Below, one piece after another: positions 1-64,000 of a DNA stretch of 64,000 nucleotides. The translations under genes and the position numbers were made by a program. The stretch spans positions 923,001 through 987,000 of the forward strand of contig NZ_CP121445.1 in NCBI RefSeq assembly GCF_029689925.1. Direction: 5' to 3'. Under the pieces are notes generated by a model. The model was not told the DNA's origin. It saw only the letters and a list, made by a program, of their open reading frames with translations, and searched no databases. This DNA comes from Anaerocolumna sp. AGMB13025 (GTDB lineage: Bacteria > Bacillota > Clostridia > Lachnospirales > Lachnospiraceae). Numbering within the stretch: position 1 is the first letter of the stretch; each line of letters opens with the position of its first letter.

Positions 1-1
1 T

Positions 2-790
2 GGCGTCTTTGGTCTGTTCAGTCTTTTCCCATTATGGTTTGTAGTAGTGAATGCGTTTAAACCTATGAGTGAGATTTTTATCTTCCCGCCAAGACTTACG
101 GTGGATAATCCTACCCTGAGTAACTTTTTTGATCTGGCAACTATCATAGAGCAGTTCAATGTTCCGTTGACAAGGTATATCTTTAATACACTTTTGATTA
201 CAGGACTGGGAACCGGGGGCACGGTACTGCTTGGCTCTATGGCAGCGTTTCCCCTGGCAAAATACACCTTTCCAGGATCAAAGATAATGAGCAATGTTAT
301 TGTATATGCCCTGATGTTTAATGCTTCGGTAACAGCAATTCCTAATTATCTGATAATGAGTAAGTTTGGCATGATAGATACTTACTGGGCGGTCATACTG
401 CCTGCTGTAGGCTCAACACTCGGGTTGTACCTGATGAAAAACTTTATGGTACAGATACCGGATGAGATGTTAGAAGCGGCAAAGATCGATGGTGCCGGAG
501 AATTCAGGACTTATTGGAGCGTTGTTATGCCCCTTTGCAAACCGGCTTGGATTACCTTGATTATTCTGTCCTTTCAGCAGATGTGGGGTACTACCGGCGG
601 GGTATTTATCTACAGTGAAGAATTAAAGCCGGTGACCTATGTATTGCAGCAGTTAGTCAGTGGTGGGATATCAAGAACAGGTGTATCGGCCGCAATTACC
701 TTGGTTCTATTAATCGTTCCCATAACGGTTTTTGTCCTGTCTCAAAGCAATGTTATCGAGACTATGGCAACTTCCGGTGTAAAAGGATAG
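2..790 (+). CDS. Carbohydrate ABC transporter permease (MalG-like), 5' end outside window
   Basis: Membrane-channel subunit of a sugar ABC importer, the MalG-type half of the usual permease pair; its partner, binding protein and ATPase are not in view upstream. The frame is open to the window edge. The first 15 codons read as the end of a hydrophobic first helix followed by the NAFKP turn typical of these permeases, so the GTG at 47 is internal and the gene is 5'-truncated by the window. The cytoplasmic EAA loop that docks on the ATPase is seen as EAAKIDGAG near 475-501. Further hydrophobic helices flank it and the protein ends in the short polar tail common in the family. It stops 9 bp before the next gene, so an operon is likely. 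The sugar cannot be told from the sequence. Confidence 0.88.
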   Translation, partial: GVFGLFSLFPLWFVVVNAFKPMSEIFIFPPRLTVDNPTLSNFFDLATIIEQFNVPLTRYIFNTLLITGLGTGGTVLLGSMAAFPLAKYTFPGSKIMSNVIVYALMFNASVTAIPNYLIMSKFGMIDTYWAVILPAVGSTLGLYLMKNFMVQIPDEMLEAAKIDGAGEFRTYWSVVMPLCKPAWITLIILSFQQMWGTTGGVFIYSEELKPVTYVLQQLVSGGISRTGVSAAITLVLLIVPITVFVLSQSNVIETMATSGVKG

Positions 791-799
791 GAGGCGCAG

Positions 800-2275
800 A
801 TGAAGAAAAGAATCTTAAGGTTATTGCTTATAATTATTTTGGTCTCAACCCCGATGGTTGCTCAGGCGGCTGATAAGAAAGGTTATTCTTTTGATGGCTA
901 TACCTATGATTTCTGGTGGAATGCCATTGAAAGTCCGGCAGCGTTCCAGGTGGACCAGGTACTGGATGGGAATAGTATGGGCGGCAACGGGTTATTAAGC
1001 GTAAATGATGTATGTACCAGTTTAGATGGCAGAATCTTTTTGGCGGATACCCTATCAAACCGGGTGAATATTGTTGATCAGAATGGTAATTTTATAAAGT
1101 CCTTAAAGGTAATAAGAGATTCCAATGATAAAATCGTTGTGGATCAGGATACCGGCAAGCAGATGATTTTAAATGCTCCGGAAGGAGTGTTTTATCATGA
1201 GAAGGAAAATGAGCTTTATATTGCCAATACCGGAGCTGAGAATATTATTATTCTGGATGGCTCAGATTATACAATGAAGCGTTTGATTAAGAAGCCGGAT
1301 AACATGACTGGTGTAACACAGTTTAAACCCTCCAAGCTTACAGTGGATAATACAGGCCGTATGTATGTAGTAGTACAGTCAAGCTATGAAGGTATTATAG
1401 AACTGAACTCCGATGGAACCTTTTCCAGGTATTTCGGAGTAAATAAACCCCGTGTTAATTTAATGGATTACTTTTGGAAATCAGTCTCTTCGGATCAGCA
1501 AAAGCAGCAGATGAAGAAAACCTTTGCACCGGCATTTAATAATGTGGCGATTGATGAGGATGGTTTTGTTTATGCGGTAACCTATGATAAAGCGGCAGAG
1601 TTTATGGCTTTCCGCCTTAATTCCGGAGGAAAGAATGTACTGAGGGAGCAGGGAGATACGCCGGTAATTGGCGATGTCCACGGTCGTTTCAGCAACCCCA
1701 GTGAATTTGTGGATATAGCAGTTACGGATTACGGTACTTATGCGGTAGCAGATAAATCCAGAGGAAGAATTTTTATCTATGATTATGATGGACAGCTGTT
1801 AAATACCTTTGGCTCCATTGGTAATACCAAAGGCTCCTATAATAATCCTACTGGAATTGCCTGGCTGGGTAATAGGCTAGTGGTAAGTGACAGCGGACTA
1901 AAATGTGTTTACATATTAAAACCAACAGTTTTTGGAGAAACTGCCCTTTTAGCCAGTAAAGAATATTATAATGGGCAGTGGGATGCGGCCTTAAAGGATT
2001 TTGAAAAAATATTAAAGATAAATTCAAATTATGAAATAGCATATATCGGAATAGGAAAAAACTATTTGATGAAAGATGAGTATAAGAAGGCCATGTATTA
2101 TTTCAAACAGGGAAATAACCGTATCTTTTACTCAAAGGCCTATAATGGATACCGTGCGGAAGTATTACAAAAGCATTTTAGTATTGTGGCAGCACTGTTT
2201 CTGGTCTTTATTACAGCAGTTATTGCTTCTGAAGTAAAATATCATAAGAAGGAGGGCAGACGCGGTGAAAAATGA
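800..2275 (+). CDS. Secreted/membrane-anchored beta-propeller (NHL-like) protein with TPR and C-terminal membrane helix
   Basis: 491 residues. A signal peptide (residues 1-23, KKR then a hydrophobic core, cut after AQA) is followed by repeated blades of the NHL / six-bladed propeller type, for example DGRIFLADTLSNRVNIVD and a later GTYAVADKSRGRIFIYD. Residues about 380-440 form one or two TPR-like helix pairs (YYNGQWDAALKDFEKIL, then YKKAMYYFKQG). A membrane helix lies near 460-480, followed by a basic tail. It is therefore probably an extracellular propeller held at the membrane. It sits between a sugar permease and a YIP1 gene and overlaps the latter by 11 bp, pointing to a transport-associated surface function. 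A direct role is unknown; glycan or protein binding is inference. The start is supported by GGAGG at 790-794. Confidence 0.72.
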   Translation: MKKRILRLLLIIILVSTPMVAQAADKKGYSFDGYTYDFWWNAIESPAAFQVDQVLDGNSMGGNGLLSVNDVCTSLDGRIFLADTLSNRVNIVDQNGNFIKSLKVIRDSNDKIVVDQDTGKQMILNAPEGVFYHEKENELYIANTGAENIIILDGSDYTMKRLIKKPDNMTGVTQFKPSKLTVDNTGRMYVVVQSSYEGIIELNSDGTFSRYFGVNKPRVNLMDYFWKSVSSDQQKQQMKKTFAPAFNNVAIDEDGFVYAVTYDKAAEFMAFRLNSGGKNVLREQGDTPVIGDVHGRFSNPSEFVDIAVTDYGTYAVADKSRGRIFIYDYDGQLLNTFGSIGNTKGSYNNPTGIAWLGNRLVVSDSGLKCVYILKPTVFGETALLASKEYYNGQWDAALKDFEKILKINSNYEIAYIGIGKNYLMKDEYKKAMYYFKQGNNRIFYSKAYNGYRAEVLQKHFSIVAALFLVFITAVIASEVKYHKKEGRRGEK

Positions 2276-2900
2276 GATAAGGAAAGAAAAATTATTCTAT
2301 CTAAAACATGCGGTATTTCATCCCTTTGATGGATTTTATGAAATTAAATACCGAAAAAAAGGCAGCCTTCTGATTGCTACTATTATTTTATTCCTTTACG
2401 GAGTTATAAAGTGTATATCCTATCAATATACCGGATTTGTAATGAATAAGAATCCAATCTTTACCATGAACAGTATATCCATATTTGTCTCGGCAATCTC
2501 TGTTTTTCTGCTTTTTACTGTTAGTAACTGGACTGTAACAACCTTATTTAACGGAAAAGGAAATATGCGGGATATTTATACGGTAGTATGCTATTCCCTA
2601 GTTCCCATGGTGGTGTTTAACCTGGTTACAGCAATAATAAGCAACTTTGTCATAACAGAGGAAGTAATTATACTACAATCACTGCAAAGTCTTTCAATCG
2701 TTTGGTTTGCCTTTATTTTACTGGCCGGGCTTTGTATCATACATGAATATACCTTTGCATTAAATATCAAGACTTTGCTGGCTACGGTAGTTGCCGCTCT
2801 GATTATTGTCTTTATAGGCATACTATTTTTCTCTTTGATTGAACGAATGTATTATTTTGTAATGTCAGTTGCCAGAGAAGCCTTGAGGCGGATAGGCTAA
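2265..2900 (+). CDS. YIP1-family integral membrane protein
   Basis: 211 residues with about five hydrophobic segments (near residues 32-52, 72-92, 105-130, 140-160 and 170-195) and a short charged N-terminus (KHAVFHPFDGFYEIKYRKKGS), the layout of the bacterial YIP1 family. The GTG start at 2265 has AGGAGG eight bases upstream and overlaps the previous gene by 11 bp, so translation is probably coupled. Its place with a propeller protein, a DUF5696 protein and sugar permeases points to a membrane-associated helper of the transporter cluster. No enzymatic motif is visible and no biochemical role can be given. Confidence 0.72.
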   Translation: MKNEIRKEKLFYLKHAVFHPFDGFYEIKYRKKGSLLIATIILFLYGVIKCISYQYTGFVMNKNPIFTMNSISIFVSAISVFLLFTVSNWTVTTLFNGKGNMRDIYTVVCYSLVPMVVFNLVTAIISNFVITEEVIILQSLQSLSIVWFAFILLAGLCIIHEYTFALNIKTLLATVVAALIIVFIGILFFSLIERMYYFVMSVAREALRRIG

Positions 2901-2985
2901 GAATCAGTTAAGTAATGAAGAAAAGCGAAGCCGTGCCGGAAGGATTATGATAAAGCACAAGAACCATGCACAGGAATGGAAGTAA

Positions 2986-3092
2986 GAGTGAAAGAAAATT
3001 TAGTAGGAAAGGTGCCACATTGAGATTCTTTCACTCTATTATGTTTGTGGCAGTATCACAGGTGAGCCTGTGATATGCAATGGGTTTAAGCC
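2986..3092 (+). promoter_or_regulatory. Structured leader, family 2, copy A (before the DUF5696 gene)
   Basis: A leader of about 105 bp directly in front of the start at 3093, shared with the one before purH (27914-28036). Stem 1 pairs GAGTGAAAGAA (2986-2996) with TTCTTTCACTC. Stem 2 pairs TGCCACA with TGTGGCA. Stem 3 is TATCACAGG / CCTGTGATA. Stems 1 and 2 interleave (1, 2, 1', 2'), as in a pseudoknot. It ends ATGGGTTTAAGCC-ATG, so GGG may serve as a weak ribosome site. Stem bases differ from the purH copy with compensation. Ligand or partner unknown. Confidence 0.55.
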
Positions 3093-5741
3093 ATGAAGGT
3101 TTTAAGAAAATTACTTGATAGTATGGAACCTGTCATACATAAAATAAAAAAAGCATATGGCAAACATATTATAGCAAAACTGTTTTTTACCATCTTAGGA
3201 TTATGTGTCTTAATTGGTATCCTCCACTATATACCGATACTAGGTATTAAGGCGAATAAGCTTCCAGAGATGTCTTATAAGGGATTATCAAAAGCCGGAA
3301 AAGAGCTTTCACATGACGCGGGTGAAGTATTAGTAGCAGAAAGCGATTCAAAACGTTTGTACATAGACAGCACTACGATGAATCTTAAGGTGGAGGATAA
3401 AAACACCAAAAAGGTATGGAATGCCCTGATACCAAATTCAACCGATCCAGCCGAACAATCCCTGCTAAGTGTTTCTTATCTGGGCAATAATAACAATCTT
3501 TATGAATGGGACAGCTACAGTTTTTGTAAACTGACGGATTCCTATAACATTTACCAGATTGATAACGGTGTCCAGATTAAGATGAAGTTTAACGAGGGCG
3601 AATCAGAGCGGTTTAAAGAGTATTATCCGGACAAGATGGCGATTGACCGTTATGAAGAGTTCTTTATAAAGGGAATTGATGATAAAATTGCCTCAGGTGA
3701 GTTGGAAAAAGCCGCAGGAGAGAAGTATAAGCTGACCTTAAGTCTGATTTATAAAAAGAGCACAACTGAGAATTGCTACTTTGTAGCATATAACGGGACA
3801 CCACCAAGAAGTGCTGTAAAACAGTTAATCCAATTAGCTAAAGTACTCGGCTATACCAGGGATATGTTAATCGCGGATGCGGCACAGATGGGACTTTCGG
3901 TAACTTTTGTTGAACCCTCGGTTTTAGATATTACCTTGGAGGCAAAGCTTGATGGTGATGATTTCACAGTTCGCATCCCCTCACAGGAGATGGTAAGCGA
4001 GAACGATTATTACAGGATTCAGAATATAAAAGTACTGCCTTACTTTGGTGCTGCCGGGGTAAAGGAATATAAGGATGGTTATCTTTTAGTTCCAGACGGT
4101 GCAGGGGCATTATTTCAATTTAATACAGCAGATGCGGCAGTGCCGGATTATAGCAGACCGGTATACGATAATGACTATCTAAAAGATTATTATTATATGC
4201 CGGAATATAAACAGGAACTGATGATGCCGGTATTTGGCATGACCTATGGAGAGGGAGGGAATTCTACTCATGGATTTTTGGGTATCATCGAAGAGGGTGC
4301 ACAAACCTCCTATATCAATGCAAAGCTGGCTTCAACGGATAAGAATACCCCTTCTTCATATAACAGGGTTTATCCTTCTTTTGATGTAACCCAGTATACC
4401 AATGTGAATGTATATGGACCCTTCAGTGATATCAAGCAAACCTATATGGCCAAGACCGATATGATGGAGGTGGATTATTCTGTCAGGTATGAACTGTTTC
4501 CTGGAAAGGTGACTTATTATGATATGGCAAAAGCTTATCAGAATTATCTGCTTAAGGAATGGAATATCAGTGAACTTAGTTATCCTGACCAGCCTAAATT
4601 ATACCTGGATTTTATTGGAACTCTATCTTTGGTAAAGCGTGCCCTTGGGATACCTTATGATTCTCCTTATTCCATGACTACCTATCAGGAATTATCTAAT
4701 ATTATTAAAGATACTGGGGATATGAACCTTGCTATCCAGTATTCCGGGTTTTTTAACGGAGGTCTGGAAAATAAGTTAAATACCAAGGCAAGTCTGACAA
4801 AAAGCAATGGAACCGAGAAAGAATTAAATGAATTAAGAGATTTGGCAAAGGAAAAAGGAATTGATTTGTTTTTTGAAGCAGGGCTTGGTAAGGTCTTTGA
4901 CAAAGGAAATGGCTTTGCAGCCAAAAACCATGCGGTCTATGACTATTCCAATATACCGGCGGCTATTTACCGGTATTTACCTTCCATCGGAATTTTTGAT
5001 GGTGCTTCGGATTATTTTGAAGCCAAATACTTTTATCTGCTGTCACCCCGTTATCTGGATGGAGTGACGGATAAATTCCTTGCAGCATCTAAAACCTATG
5101 ATAAATTGTCCATACCGGATCTGGCGTATTACAATTTTGCGGACTATCGGTATAAAAAGAATATTACCGCTTATGAGGCAAGTAAGATTGTTGAGGATAA
5201 CTTAAAGAAACTTGCCGTACAAAAGAAATTATCTTTGTATAATCCGAGGCTGGAAGCTTTACGCTATGCTTCCTACGCTGAGAATATTTCCAGGGATAGC
5301 AGCGAATATGCAACGATTTATACCACAATTCCTTTCCGGCAGTTAGTAATGAACGGTTTGGTTCAGGTAACCACCGAAGACGTGAATATGTCATCTTATG
5401 AGGCTTCTTATTATGTGTTACAGTCGGTCGAACTTGGAGTATATCCCAAGTTTACCCTGACAGCAAAAAGCGTGGATGCTTTAAAGGACAGTGCCTATTC
5501 CTATTATTACGCTACAGAGTATGAAAAGCAGAAGGAAACCATGAATCAGGTGTATCAAACCTGTAAGGAAGCCTGGGAGAAAATAGGAACTATGCAGATT
5601 ACAAATCATCAGATCCTTGAGAATAACGTATTTCGTACGGATTATGAGTCAAAGGTTTCTGTTATAACAAACTATAACCTTCATTCTGTTGTCGTAGATG
5701 GTAAAGAAATTGCTGCACTTGGATATATCATATTAGAATAG
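3093..5741 (+). CDS. DUF5696 domain-containing membrane-anchored protein
   Basis: 882 residues. A cytoplasmic basic N-terminus is followed by one membrane helix (about residues 28-48, FFTILGLCVLIGILHYIPIL) and a large extracytoplasmic region. The length, the LLVPDGAGALF segment and the tyrosine-rich stretches match my recollection of the DUF5696 family, usually found next to MalF/MalG-type permeases and YIP1 genes in Lachnospiraceae and Paenibacillaceae. The middle to C-terminal part (about residues 480-720) alternates strands and helices in a way that could be a TIM-barrel-like fold, but no glycosidase acid pair stands out, so I do not call it an enzyme. It opens the second part of the transport operon and is preceded by a family-2 structured leader. 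Surface glycan handling for the transporter is inference. Confidence 0.65.
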   Translation: MKVLRKLLDSMEPVIHKIKKAYGKHIIAKLFFTILGLCVLIGILHYIPILGIKANKLPEMSYKGLSKAGKELSHDAGEVLVAESDSKRLYIDSTTMNLKVEDKNTKKVWNALIPNSTDPAEQSLLSVSYLGNNNNLYEWDSYSFCKLTDSYNIYQIDNGVQIKMKFNEGESERFKEYYPDKMAIDRYEEFFIKGIDDKIASGELEKAAGEKYKLTLSLIYKKSTTENCYFVAYNGTPPRSAVKQLIQLAKVLGYTRDMLIADAAQMGLSVTFVEPSVLDITLEAKLDGDDFTVRIPSQEMVSENDYYRIQNIKVLPYFGAAGVKEYKDGYLLVPDGAGALFQFNTADAAVPDYSRPVYDNDYLKDYYYMPEYKQELMMPVFGMTYGEGGNSTHGFLGIIEEGAQTSYINAKLASTDKNTPSSYNRVYPSFDVTQYTNVNVYGPFSDIKQTYMAKTDMMEVDYSVRYELFPGKVTYYDMAKAYQNYLLKEWNISELSYPDQPKLYLDFIGTLSLVKRALGIPYDSPYSMTTYQELSNIIKDTGDMNLAIQYSGFFNGGLENKLNTKASLTKSNGTEKELNELRDLAKEKGIDLFFEAGLGKVFDKGNGFAAKNHAVYDYSNIPAAIYRYLPSIGIFDGASDYFEAKYFYLLSPRYLDGVTDKFLAASKTYDKLSIPDLAYYNFADYRYKKNITAYEASKIVEDNLKKLAVQKKLSLYNPRLEALRYASYAENISRDSSEYATIYTTIPFRQLVMNGLVQVTTEDVNMSSYEASYYVLQSVELGVYPKFTLTAKSVDALKDSAYSYYYATEYEKQKETMNQVYQTCKEAWEKIGTMQITNHQILENNVFRTDYESKVSVITNYNLHSVVVDGKEIAALGYIILE

Positions 5742-5786
5742 AGAAAAACTTGATATATGCATACTGCAGCAAAGAAATGAGGATAA

Positions 5787-6704
5787 GTGAAAAATATGAT
5801 TAAAAAAAAGTTTCATTTAAGCTATAAAACGAAAAGGAAGCTGAATGGTTTTCTCTATGTATTGCCCTTTTTAATTGGCTTTTTTGTGTGTTTTGCCATT
5901 CCGCTGTTTAATACCTTTCGATACTCCTTTAATACCATCAGTGTCAGTGAAACTGGAGGTATGAAATTCGCATTTTCCGATTTTAAGAATTATATTGAGT
6001 TATTTCATTCGGAATTAACCTCCGAAAATCAGCCCTTTGCCCGGTTATTTATAGATCAGAATCTGATGATTTTAACCAATGCTCCTCTTATTGTAATCTT
6101 TAGTTTGTTTATGGCCCTGCTGGCCAATTTGAAATTCAAGGGACGTGGTATTGTCAGGGTTATCTTTTTTCTTCCCATTGTATTCGGTTTGGAGGTGGTA
6201 ACCCAGATGCTTTCAGTGACCACCGGAGGAGAAATGGTAAAGCAAAGCTCTGGTCTCTTTAGCCAAAGCTATATCAGTTACTTGCTGCTTCGATATACGG
6301 ATATTCCAAACGCTGTATTGACGCCTGTAATTGGCTATGTGGATCAGATCTTCGATTTACTGGCACAGGCAGGTGTTCAGACCCTGATTTACTTAGCGGC
6401 ACTTCAATCCATTAGTCCAAGTCTTTATGAGGTGGCAAAAATAGAAGGTGCGACTACCTATGAAACCTTTTGGAAGGTTACATTACCATCTATCATGCAT
6501 ATTACCATGTTTGTATCTGTATATACGGTAGTAGACCTGTTTTTAACTTCCCCGATAGCAGAAGAGGCTTACAAGTTTGCATTTACACAAAGTAAGATAG
6601 GAACCGGTTCGGCATTATCCGTAATCTATATCTTTAATGTATTAGCGGTTCTTCTACTGGTGCTATTGGTTATGAGAAAGGCGGTTAAGAAATATGAAAA
6701 ATAA
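5787..6704 (+). CDS. Carbohydrate ABC transporter permease (MalF/UgpA-like)
   Basis: 305 residues, about six membrane helices, starting with a basic cytoplasmic N-terminus and a first helix near residues 23-45 (LPFLIGFFVCFAIPLFNTF). The EAA loop reads EVAKIEGATTYETFWKVTLP near residues 213-232, where the ABC ATPase docks. Together with the gene that overlaps its end it forms a MalF/MalG-like heterodimer for import of a mono- or oligosaccharide. GTG 5787 follows GAGGA by three bases and ATG 5796 lies nine bases on, so the exact start is uncertain. No ATPase gene lies nearby; such systems often share one MsmK-type ATPase encoded elsewhere (known of the family, not seen here). Confidence 0.85.
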   Translation: MKNMIKKKFHLSYKTKRKLNGFLYVLPFLIGFFVCFAIPLFNTFRYSFNTISVSETGGMKFAFSDFKNYIELFHSELTSENQPFARLFIDQNLMILTNAPLIVIFSLFMALLANLKFKGRGIVRVIFFLPIVFGLEVVTQMLSVTTGGEMVKQSSGLFSQSYISYLLLRYTDIPNAVLTPVIGYVDQIFDLLAQAGVQTLIYLAALQSISPSLYEVAKIEGATTYETFWKVTLPSIMHITMFVSVYTVVDLFLTSPIAEEAYKFAFTQSKIGTGSALSVIYIFNVLAVLLLVLLVMRKAVKKYEK

Positions 6705-7695
6705 ACCAAGCATTCATACACCGGAATTGGCATTATATCTTTTTGGGAAGAAAGCCAAAAAAGGAGTACAGTCAGTCTTTTTATTCTGTATTATAACCGG
6801 TTTGTGTTTTACCATACTATATCCCATTATTAAACTGATTCCTTCTGTTTTTTCGGCTATAGAGGATTTGGGTAATCCCAATATAATATGGCTGCCAATT
6901 CATTTTTCAGTTATCAGCTTTAAAGCGGCGGCTCGGTTTGTAATGGAAGATGGCTTCCTTACGATGCTGTGGTCCGTATTATATGCCCTTGGAATTATGT
7001 TTATTCAGGTATTTGTAACGGCTATGGCCGGATATGCCTTGGCAAGAGTAAAATTCTTTGGTAATAAAATCGTATTCTTTTTGGTTATACTGGTATTTTT
7101 AGTGCCAAGGCAATCACTGTTATTGTCTCAGTACATTTACTTTACTCATTTTAATGCCTTTGGAATACTAAAGCTTTTTACAGCAGCAGGTGAAGTCAAT
7201 TTGATTAATCAGCCCATTACCCTGGTTATATTTGCTGTATTTGGGTTTGGTATCAAGCAAAGTTTATTTATCTTTATATTCAGCCAGTTCTTTAAGAATA
7301 TTCCCAATGAGCTGGAGGAAGCAGCCCTGATTGATGGCTGTGGTTTCCATAAAACTTACTTTAGGATAATGTTACCAAATGCCATCCCCGCTATATCAAC
7401 AATTGCAGTCTTGTCCTTTGTATGGAATTATGGGGATACCTATTACACAAGATATTTTAATAAGGATGGTCCATATTTAAGTTCCATCTTAGCCAGTAAG
7501 TTTAATCCAGCCAATAAGGAATTTATCCTAAATGCAATTAAAGCCTGGTTTGACGTTCCGGTGGCCACCGATTTTGCCTTTGACGCGGTTAAGCAGGCGG
7601 CAGTATTGATTTTCTTGATTCCTTTACTAATTTTATATTTTGGTGCCCAGAAATGGCTTGTTGAAAATCTGGAGAATTCTGGATTGGTCGGATAA
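6694..7695 (+). CDS. Carbohydrate ABC transporter permease (MalG-like)
   Basis: 333 residues, slightly long for the family, with six membrane helices. The EAA loop is EEAALIDGCGFHKTYFRIML near residues 208-227. It overlaps the previous permease by 11 bp, so the two are co-translated and form the channel pair. The gene is followed by a family-1 structured leader and the GH30 gene, which ties import to extracellular glycan cleavage. A longer than usual first periplasmic loop (residues about 50-95) is the only deviation. The substrate is not determinable; beta-galactan fragments are an inference from the neighbouring GH30 and GH35 genes. Confidence 0.86.
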   Translation: MKNKPSIHTPELALYLFGKKAKKGVQSVFLFCIITGLCFTILYPIIKLIPSVFSAIEDLGNPNIIWLPIHFSVISFKAAARFVMEDGFLTMLWSVLYALGIMFIQVFVTAMAGYALARVKFFGNKIVFFLVILVFLVPRQSLLLSQYIYFTHFNAFGILKLFTAAGEVNLINQPITLVIFAVFGFGIKQSLFIFIFSQFFKNIPNELEEAALIDGCGFHKTYFRIMLPNAIPAISTIAVLSFVWNYGDTYYTRYFNKDGPYLSSILASKFNPANKEFILNAIKAWFDVPVATDFAFDAVKQAAVLIFLIPLLILYFGAQKWLVENLENSGLVG

Positions 7696-7711
7696 AGCAG
7701 TAAGATGAGGG

Positions 7712-7788
7712 GTTAGGTTGAAAAAACAAGAGCAGTTTTTTCAACATCCTGATTTGTATGTGTGCTAAAGCACACAGATGGGGGTTAT
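7712..7788 (+). promoter_or_regulatory. Structured leader, family 1 (before GH30)
   Basis: A 72-bp unit (7712-7783) running from GTTAGGTTGA to just before the start codon. It has a stem GTTGAAAAAAC / GTTTTTTCAAC, a spacer CATCCTGATTTG, a second stem TGTGTGC-TAAA-GCACACA, then GATGGGGGTT and ATG at 7789. The same unit occurs before phoP (23199) and three times in tandem before nadE (34651). GATGGGG supplies the ribosome site, and CATC in the spacer could pair with the GATG that overlaps it. Confidence 0.6.
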
Positions 7789-9366
7789 ATGAAGAAAAGA
7801 TTTAGTATAACAGTCATTTGCCTGACGGTATTACTAATAGGTTATTTATCTTGCAGTACGTATAAGGAGGATAAAGTGAGACTGTCAGACCAAAACAGAG
7901 AGAATAATACGATGGTGGAAGTATCACCGGCGGAAGAAGTAAAACTACCAGGAGCGATCACCTTGAAACTTGATCGTACAAAGAAACATCAGGTTATAGA
8001 AAGCTTTGGTACCAGCGGCTGCTGGTGGGCACAGTATGTAGGTGGTTGGGATAAGGTAGACAAAGCTGCCGGCAGGGCGGTCAGAGAGGAAATTGCAAGA
8101 CTGCTTTTTGATAAGGATACCGGTATTGGTTTAACCTGCTACCGGTATAATATCGGGGCAGGTTCGGCAGAAAGCCAAAAGGGTATATACAGGGATGTAC
8201 ACCGACGGGCGGAAAGTTTTGAAACAGCTCCATTTACCTATGACTGGAGTAAGGATGAGAATGCGGTCTGGTTTTTGAAGAAAGCAGTTTCATTAGGGGT
8301 AGAAGAAGTCGTAATGTTTTGTAACAGTCCCCCGGAACGGCTCACCTTAAACGGAACGGCACAGGTGAGTAAGGGAAGTAAGGAGAACTTAGCCACAGAG
8401 AATTATGATGATTTTGCACGTTATGTAATGGATGTATCCGAGCATTTTATCAATGAGGGAATACCTGTTAAATTTATTTCACCCATTAATGAACCGCAGT
8501 GGGACTGGTTTGAGGGGCAGGAAGGGTGCCATTATGAGCCGGGGCATATTGCGTCTGTGTACCGGGAATTTTTAAAAGAAATGGAGAGCCGTCCGGCACT
8601 TAAGGGGGTATCCCTCTCCGGTCCGGAAAGCGGTGAATGGAAAGGTGAAGCCATAGCCTATAGCAGTGCTATCTTAAATGATTCTGTTTTAGGCAGCCAT
8701 ATGGATACCATAGATAATCATTCCTATTGGTCGGATAAAGCTTCAAAGGAAGCCTTTAAGCGTTATATGGATGCCCGTTACAAGGAGGTAAAATTACGTA
8801 CCAGTGAATGGTGTGAGATGGTGAATGGTTCTGATGTAACCATGGATTCTGCTTTTCATCTGGCCGAAGTAATCGCCGAGGATTTAACTGTATTAGATGT
8901 TGTATCTTGGCAGAACTGGGTTGCGGTAGCGCCGGGAGGCTACCGGGATGGACTGATTTATATAAATGAACAGGAAAAGAATTTTAATCCGTTAAAACGT
9001 CTTTGGGCATATGGTAATTATTCCAGATTTATCAGGCCAGGCTATGAGCGAATTGAAACAGAGGGTGATAAGAGGGAGTTAGAGAATTTAAAGCCAGTTG
9101 CCTTTACCGGTTTTACAGAGGATGGAGAAGAACAGCTGATATTGGTAACGATAAATGAATCTGATACCCCAAAGAAAGTTTTTCTTGATATTCCGAATAC
9201 AGTAGAATATACTAATATAAGTGTTTATGAAACATCAGAAAGCCGTGATTTGGAAAAAATCCTGGACGACGACAACTATAAAAGCTATAGGGGTATTGAC
9301 ATCGGCAGGCAATCTGTAACCACTATTATTCTATCAAGGGCGGGTGATGATTATTTCAGACGATAG
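7789..9366 (+). CDS. GH30-family glycoside hydrolase, secreted, probable lipoprotein
   Basis: 525 residues from the ATG at 7789, chosen over an upstream frame that only translates the leader repeat. A hydrophobic N-terminus ends in YLSC, a non-ideal lipobox, so lipid anchoring is probable but not certain. The TIM-barrel domain starts near residue 60 (VIESFGTSGCWWAQ). The acid/base glutamate is E235 in SPINEPQW and the nucleophile E340 in LRTSEWCEM, the two clan-A catalytic positions; a beta-sandwich follows to the C-terminus. Within GH30 the SFGTSGCWWA start recalls the endo-beta-1,6-galactanase group, which would fit the GH35 beta-galactosidase downstream, but the subfamily is inference. It lies behind the permease pair and overlaps the LacI gene by 20 bp, so sensing, cleavage and uptake are probably one unit. 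Confidence 0.8.
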   Translation: MKKRFSITVICLTVLLIGYLSCSTYKEDKVRLSDQNRENNTMVEVSPAEEVKLPGAITLKLDRTKKHQVIESFGTSGCWWAQYVGGWDKVDKAAGRAVREEIARLLFDKDTGIGLTCYRYNIGAGSAESQKGIYRDVHRRAESFETAPFTYDWSKDENAVWFLKKAVSLGVEEVVMFCNSPPERLTLNGTAQVSKGSKENLATENYDDFARYVMDVSEHFINEGIPVKFISPINEPQWDWFEGQEGCHYEPGHIASVYREFLKEMESRPALKGVSLSGPESGEWKGEAIAYSSAILNDSVLGSHMDTIDNHSYWSDKASKEAFKRYMDARYKEVKLRTSEWCEMVNGSDVTMDSAFHLAEVIAEDLTVLDVVSWQNWVAVAPGGYRDGLIYINEQEKNFNPLKRLWAYGNYSRFIRPGYERIETEGDKRELENLKPVAFTGFTEDGEEQLILVTINESDTPKKVFLDIPNTVEYTNISVYETSESRDLEKILDDDNYKSYRGIDIGRQSVTTIILSRAGDDYFRR

Positions 9367-10402
9367 TAATCTAGTAAAGCGTAATATTACAATATATGAT
9401 ATAGCAAAGGAAATCGGAATATCCGCCGCTACGGTATCCAGAGCAATATCCGGCAGAGGCTATGTTTCAGAAAAGAATAAAACCCGGATATTTGAACTGG
9501 TGGAAAAGTATAATTTCAGACCCAATACCTTTGCTCAGAATTTGAAGGCAGGCTTTACTAAAACCATAGGATATATCGTTCCCCATATCGGGAATGAGTA
9601 TTTTGCCAAGGTATATTATGAGTTTGAGAAGTGGGCCTCGAGCCATGGATATATGACTATACTGCTTAATTCCAAGGGCGATTATGAGCTTGAGTCAAAG
9701 CTTCTTAGTTCATTAAAAGAAAAGCATGTTGATGGTATTGTCATGATGGGCGGACGTATCGACGCGATGGAGCTGCCAGAAAGATATATTAAAGAAATAC
9801 AGGAATTAAAACAGATAATTCCCTTCATTGCCTGTGGCGCAAAAGTAGAGCGTTTTGGCTGTACCGGAGTATACTCAGACGATGAAAAAGGTGTAGGACA
9901 ATTACTGGATTTTTTGAAAACCAAAGGATATAAACGGATTTGCTTTATTGGTGGCGGCGATGAATATTATCCATCTTATTATAAAAAAATATGTTCCTAT
10001 CGTCTTTCAGAGAAGTTAAACCTTGATGTATCGGTAAGATGGCTAACAGGCTATGAGGTATTTAGTTATGAGTCTGGCTATGAAAGTATGAAGATAATAC
10101 TAAAAGAAGAATCTTACCCGGAGGTAATATGCGGTATCAATGATTATGTTGCCCTGGGGGCGGTCAATGCCATAATGGAGGCCGGACTTCGGGTGCCGGA
10201 GGATATTGCGGTTACGGGATATGATAATGTCAGCATAGCAACAATGACCCCGGTTCAGATTACTTCAGTGAACCCCCGTTATGAGTATTATGGCAAAAAG
10301 GTTTTTAACAGCCTGCAAAAATTAATACTGAAAAAGGAAGTACATGGAGAGTCGGTTGTATTGGTAAAACCAGAACTTATTGTTCGTAATAGTACCTTGT
10401 AA
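9347..10402 (+). CDS. LacI-family transcriptional regulator
   Basis: 351 residues. The N-terminal helix-turn-helix and hinge are clear (ITIYDIAKEIGISAATVSRA, residues about 14-33, then a hinge helix near NTFAQNLK). A periplasmic-binding-protein-like sugar domain follows (residues about 65-345), with family signatures such as VDGIVMMGG and an end segment VAVTGYDNV. It starts inside the GH30 gene (20 bp overlap); ATG 9347 with AAGGG five bases upstream is preferred over GTG 9344. A palindrome of the LacI/CcpA operator type lies after this gene before the GH35 gene (10466-10483), so it probably represses or activates the neighbouring glycan genes in response to a sugar. The effector is unknown. 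Confidence 0.9.
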   Translation: MIISDDSNLVKRNITIYDIAKEIGISAATVSRAISGRGYVSEKNKTRIFELVEKYNFRPNTFAQNLKAGFTKTIGYIVPHIGNEYFAKVYYEFEKWASSHGYMTILLNSKGDYELESKLLSSLKEKHVDGIVMMGGRIDAMELPERYIKEIQELKQIIPFIACGAKVERFGCTGVYSDDEKGVGQLLDFLKTKGYKRICFIGGGDEYYPSYYKKICSYRLSEKLNLDVSVRWLTGYEVFSYESGYESMKIILKEESYPEVICGINDYVALGAVNAIMEAGLRVPEDIAVTGYDNVSIATMTPVQITSVNPRYEYYGKKVFNSLQKLILKKEVHGESVVLVKPELIVRNSTL

Positions 10403-10410
10403 AGATAGGC

Positions 10411-10459
10411 ATAAACTGCCTTTCTGCTCATGATAAAGCAGTAAAGGCAGTTTATTTTT
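10411..10459 (+). terminator. Rho-independent terminator after the LacI gene
   Basis: AAACTGCCTTTCTGCT and AAGCAGTAAAGGCAGTTT form a long stem around a short loop, followed by ATTTTTA. It separates the GH30-lacI unit from the GH35 operon. Confidence 0.8.
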
Positions 10460-10465
10460 ATCCGA

Positions 10466-10483
10466 TGTGTAACCGATTACACA
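10466..10483. promoter_or_regulatory. Likely LacI-type operator
   Basis: TGTGTAACCGATTACACA is an almost perfect even-length palindrome with a central CG, the usual form of LacI/GalR-family operators. It lies 28 bp before the GH35 start and just after the LacI gene, so this regulator is the obvious candidate to bind it. Confidence 0.65.
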
Positions 10484-10510
10484 ATATAAAGAGCTAACAG
10501 GAGGCAAAAA

Positions 10511-12256
10511 ATGAGTTTATTTGAAATAAAAGATCAGTTTTACTATAATGGAAAACCGGTTCAGATTATATCTGGAGCCATTCATTATTTTCGTATTGTT
10601 CCACAGCATTGGAGGGACTGTTTGTTAAAGCTAAAGGCAATGGGCTGCAATACGGTGGAAACCTATATACCCTGGAATATGCATGAGCCTAAAAAGGGAG
10701 AATTCCATTTTGAAGGGCTCACAGATATTAAGCAGTTTGTACAGACTGCGGCAGATTTAGGGCTTTGGGTGATTATCCGTCCCTCCCCTTATATCTGCGC
10801 GGAATGGGAGTTTGGCGGTCTGCCAGCCTGGTTGTTAAAAGAGGATGGGATGCATTTAAGAAGCGTATATGAACCATTTTTAAAGCATGTGGATGAATAT
10901 TACAGTAAGTTATTTAAAGTGATAGGACCACTTCAGCTTCCATATGGCGGTCCTGTTATTATGATGCAGATTGAAAATGAATATGGGTATTACGGTGATG
11001 ACACCGCTTATATGGAAGCAATCAAGGCACTTATGCTAAAACACGGAGCAAAGGTTCCTTTACTTACCTCGGATGGACCCTGGGGAGATGCCATGGTCTG
11101 CGGCAAATTAGAAGGGGTTCTCCCTACCGGCAATTTCGGGTCTAAGATGAAGTCACAATTTGAAACCTTAAAAAAGCATACGGATGGCGGTCCTTTGATG
11201 TGTATGGAGTTTTGGGTGGGCTGGTTTGACCATTGGGGCAATGGCGGTCATGTCACTTCGAATCTGGAAGATAATTGTATGGATTTAAAGGAGGCATTGC
11301 TATACGGAAATATTAACATCTATATGTTTATTGGCGGAACCAATTTTGGTTTTATGAATGGCTCTAATTATTATAATGTACTGACTCCGGATGTTACCTC
11401 CTACGATTACGATGCCGTATTAACCGAAAGCGGTGATATCACTCAAAAATACTTAGAATTTCAGAAGGTAATAGGAGAACACATTAAGCTGCCTGAGGTA
11501 AAGCTTGCTAACAGACCAGAAAAAGCAGCCTATGGAGAGCTATTCGTAAAGGATAGGGTCAGCTTATTTTCTGTTCTTTCAGATATCTCAGAACCGGTAA
11601 AAGACACCTTCCCAAAATCCATGGAACGGCTCGGACAAAGTTATGGCTATATACTTTACCACTCTAGCCTGAGTAAGGAAGAAAAATTGGAACAATTAAG
11701 ATTATGGGATGCCAATGACAGAGCCAATGTATTTATTAACGAGGAACCTGTGATTACGTTATACGACAGAGAGCTACTAACGGAACATGAAGTAGTCTTT
11801 ACCTTTGAGAAAAACAGCAATATTGATATATTGATGGAAAATATGGGAAGGGTCAATTTCGGTCCCTTACTGGAGAGACAGAGAAAAGGAATAGATGGCT
11901 GTGTACAGATTAATGGTCATATGCATATGAATTGGACCCACTACCCCCTGCCTCTTGATAATTTGTCTAAGCTTAATTTTACAAAGGAATATAAAAAAGG
12001 CGTTCCAGCATTTTACCGATTTGATTTATGGGTGGAGGAATTAGGCGATACCTATATTGATCTGGAAGGCTGGGGCAAGGGCTGTGTCTTTATAAATGGT
12101 TTTAACCTGGGACGTTTCTGGGAGATAGGACCGCAAAAACGCCTATATCTGCCGGCACCGCTGCTAATACAGGGACAAAATGAAATCATAATTTTTGAAA
12201 CCGAAGGAAAAGCCTGTGAAACCATATTTTTGAAGGATAAACCGGATCTTGGTTAA
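10511..12256 (+). CDS. GH35 beta-galactosidase
   Basis: 581 residues, cytoplasmic (no signal peptide), with AGGAGG nine bases before the ATG. The TIM barrel opens with the family signature SGAIHYFRI, then PWNMHEP, PSPYICAEWEFGGLPAWL and MMQIENEYG. E157 in NEYG is the acid/base and E233 in MCMEFW the nucleophile. The C-terminal half (from about residue 380) is the usual beta-sandwich pair ending GKGCVFINGFNLGRFW. It releases terminal beta-galactose from imported oligosaccharides. It follows a LacI-type operator and is 27 bp from the next gene, so the two are probably co-transcribed. Beta-1,6- or 1,3-linked galactan fragments are a reasonable but untested substrate. Confidence 0.92.
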   Translation: MSLFEIKDQFYYNGKPVQIISGAIHYFRIVPQHWRDCLLKLKAMGCNTVETYIPWNMHEPKKGEFHFEGLTDIKQFVQTAADLGLWVIIRPSPYICAEWEFGGLPAWLLKEDGMHLRSVYEPFLKHVDEYYSKLFKVIGPLQLPYGGPVIMMQIENEYGYYGDDTAYMEAIKALMLKHGAKVPLLTSDGPWGDAMVCGKLEGVLPTGNFGSKMKSQFETLKKHTDGGPLMCMEFWVGWFDHWGNGGHVTSNLEDNCMDLKEALLYGNINIYMFIGGTNFGFMNGSNYYNVLTPDVTSYDYDAVLTESGDITQKYLEFQKVIGEHIKLPEVKLANRPEKAAYGELFVKDRVSLFSVLSDISEPVKDTFPKSMERLGQSYGYILYHSSLSKEEKLEQLRLWDANDRANVFINEEPVITLYDRELLTEHEVVFTFEKNSNIDILMENMGRVNFGPLLERQRKGIDGCVQINGHMHMNWTHYPLPLDNLSKLNFTKEYKKGVPAFYRFDLWVEELGDTYIDLEGWGKGCVFINGFNLGRFWEIGPQKRLYLPAPLLIQGQNEIIIFETEGKACETIFLKDKPDLG

Positions 12257-12283
12257 AGAGCCTGGAAGAAAGGAATAGTAAAT

Positions 12284-14731
12284 ATGCAGGAATTAAAATA
12301 TAAAATTGGTTATAATGACTCCATAAACCGCTGGTGGATTAGCGAACCGGAAAGGGAAGCTTTTGCAGCACCCTATGAAACCTTTGAGGCAGAAGTAAAT
12401 CTTGGAGAAGCCTATGTCCAGATTGTATATCCGGTAAGAAGAGAATTCTTAAAGGAAAACCGGATTCAAAAGGTCCAGTATTATAACGGAGAATATCAAA
12501 GGGTTTACTTTCCCTTTGAGAATAACCGTATTGATTTCACTACCTTTATTAATACGCCTCATTATATTTCTGTAAATGCCAAGACACAGCTTTATGCAAA
12601 GCAGACCGGTGACTATCCTTTTGAACTTTATACCTGCGGAGGTATGAAGGTATGGGCAAATGGGGAAGAAATCATTTGCTTTCATCCCTATAACAGGAAT
12701 ATACCAGAGTTAGCCTGTGTAGAACTGCCCTTAAAGGAAGGCTGCAATGACATAGTAGTCTATGCCGATGAACTTGCAGAACGGGATGTATTCTTCTATT
12801 TCGAAATGAGATATAAAGGTAAGGAAGAGCTTACCGGCGCAATCCAGATAAATACAGATACCAAAAAAGTGAAAGAAATAGAAGCCTTCTTAAAAAGCTG
12901 TTATCTGCCCAGAGATCTTATAACCAAGGGACAGCTTACAGTTGCTATGGATCCCTCCTGTTTGAGCGAAGAGATTACATTGTCTGTTACGAACCTGGAG
13001 GGATTTTATAAGGATAACAAGGTAAAAAGCCTTAACTATCAGGTAAATAAGAACACGAAAGATATTTATCTTGGTGATACAAAAGAGTATAACGTAGGAG
13101 TATTCCGGTTTTCACTTACCTGTGATATCGGTGAGTTTAAAATAGCAAGGGAATTTGTTCTTGGCAATATGCCCGCAAAGCATGTAAGCCTTGCACCGGC
13201 AGATACCATAGCACAGAGAAAGCAGCAGGGGCTGGATTTTGTATGTGATTATGGTGAAAAATTAGTAAACCGTACCATGGCTATACTAAACCGGCAGCAA
13301 AAGATGACGGATATTGCCTATGAGTGTCTTGATATCTGTATTAAGAAAGTGGAAAATAAAGAGGACTGCGCTGATTTTTATCTGCCTCAGTTAATCCAGT
13401 TAGTGATTCAGTACCGGAAGTATCTTTCTGAGGAATTATATGAGAGGATTAAAAAAAGCATACTGAATTTCCGTTACTGGATTGATGAACCAGGCAATGA
13501 TGTTATGTGGTATTTCAGTGAGAATCATGCTTTGCTGTTCCACATCAGTCAATATCTTGCCGGATATTTATATCCGGAGGATACCTTTTGTGCCAGCGGC
13601 AAAAAGGGCAGGGAACAGTATCGCATCGGCAGGGAACGGATTGAAAAGTGGTTCAACACTTTTGAACAATACGGATATGCCGAATGGAATTCAGCCACCT
13701 ATATTCCGGTTGATTTAATCGGTTTCTTTGTCTTATATAATGTGCCCCCGGATCAAGATATTATATCCCGGGTAACAAAAGCACTGGATTTTACCTTTGG
13801 TATTATCAAGTTAAATACCTTCTCCGGTATTATGTGTTCCAGCTATGGCAGAGCCTATGAGGAAACCTTAAAGGTAAGGCAGCTATTAGAACCCAACTTT
13901 TTTTCATGGATTACTACCGGCAAAGGTTATGTAACCTCAGAATCCAGAGCTGCATCTCTTTACTGCCTGTCGGATTATGTTCCCTCAGACTGTAACGGGG
14001 AGGTAATACTTGGGGATAAGGAATGGATGGCAATGGAACTTGATCAGGGGATTAATAAAGTAAAGACCTATGCTTACCGGACCAAGGATTACTTTATGGC
14101 CTGTGTCAGACGATTTAAGCCTTTTGTTCATGGTCACCAGCAGCACCTGATGAATGCAGCTCTGGGGGAGAGAGGGGTTCAGTTTTATATTAATCATCCC
14201 GGAGAACGTCCCTTTAGCGGAGGTAACCGTCCGGCTTACTGGGCTGGTAATGGAACGATTCCTTATATTGAACAGTATCGTGATTTGATGCTGATGCTTT
14301 ATCAGATCAATCCAGAAGAATTGGTTCATTATATCCATGCGTATACACCGGTTTATGAATACGATGAATATGAAATAAAGGATAATTGGCTGTTAATACG
14401 AGTCAATAATACCTACCTGGGAGCTTATTTCAGTAATGGTATAAGCCTCGTTAAGGAAGGTGCAAATACAGGTAAAGAGGTAATCTCCATGGGGTTAAAG
14501 AGTGCAGTGATTATTCGGTGCGGTTCCGATTTGGAATTTCAAAGCTTTGAGGATTTTTGTGATCAGATGCTTGCAATTCAAGTGGAATATGACGGTTGTC
14601 AAACACTACAGTTTACAGACCCCGCCTATGGTGAGGTACACCTAAAGTCTCTGGATTCGGTATGGATTGGAGGAAAGGAATTACCTTATCAGGAGTCGCC
14701 AAAACTTACGATTACCAGAGGTGAAAGATAG
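12284..14731 (+). CDS. Unclassified 815-residue protein, probable glycan-active enzyme
   Basis: I cannot assign this protein to a named family. Residues 1-290 look like beta-sandwich modules (short strands, KVWANGEEI, CVELPLKEGCNDIVVYAD). Residues about 320-640 are mostly helical, with RYWIDEPGNDVMWYFSENH, YAEWNSATY and TSESRAASL, which resembles an (alpha/alpha)6 toroid with conserved acids and aromatics. The C-terminus returns to strands. There is no signal peptide, so it is probably cytoplasmic like the GH35 enzyme 27 bp upstream. Its place between a beta-galactosidase and a CehA-type hydrolase suggests it acts on the same imported oligosaccharides, perhaps as a hydrolase or lyase on an acidic sugar; this is inference. 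AAAGGAAT at 12270-12277 is a modest ribosome site. Confidence 0.5.
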   Translation: MQELKYKIGYNDSINRWWISEPEREAFAAPYETFEAEVNLGEAYVQIVYPVRREFLKENRIQKVQYYNGEYQRVYFPFENNRIDFTTFINTPHYISVNAKTQLYAKQTGDYPFELYTCGGMKVWANGEEIICFHPYNRNIPELACVELPLKEGCNDIVVYADELAERDVFFYFEMRYKGKEELTGAIQINTDTKKVKEIEAFLKSCYLPRDLITKGQLTVAMDPSCLSEEITLSVTNLEGFYKDNKVKSLNYQVNKNTKDIYLGDTKEYNVGVFRFSLTCDIGEFKIAREFVLGNMPAKHVSLAPADTIAQRKQQGLDFVCDYGEKLVNRTMAILNRQQKMTDIAYECLDICIKKVENKEDCADFYLPQLIQLVIQYRKYLSEELYERIKKSILNFRYWIDEPGNDVMWYFSENHALLFHISQYLAGYLYPEDTFCASGKKGREQYRIGRERIEKWFNTFEQYGYAEWNSATYIPVDLIGFFVLYNVPPDQDIISRVTKALDFTFGIIKLNTFSGIMCSSYGRAYEETLKVRQLLEPNFFSWITTGKGYVTSESRAASLYCLSDYVPSDCNGEVILGDKEWMAMELDQGINKVKTYAYRTKDYFMACVRRFKPFVHGHQQHLMNAALGERGVQFYINHPGERPFSGGNRPAYWAGNGTIPYIEQYRDLMLMLYQINPEELVHYIHAYTPVYEYDEYEIKDNWLLIRVNNTYLGAYFSNGISLVKEGANTGKEVISMGLKSAVIIRCGSDLEFQSFEDFCDQMLAIQVEYDGCQTLQFTDPAYGEVHLKSLDSVWIGGKELPYQESPKLTITRGER

Positions 14732-14865
14732 AGCTTAACAGCGTAAATACGTTAGAGGCAGGTTTACCGAAGCCGCTTTCTTAACCGGTGTAGACTCTTA
14801 CCGGAGGAAGTATGGGAGGAAAGTTACTTGCAGATTCAAAAAATGAATAAGTAAGCTTGAAAGGC

Positions 14866-14899
14866 AAGGGTCTGTTGCATGAATTGGCAATAGTCCCTT
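14866..14899 (+). promoter_or_regulatory. Leader hairpin before the CehA-type gene
   Basis: AAGGG-T-CT-G-TTGC pairs with GCAA-T-AG-T-CCCTT around an eight-base loop, ending five bases before the AGGTG ribosome site of the gene at 14915. No T-run follows, so it is a leader structure and not a terminator. The rest of 14732-14865 holds nothing I recognise. Confidence 0.4.
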
Positions 14900-14914
14900 G
14901 AAACAGGTGTAAAA

Positions 14915-16711
14915 ATGTCAAAGTGGACCAAGTTTTTATCAATCGCTATTGATATTCTCTCAGGCAGTGAAGCCGTAAAAGGAGAGGGTATGGCTATAGA
15001 GGACTTAAGTAAGTTTCTTCTTTGGTTGGAGGAGTTGTGTAATCACCACGATTTGCATTACCAGAAAAAAATTTTGGCTGCTGATTATGGCAAGGTGTAT
15101 TTCCAGGTGCAGGATGAAGATAAAATTGGTGTTAATTCACAGGTAAAACTATACCAGGTAAAGGCAGGCGAAGCAGTCACAGATTATCAATCTGAGAATT
15201 TTAACGCTGAGAATTATAACGCAGAGAATTATAACGCAGAGAATTATAACGCAGAGAATTATGAAGCAGAGAAGTATGTTGCTGATTATTATGGCACTGA
15301 TAAGTCTGACACTGATAAGTCTGACACTGTAAATCATAATGCTATGAATTATGGTACTGTGACAGGCAGGAAACGGATGCTTCGCAGAATTACAGATAGA
15401 AACGGCAGCCTGGAGGTAACGTTACCGGCTGGTAATTATTATGCAGAAATCTCCAAGGGTTCAGAGTATGAGATAATAGGGAAAACATTTAAGGTGTTGC
15501 CTGGTAAGAGTTTAGAGCTATCAGAGAAGCTAAAGCCCATCATCAAGCTAAAAGAGAAGGGGTGGTATTGTGGGGACCTGCACCACCATAGTATTTTTAG
15601 CAGTCCTGTATATGGTGGGGATGATCCGGTGGTTGAAACTCCGGAAGAGGTATATTTATCAATGCTTGCTATGGGTTCCTCCTTTGGAGCTTTGAGTGAT
15701 CATCATAATATATTAAATCACAAGATATGGAAACGGTTTCAAAGCGAACGGTTCCTTCCAGTCATATCTAAGGAAATCTCGACCTCTAATGGACATGTAA
15801 TGGCTATGGGAGCCGAGGAGGATGTCATCTATCAGATTCCTGCTGGAAAAGACCGTACCGATAAGAATCTAAGGAAGGAATTTATACGAGTTGTTGACCA
15901 AATTCGTCTGGCAGGAGGATTGCCTCAGATAAACCATCCAAGAGAACATAGCAGTTCCATCTCATGGAATGAAAATTATAATGATATCCTCCCCATTTTT
16001 GATACCATGGAAGTGTGGAATGGCTCTAACCCTATGATGCCTGGAACCACCAATGGAAAAGCCTTTACACTGTGGTTAAGCCTATTGGAGCAAGGTATTT
16101 TTATTCCGGCTACGGCAGGCAGTGACACCCATAATATATTGGCGGATGATTACCAGGAATATTTTGAGAAGTTCCATCACCTGGCTGAAACAGTACAATC
16201 CGGACAGATTACCATACCCAAAGAACTGGAGTCTGAAGAATTGTTCTTATTAAGAATAAACAATTATTCTTTGCCAATTATGGAAAAATGGGCAAACACC
16301 AACTTATCTACTGTAGGGGTAAGAAACTATGTATATGTGGAGGAAAAATTGACACAGGAAAACCTTTTGACAGCTCTAAGAGCCGGACATAGCTTTATCA
16401 CCAACGGACCAATACTTATTCCAGAAATTGCAGGAAAGTTTCCCGGCGATATAGTAAAGATAGACTCAACAACCAAAGAAATCAATTTAACTATTATTGG
16501 AAACCGACCGTTAAAAACCTTATATCTATACACGAATGGTGGAAGAAAGAAGAGAAGCCCTCTTAAGTTAAATGCTTTGGAACGGGGAAAATATGACTAC
16601 AGCACAATATTAACTGATTTTGAGACAAAAAATCTAAAATGGATGTTCTTTCAGGTAGATGAGGACTGTACGAATATGGCAATCACCAATCCAATATTTT
16701 TTGAAATTTAA
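14915..16711 (+). CDS. CehA/McbA-type PHP-domain metallohydrolase
   Basis: 598 residues. The C-terminal part is a PHP-type metallohydrolase: GDLHHHSIFS near residue 224 and LSDHHN near 262 supply the first metal ligands, QINHPREH near 345 and AGSDTHN near 402 the later ones. The family hydrolyses phosphoesters or, in CehA and McbA, carbamate esters. The first 190 residues carry a transthyretin-like strand module interrupted by a low-complexity repeat (ENYNA x6, then TDKSD x2) encoded by 15-bp tandem repeats. It is the last gene of the glycan cluster, behind its own leader hairpin. A role in removing a substituent from an imported sugar is inference. Confidence 0.72.
   Translation: MSKWTKFLSIAIDILSGSEAVKGEGMAIEDLSKFLLWLEELCNHHDLHYQKKILAADYGKVYFQVQDEDKIGVNSQVKLYQVKAGEAVTDYQSENFNAENYNAENYNAENYNAENYEAEKYVADYYGTDKSDTDKSDTVNHNAMNYGTVTGRKRMLRRITDRNGSLEVTLPAGNYYAEISKGSEYEIIGKTFKVLPGKSLELSEKLKPIIKLKEKGWYCGDLHHHSIFSSPVYGGDDPVVETPEEVYLSMLAMGSSFGALSDHHNILNHKIWKRFQSERFLPVISKEISTSNGHVMAMGAEEDVIYQIPAGKDRTDKNLRKEFIRVVDQIRLAGGLPQINHPREHSSSISWNENYNDILPIFDTMEVWNGSNPMMPGTTNGKAFTLWLSLLEQGIFIPATAGSDTHNILADDYQEYFEKFHHLAETVQSGQITIPKELESEELFLLRINNYSLPIMEKWANTNLSTVGVRNYVYVEEKLTQENLLTALRAGHSFITNGPILIPEIAGKFPGDIVKIDSTTKEINLTIIGNRPLKTLYLYTNGGRKKRSPLKLNALERGKYDYSTILTDFETKNLKWMFFQVDEDCTNMAITNPIFFEI
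15194..15283 (+). repeat. In-frame 15-bp tandem repeat, six units
   Basis: Six copies of GAGAATTATAACGCA with few changes, encoding ENYNA-type pentapeptides. It is followed by two 15-bp copies encoding TDKSD (15301-15330). The near identity of the central units suggests recent expansion by slippage. Confidence 0.9.
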
Positions 16712-16774
16712 CCTGGCAGAGAAACCAAAGGTGTTATGGCAAAATTACAGGCTATAAATAGAGAATTAGCACCC

Positions 16775-17473
16775 TTACTTGTCTTTCGCTGCATTCTCAT
16801 CGATGTAAGCCATAACATCATTTTTTAGCATCTCCCAGGCATCTTCGTGTTCCACATAATAAAGGGGACATAACTTACCGTTTACATCATAATGTCTGAT
16901 AATATCATCCCGATCTAAATTATATTCTTTACATAACCAGGCTAGCAGTTTAATAAGAGAACCATAAGTAGAATCATTAAATTTCCCAGTCTCATCAGGG
17001 TGACAGCATTCTATAGATATAGTATCCTCATTGCGGTTATTTGAAGCAAAAGAAATTTCATCCAAAGGAATACATTGAATAATCTCTCCTTTCAGTCCAA
17101 TAACAAAATGGCTGCTGGCAGAAGTTTCTTTACTAATCCGTAAATTCTCAAAGTAATTCCGGTTTGCCTCGGCACCAGTCTTTGGATTAGCAGTATAATG
17201 AACAACAATACTGTTTACTTTCTTTAAAGGTGTCTGGGGTCTGGAATAATCATTCGGTGTCAAAAACATCTCCATAATCTCAGGCTTTGCAATCGGATTA
17301 GCAGAACGTGTAAAATTTATTAAAGAAAACTTTGTAATATTCATATCCTTTAGTACTGAAACCGACATCAGTAAAACCATAAGAAGAATAAAGAGTGTAA
17401 GAGAAGTAATGGTAAATAACATGAAATATTTTTTCTTGCGCTTCTTTCGAAGCCATTGTTTTTTGGTAAGCAA
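16775..17473 (-). CDS. Membrane-anchored N-acetylmuramoyl-L-alanine amidase (Amidase_2)
   Basis: 232 residues. A basic start (KKQWLRKKRKKK) and one membrane helix (about 17-41) anchor the protein with its C-terminal domain outside. That domain is of the Amidase_2 / T7-lysozyme type, cutting the amide bond between muramic acid and the stem peptide. The zinc ligands are visible as VHYTAN (about residue 92), IRHYDVNGKLCP (His about 194) and the C of KLCP. SSHFVIGLKGEIIQ is the conserved substrate-groove strand. It is followed by a convergent gene end at 16711. It could act in cell-wall turnover or sporulation-related peptidoglycan work; the choice cannot be made from sequence. Confidence 0.85.
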   Translation of the reverse strand: MLTKKQWLRKKRKKKYFMLFTITSLTLFILLMVLLMSVSVLKDMNITKFSLINFTRSANPIAKPEIMEMFLTPNDYSRPQTPLKKVNSIVVHYTANPKTGAEANRNYFENLRISKETSASSHFVIGLKGEIIQCIPLDEISFASNNRNEDTISIECCHPDETGKFNDSTYGSLIKLLAWLCKEYNLDRDDIIRHYDVNGKLCPLYYVEHEDAWEMLKNDVMAYIDENAAKDK

Positions 17474-17750
17474 GGTATTATCCTGCCTTTCTATCTGAAC
17501 TGTAATGAATACAAGAAACTGCTACAAACCTATTTTTCCATAAATAAAGCTCGATTACAAGAGTGAAAAGGTTAAAAATCATTGAGAATATCTTAACGAT
17601 TTCTGAAGCCCTATTAAGAAATAACAATAAAAAGAAACAAAGAAGATATAAATAACCTATCACCACCACTGCTTTCTCACAAAACTATAAACTGATTTTA
17701 TTAAGTACTTCACATACCCATCGCTGCGAAGATTCCTCACATAAAATTCA

Positions 17751-18230
17751 TCACAAAGAAATAATCACATCCCGATGGATAGGGGTATACCCACGGTACT
17801 TAACGCCTGCTGCCTCCAGCATACGCTTGGAAGCCTTTACAATATCTGTATCCGCATATTTGTCAGATAAATAGATAATCTCTGAAATGCCCTTCTGAAT
17901 CAGCGCTTTGGTGCATTCATTGCAGGGAAAGAGGGTAACATAGAGTTTAGCACCTTTCATATGAGTTCCGGTATAATTAAGGATTGCATTCATTTCCGCA
18001 TGGCAGACATAAACGTATTTCGTATCCAATACGGAACCTTCCCGTTCCCAGGGAAATTCGTCGTCAGAACAGCCGATTGGCATACCATTATATCCTACGG
18101 AAAGGATTTTATTATCATCACTTACAATACACGCACCTACGCAAGTATTGGGATCCTTACTGCGTTCTGCCGACAACAGGGCAATCCCCATAAAATATTC
18201 ATCCCATTTTAAATAATCCTGTCTTTTCAT
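17751..18230 (-). CDS. comEB: Deoxycytidylate (dCMP) deaminase, ComEB-like
   Basis: 159 residues. Zinc-dependent deaminase converting dCMP to dUMP for thymidylate synthesis. The metal site is CHAEMNAILNY (His ligand and proton-shuttling Glu) with the two cysteines of FPCNECTKAL; SVGYNGMPIG is the family substrate loop. The length and the early DYLKWDEYFMGIALLSAERS helix match ComEB/Dcd proteins of Firmicutes. The ATG at 18230 lies back-to-back with the Pho-regulated pst operon, separated by about 320 bp that hold promoters in both directions. The 277 bp between it and the amidase hold no supported gene. Confidence 0.9.
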   Translation of the reverse strand: MKRQDYLKWDEYFMGIALLSAERSKDPNTCVGACIVSDDNKILSVGYNGMPIGCSDDEFPWEREGSVLDTKYVYVCHAEMNAILNYTGTHMKGAKLYVTLFPCNECTKALIQKGISEIIYLSDKYADTDIVKASKRMLEAAGVKYRGYTPIHRDVIISL

Positions 18231-18429
18231 TTATCAAATTAACTCCTGTTCTTATGTAATGAAGTACTTGCAGCAACTTTACAAATTTCATTTATTTTAT
18301 ATATTCTAGCATACCAAAATAAGAATGTAAATTGTATATAAGGGCAGAATAAGTGGTAAGCATATGTAAAGTTAATTGTGAAGTGATACTTTACAATGAT
18401 TTTTAAGCAAGTAAGAGAAAGAAATCTAG

Positions 18430-18446
18430 TTTACATAGACTTTACA
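18430..18446 (+). promoter_or_regulatory. Pho box before pstS
   Basis: TTTACA-TAGAC-TTTACA is the direct-repeat form of the PhoP site (two hexamers five bases apart). A further TTTACA lies at 18390-18395, and TATAAC at 18462-18467 is a plausible -10. Control by the PhoP-PhoR pair encoded downstream follows from this. The remainder of 18231-18549 is AT-rich and otherwise featureless. Confidence 0.75.
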
Positions 18447-18549
18447 ATTTAAAAATACCTATATAACAATCGGGAGTTAAAATTCTTTTGTAAGTTGCAG
18501 ATAAAACAAAAAAATTACTAGGGGATACCCAAATATCAGGAGGAAAGAT

Positions 18550-19491
18550 ATGAAGAAGTTTAGAAAGATATTAGTTGCAGTTTTAACGATTGCTATAATC
18601 GCAGCATTAAGCGGATGCAGCAGCAAAGATACAACTACATCAGATACAACAGATACAACAGAAACAACTAACACACCGGAAGCAACCAGCACGCCGGAAG
18701 CAACCACTGCTCCGGATTCAACTGCAGAACCTACGGATGCAGCAGGAGATTTATCCGGAACCATAACAATTACAGGTTCTACATCAGTGGATAAACCATT
18801 AACCGCAATGATTGATGAATTTACAGCCTTGAATCCGGATTTAACAATTAACTATACCGGAACTGGTTCATCCGCAGGTATTGCTGATACTTTAGCAGGA
18901 GCTAACGATATCGGTGCTTCTTCCAGAAATTTAAAAGATGAAGAAAAAGTGGATGGTTTAAAAGAAGTAACCTTTGCTTATGATGGCATTGCAGTAGCAG
19001 TAAATCCTGCAAATCCTGTGAAAGATATATCTACGGAAGACTTAGCTAAAATCTATAGCGGACAAATTACGAACTGGAAAGATTTAGGCGGAAACGATGC
19101 AGATATCATTGTTGTATCAAGAGAAGGTGCTTCCGGAACAAGATCAGCATTTGAAGAATTAATTAAGTTAGAAGATGCCGGCGGTTTAGTAGAAAATGCA
19201 ACAGTTGTAGAAGGAAATGGTAACGTACAGACATCAGTAGCCGGCAATGAAAATGCAATCGGTTATGTATCTTTCTCCTTCATTGACAATACAGTTAAGA
19301 GTCTTACCGTAAATGGTGTAGATGCTACCGCTGAAAATGCTAAATCAGGTGAATATCCTTTATCAAGACCCTTCCTTTTCGTATACATGGAAGATAAAGC
19401 AACTCCTGCTGTAAAAGCATTTATCGATTATGCTTTAAGCGATGACGGACAAGGATTTGTTGAAGAACACGGAGGTATCAAAGTAAATTAA
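18550..19491 (+). CDS. pstS: Phosphate-binding lipoprotein PstS
   Basis: 313 residues. A signal peptide ends in the lipobox LSGC (Cys at about 24), followed by a low-complexity Thr/Asp/Glu linker (residues 25-65). The mature binding domain follows: ITITGSTSVDKP, NYTGTGSSAGI, GASSRNLKDEE and SREGASGTR are the phosphate-contacting loops of the family. It captures phosphate outside the cell and delivers it to PstCA. AGGAGG lies eight bases before the ATG. First gene of pstSCAB-phoU; the stop overlaps the pstC start by one base (TAATG). A Pho box upstream indicates induction by phosphate starvation. Confidence 0.96.
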   Translation: MKKFRKILVAVLTIAIIAALSGCSSKDTTTSDTTDTTETTNTPEATSTPEATTAPDSTAEPTDAAGDLSGTITITGSTSVDKPLTAMIDEFTALNPDLTINYTGTGSSAGIADTLAGANDIGASSRNLKDEEKVDGLKEVTFAYDGIAVAVNPANPVKDISTEDLAKIYSGQITNWKDLGGNDADIIVVSREGASGTRSAFEELIKLEDAGGLVENATVVEGNGNVQTSVAGNENAIGYVSFSFIDNTVKSLTVNGVDATAENAKSGEYPLSRPFLFVYMEDKATPAVKAFIDYALSDDGQGFVEEHGGIKVN

Positions 19492-20411
19492 TGAAAACGA
19501 ATGCATACAAAGAAAATCAGACAAGCAGACGAAAAGATTACCTTGAAAAGGTTTTTAACGGAATATTCCTACTATGTGCCTTAGTGAGTGTACTCAGCGT
19601 TATTGCCATTATTATCTTTGTGTTCTCCAAAGGATTGAAACCATTCTTTGAAGAAGATGCATACAGCTTCCTTACCTTTATAACCGGATTAAAATGGGAT
19701 CCCGGACATGAAATATATGGTGTATTTTACATGATAGTAGGATCCGTTCTGGCAACCCTGGGTGCAATTGTGCTCGGGGTTCCCATTGGTTTATTAACTG
19801 CTGTATTCATTGCTGAATTAGCCCCAAAAAAATTAGTGGCATTCATAAAACCGGCTATCGAATTGTTGGCCGGTATTCCGTCAGTTATATACGGTGCATT
19901 TGGCTTAGGTGTCATTGTACCCATTATTAATAACGTATCCCCCACCGGACAAGGGGAATCTTTATTAGCCGTTATTCTGGTATTAACTATAATGGTATTG
20001 CCTACCATTATATCCTTAAGCGAAGCTACAATCAGAGCCGTACCAAAGTCCTACCGTGAAGCATCCTTAGGTCTTGGAGCTTCTAAAACACAAACTATTT
20101 TTCAGTCAGTTATTCCTGCTGCCCGTTCCGGAATTTTAACAGCTACTGTACTAGGCATTGGAAGGGCAATCGGTGAAACCATGGCAGTCATGATGATCGC
20201 CGGCAACAATATCGGGGGACTGCCTACCAGTATTTGGTCAAAAATAAGACCTTTAACCACCAATATTGCTATGGAAATGGGATATGCCTCCGGAAGGCAT
20301 CAGGATATGTTATTCGCAACCGGTGTAATTCTCTTTCTGTTTATCATGGTAATAAACATAACACTTATCAGGTTAACCAGTAAGTTAGGTAACGAGGGTG
20401 CAAAGGGCTAA
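19491..20411 (+). CDS. pstC: Phosphate ABC transporter permease PstC
   Basis: 306 residues, six membrane helices. It forms the phosphate channel with PstA. Conserved segments: GLKWDPGHEIYGVFYMIVGS after the first helix, GIPSVIYGAFGL, and the ATPase-docking loop EATIRAVPKSYREASLGLG near residues 180-198, then GRAIGETMAV. It starts one base before the pstS stop is complete, so it is translationally coupled. Nothing unusual in length or motifs. Confidence 0.96.
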   Translation: MKTNAYKENQTSRRKDYLEKVFNGIFLLCALVSVLSVIAIIIFVFSKGLKPFFEEDAYSFLTFITGLKWDPGHEIYGVFYMIVGSVLATLGAIVLGVPIGLLTAVFIAELAPKKLVAFIKPAIELLAGIPSVIYGAFGLGVIVPIINNVSPTGQGESLLAVILVLTIMVLPTIISLSEATIRAVPKSYREASLGLGASKTQTIFQSVIPAARSGILTATVLGIGRAIGETMAVMMIAGNNIGGLPTSIWSKIRPLTTNIAMEMGYASGRHQDMLFATGVILFLFIMVINITLIRLTSKLGNEGAKG

Positions 20412-20434
20412 TAAAGCAATAGGAGCATAATAGG

Positions 20435-21589
20435 ATGGAAAATAAAAAATGGAATAACAGAAAAATAAAAGATGGCGCCTTACAGGGATTGATTTATTTA
20501 TCCACAGTATTAACTGTCGCGATTCTGGCTGTTATCATCGGTTTTATTCTATATAAAGGCATACCAGGTATTAATCTAAACTTTGTCACCAGAATGTGGG
20601 ATGATAAAACAACCTTTGTAAATATTGAGACAAAAGAAGCTCCGGGTAATAATAGTAATGGAGCCTATGTGGGATCACTTGGAATTACCTTGGCACAGGA
20701 TGGGGAGAAGATTATTATCTCTCACATTGACAGCGATTCCCCAGTAAAAACTGCTACAAATATGAAAAAAGAAGCGTATCCTTTAAAAGAAAAGGACGTA
20801 ATTTTAAAAGCCGGCAGTGCTGCAATTGACAAAATGACTCCACAGGAGGCAGCCGCTGCAATCAAGGATGGAACCGGTACGATCCGTATCAAAGTCCTTA
20901 GACCAGGCGGAGGTATTGTTCCGATGCTGGTTTCTACGATTTATATTATTTTGCTGTCCCTGGTAATAGCAGCTCCCATTGGCATCAGTTCCGCCATATA
21001 TCTAAATGAGTATGCGAAGCGCGGCAGAATATTAAGCCTGATCCGGTTCGCCATTCAGAACCTGGCAGGTATACCATCTATTATATATGGTTTATTTGGT
21101 ATGCTTGTATTCGTACAGCTGTTAAAAATGCAGTATTCCATATTAGCAGGTGCATTAACCTTAAGTATTATGCTGCTTCCAACCATTATTTCAACAACGG
21201 AAGAAGCTTTAAAAGAAATACCGAAAGCATACCGGGAATCTTCGTTTGGACTTGGAGCCACCAAACTGCAGACCATAGCTAAAATAATACTTCCCGGAGC
21301 ACTTCCTGGAATTTTGGTAGCTATTATATTAAGTATCGGAAGGATTGTAGGGGAATCCGCAGCATTAATCTGGACTGCTGGTACCGTTGCCCAGATCCCG
21401 GGGGGATTAGTAGGAGGCAAGGCAGCAGCGGCAACCCTTACCACTAAAATGTACTGGTTAATAAAGGAGTCCGGTGACTTAGCTACGGCTAGTTCCATAG
21501 CAGTGGTTTTACTGGTATTAATTATAGCTTTAAATGTAGCTTCAAAGATGATTACAAGGGTATTCTTAAAGAAAAAGGGAACCAACTAA
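20435..21589 (+). CDS. pstA: Phosphate ABC transporter permease PstA with an inserted PDZ-like domain
   Basis: 384 residues, about 100 more than usual. Residues 18-40 are the first helix. The core permease resumes at about residue 160 (GGIVPMLVSTIYIILLS) with LAGIPSIIYGLFG, the docking loop EEALKEIPKAYRESSFGLG and GRIVGESAAL. Between them, in the loop predicted outside the cell, residues about 78-157 fit a PDZ domain: GSLGITL as carboxylate-binding strand, a helix TPQEAAAAI, and GTIRIKVLRPG as last strand. PDZ domains bind protein C-termini; the partner is unknown. The rest of the operon is standard, so the transport role is secure and only the extra domain is odd. Confidence 0.93.
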   Translation: MENKKWNNRKIKDGALQGLIYLSTVLTVAILAVIIGFILYKGIPGINLNFVTRMWDDKTTFVNIETKEAPGNNSNGAYVGSLGITLAQDGEKIIISHIDSDSPVKTATNMKKEAYPLKEKDVILKAGSAAIDKMTPQEAAAAIKDGTGTIRIKVLRPGGGIVPMLVSTIYIILLSLVIAAPIGISSAIYLNEYAKRGRILSLIRFAIQNLAGIPSIIYGLFGMLVFVQLLKMQYSILAGALTLSIMLLPTIISTTEEALKEIPKAYRESSFGLGATKLQTIAKIILPGALPGILVAIILSIGRIVGESAALIWTAGTVAQIPGGLVGGKAAAATLTTKMYWLIKESGDLATASSIAVVLLVLIIALNVASKMITRVFLKKKGTN

Positions 21590-21613
21590 TAGGAATTAAC
21601 AGGAGGAAAAAAG

Positions 21614-22372
21614 GTGAGTGACATAACAAAATTCTCGGTGTCGGATTTAAACTTATTTTACGGCAGCTTCCAGGCTTTAAAAAATATAAATATGGAAATA
21701 CCAAAAGGTCAGATTACAGCCTTTATCGGACCGTCCGGCTGTGGTAAATCAACCTTCTTAAAGACAATCAACCGTATGAATGATTTAATAGAAGGTGTAA
21801 AGATTACCGGTGAAATTACCATGGACGGAGTTGATATATATAAGGATATGGATGCAATTAAGCTAAGAACCAGGGTGGGAATGGTATTCCAGCAGCCCAA
21901 TCCGTTTCCTATGAGCATCTATGATAACGTAGCCTATGGACCCAGAATCCATGGAATCCGTAAAAAGAATGCTTTGGATGAAATCGTGGAAAAATCTTTA
22001 AAACAGGCGGCTATCTGGGATGAAGTAAAAGATAAATTAAAGAAAAGTGCCCTGGCTGTATCAGGCGGACAGCAGCAGAGAATCTGTATTGCAAGGACTC
22101 TTGCAATTGAACCGGAAGTAATATTAATGGATGAACCAACTTCTGCCTTAGACCCTATCTCTACCTTAAAAATCGAAGATCTTGCAACGGAGTTAAAACA
22201 ATTTTACACAATTATTATAGTAACCCATAATATGCAGCAAGCCGGCAGAATATCAGATAAAACCGCCTTTTTCTTAACCGGTGAGGTGATTGAGTACGGT
22301 GAAACCGAGCAGATATTTAACAAACCAAGGAATAAAAAAACCGAGGACTATATTACCGGTAGATTTGGTTGA
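21614..22372 (+). CDS. pstB: Phosphate ABC transporter ATPase PstB
   Basis: 252 residues. Cytoplasmic ATPase powering PstCA. Walker [10 protein letters not shown] (residues about 39-47), Q-loop [16 protein letters not shown] typical of PstB, signature SGGQQQR, Walker [14 protein letters not shown] and the switch His in VTHNMQQA are all present. The GTG start has AGGAGG eight bases upstream. A terminator-like hairpin follows, so phoU may depend partly on read-through or its own promoter. Confidence 0.97.
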
Positions 22373-22386
22373 TTTAGTACTTGAAA

Positions 22387-22442
22387 ATTAAGCCGAAAGT
22401 ACGTAATATGATGTATATACCAGGGAAGTACTTCCGGTTTTT
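22387..22442 (+). terminator. Possible terminator between pstB and phoU
   Basis: CCGAAAGTAC and GTACTTCCGG pair with one mismatch, followed by TTTTTC. It would attenuate transcription into phoU. The intervening loop is long, which lowers confidence. Confidence 0.5.
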
Positions 22443-22485
22443 CAATAACTTTACAATAAAATAAGAATAAACCGAATAAGATACT

Positions 22486-22519
22486 AATATGAAAGCTAAG
22501 TGTAAAAGCTTTTCATATT
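22486..22519 (+). promoter_or_regulatory. Perfect-arm hairpin in the phoU leader
   Basis: AATATGAAAGCT pairs with AGCTTTTCATATT around a short loop, 38 bp before the phoU start. No T-run follows. A TTTACA at 22450-22455 could be half of a Pho box. Confidence 0.4.
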
Positions 22520-22557
22520 AAAATAAGCCTTGATAACAGGCAGATAGGAGCCAGTAA

Positions 22558-23208
22558 ATGATGAGACAAAGTTTTATTGCACAACTTGAAGAATTGAATA
22601 ACAATGTTATTAAAATGGGAAGTGTACTGGAATTATCCATGAATGAGATGATTCTGGCACTGGATAATACAGATGTGGAGATTGCTAAAAAAATAATTAA
22701 AAGAGATGATGAAATTGATTTATTGGAACAGCACATTGAACGGGAATGCATTAATTTAATTGCCAAACAGCAGCCCCTTGCAACTGACCTAAGAAAAATT
22801 ACTTCTATAATGAAAATCATAACAGATATTGAACGGATTGCAGATCAATGTTCCGATATTTCAGAGTATATTATCCGTTTAAGTAAATTACCGAATTCGA
22901 ATCCACCAAAAAACTTACCCGAAATGATCAGCGCCATGAAAAAGATGGTAATTGATACCATCGACAGCTTTGTAGAAGCAGACCTTGATAAAGCTACCGG
23001 AGTTATACCGGCAGATGATGAAGTTGACAGCTATTTTTACAAGATTACAGAAGAATTGTCTGATATGATGCAGAAGGACCCCAAAACTGTTCCACAGTGT
23101 ATTTGTTATTTAATGATTATAAAGTATCTGGAGAGAATGGCAGATCATGCCACTAATATTGCTGAATGGATTAAGTTCATTATAACAGGAGACTTGGCGT
23201 TAGGTTGA
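22558..23208 (+). CDS. phoU: Phosphate signalling protein PhoU
   Basis: 216 residues, two tandem three-helix repeats of the PhoU fold. The metal-binding pattern ERIADQCSDISEYI (residues about 91-104) recurs as ERMADHATNIAEWI (about 189-202), as expected for the two halves. PhoU links the transporter to the PhoR kinase and damps the regulon when phosphate is plentiful. The last four codons and the stop (GCGTTAGGTTGA) coincide with the first ten bases of the family-1 leader repeat, so the C-terminus LALG is in part encoded by that repeat. ATG 22558 and ATG 22561 are both possible starts after GGAG at 22547-22550. Confidence 0.95.
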   Translation: MMRQSFIAQLEELNNNVIKMGSVLELSMNEMILALDNTDVEIAKKIIKRDDEIDLLEQHIERECINLIAKQQPLATDLRKITSIMKIITDIERIADQCSDISEYIIRLSKLPNSNPPKNLPEMISAMKKMVIDTIDSFVEADLDKATGVIPADDEVDSYFYKITEELSDMMQKDPKTVPQCICYLMIIKYLERMADHATNIAEWIKFIITGDLALG

Positions 23209-23272
23209 GATGTGCTGCTTTTTCAACATCCTGATTTTCAGGTGCGCTAAGAGCGCACAGATGGGAGTTCAT
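23199..23272 (+). promoter_or_regulatory. Structured leader, family 1 (before phoP)
   Basis: A 68-bp version of the unit seen at 7712 and 34651. The second stem here is GTGCGC / GCGCAC instead of GTGTGC / GCACAC, a compensated T-A to C-G change. The first stem is reduced to GTTGA / TCAAC. It ends GATGGGAGTTCAT-ATG, giving phoP its ribosome site. The 5' end overlaps the phoU stop codon. Confidence 0.6.
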
Positions 23273-23971
23273 ATGAAAACAATCTTAGCGGTTGATGATG
23301 AAGAACATATTTTAGAATTACTGGCTTATAATCTGGAACGGGATGGTTACCATGTAATCAAGGCAGAAACCGGAGAAGAGGCTTTAGATTTATTGGATAA
23401 AGAAAAAGTTGACATTGTACTTTTAGACTGGATGCTGCCGGGAATTGACGGTATCGAGGTGCTAAGGAGAATCAGGGCTAATAAGGCTTTACGCACGCTG
23501 CCGGTTATTTTCCTGACAGCAAAAGGTGATGAAATCAGTAAAGTTGTCGGACTTGAAGTAGGTTCTGATGATTATTTGGTAAAACCCTTCGGAGTCCATG
23601 AATTACTGGCAAGAATCAAGGCGGTTTTAAGAAGAAGTGAGAGCAGTTTTGAAATTGAGGAAGCTGAAAAGGAAGAAAAAATCGTTATTGATTATCTGGA
23701 AATTAACCGTGCCAGAAGAACCGTATCGGTAAAAGGGGTTCCGGTAGAATTGTCTTATAAAGAATTTGAGTTACTTTATCTGCTGGCTAAAAACCGGGGT
23801 ATTGTATTTACCAGGGATAATCTGCTGGAAAAGGTCTGGGGTTATGATTATATTGGGGAGACCAGAACCGTAGACGTTCATGTCAGCAATTTACGAAAAA
23901 AAATAGAGCAGGATGAAAGCCATCCGGTTTATATTAAAACAGTAAGGGGAATGGGGTATAAATTTGCCTAA
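23273..23971 (+). CDS. phoP: OmpR-family response regulator, PhoP/PhoB-like
   Basis: 232 residues. Receiver domain 1-120 with acidic pocket D8-D9, phospho-acceptor D52 in LLDWMLPG, T/A switch in FLTAKGDE and K102-type lysine in LVKPFG. Winged-helix DNA-binding domain about 135-232, with RTVDVHVSNLRKKIE as recognition helix region and a VRGMGYKF end. Placed between phoU and a PhoR-like kinase, it should bind the Pho box at 18430. The start at 23273 is set by the GGGAG of the leader; an upstream in-frame start at 23210 would only translate the repeat. It is 14 bp from the kinase gene. Confidence 0.94.
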   Translation: MKTILAVDDEEHILELLAYNLERDGYHVIKAETGEEALDLLDKEKVDIVLLDWMLPGIDGIEVLRRIRANKALRTLPVIFLTAKGDEISKVVGLEVGSDDYLVKPFGVHELLARIKAVLRRSESSFEIEEAEKEEKIVIDYLEINRARRTVSVKGVPVELSYKEFELLYLLAKNRGIVFTRDNLLEKVWGYDYIGETRTVDVHVSNLRKKIEQDESHPVYIKTVRGMGYKFA

Positions 23972-23985
23972 GGGAGGATTTCGAT

Positions 23986-25731
23986 ATGCATAAAAAGTTA
24001 TTTATAAGCTTTTTGACTATAATATTATTTGCTATCGGCATTTCTACATTTATATTCTGGAGTAAAGGCTATCAGTTTATTTACCACCAGAGTCAGAGCT
24101 ATTACCTTACTCAGGCAAAATTAATGGCTGATATATTTGACGACGAGGAATTTCATAATCACCAGGATTATGAAGACTTTGTGAATAAATACGCAGAAAA
24201 ATACGATTTCCGAATTACCATAATTAACAGAAACGGCGAGGTTTTTGCAGATTCCGATACGGATGCACAATTAGAAAACCATAAAAACAGAGAGGAAGTA
24301 AAGGCCGCTTTAAATGGTCAGAGCATAACGGTGAACCGGTATTCAAAGACCATGGGGCAGCAGTATTCCTATAGTGCCGTACCGGTAAGTAATGCAGATT
24401 TTGGCGGAGTACTTCGGATCTCTCTGCCTTTAGCCGAATTAAAAGCTTTAAATGGGCATATGCTTAATTCGATGATCTATGCTATACTTATTTGCTTTAT
24501 CATCGCGGTTCTTGCGGCACTTTTGTTTACACAGATTTTGACGAAACCCATCCATGAGGTTGCGAATGCCGCCGGACGTATATCCAACGGTGATTATAAT
24601 ACAAAGATTTATACCAGAGACCGGTCTGTTGTTGGGAAACTAGCTGAGGCATTTAATGTCATGTCTGGGAATTTAAAAGAGACAATAGAGAATTTAACCC
24701 AAAGGAATGCCGAACTGGAGGCCATGTTAAGCAGTATGACAGCCGGCGTTGTGGCTATTGATGATTCCAATGAAATCCTGTTTTATAACAAAGCTTTTAT
24801 CGGCATTGTTAATCCATCAAACAAGGAAGTTTTAGGACAGTCCTTGTATAATATTGTAAGAAATGCTGCCGTATTTGATGCAATCGATCAAGTACGTGAA
24901 ACGAATTTGAGTGTTGAACATGAAGGCACGTTTTCCAGGGGAGATCTGCGTCATATACGTGTAACTGCTACCCCTCTTGGAATGGAAGGAAGACAGTACT
25001 TTGGCGTGTTATTAATTATAGAAGATGTAACAAAACTTAAAAAACTAGAAAGTATCCGAAGTGATTTTGTATCCAATGTGACCCATGAACTAAAGACTCC
25101 CCTTACTTCCATCAGGGGATTTATTGATACTTTAAAAGGCGGCGCTATCAAGGAAGAAGCAATTGCGAACCGGTTCCTGGATATAATAGATATTGAAGCG
25201 GAACGACTCTACAGTTTAATACAGGATATTCTCCTCTTATCAGAAATCGAATCAAAACGCGAGTTTGAGACAATACCTTGTGATATGAATGCATGCGTGA
25301 ATTCTGTTATTGAACTGTTAGCTTCCAAGGTATCGGAGAAAGTGAATGTAATCTTTGTACCCCAGCCATATTTAAAGCCATTTATCTGTAATCCCGACCG
25401 TATGAAGCAGCTGCTTATTAATCTGCTTGATAATGCCATAAAGTATACGGAAGAGGGGGATATTACTATTAGTTGTATGGAAGAGGATAATAAACTGGTG
25501 CTTCGGGTGAAGGATACTGGAATTGGTATCGCCAAAGACCACTTATCCCGCATTTTCGAGCGCTTTTACCGGGTAGATAAAGGACGTTCCCGTAAACAGG
25601 GCGGAACCGGTCTTGGTCTATCCATTGTAAAACATATAGTAGAACTTTATAACGGTAATATACAGGTAGACAGTGAACCGGGAATCGGTACGGAATTTAA
25701 GATAAGTCTTCCTTATAATAGTAATAAATAG
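23986..25731 (+). CDS. phoR: Sensor histidine kinase, PhoR-like
   Basis: 581 residues. First membrane helix near 5-25, an extracytoplasmic sensor of about 135 residues, second helix near 163-185, then HAMP (about 186-240), PAS (about 245-345), HisKA with H367 in SNVTHELKTPLTS, and the ATPase domain with N-box LLDNAIKYT, DTGIGI, FERFYRVDK and GGTGLGLSIVK. This is the PhoR architecture of Firmicutes. It phosphorylates the regulator encoded 14 bp upstream; PhoU and the Pst transporter feed phosphate status to the PAS/HAMP region (known of the family). The stop codon runs directly into a tandem repeat that copies its last bases. Confidence 0.93.
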   Translation: MHKKLFISFLTIILFAIGISTFIFWSKGYQFIYHQSQSYYLTQAKLMADIFDDEEFHNHQDYEDFVNKYAEKYDFRITIINRNGEVFADSDTDAQLENHKNREEVKAALNGQSITVNRYSKTMGQQYSYSAVPVSNADFGGVLRISLPLAELKALNGHMLNSMIYAILICFIIAVLAALLFTQILTKPIHEVANAAGRISNGDYNTKIYTRDRSVVGKLAEAFNVMSGNLKETIENLTQRNAELEAMLSSMTAGVVAIDDSNEILFYNKAFIGIVNPSNKEVLGQSLYNIVRNAAVFDAIDQVRETNLSVEHEGTFSRGDLRHIRVTATPLGMEGRQYFGVLLIIEDVTKLKKLESIRSDFVSNVTHELKTPLTSIRGFIDTLKGGAIKEEAIANRFLDIIDIEAERLYSLIQDILLLSEIESKREFETIPCDMNACVNSVIELLASKVSEKVNVIFVPQPYLKPFICNPDRMKQLLINLLDNAIKYTEEGDITISCMEEDNKLVLRVKDTGIGIAKDHLSRIFERFYRVDKGRSRKQGGTGLGLSIVKHIVELYNGNIQVDSEPGIGTEFKISLPYNSNK

Positions 25732-25732
25732 T

Positions 25733-25880
25733 GGTAGTAGTAAATAGTTGTAACGATAAATAGTTATAACGATAAATAGTTATAACGATAAATAGTTATA
25801 ACGATAAATAGTTATAACGATAAATAGTTGTGACGATAAATAGTTGTAACGATAAATAGTTGCAACAGTAAATAGCTGTA
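25733..25880 (+). repeat. 16-bp tandem repeat after phoR
   Basis: About nine copies of AAATAGTTATAACGAT with small changes, starting immediately after the phoR stop (itself AAATAG). It resembles slippage expansion of the gene end. No CRISPR-like spacers are present. Confidence 0.9.
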
Positions 25881-26458
25881 GAATTATTTTTTAAAGTAGA
25901 TATCTGAATATACGTAGCAATAATATCCAGTTCGACAGGCTTTGCAGATACAATTGTAGAAGATTATCAGTAGATGGAAAAAATAACCAGTAACTTCTTC
26001 CCTGACAAGTTACTTTTATACAGATAAAAAATAACCCATATATGATAATTATCAGTCATGCTGAACACAGGCAGAAAGCTCATTTCTAATAGGATAGATT
26101 AGGATGTGTTTAGCGGTGCAAAACACCTAGGGTTGAAGCTCGGTTTGTTGAATATTTATGATAAATAAGAATGTTTTTTAATTCGGAATAATTTAATATC
26201 GGATTAATAGATAACAGATAGTAGATACATTAGTGGATAGTAGTTAACAAATAATAGATGTAGTAATAGACAATAGTTAACAGATAATAGAGTAACAAAT
26301 AAACAGGCTTTGAAAGAGATACACTCTTCTAAAGCCTGTTTTTACTAATAATCACAATTGAAATAAATAGCTAGGTATGCCTGATGCCAACGCAGCAGAT
26401 GTAAATTCAGGCAAGGGATTAGTCAGGATATCAGTCTGGTTATCGATGACAGGACATT
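25881..26458. other. Gene-free AT-rich stretch
   Basis: No supported gene. 26200-26300 holds a degenerate version of short AT-rich repeats (variants of ACAGATAATAG and TAGTTAAC). A terminator lies at 26302-26343. The rest shows nothing I recognise. Confidence 0.6.
26302..26343 (+). terminator. Rho-independent terminator
   Basis: AACAGGCTTTGAAAGAG pairs with CTCTTCTAAAGCCTGTT, then TTT. Read on the minus strand the stem is followed only by TTATTTG, so it serves the phoR side better than the minus-strand gene ending at 26459. Confidence 0.75.
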
Positions 26459-27115
26459 CTAATAATGTCTGTTGGTAAAATAACTTCTTCTTCCCTTTTT
26501 CCGGGAGAGTAAAAACAGTACGACACTGCCGATTACAACAAATGCAATAATAACAATAAGTTCATGGAGAAAAAATGTATCCGGTAAGATTGTTATAACC
26601 GGGTCGGTCACCGGATCAAACAGCCAGTAGTTGTTCCTGAAAAAAATCTTATGGAATATAACAAAGGCAGCATCAAAATTAATTGCACAGCCAAGGGCTG
26701 TTACCGCTGGCAGGACTAGAACTGTTATTGAGGATACTAATAAGTAACTTCGGTCTTTTTTCCGCATTTTATATAAGATAATGATAATAACGGCAATTAA
26801 CGATGCAAAACCAACATAATAAAAGGATACGAATATATTCTTCACTTCTTTAAAATGCTGTAATCCCGAGGCAGAAGCGGCCAAAGTAGGGAATTTTAAA
26901 TCACCTTTAAAAAACGGTGAATTATAATCAATGAGGGTGTCATAATTCTCGATAATCACCTGTCGGTCAATGCCTGAGGTTTCTGCTATTTTTAAATGGG
27001 ATATATCATAATAATAAATAAATCTGAAATTAACGGCAGCAATAACACCGATGGAGATAAATAATAAGGTAAAAACAAATCCAATTAAAATATCCGTAAA
27101 TTTAAATTTTCTCAT
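26459..27115 (-). CDS. TIGR01906/DUF1461-family integral membrane protein
   Basis: 218 residues with membrane helices near 9-29, 96-116, 124-146 and 185-207. The long extracytoplasmic loops carry FFRNNYWLFDP and ILPDTFFLHE, the conserved segments I associate with the TIGR01906 (DUF1461) family of low-GC Gram-positives. No function is established for the family and no catalytic motif is clear. It stands alone on the minus strand, divergent from purH, with about 485 bp of AT-rich sequence between its start and the riboswitch. AAGGAG lies eight bases before the ATG on the minus strand. Confidence 0.75.
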   Translation of the reverse strand: MRKFKFTDILIGFVFTLLFISIGVIAAVNFRFIYYYDISHLKIAETSGIDRQVIIENYDTLIDYNSPFFKGDLKFPTLAASASGLQHFKEVKNIFVSFYYVGFASLIAVIIIILYKMRKKDRSYLLVSSITVLVLPAVTALGCAINFDAAFVIFHKIFFRNNYWLFDPVTDPVITILPDTFFLHELIVIIAFVVIGSVVLFLLSRKKGRRSYFTNRHY

Positions 27116-27603
27116 ACTGACTAACTCCTTATCTTAAGCGGCTGGTTTATCCATAATAACCTAGTATAGCCAATTATTATGTGATTCATTATATTACAAA
27201 AATCTTATTTATTCAATTCTTGGTTTGCTGGTATTCGGAAATTAATTTGGCTATATTTTAATGTGTAACGATTATTTTCTATCGGGTGTATAGGTAATGT
27301 GCTCAATTGCTAGAATGATTGCCATATAATGGAATAAGTGATAGTATTAATTTATTGTAATAAAGTATAAATAACATTGTGTAGCTATTGGTGTAGAATT
27401 AGTTGTTTTTGGAATTGTTTTAACCTATTAATTTATAGTGAAAATATATGTTATTATTTTAGAAAAGGAAAAATAAATTAATTCCATATTACATAGTAAT
27501 TACTTAGATTATCTGCACAAGACTGTATAAATTAGCACATTCAGAAATCATCCTAAAAAACTCATTGAAATTTAAGATAAAGTATAGTAAACTAAAATAA
27601 GAA
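27116..27603. other. AT-rich divergent intergenic region
   Basis: No gene seen. It must hold promoters for the minus-strand membrane protein and for the purH riboswitch transcript. TTGAAA and TAAACT 17 bp apart near 27565-27593 are a possible but weak purH promoter. Confidence 0.4.
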
Positions 27604-27735
27604 TTTGTATGACTGGCGGAAGTGGGAGTTAACCCACGGGAAGTACAAATAATATTGAGCCGACCGCCTGGGCAGCCTTTGGTAACCTTATATATTTATT
27701 ATAAGTGTTCACACAGGTTACCCAGGCGGTTTTCT
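27604..27735 (+). promoter_or_regulatory. ZTP (pfl) riboswitch with terminator, upstream of purH
   Basis: GACTGGCG (27611-27618), the GTGGG-AGTTAA-CCCAC hairpin, GGGAAGTAC and GCCGACCGCCTGGGC (27659-27673) are the conserved parts of the ZTP/pfl aptamer. GGTTACCCAGGCGG (27716-27729) followed by TTTTCT can pair with CCGCCTGGG of the aptamer and with GGTAACC after it. This makes a terminator that excludes the folded aptamer: ZTP or ZMP, signs of low folate, would favour read-through. purH consumes ZMP, so the control is logical. Confidence 0.9.
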
Positions 27736-27866
27736 ATTTGTCAGATGATTTAAACAGGTTAGTAGTATTGGTATAGTATCAGACATAACGGAGTACTACT
27801 ATTAAAAGCATCTCAAATCTTATAGAAAATAGTGTGTTAAGCTTCTTAACACTTTGTCCTGACGGG

Positions 27867-28036
27867 AAGGTTGAAAGAAAAAATAGAAAGAATGCCACAA
27901 TACATTCTTTCAAAGGTTGAAAGAAAATTAAAAAGTAGAAAGGTGCCACAATATGATTCTTTCAACCAGTGGAACTTGTTTCACATTTTTACGTGGCAGT
28001 ATCGCAAGAGGACTTGCGATACATATGGGTGTAACT
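27867..28036 (+). promoter_or_regulatory. Structured leader, family 2, copy B (before purH), with partial duplication
   Basis: Second member of the family at 2986-3092. The first 46 bp are a partial tandem copy (27867-27912). In the full copy stem 1 is GGTTGAAAGAA / TTCTTTCAACC, stem 2 TGCCAC / GTGGCA interleaved with it, and stem 3 TATCGCAAG / CTTGCGATA. Compared with copy A, stems 1 and 3 change on both sides together. It ends ATGGGTGTAACT-ATG, so GGGTG is the purH ribosome site. Confidence 0.55.
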
Positions 28037-29590
28037 ATGAGAGCATTAATCAGTGTGTCAGACAAAACAGGAATTGTAGAATTTGCAAAGGAATTAGTGT
28101 CACTGGGCATGGAGATTATTTCTACCGGCGGTACCTACAGTAAGTTAAAAGAAGCCGGTGTAGCTGCCACCGAGATATCTGAATTAACAGGATTTCCAGA
28201 ATGTCTGGACGGGCGTGTAAAAACTCTGCATCCAGTAGTACATGCTGGACTCCTTGCTATGAGAAGCAAACCAGAACATATGAAACAATTAGAGGATTTA
28301 AAGATTGAGACCATTGATATGGTAATCGTTAATTTATATCCTTTTAAATCCACCATATTAAAGGATAACGTAACCCGTGAAGAAGCAGTGGAAAATATCG
28401 ATATCGGAGGTCCCACTATGCTCCGTTCAGCCGCCAAGAACTATCAGGATGTAGCTGTAGTGGTTGATCCGGCGGATTATGACACGGTGCTGAATCAGTT
28501 AAAAACGGAGGGTAAAGTAACCTTAGATACCAAGTTTTATTTCATGCAGAAGGTGTTTATGCATACCTCTAACTATGATACCATGATTGCTGATTACTTA
28601 AAGAAACAGAGAAATGATCAGGAACTTCCGGAAACCCTTACCATGACCTTTGAAAAGGTTCAGGATATGAGATATGGTGAAAACCCTCACCAAAAAGCAG
28701 CTTTTTACCGTGAAATCGGTAAGAAAAAAGGCTCCATCACGGATGCAGTGCAGTTAAACGGCAAAGAATTGTCCTTTAATAATATTAATGATACCAACGG
28801 CGCCCTGGAACTGTTAAAGGAATTCACAGAACCTACGGTAGTAGCCTGCAAGCATGGCAATCCTTGTGGTGTAGGCAGTGCGGATAACATTTTGGATGCC
28901 TGGACAAAAGCCTTTGAAGCCGATAAAGTATCAATCTATGGCGGAATCGTAGTAGTGAACAGAGAAGTAACCTTAGAATTGGCAGAAAAAATGAAAAGCG
29001 TCTTTTTAGAAGTCATCGTAGCGCCAAGTTATGAGGAAGAAGCCCTCTTAGTACTACAGACGAAGAAAAATGTACGTGTGCTGGAATTAAAGGATATTGA
29101 AGTACCTCAGGATGAAAATGCCTATGACTTAAAGAAAGTAAACGGCGGCTTGATTGTCCAGACCATCGACAGCAAACTGTTAATAGAAGAGGAACTAAAA
29201 ACGGTAACAAACCGGGTACCTACAGATAAAGAAATGGAAGACATGTTATTTGCCTGGAGAGTGGTTAAATTTGTGAAATCTAATGGCATTGCCCTTGCCA
29301 AGGATAAACAGTCCATCGGAATCGGACCGGGACAGGTAAACCGTGTATGGTCGACGAAACAATGTATCGAGCATGCGGCTGAATTAATCAGCGAAGATGC
29401 CACAAAGGGTGCTGTACTGGCTTCGGATGCTTACTTCCCTTTTGATGATAGTGTAGAGGCTGCCCACCAGGCAGGAATTACCGCTATCATTCAGCCGGGC
29501 GGATCAATCCGAGATGAAGATTCTATTAAGAAATGCAATGAATACGGGATTGCTATGGTATTTACCGGAATGAGACATTTTAAACACTAA
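28037..29590 (+). CDS. purH: PurH, bifunctional AICAR transformylase / IMP cyclohydrolase
   Basis: 517 residues from ATG 28037; the longer frame back to 27953 only translates the leader. Residues 1-140 are the cyclohydrolase ([33 protein letters not shown]). The rest is the formyltransferase, with the [12 protein letters not shown] and [11 protein letters not shown] segments, where the K-H pair is catalytic, and a C-terminal [12 protein letters not shown]. It adds a formyl group from 10-formyl-THF to ZMP (AICAR) and closes the ring to IMP, the last two steps of purine synthesis. It stands alone, with no other pur gene next to it, behind a ZTP riboswitch and a family-2 leader, and ends before a bidirectional terminator. 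Confidence 0.96.
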
Positions 29591-29722
29591 GAAAGCCGTT
29601 GTTAGGTTGTTGCAGAATTCAGTTACAAAATACGGTTGCAGGTTGATAATAAATAGTACAGTATATATTGATTAATTCGATTTTATTAGAGCTTTGTCAC
29701 CTGGTTCATTTTTTGTGAACAA

Positions 29723-29774
29723 AAAAGAGGATGTCGGCAGTTGGAGTAATCCAATCAGCAAGACATCCTCTTTT
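29723..29774. terminator. Bidirectional terminator between purH and the cold-shock gene
   Basis: AAAAGAGGATGTC pairs perfectly with GACATCCTCTTTT. A-runs and T-runs flank both sides, so it works for purH on the plus strand and for the convergent cold-shock gene. Confidence 0.85.
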
Positions 29775-29877
29775 CGTTATAACCTTTACGCATAAATCTG
29801 TATAATTAATTTAATATTATAATTGTTCTGATTATTACGTATGATCCATGATTATAACTATAGGTCAGCCGCAAAAA

Positions 29878-30078
29878 TTATAATTTGGTTACGTTAGCTG
29901 CCTGAGGTCCTTTTTCTCCATTCACAACATCAAATTGAACAGCCTGACCTTCTTCTAATACTTTAAAGCCATCCATATTCAGTGCTGAGAAATGTACGAA
30001 TACGTCATTACCCTCTTCATCAGATAAGAAACCAAACCCCTTTTTTGCATTAAACCATTTTACTGTACCCTTTTTCAT
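29878..30078 (-). CDS. Cold-shock domain protein (CspA family)
   Basis: 66 residues, a single five-stranded OB fold. RNP1 is KGFGFLSDE and RNP2 is VFVHFSAL, the aromatic faces that bind single-stranded RNA and DNA. The C-terminal [12 protein letters not shown] ending is typical. These proteins melt RNA structure during cold or growth transitions. AGGAGG lies eight bases before the ATG on the minus strand. The gene is monocistronic between terminators. The 288 bp upstream (30079-30366) are AT-rich and may hold a long cold-shock leader, but I see no specific element. Confidence 0.96.
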
Positions 30079-30366
30079 AATTGCCTCCTAGTGCGTTAAA
30101 AAATTAAATCATACCATAATTAGTGATGATAGACTAAATTTACCACAAAAGGTATTAAATGTCAATCTTTGGAGCGCTTACAAGTGACCAAATTTACAGA
30201 TATTTTTTAGTATATTTGCCTTATTTTTCATCAAAATATTAAATAAGGATTCAAATTTTATTTTTTAATCTAATTTTAATAATTATATAAGCCAAGTTTA
30301 ATTTAATAGCCATATGATAGTATTAAGCAGACTATAAAATTAAGGAAAAACGAAGGAGGGTTAGAG

Positions 30367-30930
30367 ATGCTCATACTATATCAGATAAGTTTTTTTATCG
30401 GAGTGGCTCTTGCAATACTAGCTTTTCTCCTGGGAAATCGCTTGGATGCTGTAATGGACGGTTTGAAATCCGAATTTTTTGGAGATAAGGTATCGTTGCC
30501 TTTAAGCTCTATCTTAATAGAATTATTTTTAATCAGTTTTGGCGGAACCGGGTGGACACTTCTGGCGGTAAGAGCAGCGCTGCCCATTCCAGTGATACTT
30601 ATTGTTGCAGCTGCCACCGGTTTGGTTATATGCTTTTTGGCTTACCGGCTGGTGCTTAAACCCTTAGAAAAAGTCAAAAATGCGGCTTTTCCAGGCGCAG
30701 AAGATTTAGTAGGACTCCAGGCAACAGTTTCACAAACAATCCAAACTGGAGAATCTGGGGAAATCCGATATATTATTAATGGAAAAAGTATAGCTTCACC
30801 TGCCAGAGCAACCAACGGCGGTGATATTATGGAAGGTAAAACAGTGGCAATTTGCTGGATTGAAGACAGTATCTTTTATGTGACAAATTCAGAAGACCAA
30901 GGGATTAAGACAGTTCAAGAAATACGATGA
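30367..30930 (+). CDS. NfeD-like membrane protein
   Basis: 187 residues. About three membrane helices (near 4-24, 47-70 and 76-98) are followed by a soluble domain of about 75 residues. In it, LVGLQATVSQTIQTGESGEIRY and GKTVAICWIEDSIFYV form the OB fold of NfeD proteins. NfeD partners usually lie beside a flotillin/SPFH gene (FloA); none is adjacent here, so it would be a solitary member. AGGAGGG precedes the ATG. A bidirectional terminator follows. Role at membrane microdomains is known only for relatives. Confidence 0.65.
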   Translation: MLILYQISFFIGVALAILAFLLGNRLDAVMDGLKSEFFGDKVSLPLSSILIELFLISFGGTGWTLLAVRAALPIPVILIVAAATGLVICFLAYRLVLKPLEKVKNAAFPGAEDLVGLQATVSQTIQTGESGEIRYIINGKSIASPARATNGGDIMEGKTVAICWIEDSIFYVTNSEDQGIKTVQEIR

Positions 30931-30950
30931 GGAACGAGTTTTTAAATATC

Positions 30951-30986
30951 AAAAAAACTGTCAGATTAATACCTGACAGTTTTTTT
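30951..30986. terminator. Bidirectional terminator
   Basis: AAAAAAACTGTCAG and CTGACAGTTTTTTT form a perfect stem with A/T runs on both flanks, between convergent genes. Confidence 0.9.
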
Positions 30987-30994
30987 GTTCCCTA

Positions 30995-31657
30995 TTAATT
31001 AGTACCGGATTTTTCCGGTTCAGTACTTGTATTTGTGTCTTTTTCAACTACTGTTACTTTACACATATCATATTTACCATTGCTGATTGATGCGAATACA
31101 TAGGTAACGCCAGCAGATTTAGCTGTTATTCTTCCACCAATACTAACATTGGCTATCGTAGAATCGTTGCTGGAGAATTTAGCTTCTTCCACCGTATTAT
31201 TTGGCTTTAAAATTGCAGTTAACGTAGTCTTATCACCAACTGTCAGAGTAATATCTGTTTTAGTCAAAATAATACTGATTGCCGGAGGCCCTACGGTTAC
31301 CTCGCAGTTTAGAGTAGCAATTGTTTTAAGTCCGGCTTTAACTGTCACAGTAATAACTGCTGTTCCATAATCAACCGCGGTAATGGTACCCTTATCATCA
31401 ACGGTAGCGACTGAGGCAGTATCTGACTTGTACGACACTTTATTGGTGTCTGAAATATTATATAACTTCAGATCAAAAGTAGTATCTTTTACAAGGGATT
31501 TACTGCTGACATTTAACTTAATGTCAGTCTGTTCAGTATCCACAGAGGATGCTTCGGCAATAATGCTATTGCCGGCAATGGGAATTGGTATGATCACAGT
31601 GAAGAATAAATACAAGCCAAGTGCCAAAAGACACTTTTTAAATAAAGATTTTTTCAT
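30995..31657 (-). CDS. Secreted bacterial Ig-like (Big2) domain protein
   Basis: 220 residues from the ATG at 31657, which has GGAGG eight bases upstream; the longer frame to 31741 lacks one. Signal peptide about 1-36 (KKSLFKKCLLALGLYLFF... AEASS). Two Big2-type Ig modules follow: one ending VDDKGTITAVDYGTAVITV (about residues 45-125) and one with SIGGRITAKSAGVTYVFA (about 130-205), each with the usual xxGxITAxxxG turn. The tail is Thr/Glu-rich. No sortase or membrane anchor is visible at the C-terminus. Probably an extracellular or wall-associated adhesion-type protein; ligand unknown. Confidence 0.75.
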   Translation of the reverse strand: MKKSLFKKCLLALGLYLFFTVIIPIPIAGNSIIAEASSVDTEQTDIKLNVSSKSLVKDTTFDLKLYNISDTNKVSYKSDTASVATVDDKGTITAVDYGTAVITVTVKAGLKTIATLNCEVTVGPPAISIILTKTDITLTVGDKTTLTAILKPNNTVEEAKFSSNDSTIANVSIGGRITAKSAGVTYVFASISNGKYDMCKVTVVEKDTNTSTEPEKSGTN

Positions 31658-31955
31658 GGCGTTGTCCTCCAAATCGTCATTCTTCCCCAGGCTGTCTGCA
31701 AATGCAAACTTAATAGTAAAAAAAGAATTTTTCACACCCACCTATCATAAAATTACTATAATACTAGTTTTTGTCAGAAACATGGCAAAATCTTAAAAAA
31801 AACGTAAGAATTTAAGGAGAATTTTAATATATATTGTGCCATTTACTCTTGTTTTTAACCTGTAAAATGGGCTATAATAAGTATTGACGTATGTCAAAAT
31901 AAAATATAAAATGATAAAATTTTTATTGTTATAAATTTAATCGGAGGAAGACACC

Positions 31956-32648
31956 ATGCAATATATATTAATTGCCGATGACAATCATGATATTACAGAT
32001 GTGCTATCTACATATTCAAAAAAGGAAGGACTGGAACCGATCATTGCTTATGACGGAGAAGAAGCTTTTCGTTTATTTGAACAGCATAATCCAGTCGCTG
32101 TGCTGCTAGATGTTATGATGCCAAAAGAAGATGGGTATGAAGTATGCCGTAAGATTCGGGCAAAATCTAATGTGCCGGTTATTTTAATAACAGCCAGAGG
32201 CGAAGATTTTGAACGTATTATGGGACTGGACATTGGTGCCGATGATTATATAGTAAAACCCTTTAGTCCAAGTGAAGTAATGGCCAGGGTAAGAGCGGTA
32301 CTAAGACGTATGACCAGGACAGAAAAGGATATAAAGAGCGGGAATATTATATCTCTTTGTGATATGATTATTAATTTAGACGAATATACCCTACATATTA
32401 ATGGTTCAAAAATGTCCTTGACGAAAAAGGAAATCGAAACGATGTGGACGCTTGCTAAAAACCCCAACAAGGTATTTACCAGGGATAATCTGCTGGATAG
32501 TTTATGGGGATTTGATTATTTCGGTGACAGCAGGACAGTTGATTCCCATATTAAACGTCTTAGGGCAAAACTTGATACCGTAGATCATCCGGACTGGAAT
32601 ATAAAGACCATCTGGGGTGTCGGTTATAAATTTGAGATTGCGGAATAA
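31956..32648 (+). CDS. OmpR-family response regulator
   Basis: 230 residues. Receiver domain with D8-D9, phospho-acceptor D52 (LLDVMMPKEDG) and lysine in IVKPFSPSE. Winged-helix domain from about residue 130 (SLTKKEIETMWTLAKNPNKV, then SRTVDSHIKRLRAKL, ending WGVGYKFE). The sequence is closest in feel to the VanR/BceR-like group, but the target is unknown. GGAGG precedes the ATG. It is paired with the kinase that starts 200 bp downstream; a terminator-like hairpin lies between them. Confidence 0.9.
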   Translation: MQYILIADDNHDITDVLSTYSKKEGLEPIIAYDGEEAFRLFEQHNPVAVLLDVMMPKEDGYEVCRKIRAKSNVPVILITARGEDFERIMGLDIGADDYIVKPFSPSEVMARVRAVLRRMTRTEKDIKSGNIISLCDMIINLDEYTLHINGSKMSLTKKEIETMWTLAKNPNKVFTRDNLLDSLWGFDYFGDSRTVDSHIKRLRAKLDTVDHPDWNIKTIWGVGYKFEIAE

Positions 32649-32708
32649 TTAAGGGCTTGTACGAAAAGACATAGCTATTCCGGGCAACTTAGGCTATATA
32701 TCATTTCT

Positions 32709-32734
32709 AAAGAAACTGCCTCGCAGTTTCTTTT
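32709..32734 (+). terminator. Terminator-like hairpin between regulator and kinase
   Basis: AAAGAAACTGC-CTC-GCAGTTTCTTTT is a perfect stem with a T-rich end. A second perfect hairpin (ATATCAG-AATAT-CTGATAT, 32769-32787) follows without a T-run. Such an arrangement would lower kinase expression relative to the regulator. Confidence 0.65.
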
Positions 32735-32848
32735 AGGTTAGGTTATGGCAGGTAAAGAACTAAGTCAAATATCAGAATATCTGATATATATGGTTTTGGA
32801 TACGATCTGATGGTTTGGCTAAAAATATGTTAAGCAGTGGGTATTAAG

Positions 32849-34336
32849 ATGGATAAGAAGAGTAAGGGCAGGACACCAGGCCGGCTGTTTTTGAAAGTAT
32901 ACATAAATTACGCGATTGTGCTGACTGTGTTGGCAGTCTTAATAGGGCTTATCTTTTTAAATCTGTATAAGACCAAAACAATTGACAATTACAAGTATAA
33001 GCTGAGAAATCAGGCTACCAGTATATCTTCCCAATTATCGAAAATGATTAGCGATGGTCAAGAGGAAAATTATATTGAAGATTTGGAGATATTAGAGAAA
33101 CTAGATCCGGATAAACCGGATATCTGGACCATATCCAATCCCCAAGCGGCCCATCCTCTGGATAAGAATTTAGCGAATGTTAATCTGGATGATGTTAAGC
33201 TGTCCCAGGACTGTATTGATGTCATCAATGCAGCATTTCAGAACCAGATTATGTATGCCAGTGGTTATTATGAAGAATTAGGCGGTGAATCTGCTATTCT
33301 TGGTATGCCGGTAATCATTAACGGGGAAGTAATTGGTGCTATTTTTTTGAGGTCCGAGATAAAAGAGCAGGTTGAAATTATACAAAACAGTATGTACCTA
33401 ATATTCTTAAGCGTTGGTGTTGCACTGTTAATATCCTTTATCATTGCAATTTTATTTGCAAGAGGTCTATCCAATCCTATCACCAAGATGAGAAATACGG
33501 CTCTGGAACTTGCGGGCGGCAAATATGAAAGCAAGACGGAAATCACCAGGAGGGATGAACTGGGGGATTTGGCACAGACCATTGACATACTAGCTGATGA
33601 ATTAAAGGAAAATGAAATAGAGCGGCAGAACAGGGAACAGGTCCGGGTGGATTTCTTTGCTAATGTATCCCATGAGCTCAGGACCCCTATTACGGTAATC
33701 CGGGCTTACGCGGAGTCATTGGTAGACGGTGTTATTACTGATGAAGAAAAGATGAATCAGTATCATGAGAGAATGCTAATGGAATGCAAGGGTATGGAGC
33801 GCCTGGTCGGAGATTTGTTAGTGCTGTCTAAAATGCAGAATCCGGATTTTGTTGTGGAAAAAGAACCCGTCAATATTAGTCAGGTATTTGATGATTTAAT
33901 CCGAAGCGTACACGCCATCAGTTCTGAAAAAAATATAACCCTTGAAATTAAAAAAGACCGTCCGGTTTATATGATGATGGGCGATTACGACCGCTTAAGA
34001 CAGATGTTCCTTATTATTTTAGATAACGCCATTAAATTCTCAAATGAAAATTCTGTCATACACATAAATTTATCGAAGCTGGACAAACTAGTAATATCAA
34101 TTCGGGATGAAGGCATTGGAATTTCAGCCGAAGATTTACCAAGCATTTTCGACAAATTCTATAAATCCAAATTAAAACAAAATGAGCAGGGTTCCGGTCT
34201 TGGACTTGCAATCTCAAAGCAAATTGCCTTAAAACACAATGGTACGATTGAGGTTAACAGTACCCTTGGTGCTGGCACAGAATTTGTATTTACCTTCCAA
34301 TGTTTGGAGGAATATGTAGAAGAGTTAGACATTTAG
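32849..34336 (+). CDS. Sensor histidine kinase
   Basis: 495 residues from ATG 32849 (GTG 32837 is an alternative; AGTGGG is a weak ribosome site). First membrane helix near 20-40, an extracytoplasmic sensor of about 130 residues, second helix near 177-200, HAMP (about 200-255), HisKA with H275 in ANVSHELRTPIT, and an ATPase domain with LDNAIKFS, DEGIGI, FDKFYKS and GSGLGLAIS. Together with the response regulator upstream it forms a two-component system; the stimulus is unknown. It is followed by the promoter of the probable 6S RNA. Confidence 0.9.
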   Translation: MDKKSKGRTPGRLFLKVYINYAIVLTVLAVLIGLIFLNLYKTKTIDNYKYKLRNQATSISSQLSKMISDGQEENYIEDLEILEKLDPDKPDIWTISNPQAAHPLDKNLANVNLDDVKLSQDCIDVINAAFQNQIMYASGYYEELGGESAILGMPVIINGEVIGAIFLRSEIKEQVEIIQNSMYLIFLSVGVALLISFIIAILFARGLSNPITKMRNTALELAGGKYESKTEITRRDELGDLAQTIDILADELKENEIERQNREQVRVDFFANVSHELRTPITVIRAYAESLVDGVITDEEKMNQYHERMLMECKGMERLVGDLLVLSKMQNPDFVVEKEPVNISQVFDDLIRSVHAISSEKNITLEIKKDRPVYMMMGDYDRLRQMFLIILDNAIKFSNENSVIHINLSKLDKLVISIRDEGIGISAEDLPSIFDKFYKSKLKQNEQGSGLGLAISKQIALKHNGTIEVNSTLGAGTEFVFTFQCLEEYVEELDI

Positions 34337-34358
34337 TGCTAATTATGTCATAAAGAAC

Positions 34359-34387
34359 TTGAAAAATCCATTATGGTAATGTATAAT
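34359..34387 (+). promoter_or_regulatory. Consensus sigma-A promoter for the 6S-like RNA
   Basis: TTGAAA (34359-34364) and TATAAT (34382-34387) are exactly 17 bp apart. The expected transcript start is near 34394. It is the strongest promoter I see in the window. Confidence 0.85.
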
Positions 34388-34393
34388 AAAGTC

Positions 34394-34614
34394 ACAAGAA
34401 GTTCCTGGGATGTACGACACTCCTGTTATTTTGAACCTACATGATATAATATGGGATTCCTACATCCGTAAGATTATGTCAGGCCACCGTTTGCAGTGGA
34501 AGACAGAGGCTTATGTGCGGAAACCCACCTAGCTTTGCTAGGAGTCAAAATACAGGAAACGGCGTTTCGGGTACATGAACAAAAGATGAAGGGCAGCTTT
34601 AGCTGCCTTTTTTT
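34394..34614 (+). ncRNA. ssrS: Probable 6S RNA
   Basis: A gene-free transcript between a consensus promoter and a strong terminator. TCCTGTTATTTTG (34421-34433) pairs with CAAAATACAGGA (34546-34557), closing a long rod with an open central region containing GAACC and GGGATTCCT. This is the layout of Firmicute 6S RNA, which binds the housekeeping RNA polymerase by mimicking an open promoter. GTGCGGAAACCCACC and GGAAACGGCGTTTCGGGTAC also recall 6S sequences of Clostridia. Assigned by structure and memory only; a covariance search would settle it. Confidence 0.62.
34592..34614 (+). terminator. Terminator of the 6S-like RNA
   Basis: GGCAGC-TTTA-GCTGCC followed by seven T. Confidence 0.9.
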
Positions 34615-34650
34615 ACTGAATAGACGAGTAAAGTTCGTCAGCAGATGGGA

Positions 34651-34866
34651 GTTAGGTTGAAAAAACAAGAGAAGTTTTTTGGGCATCCTGATTTGTATGT
34701 GTGCTAAAGCACACAGATGGGAGTTAGGTTGAAAAAACAAGAACAGTTTTTTCAATATCCTGATTTGCATGTGTGCAAAAGCACACAGATGGGAGTTAGG
34801 TTGAAAAAACAGGAACAGTTTTTTCAACATCCTGATTTGCATGTGTGCTAAAGCACACAGATGGGA
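34651..34866 (+). repeat. Three tandem 72-bp family-1 leader units before nadE
   Basis: Units start at 34651, 34723 and 34795, each from GTTAGGTTGA to GATGGGAG, with few differences. Upstream, GACGA / TCGTC followed by AGCAGATGGGAG (34622-34650) looks like the 3' end of a fourth, diverged unit. Each unit has two stems and its own GATGGGAG; only the last one is next to a start codon (34874). Single units precede GH30 and phoP. Confidence 0.9.
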
Positions 34867-35377
34867 GTTTTATATGAAACATGGATTTGTTAAAGTTGCT
34901 GCAGCTACCCCAAGGATACAGGTAGCAAACTGTATTTATAATGCGGATAGAATCATCGAACTAATTGAACAGGCGGAAAAAGATCAGGTAAAAGTACTTG
35001 CCCTGCCGGAATTATGCCTTACCGGATATACCTGCGGAGAACTTTTTTTACAGGATACCCTGTTAAATAGTGCTGCTGCTCAGCTTGCACGAATCGAAGC
35101 GTACACTGCCGGTAAAGAGGTTTTGGTTACTCTTGGGGTGCCAATCACTACAGAAGGCAAACTTTATAATACGGCAGCAGTGATACAAAACGGTCAGCTC
35201 CTTGGTTTTGTTCCAAAGAAAAACCTGCCGAACTATTCTGAATTTTATGAGGCAAGATATTTTAACGCCGGTCATGAAAAGGTGGAATACATTAATTTTA
35301 ATGGGAAGAAAGTTCCGCTTGGAACGAATCTTTTGTTTCGATGCTTAAATATGCTGTCTTTAACAATCGGTATTGAA

Positions 35378-35383
35378 ATCTGC
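35378..35383. repeat. Left core of the element (attL), ATCTGC
   Basis: Six bases shared with 46430-46435 and containing the catalytic-cysteine codon of nadE. They are the expected strand-exchange overlap for tyrosine recombinases. Confidence 0.8.
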
Positions 35384-35409
35384 ATATGGTACATTTTAAA
35401 TATGTTCAA
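35384..35409. repeat. Left terminal inverted repeat of the element
   Basis: Begins ATATGGTACATTTTAAATAT. It matches the reverse complement of 46404-46429 at 21 of 26 positions, including blocks TATG, ACATTT, AAATATGT and CAA. In the circular form both arms would flank the core directly. Confidence 0.85.
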
Positions 35410-35492
35410 TAATTATATATATAATATGAATAAATATAGCTATAGATGATGAACACATTTTTATATCAGTCATGAAGAAAAGGAGTATAAAT

Positions 35493-37481
35493 ATGAATGA
35501 TTTTATAAATAATGGAATCATTGAAGTAGCTACATTAACACCTAAGTCAGTACAAATAGGAAACCCAGCCTACAATGTAGATAGGATGTTAGAACTTATC
35601 AATGATGTTAATAAAAAAAATAGTAATGGTGAGAGACAGACAAGAATCGTAGTATTTCCAGAACTTTGTATTACTGGTTATACTTGTGGAGACTTATTTA
35701 ATCACTCCACATTAATTAATAGTGCTATTAATGAATTGTTTAGATTTGTTGAAAAATCCAATAATGAATTTAATCCAATTATGTTTGTGGGAATGCCGTT
35801 AAGGAAAGATAATCAATTGTTTAACTGTGCAATACCCATTCATAAGGGTAAAATACTTGGTATAATACCTAAGACATATATTCCAAACTACAGTGTGTTT
35901 TACGAATCTAGAAATTTTAAACCTTCATTCGATAGAATTAACGATGAAATGACCATTAGAGGTGTTACGTATCCTTTTACAACAAATTTACTTATTGAAG
36001 ATGAGGTATCAGGAGCGGTTATCGGCACTGAGGTGTGTGAAGATTTATGGGGACCGATACCTGTGTCTTCATATCATTGTTTGCATGGTGCTAATATCAT
36101 AGTGAATCTTTCAGCAAGTAATGAGACTATTGGTAAATCAGATTACCGAAGGGATTTAGTTAGGATGCACTCAGCAAGGTGCATGTGTGGCTATATCTAT
36201 GCATCTGCAACATCTGATGAATCTACAACAGATAATGCATTTTCAGGACATTGTATTATAGCCGAAAATGGATATGTAATATCAGAATCAATATTTTTTA
36301 GCAATACAGAGATAACTTATGGTGAAATTGATATTGAAAAATGTATCAATGATAGGACAATGAATAGTTCATATATGATTATCCAAGAAAAGAAAGAATA
36401 TAAATGTATAAATACTAAAACATTTGAGCCTGTTTCTCATAAATTTAAATCAAACAAGGAACTATCTGTCTTACCATTTGTGCCTCATAATATTGACAGC
36501 CGTTCCGAAGAGATTATGAATATTCAAATCACAGGATTGGCTCAAAGGCTTAAAAAAATACATTGTAGTAATGCTGTAATAGGTATATCGGGGGGCTTGG
36601 ATTCTACACTGGCATTAATTGTAACGGTAGAGGCATTTAAGTTAAATAATTATGATATGAAAGGTATCATAGGAATTACAATGCCTGGTTTTGGTACAAC
36701 CTCCAGAACTTTAGAAAATTCTAAGAAGTTAATGGAAGCTTTGAATGTAACAATATTGGAAATTCCGATAAGAGATGCTTGTATTCAGCATTATAACGAT
36801 ATTCAACATAATATCGATATTCATGATATAACCTATGAGAATGGACAAGCAAGAGAGCGTACACAAATTCTCATGGATATGGCAAATAAATATAATGGTA
36901 TTGTTGTGGGAACAGGTGATTTGTCTGAGTTAGCTCTTGGATGGTGTACGTATAATGGAGACCAAATGAGTATGTATGGGGTAAATGCATCTATTCCAAA
37001 GACATTGGTAAGAAGTATTGTTAAATCCTATGCAAAAAAGCAAGCTGATGATATCAAGGATACACTTCTTGATATCTGTGATACACCGATTAGTCCTGAG
37101 TTATTGCCTCCAAATCCAGACGGAACAATTGCCCAAAAAACCGAGGATGCTATTGGCTCATATGCGGTGCATGATTTTGTTTTATATTATATGTTGAGAT
37201 ATGGATTTGGTCCTAAGAAAATATATGAGTTGTATGTTAATTCGTTGGAATTACAAGCTGTTAGAAAAGGTGTAAATCTTGATATAATTGATAAACAAAG
37301 TATACTAAGAGACATGAGAACTTTTTATAAAAGATTCTTTGCACAGCAATTTAAACGTTCTTGTATGCCAGACGGCATTAAGGTTGGTTCGGTTTCGTTA
37401 TCTCCAAGAGGTGATTGGAGAATGCCAAGTGATGCTTCTGCAGAAATATGGCTGAAGGAGCTTGATACGGTTGAGATATAA
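35493..37481 (+). CDS. nadE: Glutamine-dependent NAD synthetase carried by the element
   Basis: 662 residues, full length. The N-terminal nitrilase-type domain releases ammonia from glutamine and has the complete triad Glu57 (VFPELC), Lys127 (IIPKTYIPNY) and Cys182 (TEVCEDLW). The C-terminal ATP-pyrophosphatase domain turns deamido-NAD into NAD, with PP-loop SGGLDST at residues 366-372 and the later GTGDLSELALGW. ATG 35493 has AAGGAG seven bases upstream and is preferred to ATG 35472. The protein is clearly homologous to the broken host enzyme but well diverged and more AT-rich in codons. It lies 84 bp inside the left inverted repeat, in the host gene's direction, so the host promoter could drive it. 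At the target site its codons read GTG-TGT instead of ATC-TGC, so the core is absent. Confidence 0.96.
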   Translation: MNDFINNGIIEVATLTPKSVQIGNPAYNVDRMLELINDVNKKNSNGERQTRIVVFPELCITGYTCGDLFNHSTLINSAINELFRFVEKSNNEFNPIMFVGMPLRKDNQLFNCAIPIHKGKILGIIPKTYIPNYSVFYESRNFKPSFDRINDEMTIRGVTYPFTTNLLIEDEVSGAVIGTEVCEDLWGPIPVSSYHCLHGANIIVNLSASNETIGKSDYRRDLVRMHSARCMCGYIYASATSDESTTDNAFSGHCIIAENGYVISESIFFSNTEITYGEIDIEKCINDRTMNSSYMIIQEKKEYKCINTKTFEPVSHKFKSNKELSVLPFVPHNIDSRSEEIMNIQITGLAQRLKKIHCSNAVIGISGGLDSTLALIVTVEAFKLNNYDMKGIIGITMPGFGTTSRTLENSKKLMEALNVTILEIPIRDACIQHYNDIQHNIDIHDITYENGQARERTQILMDMANKYNGIVVGTGDLSELALGWCTYNGDQMSMYGVNASIPKTLVRSIVKSYAKKQADDIKDTLLDICDTPISPELLPPNPDGTIAQKTEDAIGSYAVHDFVLYYMLRYGFGPKKIYELYVNSLELQAVRKGVNLDIIDKQSILRDMRTFYKRFFAQQFKRSCMPDGIKVGSVSLSPRGDWRMPSDASAEIWLKELDTVEI

Positions 37482-37582
37482 TACAATAAAAGGATAACCT
37501 ACTAAGAAAGTCGATTATTTTTCTTACTATAAATTATATATGTGACTTCTTAGAGACGGTGGTTTTCTGTTCTACTCAAGCA

Positions 37583-37627
37583 CAATCGAGAGCCGGGGAA
37601 ACGACTCGTTTTTCCCGGCTCGTATTG
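37583..37627. repeat. GC-rich hairpin after the element nadE
   Basis: CAAT and GAGCCGGGG pair with CCCGGCTC and ATTG around an AAA/TTT-flanked loop. It stands out in AT-rich surroundings. No T-run follows the 3' arm, so a terminator role is uncertain. Confidence 0.55.
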
Positions 37628-37691
37628 ACCAATTTACTGACTTGGAGTAATATGTAAAAATAAGTATAAACAAAACATAGTGAGGATTAGT

Positions 37692-38453
37692 ATGGGATAT
37701 AAGTTAGTAACCTTTCAAGATGTAGGAAAGTATACAATTTTTAAAGAAATTACTGAGGAAGAATTGAAAGCAGCTCAAGAAAGTATAAGAGCCTTACAAA
37801 AAATCATGATTTGTAAGGACTATTATTATATAGTTGTTGATAATATAGATGATTGGCAGAAATCATTACAGAGTTGTGATTTTTTAGATAATAAAAGTTT
37901 TACAGCTTTAAATAGATATATGTACAACATTTTAGGTGCTTATTATGCTTGGGTAGAATTTTATGAAACAAACTATAAAGATATCTTTGGTGTGGTAAAG
38001 AAGAATTACTATGATAACTATTTTACATATAGAATGATTTATAATTTAAGAATATATATGACACATTGTGAAATGGGTATAACTCAATCAGAGATAAATT
38101 ATGATAAGCAGGAGGTACATATTTATGTATCTCCGAAGAATCTAATTGAAAAGGGTAAATCAAGGTTACAAAATAAAGTGGTCAAGGAATTGGAAGAAAT
38201 GATATCCGAGAATAAATTGCTTGATGTTGAGATGCTAATTAATGATTTTAAAGATATTTTTACCGATATGAACAAGGACCTTACTAAGGCGCTTAATCCT
38301 AAAGTAAAAGAGAATCTAAACTTTTTGTATGATTGTATATCTAAAGAGGGTAAGTTAGTACAATGTTCATTTATTTTCGATGAAGATAAAAATGAAGTAA
38401 TATTAGATATACCAACATATATCAACTTATTTCTAAAGAAAATGGCATCTTAA
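37692..38453 (+). CDS. Unknown helical cargo protein with an R-x4-H motif
   Basis: 253 residues from ATG 37692, which has GAGGA five bases upstream. I recognise no named family. The protein is mostly helical, with many Tyr, Lys and Glu and no signal or membrane segment. Residues 116-127 read IYNLRIYMTHCE, where R120-x4-H125 at the end of a helix matches the catalytic pattern of HEPN RNases; the preceding helices (about 70-118) would fit a HEPN four-helix bundle. HEPN proteins are frequent toxins and defence effectors, but one short motif is weak evidence. It stands in the cargo part of the element, after the nadE hairpin and before a gene remnant. Confidence 0.4.
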   Translation: MGYKLVTFQDVGKYTIFKEITEEELKAAQESIRALQKIMICKDYYYIVVDNIDDWQKSLQSCDFLDNKSFTALNRYMYNILGAYYAWVEFYETNYKDIFGVVKKNYYDNYFTYRMIYNLRIYMTHCEMGITQSEINYDKQEVHIYVSPKNLIEKGKSRLQNKVVKELEEMISENKLLDVEMLINDFKDIFTDMNKDLTKALNPKVKENLNFLYDCISKEGKLVQCSFIFDEDKNEVILDIPTYINLFLKKMAS

Positions 38454-38469
38454 GTTATAACAGTAAAAA

Positions 38470-38688
38470 TGAGCCGGAGATTATGAAATCAGGCTTGAAA
38501 ATTCTTTTATTGTAGATAAGATGGAACCAAACCTAAAAGAAGCTAATTCATTTGGAATAAAAGGTACATTAACCATAAGTAATAAGAAGGGTAAAGTTTT
38601 ATTTGTTGCACCTGCCAATGAATGCGAGATTTTATATTATAGCTCTCCATGGGCTGTTTGGCACAGGACCCAAGTGTCAAGGCGGTAG
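38470..38688 (+). pseudogene. Gene remnant without a start
   Basis: The frame is open from just after a stop at 38469 and reads plausible protein (EIRLENSFIVDKMEPN, then GKVLFVAPANECEILYY), ending at a TAG at 38688. The only ATG (38521) lies inside and lacks a ribosome site. It looks like the tail of a lost cargo gene. No family recognised. Confidence 0.35.
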
Positions 38689-38744
38689 ACCCTAGCGCAA
38701 GATAGTAATAAAGTACAAATGAAAGAAAAGGTGGTTTCTAATAT

Positions 38745-39353
38745 ATGGGTAGTATAGGAAGAAATGATAGATGCCCTTGTGGTAGTGGTTTAAAATACAA
38801 ACAGTGCTGTTTAAAGAAGAATAATCTAACTTTTAATGAAATTGAAAGTGATGATAATATGAGAATAATAGTAAAAAGTACTTATGATTTCATTAAGGAA
38901 AACAAATTTGAAGGAGGTTGCCATCTGACTTCTGCAATAATGTACATTCTTTTAACAGAGGTAGGCTTTACAGATTTAGAAGTCAAAACAGGTGTAGTAG
39001 AAAATGATGAAGGTAGATTTGACCACTCATGGGTAGAATATCAAGGCAAAAAGATAGATATGGCTATTATGAACACCTTACAGGATGGTTTCAAATATCC
39101 ACCTGTGTTTTTAGATAAATTAATAGGTAGTTCAGAGCTTATGGAATACAAATATGGTATAGATATGGAATTAGATTCAGATGCACTAAGAGTATTAAAT
39201 CAATCTTTAAGTGATTACATTTTAGATGGGGAATCTCAAAATACAGTGTTAATTTTTAAGGATATAGCAAAAAGGTCAGGCATAGAGCTTTCAGATGCTA
39301 AGGAAACATTAAGAAAGTATTCAGGTACATACCGGGTGTTAGAACGAAAATAA
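38745..39353 (+). CDS. SEC-C zinc motif protein with a transglutaminase-like Cys-His-Asp triad
   Basis: 202 residues. The N-terminus is a SEC-C motif, RNDRCPCGSGLKYKQCC (Cys10, 12, 21, 22), a small zinc module first known from SecA. Residues 55-107 then show GGCHLTSAIMYILL, DHSWVEYQ and KKIDMAI: Cys59, His94 and Asp105 are spaced as in papain/transglutaminase-like enzymes, with the Cys at a helix start and His/Asp on following strands. A peptidase or amide-transfer activity is therefore possible but inferred. The C-terminal 70 residues are helical. It is cargo of the nadE element, with AAAGAAAAGG upstream as ribosome site, and is followed by an (AAT)n run and a terminator. Confidence 0.6.
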   Translation: MGSIGRNDRCPCGSGLKYKQCCLKKNNLTFNEIESDDNMRIIVKSTYDFIKENKFEGGCHLTSAIMYILLTEVGFTDLEVKTGVVENDEGRFDHSWVEYQGKKIDMAIMNTLQDGFKYPPVFLDKLIGSSELMEYKYGIDMELDSDALRVLNQSLSDYILDGESQNTVLIFKDIAKRSGIELSDAKETLRKYSGTYRVLERK

Positions 39354-39402
39354 TAATAATAATAATAATAAACAAACATAATCTTTTATAATGCAGAGAA
39401 AC

Positions 39403-39438
39403 AGAGAGGGCACGAGATTTTTACTTCGTGCCCTCTCT
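39403..39438. terminator. Strong hairpin terminator after the SEC-C gene
   Basis: AGAGAGGGCACGA pairs perfectly with TCGTGCCCTCTCT, then TTG. The T-run is short but the stem is very stable. Confidence 0.7.
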
Positions 39439-39479
39439 TTGCCTCATTGAAAATTATTTTGTAAAATATTTAAAAAGTA

Positions 39480-39549
39480 TTGCATTAATACTACATATAT
39501 GTTATATTAAATTCAAAGATTAAGTTAATACTGCATATATGTAGTATTA
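39480..39549 (+). promoter_or_regulatory. Promoter filled by a palindromic operator, with a second operator copy
   Basis: TTGCAT (39480-39485) and TATATT (39503-39508) are 17 bp apart. The whole spacer and the -10 are covered by a 24-bp palindrome (39486-39509, starting TAATACTACATA). A second, almost perfect copy (39526-39549, starting TAATACTGCATA, 11 of 12 positions symmetric) lies between the -10 and the ribosome site, 40 bp centre to centre. Binding would block the promoter. TACA/TGTA boxes recall BlaI/MecI/CopY operators, but the inner spacing is two bases longer. Confidence 0.7.
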
Positions 39550-39572
39550 AATTTATGAAAGGGGTAGTTGCT

Positions 39573-40001
39573 ATGGGATTTAAAGAAGATTTTATGAAGA
39601 AGACAAAGATGCTTGATGTAAATGGTGGAAAAGCAGGAGTTGAAGAGGTTATGAATTTTTTGGTTAAGCCAGAAAGTGTATTTAAGATGATAATTGCATC
39701 AGAAATGGATTTACCAGTATTAACATTAATCGGAGCAGAGTTGGAAAGAAAGTTTGATGCACATTCCAATTTCCCGGTTATTTACCTTGGTAATGACAAA
39801 AATCCAACAGCTAGACAGAATGTAGGAAGAATGGTAAAAGTTGTAATGGCTCAATATGGTTATACTCCTGTTGATGGCGGATTATCAGAACAAGCAAGAA
39901 TACCTGCGATATCAGGTACGGACTATTTTTCAACCAGTGGCATATATAAAAAAACAGATGAAGCAAAACTCGAAATCGAAATAATATCTAGAGAGATATA
40001 G
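39573..40001 (+). CDS. Unknown small cargo protein under operator control
   Basis: 142 residues from ATG 39573, with AAAGGGG eight bases upstream; an ATG at 39555 would start before the ribosome site. No family recognised. Residues about 15-60 are helical (KAGVEEVMNFLVKPESVFK, then LTLIGAELERKF); the middle has TARQNVGRMVKVVMAQYGY, which could be a helix-turn-helix-like or nucleic-acid-facing helix, and the end is strand-rich. It has no membrane segment or signal. The two palindromes in its promoter suggest tight control, perhaps by its own product; that is inference. It is the last plus-strand gene of the element and ends before a terminator. Confidence 0.5.
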   Translation: MGFKEDFMKKTKMLDVNGGKAGVEEVMNFLVKPESVFKMIIASEMDLPVLTLIGAELERKFDAHSNFPVIYLGNDKNPTARQNVGRMVKVVMAQYGYTPVDGGLSEQARIPAISGTDYFSTSGIYKKTDEAKLEIEIISREI

Positions 40002-40055
40002 AGTAGTAAATAGAAATCAAAGTACAAATTCAAAAGTTATTTTGTATAAAGTATG

Positions 40056-40083
40056 AAGGTGCAGGTAAAATCTGCACCTTTTA
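40056..40083 (+). terminator. Terminator after the small cargo gene
   Basis: AAGGTGCAG / CTGCACCTT with a short loop, then TTT. It separates the cargo from the convergent recombinase operon. The remaining 266 bp to 40349 hold nothing I recognise. Confidence 0.8.
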
Positions 40084-40349
40084 TCTATTCCAAGGGTACT
40101 CAAAACTTCCATTCACACAATATGTTGATTATTCAACACTTTTCTTTCTATCTGGTAATACCACTCAGAAATCTCCTTTAAAGTTTGTATATATAGTATT
40201 TGTCTTTTTAAGTGAGTTATAAGCTTCAAATTGTGCTCGTTCTTTTATAATTGATTATTTTGTTCTGTATTATTAAAATATCCTTTAAAAAGGGTTTTAA
40301 AACAGGATAAAACAGGGATGTAAAGCTTTAAACAGATTTTATTTACATA

Positions 40350-40859
40350 TTACTCACCTGATTTTAGTGCATTTTTTCTGAAAGTCCTAATTTCTTTATC
40401 TTTTTTTTCGATTTCCATCTTTAGATTGTCAACATCTATCTTCAATGTCTTGAGTTCATTTGCTAACTGTTCATTTTCAATGATTATTAACTCTATTTTT
40501 ACATCTTTTATTTCATGCATATCAACTTCTTTCCGCAGTTCATCAATGATATCGTTAAGTTCACTGATTTTAACATACGGATTATTTTTGTTTAATTCTA
40601 TTTCGCGCTTATCGATATATTGTATTAGGATTTCGTTATTATAAAGAGTAGTTCTGGAGCAGTTTATTTGCTTAGATACATACGATGCGTTAAATTTACT
40701 TTTCTTGAAATGTTCAACTGCTCTGGTTTGGTTCTCTTTAATTTCAGTTGCAAGCTGTTCGATTTTTATAAGATAATCATAGATGAAATCTGGTATGTCA
40801 TCTTTTGAAATGCCCATTCTATTTATTATAAGTTCAATGCTTTCATCATATGTTGCCAT
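40350..40859 (-). CDS. TnpC-like accessory protein (HTH plus coiled coil)
   Basis: 169 residues. Residues about 45-85 contain a helix-turn-helix-like stretch (ASYVSKQINCSRTTLYNNE), followed by a coiled coil to the end rich in Glu and Lys (ENEQLANELKTLKIDVDNLK). This is the layout of TnpC of Tn554 and the DUF6262-type proteins that accompany recombinase operons. In Tn554, TnpC is needed for efficient and correctly oriented insertion (known of the family). The gene overlaps the upstream recombinase gene by 34 bp, so it is the last cistron of a coupled operon. Confidence 0.75.
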   Translation of the reverse strand: MATYDESIELIINRMGISKDDIPDFIYDYLIKIEQLATEIKENQTRAVEHFKKSKFNASYVSKQINCSRTTLYNNEILIQYIDKREIELNKNNPYVKISELNDIIDELRKEVDMHEIKDVKIELIIIENEQLANELKTLKIDVDNLKMEIEKKDKEIRTFRKNALKSGE

Positions 40860-42667
40860 TTATTTGCCTCCAATAGGATTTCGTCATAATTTTCAATAAT
40901 ATTAACTAAATCGGGGTAGTTAATCAAAATGCTATCTGTTCCATGTTTGTTTATCTGTACCTTTAGCTCCTTAAGTTCAGGAAGTAATTTATCTCTAACA
41001 ATTCTACCTAACATCAAACACTCTTTTTCAACTTGACGGAAATATTCATTTCTGTAGTTGATATTGATTGTTTCTACGAGTTCTTTGCACTGTCGGTAAG
41101 ATAACTCACACATATAGAAAAAATGAAAGATGTTTGGACATACATTATACGCACAGAATAGTTCATTTGTTTGATAATCTTTGCTGCATTCTCTGAAGGG
41201 GGAACTTTTAATACATACACCACCTAATTTAGCTCTTATTGGTACGGCTTCAATGAGCTTTTGTACTATTGCTTCAACATCTTTTTCAACATTAAAGTTA
41301 TTGTTATTGATAAACCTTTGTATGTCATTATGCATCTGACCAGCATTGTTACCAAGAATTTTTAAGTCACCACGTACGATACCTTCTATTGTCTGTCTGG
41401 AAAAATTAATATCTTCTTGAATATTATTCGGGTTTCTAACATAATAGCCTTCCATTTCCTCAGAGAGGTGTCCCATGAATTTACGTATATACTGTAAAGG
41501 GACTCCTTTTTCGTATAGATTGGTACAGACTGTGACACGATACTGAATGGTAATCGGATAAGTTATTGTCTTGATAGTTCTATGTTCTCGAAATTTAACG
41601 GTGCTCAGATATTGCGATGGTTCAATACGGTTAATCGTTTTCAATTCCTTGTCATATGATATAAATAGCTCAATATTTCGCTTGTTAAAGCTCGTTTCTG
41701 GAACTGGATGTACTTTGGTATTTGGAAATAAAATCAAGTAATCCGTGCCTTTTTGGTTTCTAAATTCATTGGTTATTTCAATGAGCTTTTTGAAAGCAAA
41801 CTCGGCTAATTCAGTTACAAAAATATCCATAGATGTATACTTGTTATTACCACGGATACTTTTCTTTAAAATATATTTAAGGTATGGTATTCTGCGACCT
41901 TCATGAAGTGACTTATAATTAAGGGAGCTTACTGTAAATGTGAGAAGCTCACTTATCCTCAAACCGGTTTGGCTTAGTAAAAGAAGAGCAGCTGCAGTTA
42001 TTCTGTTATTTATGGTTTCGGTTACGCTGTTTATAGTTTTGATAAATAATTGTATCATTTTATCAAGATATTCTTTCGGTATATGAGGTGTTTTATTTGC
42101 TTCAATATGGTTTAGTAAAGCATCATTATATGTAATTGCAAGCTCTTGAGATAGTTCGTCATTTAAGATATTTTTAAAATTATAGGAATATACCTTAACA
42201 AAATCTAAGACAGCCTCTTTGATGGCATTCTCATATCGGAGGGATAGCGCAGAATCCTTTTTGAAAGCAGCAATGTCGTTCGCTGTGATTTCATTCAGAT
42301 AATATATTCCTTTGTTATAACAGTATCTTAAGAACTTTTTAAGACGGAATAAGTATGCATGAATTGATTGTATCTTTTTTCTGTTATTTAGAAGAGATAA
42401 TAGTACATATGATTTAATATCTTCTTGGAAACAAACGGGTATATCAGTAAAATTTAATATTTTTGTTCCAGAGGGTATGGCATCAGTTTTATTACCTCTG
42501 AAGTCCCAAATGTTATCTGAAAACTTCATAAAAGTATCGTTATGCGGGAGAATGTCAATTTCTATAATCTTTTTAATAATATCATTAACTCCATAGGTGT
42601 TCAGATTGATTTCTTCACCTGTAAGTTTCTCGAGTTCTACAATATTTATAGCGAAATTATCATACAT
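40826..42667 (-). CDS. Tyrosine recombinase 3 of the trio
   Basis: 613 residues. The catalytic domain spans about 230-440: first Arg in SQTGLRISELL, second Arg in IQYRVTVCT (the usual first His of HxxR is Ile here), later His in MGHLSEEMEGYY and the nucleophilic Tyr in the same segment. A Cys-rich C-terminal region (CIKSSPFRECSKD, CAYNVC, MCELSYRQC) may bind zinc. Large N- and C-terminal extensions are usual for the second and third recombinases of such operons. It overlaps the gene before it by 8 bp and the TnpC-like gene by 34 bp. With its two partners it should cut and rejoin the core hexamer. Confidence 0.85.
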   Translation of the reverse strand: MYDNFAINIVELEKLTGEEINLNTYGVNDIIKKIIEIDILPHNDTFMKFSDNIWDFRGNKTDAIPSGTKILNFTDIPVCFQEDIKSYVLLSLLNNRKKIQSIHAYLFRLKKFLRYCYNKGIYYLNEITANDIAAFKKDSALSLRYENAIKEAVLDFVKVYSYNFKNILNDELSQELAITYNDALLNHIEANKTPHIPKEYLDKMIQLFIKTINSVTETINNRITAAALLLLSQTGLRISELLTFTVSSLNYKSLHEGRRIPYLKYILKKSIRGNNKYTSMDIFVTELAEFAFKKLIEITNEFRNQKGTDYLILFPNTKVHPVPETSFNKRNIELFISYDKELKTINRIEPSQYLSTVKFREHRTIKTITYPITIQYRVTVCTNLYEKGVPLQYIRKFMGHLSEEMEGYYVRNPNNIQEDINFSRQTIEGIVRGDLKILGNNAGQMHNDIQRFINNNNFNVEKDVEAIVQKLIEAVPIRAKLGGVCIKSSPFRECSKDYQTNELFCAYNVCPNIFHFFYMCELSYRQCKELVETININYRNEYFRQVEKECLMLGRIVRDKLLPELKELKVQINKHGTDSILINYPDLVNIIENYDEILLEANKWQHMMKALNL

Positions 42668-44828
42668 TTAAGTTCTCCTTATTTATATGTTGAGCATCAA
42701 TTATGTAAATTTTCTTTAAGTAAGCCAGTAACAATTGCTTTTTTAACTGTAAGTCTTCTATATCATGTCTTGTGCTCAGTGTTTCGAGTTTAAAATCAAT
42801 TTCTTTTATTCTTTCTTCGAAAAAGCTTTTTCTATCTACGGTTGTGGCAAATTCCTTACAAATGAAACAACTAAAGTAACTATCATCAGTACAGTGGCTG
42901 CGTTTACAAAAGCCACAGCCTTTTTCTACGACACTTTCATTACATAATTTAGATGAGTTAATTAAGACCTCGCCATTAACATTAATATCTCCTATCTGCG
43001 TCTGATAAAGTAATTCCAGCATTTCAGTGATGTCCTCATCTAAATAATGTCTTTTGGTTATTTCTGTATTTTTATGTCCGGTTAATATTGATTGTGTAAG
43101 CTGGTGTAAACCTTTGCTGATAGAGTATTCAACGCTTTTGGTCATATGAGTATCTCTTAAATTTTTAGCTGTGTACGGTTTTATGCGCAGTTCAATGCAA
43201 ATGTTTTTTAAGTAGATGTTAAAATCATCTTTCCTCATAGGTGAAATAACTAAACTCCGGTTAATATTTCGTTTTAAGAAAATCCGGTTATTAATACTTT
43301 CATCTTGGCATTTGTTACGTATCATTGTTGTGCTTGAAATTACTGAGTCCAGATGCTTTTTAATATACTTGGTTATGCCAGTTTTTATTTCGAAGGTTCC
43401 AGATGATTTGGTCTGAAATTCTATGACATACTGATTTTTTTTAATCGTGTCTCTGATACTGTTTATTTCAAGTGACAATATATGGGATAGTCTCATCTCT
43501 GATTCAAGTAACAGATAGAAGATGACATAATAAAGATTAAATTTAATATCTTCATAAGTTTTTTCTTTCATCTTATTTGCTATTTTAACTAAATCTTCAT
43601 CAGAGACTTTCTCGGCATTATTAATTCGAGCATAGGAGTGTGTTAACTGTATCAATGTATTCTTTTCAATATTTATCTTTTTAGTATCATTGCAATAATC
43701 CAAAAACACTTTAACACCGTTGAAAGTACGTCCAATATTGGAATCTACTTGTACAGTACTTAGGATATTATTTTTGTATATAAGTACCTCATCAATGCTA
43801 ACTTCATAATATTGATGCTTTTTTCTGCTGCATATAAAGTTTAAAAAGTCTACAACATAACCGTAATTCTTAATTTTAGTCAATAATGAAGAACCTGTAT
43901 TTACCCAAATCCACTCTTTGACGATTGCCTGATATTCTTTAGCAACAATCCGGTTAAAATCTATGCTATTTCCGTGTAATTTAGCGGTTTTTTCATTGTT
44001 GGTCTTATATTCTTCGTTTTGAATTAATATCCACTTATCCGTAAGAGGTACATTTTCAAGTGGATTGTGATAGTAGGCCCGATAGCCGTCAAGATACTCA
44101 GAGCTGAAGGTATGTCTTTTCATTGCTTCATAAATGATTCCGCTATTTATTGGAAATAAGTTTTTGTCCTTAGAGATTTCCCATATATAATAATAAAAGT
44201 AAAACAATGCATTAACGGCGTTTTTATCTTTGAAATACTGATACTGTGTTTTAAATGTATCATAATTAAAATCATCCAGACTTATTATGGAATGATTTTG
44301 CATGCTTTCTTCAAAATTCAGTAGAAAGATTTTATATGCTTCATGCTTATATAAGTCTGTTCCGGTATCGATGAAGTCTACTAACAGCTTAAAAATATCA
44401 AGGCTCTTTGCATTTATTATAATATTCCTTGAGCTTTTAGTAAGCCATATAGAATGCGGATATTCCATCTGTTCACAGGTGCATCTTTGAATGGTTGTTT
44501 GTGATAGATAGGTTAATTGTTCGTGGGCAAGTATATATTCATCTCGTATTTTATTTGGTAAATAATCAATAGTTGTGAAATGTAGTAATAAAGAAAAGAC
44601 ATGATGTAAGGCTCTAACATTCCGTAAAAAAAACTTTAATTTGTTCCATTCAAAATCTTGACTGATATGATTGGAAAAACATTTGAAACTTCTACTTATT
44701 TCCAATGACTGGGTTGAAGAAACGTTGTTGTATTTGTTATCACAAAATTCCATTACAATTTTCTTTAATTCTTTGTCACGAAATTCAACTTGGCGAATTA
44801 GTCTAACTACTTCATTACTTGTATTCAT
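42660..44828 (-). CDS. Tyrosine recombinase 2 of the trio (TnpB-like)
   Basis: 722 residues, the longest of the three. Catalytic motifs lie in the C-terminal third: Arg in ESEMRLSHIL, Arg in AKNLRDTHMT (Lys in place of the first His), His in TGHKNTEITKRHY with the Tyr nucleophile. A zinc-finger-like tail follows (CGFCKRSHC, CFICKEF), as in TnpB proteins of the Tn554 group. It overlaps the first recombinase gene by four bases and the third by eight, so expression is coupled. The motifs are complete enough for an active enzyme. Confidence 0.87.
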   Translation of the reverse strand: MNTSNEVVRLIRQVEFRDKELKKIVMEFCDNKYNNVSSTQSLEISRSFKCFSNHISQDFEWNKLKFFLRNVRALHHVFSLLLHFTTIDYLPNKIRDEYILAHEQLTYLSQTTIQRCTCEQMEYPHSIWLTKSSRNIIINAKSLDIFKLLVDFIDTGTDLYKHEAYKIFLLNFEESMQNHSIISLDDFNYDTFKTQYQYFKDKNAVNALFYFYYYIWEISKDKNLFPINSGIIYEAMKRHTFSSEYLDGYRAYYHNPLENVPLTDKWILIQNEEYKTNNEKTAKLHGNSIDFNRIVAKEYQAIVKEWIWVNTGSSLLTKIKNYGYVVDFLNFICSRKKHQYYEVSIDEVLIYKNNILSTVQVDSNIGRTFNGVKVFLDYCNDTKKINIEKNTLIQLTHSYARINNAEKVSDEDLVKIANKMKEKTYEDIKFNLYYVIFYLLLESEMRLSHILSLEINSIRDTIKKNQYVIEFQTKSSGTFEIKTGITKYIKKHLDSVISSTTMIRNKCQDESINNRIFLKRNINRSLVISPMRKDDFNIYLKNICIELRIKPYTAKNLRDTHMTKSVEYSISKGLHQLTQSILTGHKNTEITKRHYLDEDITEMLELLYQTQIGDINVNGEVLINSSKLCNESVVEKGCGFCKRSHCTDDSYFSCFICKEFATTVDRKSFFEERIKEIDFKLETLSTRHDIEDLQLKKQLLLAYLKKIYIIDAQHINKENLNV

Positions 44829-46219
44829 GGTTTACCTTCTTTGGTATTATAATTATATGTTTTTAGTTCTGGTAAAAAGCGGTATAATTCATCAGTAAAA
44901 TCTTCTTTAATTTTAACTTTATCAGAAAGTGTTAATTTATAATATCGTTCAAGCGTTCTAATGGAGCGATGTCTCATTAATTCTTTTAGTTTTAATATTT
45001 TCGTATTCATGTGTTGAACATGAAAAACGGCAAATCCATGGCGAAATCTATGGCTAAGGTTATGAATCTTTTTTTCCTTATCAACAGCTATGTCTGCTTT
45101 TATAAATATCTCTCTTAGGGTGCTTGACCACATACGCTGCGAAAGTTTTTTACCTTGTGAATTTAAAAAAACATAATAATTCATATCTTCATATTTAGAT
45201 GCACTTCTAACCCTGTCAGCTTTAGCGTGATGATAGTAATTGACTTTCTTTGTTTTCCTGTATTTGAGATGGTATTTTTCTATGTAGGAGTTTATTAATT
45301 CAAAAAGTTCACGAGGAACAATTACAACTTGATAACTGTCTTGATATGATTTAAGCTGATATTCACCCACATCGTGAACTTTCATGCAGGTTTTAGCCTT
45401 TTGGTAATTTTCATCGGATACACGGTTTCTTATATAAGCATATGTAATGTAGTTTACTCCATGTTCAGTTTCTACTTCTTTAACTACTAAATCATCAGCT
45501 GTTAAGCCTAAGACTTCGCCAATTCTTAAGCCAGTTTCAAACATTAAGCGTACAATGCATTCTTCAAGTAAGGAGTATTCACTTCTGATTATATTAATAA
45601 TTCTTGACATTTCTTCAGTGTTGATATATGCAGGGACTTCATCTAATAGCTCATCATGCTTTTTAATTCTGTTTTTATAAGGAATAGTTTTATGCGTATA
45701 TTCATCACTAAGTGTATGTTCAATAGTTTTATATTTATCTAATTCTAAAAGTTTAGAGGTAGTTTTATCACAATATTTTTCGGCATATATTCTGCAGCTT
45801 GATAAATAGGAGGAAATGGTTTCTGAATTTCTTTCTGTAGTCAACTGTAAAGACAGTTGTCTTCCTTTTAGTGATTTACCTTGTAGGAAATTAATAAAGT
45901 TATTAATATCTGAACTTTTAAAATCACTGATTTCCGTGTTGATTATGTATGAGAAGATGAATAATAATTTTAGTCCATGTAAGTTTTTTTCTTTTGAATT
46001 ATAGGCTTGTTCTGATAAGTCTATATTTAAGAGTTTAAATACATCTTTAATAATACACATATTCATATCATAAAGAATAAAGTATGTTTTGTTATCGATT
46101 TTCTTGATAACCGTTTTATATCGTACTTTTTCTTCATTTATAAGTGTATTGTTATGGTCAAAGATTCTTCTTAAATAAAACGTGTTTCCATTTTTCTTTT
46201 GTTCAATTACTGCTATCAC
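44825..46219 (-). CDS. Tyrosine recombinase 1 of the trio (TnpA-like)
   Basis: 464 residues, with the full catalytic set: Arg232 (ETGLRIGEVLGL), His390 and Arg393 (LSHRFRHGFA), His417 (LMRHRSIRTLERYY) and Tyr426. A SAM-like core-binding domain (about 75-150) precedes the catalytic domain. GTG 46219 has GGAGAG eight bases upstream. First gene of the four-gene operon, starting 184 bp inside the right inverted repeat, so its promoter lies at the element's right end. It has the most canonical active site of the three and is probably a main strand-exchange enzyme; division of labour is inference. Confidence 0.88.
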   Translation of the reverse strand: MIAVIEQKKNGNTFYLRRIFDHNNTLINEEKVRYKTVIKKIDNKTYFILYDMNMCIIKDVFKLLNIDLSEQAYNSKEKNLHGLKLLFIFSYIINTEISDFKSSDINNFINFLQGKSLKGRQLSLQLTTERNSETISSYLSSCRIYAEKYCDKTTSKLLELDKYKTIEHTLSDEYTHKTIPYKNRIKKHDELLDEVPAYINTEEMSRIINIIRSEYSLLEECIVRLMFETGLRIGEVLGLTADDLVVKEVETEHGVNYITYAYIRNRVSDENYQKAKTCMKVHDVGEYQLKSYQDSYQVVIVPRELFELINSYIEKYHLKYRKTKKVNYYHHAKADRVRSASKYEDMNYYVFLNSQGKKLSQRMWSSTLREIFIKADIAVDKEKKIHNLSHRFRHGFAVFHVQHMNTKILKLKELMRHRSIRTLERYYKLTLSDKVKIKEDFTDELYRFLPELKTYNYNTKEGKP

Positions 46220-46403
46220 GATGATATCTCTCCAATCCTATGATTAACTCATAATAGCACATAGCAGTACTGTTGTACACTTTTATTTTTGGGATATGCA
46301 GTTAAATGCATTTATAACATGAGATAGAAATTTATTTCTGTTCATAATAGCTTTTATTACGAAAAGGTGTTATAATGTAGAAATAATAATGGATTTAATG
46401 GTG

Positions 46404-46429
46404 TTGTACATATTTGAAATGTGTCATAC
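46404..46429. repeat. Right terminal inverted repeat of the element
   Basis: Reverse complement begins GTATGACACATTTCAAATAT and matches the left arm (35384-35409) at 21 of 26 positions. TATAAT at 46371-46376 could be the -10 of an outward-facing promoter, but no good -35 is seen. The minus-strand operon promoter must lie in 46220-46403. Confidence 0.85.
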
Positions 46430-46435
46430 ATCTGC
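46430..46435. repeat. Right core of the element (attR), ATCTGC
   Basis: Same hexamer as at 35378-35383; the host nadE frame resumes directly after it with GAG GAC TTA TGG. Confidence 0.8.
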
Positions 46436-47851
46436 GAGGACTTATGGGTACCGCTCCCGCCAAGTGTAAACCATGCCATGGCCGGGGCAACACTGATTTT
46501 AAATCCCTCTGCCAGTGATGAAACCACTGGAAAAGATATTTACCGCAGAGATTTAGTAAAGATGCAGTCGGCGAAATTAGTGTGTGGTTATATCTATGCC
46601 GATTCCGGGGAAGGTGAATCCACAACGGATTTAGTATTTGCCGGGCATAATCTTATTACAGAGAATGGTGTCCTGCTAAAACAGTCAAAACGCTTTGAAA
46701 ATGAAATGATATATTCCGAACTGGATGTCCAGAAGTTAATGAATGAGCGTAGAAGAATGAGTACTTTTACGCCGACCTCTTTTCAGGAATATGAGATAAT
46801 AGAATACAGCTATTCCTTTGCCGGACTTCCAGATACTGAATTAACCCGGTTTATCGATAAAGCACCTTTTGTACCTGGTGTAAAAGCAGACAGGGACAGG
46901 CGGTGTGAAGAGATAATTAATATCCAGGCTTTTGGATTAAAGAAGAGACTGGAACATACCGGCAGCCAGTGTGCAGTCATAGCCATCTCCGGAGGACTTG
47001 ATTCCACCCTTGCATTACTGGTTACCTGTAAAGCCTTCGATTTGCTACATCTGGACAGAAAGGGAATACGAAGCGTTACCATGCCTTGTTTTGGTACAAC
47101 GGACCGTACGTATCAGAATGCCCTTGCTTTAGCGGGACATCTTGGTACTACCTTAATGGAAATTCCAATTCAGGATGCAGTACTGCAGCATTTTAAAGAT
47201 ATTGGCCATGATAAGGACAATCATGATGTAATCTATGAGAATTCCCAAGCCAGGGAAAGAACCCAGATTATTATGGATTTATCCAATAAATATAATGGAC
47301 TGGTTATCGGTACCGGAGATATGTCAGAGCTGGCACTGGGCTGGGCTACTTATAATGGGGATCATATGTCCATGTACGGAGTGAATTCTTCCGTGCCAAA
47401 GACCTTAGTGCGTTATTTGGTATCTTATTTTGCGGAAACCGCAGAAGTGGAATCCTTAAAACATGTGTTGTTGGATATCCTTGATACGCCGGTAAGTCCA
47501 GAGCTGCTGCCGCCGGTAGAGGGAGTTATATCCCAGAAGACAGAAGATATTGTAGGTCCTTATGAGTTACATGATTTTTATATGTTTTATATTTTACGGT
47601 ACGGTTTTACCCCTGATAAGATATACCGGCTGGCGGTTATAGCCTTTCAAGACTGTTATGATAAAGAAACTATCCTAAAATGGCTCAAGGTATTTTACCT
47701 CCGGTTCTTCTCCCAGCAGTTTAAACGGTCCTGCCTTCCGGATGGACCTAAGGTTGGTTCGGTTGCCGTATCGCCAAGGGGAGATTTGCGTATGCCAAGT
47801 GATGCCAGTGCGGCACTCTGGCTTATGGACCTTGAGAATATCAATTGCTGA
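46436..47851 (+). pseudogene. nadE: 3' part of the host NAD synthetase gene, separated by the element
   Basis: 472 codons including the stop, continuing the host enzyme from the residue after the catalytic cysteine (EDLWVPLPPSVNHAMAG). It contains the rest of the glutaminase domain and the whole synthetase domain with SGGLDST, ENSQARERTQI and GTGDMSELALGW, so the lesion is only the insertion. 34874-35383 plus this segment give one 641-residue frame. A GTG at 46421, supplied by the element end, could in theory start an N-terminally truncated protein (SYICEDLW...) with an intact ammonia-dependent synthetase domain, but I see no ribosome site for it. Confidence 0.93.
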
Positions 47852-48021
47852 GGTTTGATCCATAGCGATCAGCAGGTAATGACGAAACGATGCAGTTTTT
47901 AGAAGTGTATCATTCCATCATATATAGAGGTACATTGTTGGAGTTTCGTAATTATTAGCTATAAAGAATACAATGAGATGAGTTTTTATATACTTGAAAC
48001 TTAAACTACAGGGGGATAAAA

Positions 48022-48894
48022 ATGGCTTTAAGAATTATTACAGATTCCGCTTCCGATGTGCCCAAGTGGCTGGCAGAGAAGTACAAGCTCCATGTTATAC
48101 CTACGCCGGTTGTTATTAATGAAATAGACTACTTTGACGGTGAAACTATAATGCCGGAAAAGTTTTATGATATACTCAGATCTGGAATGGAGGTAAAGAC
48201 ATATCATATTAATGCCTTTATGTTCCATAAGAATTTTGAAGCCTATGCAAAGAATGGTGATGAAGTAATCTATATCTGTTTTTCCACCGGAATCGCCGGA
48301 ACTTTTAATGCTGCCAACCTTGCAAAAACAGAACTTCTGGAAGAATATCCGGATTTTGACCTGACTATAATCGATTCCAAATGTGCATCCCTTGGATTTG
48401 GTCTGGTAGTAGAAAAAGCCCTAAAAATGGTAGAGGCAGGATTACCAAAACAGACGATAATTGAAGCAATTCAGTTTTACTGCGATAACATGGAACATAT
48501 TTTCACCGTAGAGACCCTGGAATATCTTTATAAAGGCGGAAGACTCAGCAGGACCTCTGCGATTGCCGGAGGACTTCTTGATATTAAACCTATTATAGAA
48601 ATTAATGAGGACGGGGCCCTGGTTGCCATAGAAAAGGTCAGGGGACGCATGAAATCCCTAAAGCGTCTGGTAGATATCGCAGGAGAACGAGGTGTGGATT
48701 TAGAGAATCAAACCATAGGTCTTGTCCATGGTGATGATATACAGACCCTGAATACGGTAAAAGAAATGATGATTGAAAAGTACGGCTGCAGGAACTTTAT
48801 TGAAAGCTATGTAGGCTGTGCAATCGGAGCCCACACAGGTCCTGGAATTATTGGAGTTATATTTTTAAGTGACAGATCACCTTATATCATCTAA
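48022..48894 (+). CDS. DegV-family fatty-acid-binding protein
   Basis: 290 residues. DegV fold in two halves: IITDSASDVP at the start, FSTGIAGTFNAANLA (ligand loop, residues about 94-108), DSKCASLGFG, the segment ETLEYLYKGGRLS near residue 170 and a C-terminal GAHTGPGIIGV. Proteins of this family (FakB in staphylococci) present fatty acids to the kinase FakA; whether this copy does so is not shown. GGGGG lies seven bases before the ATG. It stands alone between the interrupted nadE and a bidirectional terminator. Confidence 0.92.
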   Translation: MALRIITDSASDVPKWLAEKYKLHVIPTPVVINEIDYFDGETIMPEKFYDILRSGMEVKTYHINAFMFHKNFEAYAKNGDEVIYICFSTGIAGTFNAANLAKTELLEEYPDFDLTIIDSKCASLGFGLVVEKALKMVEAGLPKQTIIEAIQFYCDNMEHIFTVETLEYLYKGGRLSRTSAIAGGLLDIKPIIEINEDGALVAIEKVRGRMKSLKRLVDIAGERGVDLENQTIGLVHGDDIQTLNTVKEMMIEKYGCRNFIESYVGCAIGAHTGPGIIGVIFLSDRSPYII

Positions 48895-48926
48895 GGGCAG
48901 GTACGATAATAAGATATCCTATAATA

Positions 48927-48965
48927 AGCCTCCTCATAATCCATACTGGATTATGTAAGGAGGCT
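48927..48965. terminator. Bidirectional terminator
   Basis: AGCCTCCT / AGGAGGCT with an inner ATAATCC / GGATTAT stem, between the convergent DegV gene and the gene at 49024. Confidence 0.75.
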
Positions 48966-49023
48966 GTTATTATGTATTAATGCAGAGAATGTATCCGCAA
49001 GACTACGGGTACCTATGTTTAAA

Positions 49024-49494
49024 TTACTGATCTTTTTCATCCTCTTCTTCTGGTACGGTTGCCTTGGCAAGTGTTGCTTTAATGGCATCTAACAGTAAAG
49101 TCTGGGTATATTTACTATCATCGGATATTACGATGGAATCAATATCAACTCCGTTGATTAACTGCTCAGCAATATCATTTAAGGATGGTTCAACCAGTGG
49201 GAACATGGTGGTGATTGTGTCATCGATGTTGACAATGCGTACGGAATTAATATGATCTTTATCCAGTACAACTTCCAAATTCAGCGCTGTGTCGTTTAAT
49301 ACGAGGGTTGAATTGTATACTCCGGGTGTATATTGGGTTCCTGTCATAGTTGCTGTCGAATCATCCTTCTTGTTTAAAAACATAATGACCAGAAGAACTA
49401 CCAGCAATATTCCCAGTCCTGCAAATAGTGCCGTATATATAATTTCCTTTAAGTGAATAACAACGATTTTTGTTTTTGACAAATTTTGCACCAT
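49024..49494 (-). CDS. Membrane-anchored FMN-bind-like domain protein
   Basis: 156 residues. One membrane helix (about 18-42) is followed by an extracytoplasmic domain. Its pattern, YTPGVYNSTL, then a strand LNLEVVLDKDHINSVRIVN, a helix-loop part and a final SKYTQTLLLDAIKATLAKA, follows the FMN_bind fold (small domains accepting covalent FMN on a Thr). The usual SGATxTS segment is here SDDSKYTQT, so the FMN-accepting site looks degenerate and the cofactor may be absent. The acidic tail EEEDEKDQ is unusual. AGGAAAGG precedes the ATG on the minus strand. Function unknown. Confidence 0.5.
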   Translation of the reverse strand: MVQNLSKTKIVVIHLKEIIYTALFAGLGILLVVLLVIMFLNKKDDSTATMTGTQYTPGVYNSTLVLNDTALNLEVVLDKDHINSVRIVNIDDTITTMFPLVEPSLNDIAEQLINGVDIDSIVISDDSKYTQTLLLDAIKATLAKATVPEEEDEKDQ

Positions 49495-49700
49495 GCCTTT
49501 CCTGGTAAAGGTTCACTTTTCTTAAACGAATCCATGCGATGGAAAACTCTTGTGAACGTACCAATTTCAGTTTATTATGTGTGGATTTTTTAAAGACCCT
49601 CTGGTCTGTATAAGGAAATTCACACACTAACCTCCAAATAAATACTTTATATATCTTATTAGCTTTTTATTGATTTTATGATAATTATTTTAAAGGGGGC

Positions 49701-49911
49701 GGCAGTATTCTGGTATGCTTGTAATTTTTTTGTAGGGAAAGAACCCTCATGACACTAGAAACTTGATGAACTGCTTAAAGCAGTAGTAAAAGAGTAAAAC
49801 TCGCTTACGCTCAGACAGTTACTCTTTTACTACTTGGCGCAGTTCATCAAGTTTAAGTGTCATGGGGTTCTTTCCAATACAAAAAAATTACAAGCATACC
49901 AGAATACTGCC
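49701..49911. repeat. 211-bp nearly perfect inverted repeat
   Basis: Arms of about 95 bp. The first 34 bp (starting GGCAGTATTCTGG) are identical to the reverse complement of the end, and the rest differs at only a few places. The short loop contains CTCGCTTACGCTC. No ORF of note. As DNA it could form a cruciform; as RNA a very long hairpin. No clear target duplication flanks it. Confidence 0.95.
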
Positions 49912-50168
49912 TTAGTCTTTGGAGAAAACTTTATTTCTCTATTTGCAGTGGACGATGTATCTTAAGCTTACAAGTTAGGCTTCATTATGATATAATGGGG
50001 ATGGTGTTAAAGTTGATTTCATGAAATAAATATAGTATGAAAATATATATTATGTAACGCTTTGTTAGATAATAGCATCTATGTTGAACGTATGTTCTGC
50101 AAGTGATATATAGGTTATAGGACAGGTACTTAGCCGAAGATTATTTGAGTTTTGAAAGGAATGATTTC

Positions 50169-50560
50169 ATGGAAATGTCAGAGAAAAATCATCAATATAT
50201 TGCCATGTTAACTGATATTTTTGATATATCCTCTGACATAAAGGTAATGATGGTTCTGTATTTTTCCCTTTCGAATGGCTTGATGGCTCTCCAAGACTTT
50301 TTTATAACACAAAGGCTTATACCGCTGGTATTAGATTTGAATATGCAGTTAAAACAAAGGTTTCAATGCTTCACCCCGAATGGCAATTAAGAGAGAAAGA
50401 CCAAAATGCAGTAAACTATATGGAAGAAAAATTGAAAGCCGAAAAAATACTTAAGGAAGATATTTATAAATGGTTTTGGAGCTACAATCCGTATTGGTAC
50501 AAAAAAGGATATGATGAGTTTTTCAGACCAACGATAGCTTATCCAATGCAATCTAAATGA
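50169..50560 (+). pseudogene. Frameshifted gene remnant between the two long inverted repeats
   Basis: ATG 50169 with AAAGGA upstream opens a frame (EMSEKNHQYIAMLTDIFD). Credible protein then continues in another frame, open from 50237 to 50560 (FFPFEWLDGSPRLFYNTKAY, later YKWFWSYNPYWYKKGYD). A frameshift somewhere in 50237-50390 is needed to join them. No family recognised. The rest of 49912-50733 holds nothing except a (GATAAA)n-like run at 50699-50722. Confidence 0.45.
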
Positions 50561-50733
50561 AGTAACGAATAGCAAAATACCAAGTAAAGTTAGTTTGTTG
50601 TCTTTATTTATTGGTAACTTAAAAGGAAAGAAAAAATTGAATCCCTCTTTTTATCATCATATTCTATTACCAAGTATATTATCTGACGGAGACCATAATA
50701 AAGATAAAGATAAAGATAAAAACAAAATACATA

Positions 50734-51006
50734 GATAAAATCAGCTTCGCAAACGAAACCTGAAAGTATTGGTGCTGTTATGTTTTCTATGCGCTTTATT
50801 CTGAGCCTGCAAATTCACTTATGTATTTTATATGTGGTTCAGAATGAAAAGACACATTGTTTGACGAGCAAAGCGAGGAGTTTGTGGCTTTTCATTCTTG
50901 CTTTACCGCATATAAAATACATTAGTGAATTCAGGCGAAGAATCCTAAGCATAGAAAACATAACAGCACCAATACTTTCCTCACAGCCTGAAAAGCTGAT
51001 TTTATC
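50734..51006. repeat. 273-bp inverted repeat directly before addB
   Basis: Outer arms begin GATAAAATCAGCTT; long blocks such as AAAGTATTGGTGCTGTTATG and ATGTATTTTATATG recur in reverse complement, with a less similar stretch between. The loop contains GACGAGCAAAGCGAGGAG. The right arm ends 22 bp before the addB ribosome site, so the hairpin would lie in its leader if transcription starts upstream. Confidence 0.93.
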
Positions 51007-51043
51007 AATAATTCTCAATACTCTAAAAGGAGGAGACTAAAAC

Positions 51044-54000
51044 ATGTCATTGCAACTAGTTCTAGGAAGGTCCGGTTCGGGCAAATCCTATCAGTTATAT
51101 AAAGAAATCATAGAGAAATCCATACAGAATGACAATACCAATTACTTTGTTATCGTTCCGGAACAGTTTACCCTCCAGACTCAGAAAGACATCGTAATGA
51201 TGCACCCTTACGGGGGAACCATGAACATTGATATATTAAGCTTTATGCGGCTTGCTTACCGAATCTTTGATGAAGTGGGGGGGAATGATAAGCCGGTTCT
51301 GGAAGATACGGGAAAAACGATGGTGCTGCGAAAAATCGTGGCCAGAAAGAGAAAAGAACTGGAATTATTTAACCATGACGTGCAAAAGCGGGGATTTATC
51401 GATGAGTTAAAGTCATTGATTTCTGAAATCTATCAGTACAGTATCAGTATACCGATGCTTGAACATATGGCAGCAGAGATGAAGGGTAAGCCGCTGCTTA
51501 AGAGTAAATTACATGATATTATCATAATTTACAGGGCATTTAAGGAGTATCTGGACCAGAAGTTCATTACAGCGGAAGAGATTCTTGACGTGCTTTGCGG
51601 GGTAATTGAGGAATCTGCATTGATTAGGGATAGTATTATTTGTCTGGACGGGTTTACCGGATTTACACCTGCCCAGTATAAATTATTGACTCTTTTGATG
51701 AAAAAGGCAAAAAAGGTCCTGATAACCGTCACCATTGACCGGAAAGAGTTTTATGTACCGGATGAAGAATTTCAGTTATTCCATCTAAGTAAGAAAACTA
51801 TTAAAAAGCTGACAGATATTGCATATGAGGAAAAGATACGGGTGGAGAACCCCCTGTTTACCGAAGAACTTACCTCTGGTAATATTTCAGAGAATAACCA
51901 AGAGAAAAACCCGGATAGTATCCTAGGGGGAAAAAGAGAGAATAACCAAGAGAAAAGCCCAGATAGTATCCTAGGGAAAAAAACAGAGAATAACCAAGAG
52001 AAAAGCCTAGAAAATATCCAAGCTAAAAAATCAGAGAATATCCAGGGGGAAAAACCAGAAAAAATTCATGGGAATATCGAAGTGATTATCCCCTATCGAT
52101 ACCGAAACAGTAAAGCCTTGGCAGCTTTGGAAGCTAACATCTTCCGTTACCCCATAAAACCTTTTAAGGGAGATCAGGATAATATAAGTATCCATGGGGC
52201 CAGGGATGTCAGAGGGGAGGTTTCCTTTGTCTTACAGGAAATCAAGAAGCTGATACGGGAAGGTAATTACAGATATCAGGATATTGCGGTAGTGACCGGT
52301 GATATCGCTTCTTATGGCAGGGAACTTGGCAGGGAGTTTGATAAGAACCGGATTCCCTGTTTTATTGATAATAAAAGGGACATCCTTTCCAATCCCTTTG
52401 TAGAAATGGTACGGTCGGCTCTTGATATTATCCAGAATAATTTTGATTATGAAAGTGTATTCCGGTATCTTAGGTGCGGCTTGTCAAACATCGCCAGAGA
52501 AGATGCGGATATATTAGAGAATTATGTAATTGCCCTTGGAATACGGGGGCATAATAAGTGGCAGACTGATTGGGTCAGAACCTTTAGAGGACAAAGAGAA
52601 GGTGAGCTTACCAGAATTAATGAAGTCAGACAGGCATTTCTAGCAGAATTAAATCCGTTATATGAAGTCCTTTCGGATAAGACAAAGAACGTGAAAGAAT
52701 ACACGAAAGCCATTTACGAGTTCGGGGTGAATATGGAGGCTGCAGGTAAACTAGAGGAATTCACGACACAGTTTAATGAAGAGAATCTTTTGGAAATGGC
52801 CAGAGAATATGAACAGATATACGGAATTGTTATGGACCTGTATGAGAAATTGGCTGAACTCTTAGGAGACGAAGTTATTTCTTTAAAAGAGTACATAGAA
52901 GTGCTGGAAGCGGGGTTTGCAGAAGCAAAAGTAGGGCTGATTCCCCCGGGACTTGACCAGGTTATGGTAGGTGATATCGAACGTACCAGGTTAAAAGATA
53001 TTAAAGCCTTATTTTTTGTGGGAGTTAATGACGGCATTATTCCAAAAAATGCAGGCAGTGGAGGGATTTTAACGGATATGGAGAGGCAGTTTATCTCTGA
53101 CAATGAGGTGGAGATGGCTCCGACGAAACGGCAGGCCGCTTATACAGAGAAGTTTTACCTGTACTTAAATATGACAAAACCCCAGGAAAGGTTATATATC
53201 AGTTACAGCAGGCTTGATGGGGATGGCAAAGCAATCAGACCCTCCTATATTATTGAAACCATAAGAAAGCTGTTTCCTGACTTAAAGCCTGTTGAGGTGG
53301 ATTCTGACAAAGAAGATTTGTCACAGATATTAGGTGCTGACGGAGGACTTTCTTACTTAATCGAAGGTCTTAGAACGTATCCCTTTCAGGATACCACCGA
53401 TACCTGGAAGGAATTATTTAGTTTCTATTGTTCTAAGGAGGAATATACGCCTCTGTTAAAGGGACTTGTAGAGGCAGCCTTTTATGTGAATAAAGAACAA
53501 GGCTTATCAAAGCGGATTGCTAGAGAATTGTACGGGGATTCCTTAAATGGAAGTGTGACCCGGTTTGAAAAATATGCAGCCTGTGCCTTTGCCCATTATA
53601 TCAGCTATGGACTTGAATTAAACGAAAGAGCAGAATATCGGCTGGCAGTGCCGGACATCGGTAATCTGTTTCATAACGCCATAGAACTGTTTTCTAGAAA
53701 AATGGAAGAAAGCGAATATAACTGGCATACCATTCCAGAGGAACTTAGGGAGGAATGGGCAGGCCAGTGTGTAAGGGAAGCTGCAAAAGGCTATGGAAAT
53801 GATGTGTTTAGCAGTACCAAGCGGTACCAGTACCTGGTAAAACGGGTGGAGCGGATTACCAAACGAACCCTCTGGGCGTTGTGTGAGCAGATCAAAAAAG
53901 GAGATTTTGAACCGGTAGGCTTTGAGATGTTCTTCTCCGGAGAACAGGAACTTAACAGCTTAAAAATTGACTTAAGTGAGGAAGACTATATCAGACTTAT

Positions 54001-54739
54001 GGGCAGGATTGACAGACTGGATGTCTTTGAAGAAGAGGACAATCTTATGGTAAAGGTAATTGATTATAAGTCCGGTACCACTTCCTTTGATCTTCTGTCA
54101 GTATATTACGGGTTACAGATACAGCTTGCGGTTTATATGAATGCGGCAATGGAATTAATGGAGAAGGAACATCCGGGTAAATCAGTCATTCCTGCCGGAA
54201 TCCTTTACTACAACATAGACGACCCCTTTGTGGAGAAAAGCAGCCATGTAGAAGACAGTATCTTAAAAGAACTTAAGATGAATGGAATCGTAAACAGCAG
54301 TGAAGAAGTTATTATGCATATGGATCGGGAGTTTTACAATGAGGGAGAGGGGATGAAACCCTCTGTTAAGTCTGACATTATACCAGTGGAAACCAACAAA
54401 GAGGGCTTTCCCACCAAGCGTTCCAGTATAGCAGATATCCGTAAATTAAAGGCTCTGGAGGGATACGTAAAAGATACGGTGAAACAATATGGTTTAAAAA
54501 TTCTGGAGGGGAAAACCGACATTAAACCCTACCAGCTTGGAAAACGCAGCGCCTGCGATTATTGTGTCTATAAAAGTGTCTGCGGTTTTGACACCAAGAT
54601 AGAGGGATATTCTTATCGGAATTTAGCCTCCATGACACCCCAGGAGGTCTGGGATAAAATTACGAATCAGAAACAGAAACAAGAAAGACAAGGAGGAGAC
54701 GCAGATGCAGTGGACCGAGGAACAACAGAAAGTAATTGA
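51044..54739 (+). CDS. addB: AddB, ATP-dependent helicase/nuclease subunit B
   Basis: 1231 residues, slightly long. With AddA it unwinds and trims double-strand breaks until it meets a Chi-like site, preparing RecA loading. Walker A is LGRSGSGKS at the N-terminus. The C-terminal RecB-type nuclease has VIDYKSG, and the iron-sulfur cluster cysteines are one near residue 848 (KYAACAFAHY) plus CDYCVYKSVC near 1170-1180. Residues about 283-343 are an inserted Lys/Glu/Asn-rich tandem repeat (ENNQEKSPDSILGKKT units) not expected in the family. AGGAGG lies ten bases before the ATG. The end overlaps addA by 35 bp. Confidence 0.94.
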   Translation: MSLQLVLGRSGSGKSYQLYKEIIEKSIQNDNTNYFVIVPEQFTLQTQKDIVMMHPYGGTMNIDILSFMRLAYRIFDEVGGNDKPVLEDTGKTMVLRKIVARKRKELELFNHDVQKRGFIDELKSLISEIYQYSISIPMLEHMAAEMKGKPLLKSKLHDIIIIYRAFKEYLDQKFITAEEILDVLCGVIEESALIRDSIICLDGFTGFTPAQYKLLTLLMKKAKKVLITVTIDRKEFYVPDEEFQLFHLSKKTIKKLTDIAYEEKIRVENPLFTEELTSGNISENNQEKNPDSILGGKRENNQEKSPDSILGKKTENNQEKSLENIQAKKSENIQGEKPEKIHGNIEVIIPYRYRNSKALAALEANIFRYPIKPFKGDQDNISIHGARDVRGEVSFVLQEIKKLIREGNYRYQDIAVVTGDIASYGRELGREFDKNRIPCFIDNKRDILSNPFVEMVRSALDIIQNNFDYESVFRYLRCGLSNIAREDADILENYVIALGIRGHNKWQTDWVRTFRGQREGELTRINEVRQAFLAELNPLYEVLSDKTKNVKEYTKAIYEFGVNMEAAGKLEEFTTQFNEENLLEMAREYEQIYGIVMDLYEKLAELLGDEVISLKEYIEVLEAGFAEAKVGLIPPGLDQVMVGDIERTRLKDIKALFFVGVNDGIIPKNAGSGGILTDMERQFISDNEVEMAPTKRQAAYTEKFYLYLNMTKPQERLYISYSRLDGDGKAIRPSYIIETIRKLFPDLKPVEVDSDKEDLSQILGADGGLSYLIEGLRTYPFQDTTDTWKELFSFYCSKEEYTPLLKGLVEAAFYVNKEQGLSKRIARELYGDSLNGSVTRFEKYAACAFAHYISYGLELNERAEYRLAVPDIGNLFHNAIELFSRKMEESEYNWHTIPEELREEWAGQCVREAAKGYGNDVFSSTKRYQYLVKRVERITKRTLWALCEQIKKGDFEPVGFEMFFSGEQELNSLKIDLSEEDYIRLMGRIDRLDVFEEEDNLMVKVIDYKSGTTSFDLLSVYYGLQIQLAVYMNAAMELMEKEHPGKSVIPAGILYYNIDDPFVEKSSHVEDSILKELKMNGIVNSSEEVIMHMDREFYNEGEGMKPSVKSDIIPVETNKEGFPTKRSSIADIRKLKALEGYVKDTVKQYGLKILEGKTDIKPYQLGKRSACDYCVYKSVCGFDTKIEGYSYRNLASMTPQEVWDKITNQKQKQERQGGDADAVDRGTTESN
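51890..52072 (+). repeat. In-frame 48-bp tandem repeat inside addB
   Basis: Three complete units starting GAGAATAACCAAGAGAAAA at 51890, 51938 and 51986, then a degenerate fourth. Each encodes 16 residues (ENNQEK...). The frame is kept. Confidence 0.9.
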
Positions 54740-57700
54740 TTTAAGGGACCGGAATATCTTAGTATCTGCGGCGGCAGGCTCTGGAAAGACAGCAGTACTG
54801 GTAGAGCGGATTATCTCGATTATTACGGATGAAGAAAAGCCGGTGGATATAGACCGATTATTAATTGTTACCTTTACCAATGCCGCGGCAGCAGAGATGA
54901 GGGAGAGAATCGGTGCTGCTATTGAAGAAAAGCTTTCCAAACAGCCCGAGGATCTTCACCTGCAAAAACAGGTCACCTTGGTTCACAGCGCCCAGATTAC
55001 CACCATACACAGCTTTTGTCTGAATGTAATCAGGAATCATTTTAATACTATAGACCTGGACCCATCTTTTCGGATTGCAGACGAAGCAGAACTTACCCTG
55101 ATAAAATCCGATGTGGTAAATGATTTATTGGAACGATACTATGAAGACGGACAGGAAGACTTTCTGGAATTTATCGAAAGCTTTACCTCCGGTAAATCCG
55201 ATGAGGCAGCACAGGATTTAATACTTCGGCTTTATCATTTTTCTATGAGTTATCCCTGGCCAGAGGAATGGCTGGAGGATAAGAAACATACCTTTGCCAT
55301 TGAAACGTTAGAAGAGATGAAATCCTCTGACTGGATGAAGGCGCTGCTTCTATATCTTAAGACGGTGACGGCAGATCTCCTTATCAGATGCAGGGAAGCC
55401 ATTGGAATCTGTGAAGAGGCAGACGGACCGGGGGCTTATCTGGCAGCACTAAAAAGTGATGAGACGTTACTGCTTGAGTTATCTGAACTTCATGATTATG
55501 AAGAATACGGTGAACTGTTTCGTGGATTTACCTTTGCCAGACTATCTGGTAAAAAGGAAGAGTGGGTAAGCGAGGAGAAGAAGAATCAGGTAAAGACCAT
55601 CCGAGAAGAGATTAAAAAAGCCATTACGGATCTGAATAAGAATTATTTCTTTCAGGACAGCCAGGAGATGTTACAGGACCTAAGAGCTATGAAGAAACCG
55701 GTGGAGGTACTTATTGATTTATGCAAGGATTTTGCCGATGCCTATAAGGAACAAAAATCTGGTAAGAACATTGTGGACTTTAATGACTTAGAACACTTTG
55801 CCCTGAATATACTAGTCCAGAAAAAGGAGGGAATCCTGACTCCAACTCCGGCAGCAGATGAACTTTGTGAGCATTATGTTGAAATTATGATAGATGAGTA
55901 CCAGGACAGCAACCTGGTTCAGGAGACGATTCTAAATAGTATCAGTGGTGAACGTTATGGCAGACCAAACCTCTTTATGGTAGGGGATGTGAAACAGAGT
56001 ATTTACCGTTTCCGTCTTGCAAGACCGGAGATATTCATGGAAAAGTATGATACCTATGATTTGCTGGAGGGAAGCAATCAAAGAATTGACCTACATAAGA
56101 ATTTTAGAAGCAGACCGGTTGTACTTGAGAGTATTAACTTTATCTTTGAGCAGATTATGACCAGGAAACTTGGGAATATCCTATATGATGAGAAGGCAGC
56201 TCTTTATCCGGGAGCGGATTTTGGTGCCTTTACCGAGGGGATATCGGTGGATACTGAGGTTTTGTTAGTTTCTGTCAAACCTTCTGAAACGGAGCAGGAG
56301 GACGAAGAGAGCAGTCCCTTTAGCAAACTAAAAGTGTCAGATACTAAATCAGGCGCCGGAAAAGAAGAGAGTGAGGAAGAAACCGAGTATACTGCAAGAG
56401 AAATAGAAGCTAAAACCTTAGCAAAGCGTATGAAAGAACTGGCCGACCCTGTGAATGGGCTTATGATTTATGATAAAAAGGAAAAGGGTTTAAGACGAGC
56501 TGGTTATGGGGATATGGTAATACTTCTTCGTACCATGAGCGGCTGGTCCGAAGTATTTGCCGATACTCTGGCAGCAGAAGGAATCACCGCCCATACGGAA
56601 ACCCAGTCGGGTTACTTTTCTACCCTGGAGATAAGGGCTGTGTTAAATCTGCTTCGTATTATTGATAATCCGAGACAGGACATCCCCTTCACTGCCGTTT
56701 TACGGTCTCCCATGGTAGGCTTAAATAGTGATGAACTGGCACAGATTCGGATACCCAGAAGAAGGATTACCATGTATGAAGCCGTAAAGGAATATGGTGA
56801 AACGACTACGGATGATTTGTCAGAAAAATTAAAAGGCTTTCTGGAGAAATTAAATCATTTCCGAAATATGGTTCATTATCTGTCTATTCATGAACTGATC
56901 TTAAAGGTTCTTGAGGAAACCGGCTATTATAATTTCATCTCTGCCATGCCAGCAGGTGAAGTACGCTGTGCCAATGTAGATATGCTGATTAAGCGGGCAA
57001 TAAGATTTGAAGGCAGCAGTTACAGCGGATTGTTTCATTTTATACGCTATATTGAAAAGCTCCATAAGTATGATGTGGATTTTGGAGAAGCCAAAGTTGC
57101 CGGGGAAAATGAAAATACAGTTCGGATTATGAGCATCCATAAAAGCAAGGGACTGGAATTTCCTATCGTCTTTGTAGCAGGACTTGGCAAAACCTTTAAT
57201 AATCAGGATTCCAGAAGCAGTCTTTTAATCCATCCGGATCTGGGAATTGGTATTGATTATATCGATACTGAACTTCGGATAAAAGGCCCCACTCTGGTAA
57301 AAAAAGTAATTCAAAAACAGCTGGTGTTGGAAAATCTGGGAGAAGAACTTAGAGTGCTTTATGTTGCCCTGACCAGAGCTAAGGAAAAGTTAATTTTAAC
57401 CGGCGGGGTAAAAGCCCCTTCTAAAATGATTCCTAAATGGGCAGGTATCGTAAGGCAGAAGGAAAAGACCCTGTTATATTATCAATTAAGCAATGCCGCA
57501 ACCTATCTTGACTGGGTAATTCCTTCCCTGATGCGCTGCAGGGGATTTGAAGAGATTCTAAAAGACTATGGCATAAGACAGGAGGACAAGCATCCCCTTT
57601 ATCTTTTAGGCACTCCTATTACCATAAAGCAATCTTCCTATGAAGAAGCCGCAGAGGCAGAATATATGGAACAGCTTTTTAGCAAGGTGAACAAAGAGGA

Positions 57701-58463
57701 TTTTATATACTGGGATAAGGACAGGATATATGATGAAGCAGCCAGAGAGGGCATAAGGTCTTATATGGAATATAAGTATCCCTATGAAACCGAAACCAAT
57801 ATCCATATTAAACTTACCGTATCGGAATTAAAGCGGCTTGGACAGTATGAAGCAGAAGATTTTGGAACTGTGATGAAGCATACTGATAAAAAAGGGAAGG
57901 AAGTTATCATACCTGAGTTTGCAGGTGAATCAGATATTGCTACCGGGGCGGATCTTGGAACCTTGTATCATACTGTATTAGAAGCTATGGACTTGTTACA
58001 GATTAATACGGAAGATGATATTTACCGTACCCTGCTGACTTTAAAGAAGATGGAGAAAATCACTGAAACAGATATCCATGTTCTTGACATAGACCGATTA
58101 TTCCAGTTTACAAAAAGCCGTACCGCTAAGAGAATGAAAGAAGCCGCAAGAGCTGGTAGGCTTTATAAAGAACGCCGTTTTATCATGGGAATGAAAGCCA
58201 ATGAAATCAATGACAGCCTAAAAAGTGAAGAAACCGTACTGATTCAGGGTGTTATTGACGTGTATTTTGAAGAAGAGGGGCAATGGGTATTATTAGACTA
58301 TAAAACCGATGCCGTGTATGGAGAACAGGCGGAAGAACAACTTAGCACCAGGTATAGAGTGCAGTTGGATTATTACCAGAAAGCCCTGGAACAATTAACC
58401 GGAAAAATGGTAAAAGAAAGAATTATTTATTCCTTTGGACTGAGCAAGGAGATACAGGTTTAG
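54705..58463 (+). CDS. addA: AddA, ATP-dependent helicase/nuclease subunit A
   Basis: 1252 residues, a UvrD-type helicase fused to a RecB-type nuclease. Walker A AAAGSGKTAVL (residues about 24-34), motif Ia FTNAAAAEMRERI, Walker B IMIDEYQDSN, later helicase motifs VGDVKQSIYRFR and VALTRAKEKL. The nuclease has ATGADLGTLYHTVLEAMD and WVLLDYKTD with the metal-binding Asp and catalytic Lys. It begins 35 bp inside addB with AAGGAGGAGA upstream, so the subunits are co-translated. All key residues appear intact. Confidence 0.97.
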   Translation: MQWTEEQQKVIDLRDRNILVSAAAGSGKTAVLVERIISIITDEEKPVDIDRLLIVTFTNAAAAEMRERIGAAIEEKLSKQPEDLHLQKQVTLVHSAQITTIHSFCLNVIRNHFNTIDLDPSFRIADEAELTLIKSDVVNDLLERYYEDGQEDFLEFIESFTSGKSDEAAQDLILRLYHFSMSYPWPEEWLEDKKHTFAIETLEEMKSSDWMKALLLYLKTVTADLLIRCREAIGICEEADGPGAYLAALKSDETLLLELSELHDYEEYGELFRGFTFARLSGKKEEWVSEEKKNQVKTIREEIKKAITDLNKNYFFQDSQEMLQDLRAMKKPVEVLIDLCKDFADAYKEQKSGKNIVDFNDLEHFALNILVQKKEGILTPTPAADELCEHYVEIMIDEYQDSNLVQETILNSISGERYGRPNLFMVGDVKQSIYRFRLARPEIFMEKYDTYDLLEGSNQRIDLHKNFRSRPVVLESINFIFEQIMTRKLGNILYDEKAALYPGADFGAFTEGISVDTEVLLVSVKPSETEQEDEESSPFSKLKVSDTKSGAGKEESEEETEYTAREIEAKTLAKRMKELADPVNGLMIYDKKEKGLRRAGYGDMVILLRTMSGWSEVFADTLAAEGITAHTETQSGYFSTLEIRAVLNLLRIIDNPRQDIPFTAVLRSPMVGLNSDELAQIRIPRRRITMYEAVKEYGETTTDDLSEKLKGFLEKLNHFRNMVHYLSIHELILKVLEETGYYNFISAMPAGEVRCANVDMLIKRAIRFEGSSYSGLFHFIRYIEKLHKYDVDFGEAKVAGENENTVRIMSIHKSKGLEFPIVFVAGLGKTFNNQDSRSSLLIHPDLGIGIDYIDTELRIKGPTLVKKVIQKQLVLENLGEELRVLYVALTRAKEKLILTGGVKAPSKMIPKWAGIVRQKEKTLLYYQLSNAATYLDWVIPSLMRCRGFEEILKDYGIRQEDKHPLYLLGTPITIKQSSYEEAAEAEYMEQLFSKVNKEDFIYWDKDRIYDEAAREGIRSYMEYKYPYETETNIHIKLTVSELKRLGQYEAEDFGTVMKHTDKKGKEVIIPEFAGESDIATGADLGTLYHTVLEAMDLLQINTEDDIYRTLLTLKKMEKITETDIHVLDIDRLFQFTKSRTAKRMKEAARAGRLYKERRFIMGMKANEINDSLKSEETVLIQGVIDVYFEEEGQWVLLDYKTDAVYGEQAEEQLSTRYRVQLDYYQKALEQLTGKMVKERIIYSFGLSKEIQV

Positions 58464-58872
58464 AAGGTAAATTCCCTATAAAACTGCCTCCTGGGATAAA
58501 AATAAATAATGAATATATATTCACTGTCTTTTATAAAAACAATAAGAATTCTAATCAGATCCTCATTCAAAAACAGTACTAAAATTACTATTTTTGTGAT
58601 GAACTACATGATTTTTTAAACCATGTAGTTTCCTTTCCTCTTATGTAGTTTTTTACAAATATAAGATAATTTGTAGAAAAACATTTTATTTTGGAAGATT
58701 ATGTGGTATAATTATATACAAGATAGACAAATCACACAAAAAAGGGTAAGTTTTTTTGTAAAATTTGCTCTAATAATGCATTTTATATTGCTTATTAAGC
58801 AAATGTTATAAAATTGTCTAAGAAAAGTTATTCAATATGACCTACCAAGGGGATGCAGGAGGATCAATAAAA
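58464..58872. other. Intergenic region with hairpin, before the chemotaxis receptor
   Basis: AACTACATG (58602-58610) and CATGTAGTT (58622-58630) form a hairpin followed by TCCTTTCC, a weak terminator for addBA; a third TATGTAGTT follows. TATAAT at 58707-58712 may be a -10 for the receptor gene. No gene seen. Confidence 0.45.
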
Positions 58873-61101
58873 GTGAAAAAAAATACTGATTCATCAATGG
58901 GGAATGAGAACAAAAAGAAATTAAATGATTTTATGAAGGCAGAGAAAAAGAAAGAAGCATTAGAGGAAAAAGCGAAAAAGAAACTGGAAAAAGAAAAGAA
59001 AAAACTGGAAGAAAAATCAAAACAAGCGAAAGAAAAGACGGAAAAAGTAAAATCAGAGTTAAAGGAAAGAAAAAGAATCTTTGATCAATTAAAGGGAATC
59101 CGGATTAAAATACTTGGTGCTTTCTTTGTTCCGGTTATTTTATTGGCTGTGTTTGGAGTAGTATCCTACCAGCAATCATCCAAAGCAATCATTACAAATT
59201 ATGAAAAAAGTACTACTGATACCCTGAATGCAGTCAGCAAATATCTTGGACTCGGGTTTAAGTCCGTACAGGATAAAGCCATTGAATTTTCGCTCAGTAA
59301 TACGGTTGAGAATTATTACAGAAGGGTGAATGAAAAGGATACCCTTGATAATGTAACTGCGTTAAGGCAGCTACAGGAAGAAGTCATTGTTATCAGGGAA
59401 ACCAATAAGTTTATTAACGCAATACATATTATGGCTGGTGTAGGAACCCCGGTTTCAACATTTGCAACCCCGCCTAAGGATTTATTCAAACAATATACCG
59501 CGACGGACGAAGCAAAGAAGATTATGGAATCTTCCTCACGAAATGTTTGGGTAGGTACCCATGATGCTATGGACGAACAGTTAAAGATGAGTAAAGATGA
59601 ATATTCTATGGCGCTGGTAAGTAAATTGTCTTATAGCAGCGGTCTGATCATGATGGATGTGTCCATGGAAGAAGTCATGAACGTACTTAAGGATATCGAT
59701 ACTGCTGACGGAAGTATTATCGGCTTTGTAACGGCAGATGGCAGAGAAGAATTAACAGATGAGAATTTAAAGGATGTTTATACAGATACGAAGTACTACA
59801 AAGACGCCGTAGCCAGTGAAGAACCCAGTGATTATACCTATGTGGACTATAACGGTGAGAAGTATCTGTTCCTTTACAGCAAAGTAGGTGATACCGGTTC
59901 TATGGTATGTGCTCTGGTTCCTAAAGCAGAGATATTAAAACAGTCTAGAGCAATTAGAGATTTAAGTATGATATTTATCACGGTTGCCAGCATCCTTGCA
60001 ATTTTATTAGGTACCATAATTGCGAGTGGAATCGGTAATGCAATTGCCAAACTTGTTAAATCCATATCTTTGGCAGCGCGTGGTGACTTAACTGCTAAAT
60101 TCAGTACGAAACGTAAGGATGAATTCAAGGTGTTATCCGACGGTCTTGCCGATATGACGTCTGGTATGAGCAACTTAATTGGTGAAGTTGCGGGTGTAGG
60201 TACCAAGGTAACAGAATCTGCGGATCTGTTATCAGTAACTTCGGAAAAGATTCTGGGTGCAACCAAGGATATTTCCTTTACCATTGATGAAATAGAAAAA
60301 GGTGTGGTTCAGCAGGCAGAAGATACCGAACACTGCTTAGGACAGATGGCTAATCTCTCCGATAAGATCAATCAGGTATACAGCAGTACTTATGAAATTG
60401 AGAAGATTGCCAATAATACAAAGGGTATTGTCGGAGACGGCTTAATCATAATCGATGAATTAAATGATAAATCCAAAGCCACCACAGATGTAACCCAGGT
60501 GGTAATCAAGGATATCGAAGCTCTGGAAGTACAGTCACGTAACATTGGTAATTTCGTTGGTATCATCAATGAAATTGCTTCCCAGACAAACTTACTTTCC
60601 TTAAATGCTTCCATAGAGGCAGCAAGAGCCGGTGATGCAGGACGTGGCTTTGCAGTTGTAGCCGATGAAATCCGTAAGTTAGCAGACCAGTCTATTCAGG
60701 CAGCCAGCCAGATTCAAGGTATCGTAACTGAAATCCAGAATAAGACCCAGGGTACCGTAGTATCTGCAAAACAGGCGGAAAATATTGTAGAATCCCAGAC
60801 GGAATCTTTAACGAAGACCATTAAGGTATTTGAAGATATCAATAAACATGTCGGCAGCCTGGTTACGAACCTGGATAACATATCCATCGGCATCAAAGGT
60901 ATTGAAACGGCGAAAGAAGTCAGCATGGATGCAATCCGTAATATTTCAGCAGTTGCCCAGCAAACCGCAGCAGCGTCCGAAGAGGTTAGCGCAACCGCTA
61001 ACGGACAGATCAGTTCTGTTGAAAACTTAAGCAGTTCTGCTCTGGAACTTGCAGGGGATGCCAAGAAACTGGAACAGGCAATACAATTATTTAAAATTTA
61101 A
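58873..61101 (+). CDS. Methyl-accepting chemotaxis protein
   Basis: 742 residues from GTG 58873, which follows AGGAGG by ten bases; the ATG at 58837 has no ribosome site. Unusually, about 75 Lys/Glu-rich residues (AEKKKEALEEKAKKKLEKEK) form a cytoplasmic coiled coil before the first membrane helix (near 85-108). A Cache-type sensor follows outside the cell (about 110-365), then a second helix (about 370-392), HAMP and the signalling domain, with the hairpin tip IINEIASQTNLLSLNASIEA and the flanking ARAGDAGRGFAVVADEIRKLA. It signals through CheA/CheW to the flagellar motor or another output. No che gene is adjacent. Ligand unknown. Confidence 0.93.
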   Translation: MKKNTDSSMGNENKKKLNDFMKAEKKKEALEEKAKKKLEKEKKKLEEKSKQAKEKTEKVKSELKERKRIFDQLKGIRIKILGAFFVPVILLAVFGVVSYQQSSKAIITNYEKSTTDTLNAVSKYLGLGFKSVQDKAIEFSLSNTVENYYRRVNEKDTLDNVTALRQLQEEVIVIRETNKFINAIHIMAGVGTPVSTFATPPKDLFKQYTATDEAKKIMESSSRNVWVGTHDAMDEQLKMSKDEYSMALVSKLSYSSGLIMMDVSMEEVMNVLKDIDTADGSIIGFVTADGREELTDENLKDVYTDTKYYKDAVASEEPSDYTYVDYNGEKYLFLYSKVGDTGSMVCALVPKAEILKQSRAIRDLSMIFITVASILAILLGTIIASGIGNAIAKLVKSISLAARGDLTAKFSTKRKDEFKVLSDGLADMTSGMSNLIGEVAGVGTKVTESADLLSVTSEKILGATKDISFTIDEIEKGVVQQAEDTEHCLGQMANLSDKINQVYSSTYEIEKIANNTKGIVGDGLIIIDELNDKSKATTDVTQVVIKDIEALEVQSRNIGNFVGIINEIASQTNLLSLNASIEAARAGDAGRGFAVVADEIRKLADQSIQAASQIQGIVTEIQNKTQGTVVSAKQAENIVESQTESLTKTIKVFEDINKHVGSLVTNLDNISIGIKGIETAKEVSMDAIRNISAVAQQTAAASEEVSATANGQISSVENLSSSALELAGDAKKLEQAIQLFKI

Positions 61102-61169
61102 TTAAATAAGTTTAGCAGCAAAGGTATGAAATAAATATATCAGGCTACACTTTATATAGAATGCTAAAC

Positions 61170-61219
61170 AGGGGACTGTTTCACTACGAAAGATTAATTT
61201 GTAATGAAAACAGTCCCTT
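61170..61219 (+). terminator. Long hairpin after the chemotaxis receptor
   Basis: AGGGGACTGTTTCA pairs with TGAAAACAGTCCCTT around a loop of about 20 bases, then GTTAAA. Likely a terminator, though the T-run is poor. Confidence 0.5.
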
Positions 61220-61251
61220 GTTAAAATCTAGAAAGGGTGTATAATATTATT

Positions 61252-61470
61252 ATGAGTACGAAAAAAGCAGCACAGGAACCAATCAATTTAAGTGATTTAA
61301 AACCAGATGAAAAATTAAAATATGAAATAGCAACGGAACTAGGACTTTTAGATAAGGTAATGAGCGATGGCTGGAAATCCTTATCTGCGAAAGAAACCGG
61401 TCGCATTGGTGGTATTATGACGAAAAGAAAGAAACAAAAGCAAATGGAGGGGATAAATAAATTATCATGA
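61252..61470 (+). CDS. Alpha/beta-type small acid-soluble spore protein
   Basis: 72 residues. LKYEIATELGLLDKV and the conserved SAKETGRIGGIMTKRKK are the two signature helices of alpha/beta SASPs, which coat DNA in the spore core and protect it from UV and heat; the sequence also carries the Glu of the germination protease region (KYEIATE). The N-terminus is somewhat longer than in classic members (about 25 residues before KYEIA). ATG 61252 is preferred to GTG 61237, although the AAAGGG ribosome site is 14 bases away. It overlaps the lipid kinase gene by four bases. It is direct evidence that the organism forms endospores. Confidence 0.85.
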   Translation: MSTKKAAQEPINLSDLKPDEKLKYEIATELGLLDKVMSDGWKSLSAKETGRIGGIMTKRKKQKQMEGINKLS

Positions 61471-62375
61471 AAAAAAAGCTATTGTTTATCTATAATCCAC
61501 TTGCCGGTAAAAGTAAAATTAAAAACTGGTTGTCAAGTATCATTGAGTATTTCGTGAAAAGCGGTTACGAAGTGGTTATTTATGCAACGGGCGGCAGGAA
61601 GGATGCTAAAAATATTGTAATGGATTGCTTAAGCCGTGAGGAATATGATTTGGTGGTATGTTCCGGCGGTGACGGAACCCTGAATGAGATTATAAGCGGA
61701 ATTATGCACAGCGATCAAAAGCCGAGTATTGGCTATATACCTTCTGGAACTACCAATGATTTTGCCTATAATCTGAAACTGCCTAAAAATTTACCCAAAG
61801 CTGCGAAAGTAGTATTAAATGGCGAAGCATTTCCATGTGATGTCGGACTGGTTAATGGGGAATACTTTACATATACTGCGGCATTTGGACTTTTTACCGA
61901 TGCCTCTTATGAAACCCCCCAGACCAGCAAGAATATGCTAGGCAGACTGGCTTATATTTTGGAAGGTGTAAAGAGATTACCCAACTGGAAATCCTATCAC
62001 ATGGATATAACCTGTGGTGACCGGGTTATTTCCGATAACTTTATCTATGGTATGGTGGCAAATTCCATATCGGTGGGCGGTATTAAGGGACTGACAGGTA
62101 AGGATGTTAGACTAGATGATGGGATGTTTGAAGGAATCTTTATTAAGATGCCGCAAAATGTACTGGATTTTCAAGGAATTATCAATGATCTGCTTAAAGG
62201 CAATTTAAACAGTGATCATATCTTTTCCTTTCCTGTGAAGGAAATCCTCCTGGTTTCGGAAGAATCAGTTCCCTGGTCTATAGATGGCGAGTTCGGCGGG
62301 GAATTTAATACGGTTAACATTTCCAATGTCAGTCAGGCGGTGAAGATTATACGGAATAAGGAAGAAATCGTTTAA
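61467..62375 (+). CDS. YegS/Rv2252/BmrU-type lipid kinase (diacylglycerol kinase-like)
   Basis: 302 residues. The catalytic domain starts FIYNPLAGKSK (glycine-rich, nucleotide end) and contains VVCSGGDGTLNEIISGI, the GGDGT motif of diacylglycerol and sphingosine kinases, then GYIPSGTTNDFAYNL. The C-terminal beta-sandwich ends with the usual SVPWSIDGEFGGE. It phosphorylates diacylglycerol or a related lipid for phospholipid recycling. The ATG overlaps the spore-protein stop by four bases, so the two are translated together, an unexpected pairing. Its stop runs into a tandem repeat. Confidence 0.92.
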   Translation: MKKKLLFIYNPLAGKSKIKNWLSSIIEYFVKSGYEVVIYATGGRKDAKNIVMDCLSREEYDLVVCSGGDGTLNEIISGIMHSDQKPSIGYIPSGTTNDFAYNLKLPKNLPKAAKVVLNGEAFPCDVGLVNGEYFTYTAAFGLFTDASYETPQTSKNMLGRLAYILEGVKRLPNWKSYHMDITCGDRVISDNFIYGMVANSISVGGIKGLTGKDVRLDDGMFEGIFIKMPQNVLDFQGIINDLLKGNLNSDHIFSFPVKEILLVSEESVPWSIDGEFGGEFNTVNISNVSQAVKIIRNKEEIV

Positions 62376-62525
62376 AAGGTGGATAAATCCTTTGAAGGTG
62401 AATAAATTCTTTGAAAGTGAATAAATCCTTTGATGGTGTATAAATTATTTGAAGGTGGATAAATTCTTTGAAGGTGGATAAATTCTTTGAAGATGGATAA
62501 ATCGTTTGATAGATGGATAAATCAT
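62376..62525 (+). repeat. 19-bp tandem repeat after the lipid kinase
   Basis: About eight copies of GGTGGATAAATTCTTTGAA with variation, beginning at the stop codon of the kinase gene. There are no spacers, so it is not CRISPR. The remaining sequence to 62857 holds only the terminator below. Confidence 0.88.
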
Positions 62526-62670
62526 TTGAAAGGATTAAGAAGAAAGTAAAGATGTATTAACGATGTGTAAGTAATATAAGATCAAACTGTTATTAATGAA
62601 GCATTGTATAAAGACTTTTGAAGCGCAATATAAAATTAAAAGATTACGAGTTAAGAATAGTTTAAAATAA

Positions 62671-62741
62671 TAAGGCACCAGTCAGCAATTTTAATTGATG
62701 GATATTCCATCTTATAAAATCGGCTTACCGGTGTCTTTTTT
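62671..62741 (+). terminator. Large hairpin terminator
   Basis: GGCACC-A-GT-C-AGC and ATTTTA pair with TAAAAT and GGCT-T-AC-C-GGTGTC, followed by TTTTTT. Confidence 0.75.
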
Positions 62742-62857
62742 GTATAGATATGTAGTGTATTACTAATATAAAATGTATTATTTTTGGGATTCAGAGGAGA
62801 AGGGTCCAATGCGATAGGTAGTTTATACTTTAACTCTCGAATCCTAGTTTTTATCGA

Positions 62858-64000
62858 TTAGAATAATTCATTATTCTGCAGTTTCAGTGTACCAATAGCC
62901 AGGAAGTTCTTAATCACAACACTGATACCGCCAAGTAGAATAGAGGAATCCTGCAGAGCAGAGGGCACAATGTGGGTAACACTGTTCATTTTGCTGTTTA
63001 AGGATTGCTCAATATGTCTTGTAAGCCCCGGAAAGAAACTGGTAAAGGAACTATTAATAATGACAATATCCGGATTATAGGCATTTAACACATTATTGAT
63101 GCAGATAGACATATATTTGATAAACTTGTCCATAATATCAATAGCGTCTTTGTCTCCGGTCTGATACATGGAAGAGAGCAATTCAAAATCAACATCGGAA
63201 TAGTCTTTTTTCTTAGCAAATTCTTTTAATAAAGCCCGTTCTGAAACATATTGCTCCAGGCAGCCATGATTGCCGCAGGGGCATTCTTTTCCGTCAACTT
63301 CGATGATGGTATGGCCGAATTCCCCGGCGCGTCCGTTGTAACCGGTATAGAGGGTATTATTAATGAGAATTCCAAGACCGATTCCGGAATGTACGCTGAT
63401 ATTGGCTATGTTGGGATAATCAAACATGAAAGTCTTTTCTCCCAGTACGGAAAGATTGGCTTCATTCTCCAAAAATATCGGTGCATGAAAGTGTTCCTCT
63501 AATTTTTTAGCTAAGTCGATGCCGGTCAAATCATAATAAGGTGTAAAGGAAACTTTATTATCATAAACAACCCCATGGATTCCCAAGGAGATTCCTACCA
63601 AACCATATGTAGTAGAAGTGCTTTGGGGTTTCATGGATTCAATTAAACTGCTTAAGACCTGTACAATATCTTCATGGGCTTTTGGTGTTTTGATTTGTTT
63701 CAGACTACAGTTCTCACCTTCTAAATCAGTCAGCAGAGCTGAGACGGTTTCGACACCGATATCAATACTAATCACATAGCCAGCCTTTTTGTTAAAGCTC
63801 AGTAAAATTGGTTTCCTTCCAAGATCGGTATCATCACTGCCGATTTCAATTACTAAATCCTTATTAATCAGGTCTTGGACAATGGTGGAAATCGTTGCTT
63901 TGGTCAGTCCGAGTTTTTTTGAAATGGCAGCTCTTGAGATGGGCTTTGAATTAATTATTGTTTCCAGCACAAGGGTGCTGTTAATGTCACGAATCAGTTC
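62858..64000 (-). CDS. ROK-family transcriptional regulator (XylR/NagC-like), 5' end outside window
   Basis: At least 380 residues. The frame is open to the window edge (ELIRDINSTL before the GTG at 63970), so the true start lies outside. Winged helix-turn-helix near the N-terminus (PISRAAISKKLGLTKATIS), then a ROK sugar-kinase-like domain: SIDIGVETVSALLTD, GISLGIHGVV, LENEANLSVLGE, and the zinc-binding ECPCGNHGCLEQY. The kinase Asp is replaced in a typical regulator pattern (LENEAN), consistent with sugar sensing without catalysis. It probably represses a carbohydrate operon beyond the window. Confidence 0.9.
   Translation of the reverse strand, partial: ELIRDINSTLVLETIINSKPISRAAISKKLGLTKATISTIVQDLINKDLVIEIGSDDTDLGRKPILLSFNKKAGYVISIDIGVETVSALLTDLEGENCSLKQIKTPKAHEDIVQVLSSLIESMKPQSTSTTYGLVGISLGIHGVVYDNKVSFTPYYDLTGIDLAKKLEEHFHAPIFLENEANLSVLGEKTFMFDYPNIANISVHSGIGLGILINNTLYTGYNGRAGEFGHTIIEVDGKECPCGNHGCLEQYVSERALLKEFAKKKDYSDVDFELLSSMYQTGDKDAIDIMDKFIKYMSICINNVLNAYNPDIVIINSSFTSFFPGLTRHIEQSLNSKMNSVTHIVPSALQDSSILLGGISVVIKNFLAIGTLKLQNNELF

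Follow-up and report, generated by a model that had tools for sequence, protein, structure and literature searches.

The split nadE gene and its element-borne counterpart

The window analyzed is a stretch of 64,000 nucleotides from the genome of Anaerocolumna sp. AGMB13025 (one contig, 6.82 Mb, completeness 96.59), in which the host nadE gene is found in two pieces. The 5' part (34874..35383, + strand; positions 7-179 of the NF002730 profile) comprises codons 1-170 and ends with the core ATCTGC (35378..35383), corresponding to codons Ile169-Cys170; the insertion falls at the codon of the catalytic cysteine, Cys170. The core is repeated at 46430..46435, at the start of the 3' part (46430..47851, + strand), which is still an open frame of 471 codons, includes the entire synthetase domain, and is 74-87% identical to its counterparts in congeners. 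The intervening element measures 11,052 bp from core to core. Its ends, AT-rich on the left (35384..35409), carry terminal inverted repeats, the left agreeing with the right (46404..46429) at 21 of 26 bases; besides the perfect 6-bp core, no longer direct repeat was found at the ends. Past codon 170 the host frame continues for 22 codons within the element, to a stop at 35449. Exact removal in silico yields a single nadE frame of 641 residues with no internal stop, which bears out the initial annotation of a gene broken after codon 170 by an 11-kb element. A host promoter had been supposed at about 34.4 kb; this position falls where a 6S RNA gene (34399-34577) begins, and the nadE promoter itself is therefore not placed.

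The proposed replacement, a complete nadE gene (35493..37481, + strand; 662 aa), starts within the element 43 bp beyond the stop of the host stub, in the same direction as the host gene, and is preceded by a ribosome-binding sequence, AAGGAG. It is full length by NCBIfam NF002730 (787.9 bits, profile 7-673 of 677), aligns to the M. tuberculosis NAD synthetase 3dla over residues 6-658, and shares 51% identity with host nadE; the complete, diverged copy noticed earlier is thus confirmed. A second intact NAD synthetase elsewhere, which would have spoken against the initial annotation, was searched for in the genome by PF02540 and NCBIfam, and none was found besides the element nadE (102.1 bits with PF02540; host 3' fragment, 97.6 bits). 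Five further partial PF02540 matches (24.1-30.6 bits, above Pfam's 21-bit cut-off) were discarded, being named QueC, MnmA, GuaA, LarE and LarE by NCBIfam.

The host 3' part was matched in 13 of 15 genomes of the genus, its own and 12 others; the two genomes with no match are 63% and 78% complete. Each of the 12 congeners features one nadE match only, whose open frame spans 641-681 aa and is uninterrupted at the site, and the joined host frame aligns to these genes over its full length at 70-86% identity. The core sits within one of the most conserved nadE stretches. The gene following nadE in the window, degV, lies downstream of nadE in 8 of the 12 congeners.

In a tree, host nadE clusters with the eight congeners included, the element nadE in a different clade. 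In another family, 3 of 206 genomes hold relatives of the latter (74-77% identity) that occur on their own, accompanied neither by recombinases nor by another nadE, and the notion of a nadE lineage confined to elements was dropped on this account. Viral contigs scanned with the nadE alignment gave 17 loci at 28-46% identity. Recombinase and nadE matches were found on contigs of equal size, 24,829 and 486,436 bp; the larger is too long to demonstrate linkage, and this reading is retained for the 24,829-bp contig only.

Recombinases, cargo and class of the element

Three genes on the - strand encode tyrosine recombinases: a ginA-like (44825..46219; 464 aa) and a ginC-like (40826..42667; 613 aa) protein, both matching PF00589, and between them a ginB-like protein (42660..44828; 722 aa) with a PF00589 match (E 1.8e-5, 25 bits) below the 27.1-bit cut-off. 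A ginD-like small protein (40350..40859, - strand; 169 aa) follows, matched behind the third recombinase in 11 of 33 related loci (BLAST E<=1e-5). The recombinase trio has the same order in 30 of the 33, the remaining three lying on short or cut contigs. Residues R232, K276, H390, R393, H417 and Y426 of the ginA-like protein are present in all 13 rows of the alignment, R237 of the third recombinase in all 14 sequences aligned. The cargo includes, on the + strand, a 257-aa protein (37680..38453) with no Pfam or NCBIfam family, a SEC-C motif protein (38745..39353; 202 aa) and a 148-aa protein with no family (39555..40001).

The element is GInt-like, as judged from the layout described for GInts. 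In GInts one operon at one end (ginABCD) encodes a trio of tyrosine recombinases together with a small protein; the islands insert site-specifically through 6-nt staggered cuts, carry cargo, and have an AT-rich opposite end, and all four genes are required for excision and integration via a circular form (PMC5385486). The operon, the cargo and the short AT-rich end are common to both. For the ends of GInts imperfect direct repeats of 10-17 nt are described; here the ends show the perfect 6-bp core flanked by inverted repeats. The target differs: GInts are described from the beginnings and ends of genes or from intergenic DNA, and the target is expected not to be fully inactivated (PMC5385486), whereas nadE is cut internally. 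A carried replacement of the target, as proposed here, is not described in the part of PMC5385486 available. The same source reports, as an observation and not as a defining trait, that GinC lacks the first catalytic Arg; this residue is present in the third recombinase, equated with GinC by position only.

The element is found in one copy in its own genome. No relatives were found by a single-sequence scan of genome contigs, and in a recombinase profile survey at class level its own genome was the sole match among 391. Phage records searched gave no match, padloc merely a weak SEC-C match and one marginal match. Matches of the window recombinase in staphylococcal plasmids feature about 25% identity across 46% of its length.

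The same layout at ligA, recJ and topB

The initial annotation called the replacement of a whole internal-site target unusual. The locus is not a single case: the arrangement of 5' stub, full copy and 3' fragment recurs in nine more genomes at three other widely conserved genes, in elements located through the first (ginA-like) recombinase: at ligA in 3/3 genomes looked up, at recJ in 2/2, and at topB in 4/4, the full copy being divided between two contigs in one of the latter. All targets are interrupted within conserved, active-site-type motifs, and in 10/10 elements the full copy has the orientation of its stub. The carried copy is the sole intact one found in all six nadE, ligA and recJ genomes (a single full-length gene in each of the five ligA and recJ genomes), while additional full-length topB copies were detected in three of the four topB genomes (G792, G793 and G795). 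The topB 3' fragment of Clostridium magnum already contains an internal stop. Neither topB nor recJ is essential in model bacteria; this, and the extra topB copies, indicate that essentiality is not the whole reason for the arrangement.

In two of three ligA elements the stub's stop codon and the start codon of the new gene overlap (ATGA). Among themselves the element ligA copies, which come from three genera, share 71-78% identity vs. 40-47% with host fragments, with dN of 0.14-0.20 vs. dS of 1.08, 2.42 and saturated; on these figures they resemble a single mobile lineage under selection. In the host's family, element-type ligA was found in one of 159 genomes, that of the element carrier.

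Same-residue codons that differ near the site were scored against the gene-wide fraction in 8 of the 10 elements, the junction codon being omitted in some rows. Values were 5/7 vs. 0.56 in nadE, 6/6 vs. 0.64, 2/6 vs. 0.57 and 4/6 vs. 0.67 in ligA, 2/6 vs. 0.47 and 3/9 vs. 0.41 in recJ, 8/11 vs. 0.32 and 2/9 vs. 0.27 in topB. In close pairs an excess of recoding is seen in one (8/11 codons vs. 32%, p 0.007) and is absent in the other (2/9 vs. 27%). The eight scored elements thus give a mixed picture of whether recoding near the site is selected for in general. By eye, at least one base at the core sets each of the nine readable copies apart from the broken gene.

Four related loci (L024, L034, L046, L015) feature a truncated named neighbour with no second copy in the sequence examined, their far ends lying mostly beyond it; a full rtcB is found on another contig of the L015 genome. 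These four, and the target being resolved in a minority only of the other related loci, speak against generality.

Proposed replacement of the interrupted gene

A GInt-like element splits nadE at the glutaminase active-site codons, and the evidence makes it probable that the foreign-type nadE it carries takes over NAD synthesis. We read this as insertion coupled to replacement, in which the element would target near-universal DNA and supply a substitute enzyme; both function and mobility are judged from sequence. Recombinases and small protein would integrate a circle at the core, as has been demonstrated in print for GInts. Host-side transcription, passing through the stub into the new nadE, would exchange the enzyme at a stroke, and at two ligA loci the ATGA overlap would couple translation as well. 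Active-site DNA as a target may offer suitable sites in many hosts, and the new copy, since it differs from the host gene at the core, would itself be a poor target. The initial annotation held that loss would be costly. This is not so upon exact excision, as the host nadE frame is then whole; a cost would arise only where deletion is imprecise, the new copy is lost or the host pieces have decayed, and either of the last two events would render the element indispensable. The same design is read for ligA, topB and recJ.

That the element nadE is ordinary cargo which happens to match the broken gene is very hard to sustain. GInt cargo is varied (PMC5385486), and other GInt-like elements examined have additional genes of housekeeping type, among them IleRS, ThyX and DHFR; yet across 10 elements and four genes the carried gene corresponds to the broken one, lies on its strand, and is in register with stub and fragment, and chance was rejected on account of this recurrence. 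There is little likelihood, too, that the host 3' fragment still acts as an ammonia-dependent NAD synthetase, making the element nadE dispensable. Its open codons and synthetase domain would allow it, and outward transcription from the gin end occurs in some GInts (PMC5385486); however, the sole start is a GTG within the end of the element that no clear ribosome-binding sequence precedes, promoter-like matches there show no excess (6 vs. 4.1 in shuffles), and the ligA, recJ and topB fragments, which lack catalytic parts, could not act so. Similarly small is the probability that the element is an old remnant no longer mobile, the foreign nadE having arrived another way and the recombinases being incidental: a single assembly cannot show an empty site or a circle, and the genome hosts one element copy, but identical cores, undecayed host fragments and retained recombinase catalytic residues fit a recent site-specific insertion.

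Insertion coupled to replacement has partial counterparts. Several tyrosine recombinases, a small protein (TnpC) and a short core are found in the Tn554 family as here. Tn554 breaks radC and is not known to carry a radC replacement; the present element inserts in nadE, its relatives in ligA, topB and recJ. Low GinD-TnpC identity was noted by the GInt authors (PMC5385486). Tn552-II of Staphylococcus aureus (tnpABC) carries a 'target-gene-like' gene, homologous to the broken one, for which rescue of target function was suggested, and its core derives from the donor site, a further likeness; its target is a YolD-like gene instead of a core enzyme, the donor gene varies between sites, and in the part of PMC12486829 available rescue is a one-sentence suggestion with no wider survey. 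This suggestion was the only report of such target replacement found in a literature search that covered few subscription papers. Integrases and IMEs likewise target host genes, often housekeeping ones, but use 3' or, less often, 5' gene ends (PMC5704250), while here the cut is internal and the element brings an entire gene. Home-and-rescue gene drives, which are engineered, likewise insert into an essential gene and bring a rescue copy; being Cas9-based and made for insects, they are an analogy of working only (PMC7968924).

Chances seem even that these elements form a natural class, one that targets active-site DNA of core enzymes on account of its near-universality, exchanges the host enzyme at a single stroke for a site-altered version, and is locked in after decay of the host pieces, a counterpart of home-and-rescue spreading foreign NAD synthetase, DNA ligase, topoisomerase III and RecJ across genera. 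Automatic annotation would label such genes as duplicated or as pseudogenes, overlooking the swap. The insides of indispensable genes would become landing sites, widening usable targets far beyond gene ends, and core enzymes, including ligA, which is used as a descent marker, would have a concrete route to replacement across genera in one event. How elements become indispensable would thereby turn into a directly testable question.

The interrupted nadE gene

The host nadE gene starts at 34874 (plus strand) and is broken at codons 169-170 (ATC TGC, Ile-Cys), in agreement with the initial annotation, which had placed the cut after codon 170. A second copy of the core ATCTGC, at 46430-46435, marks the point at which host nadE resumes, and the element measures 11,052 bp from core to core, its ends being inverted repeats with 21 of 26 bases matching. 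Joining the host 5' part (stub) to the host 3' part (fragment) gave one frame of 641 residues, the length predicted for the enzyme upon exact removal. The break-site Cys aligns with the CED-motif Cys of M. tuberculosis NAD synthetase, and is presumably the glutaminase nucleophile. The host 3' part was matched in 12 of the 14 other genomes of the genus, the remaining two being incomplete. Because these 12 congeners keep one uninterrupted nadE each, with a well conserved break site, the two host parts represent the resident gene, the element the newcomer.

The element nadE (35493-37481; the new copy) is complete and diverged, as proposed, sharing 51% identity with the joined host frame. Its alignment to the M. 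tuberculosis enzyme (3dla) shows the SGGLDS motif and the glutaminase-domain Glu, Lys and Cys, the roles of which are assumed. A second NAD synthetase was looked for elsewhere in the genome of the carrier, a single 6.82-Mb contig of Lachnospiraceae, and not found. Relatives 74-77% identical to the element nadE occur on their own in three of 206 Clostridium bowmanii-family genomes, and a search of the other 396 genomes of Lachnospiraceae (E<=1e-285) detected none; a Clostridiaceae-type gene is therefore the likely source. A contig of 24,829 bp appears, judged by equal size alone, to carry a 76% identical nadE and both recombinase types. The string EVCEDLWGP around the catalytic Cys is common to the element nadE and a 90% relative (listed proteins P0121 and P0122), and is absent from both other sets of listed relatives.

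A tandem array, 3.2 copies of a 72-bp unit each containing a TGTGTGCTAAAGCACACA-like palindrome, spans 34642-34869 and ends just 5' of the nadE start. The array is immediately preceded by a 6S RNA (34399-34577, 71.8 bits), and the strongest promoter-like match (34359-34387) suits this RNA rather than nadE. A ZMP/ZTP riboswitch is found at 27599-27680 (62.4 bits).

Recombination module and target sites

Three tyrosine recombinases of 464, 722 and 613 aa and a 169-aa protein are encoded on the minus strand. The trio is found in the same order in 30 of 33 related loci, the other three (L021, L030, L040) being short or cut contigs; a 34th locus, L045, on a 3.6-kb contig, was left out. Catalytic residues are retained in the first recombinase (13/13 rows), in the second (R446, K474, R558, Y595; 14/14) and in the third (R237, K269, R377, H400 in 14/14, Y409 in 93%). 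The gene layout is that of GInts (PMC5385486), and the element is here termed GInt-like on the basis of this layout.

The break sites known from nadE and from three further targets, ligA, topB and recJ, fall in conserved motifs, GIEIC|ED, TRGD|G, DRE|GE and DYD|xDG, respectively, which we take to be active-site motifs. Read by eye, the 6-bp cores are identical at both ends in the nadE and two topB elements, and differ in the ligA elements. Cores differ likewise in Tn554 and Tn552-II, one core deriving from the donor site (PMC12486829).

The same layout in ligA, topB and recJ

A script sought genes that lie close to the first recombinase, at its outer end, and have a relative further in. Family scans identified ligA, topB and recJ, and whole-genome searches then yielded the full layout. 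In ligA the stub covers 1-136, the full copy 1-664, the fragment 134-662/663 (Cytobacillus gottheilii, Ornithinibacillus gellani and, over two contigs, Cohnella lubricantis). In topB a stub to ~110 and a full copy are accompanied by a fragment from 108/109 (Clostridium akagii, C. magnum, and, on two contigs each, a Terrisporobacter MAG and Bacillus norwichensis, the full copy of the latter being split as 4-250 and 268-691). In recJ the stub extends to 65, the full copy over 2-544/545, and the fragment starts at 63 (C. bowmanii, C. mediterraneense). At L038 a full topB lies behind the recombinases, the flanks falling beyond the contig. In 22 of 33 loci no second target copy could be made out in the stretch examined, and the design of stub, full copy and fragment is therefore shown for some relatives, not all. 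Truncated neighbours were seen at L024 (PTS trehalose IIBC), L034 (DNA polymerase IV-like), L046 (Rep/PcrA-like helicase) and L015 (rtcB), with no second target copy within the stretches examined, mostly short of the far end.

Further variation was observed. C. magnum (G793) has a second topB 3' fragment (profile 171-703; C9:103658-105331, L113) 16 kb past the first, which may belong to another element or to an older layer. The Pelosinus propionicus element (L027), which adjoins a truncated selO, has decayed ligA pieces behind the recombinases (16374-17170; residues 312-583, two frames), possibly a fossil replacement gene remaining after a move. The O. gellani ligA element additionally carries genes for the housekeeping-type enzymes IleRS, ThyX and DHFR (L066 3624-8399), and a GHKL-type ATPase (HATPase_c_3) is cargo in two distant elements (L028 18245-19903, L046 16752-18446).

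The new copy has the same direction as the stub in 10 of 10 cases, which fits a possible use of host transcription. In nadE and ligA elements the recombinases oppose the target, and the new copy directly follows the stub, its ATG overlapping the stop of the stub in two of three ligA elements. In topB and recJ elements the recombinases share the orientation of the target, the new copy lying close behind the gene for the small protein (L022, L028, L044).

Proposed replacement, selection and decay

In C. akagii and C. magnum the host and new topB are 90-94% identical; in the Terrisporobacter topB, and in nadE, ligA and recJ, identity between host and new copy is 36-53%. The ligA proteins of the three elements, 71-78% identical mutually and 40-47% to host ligA, are of a type found in one of 159 O. 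gellani-family genomes, the carrier; ligA new copies are under purifying selection. GInt authors expect insertion targets not to be fully inactivated (PMC5385486); a target-gene-like gene is reported for Tn552-II and may rescue the target according to its authors (PMC12486829). Replacement of a core enzyme after a cut in the active site is in neither account, in the sections consulted. The new copy is the only full-length one found in the six nadE, ligA and recJ genomes; further full-length topB genes reside in three of the four topB genomes. All these genomes besides that of Anaerocolumna are partly drafts. Host 3' fragments are open in eight of nine checked, and most insertions thus look recent. 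The remaining fragment, a topB one, has an internal stop, and at least one insertion could therefore no longer be reversed by excision.
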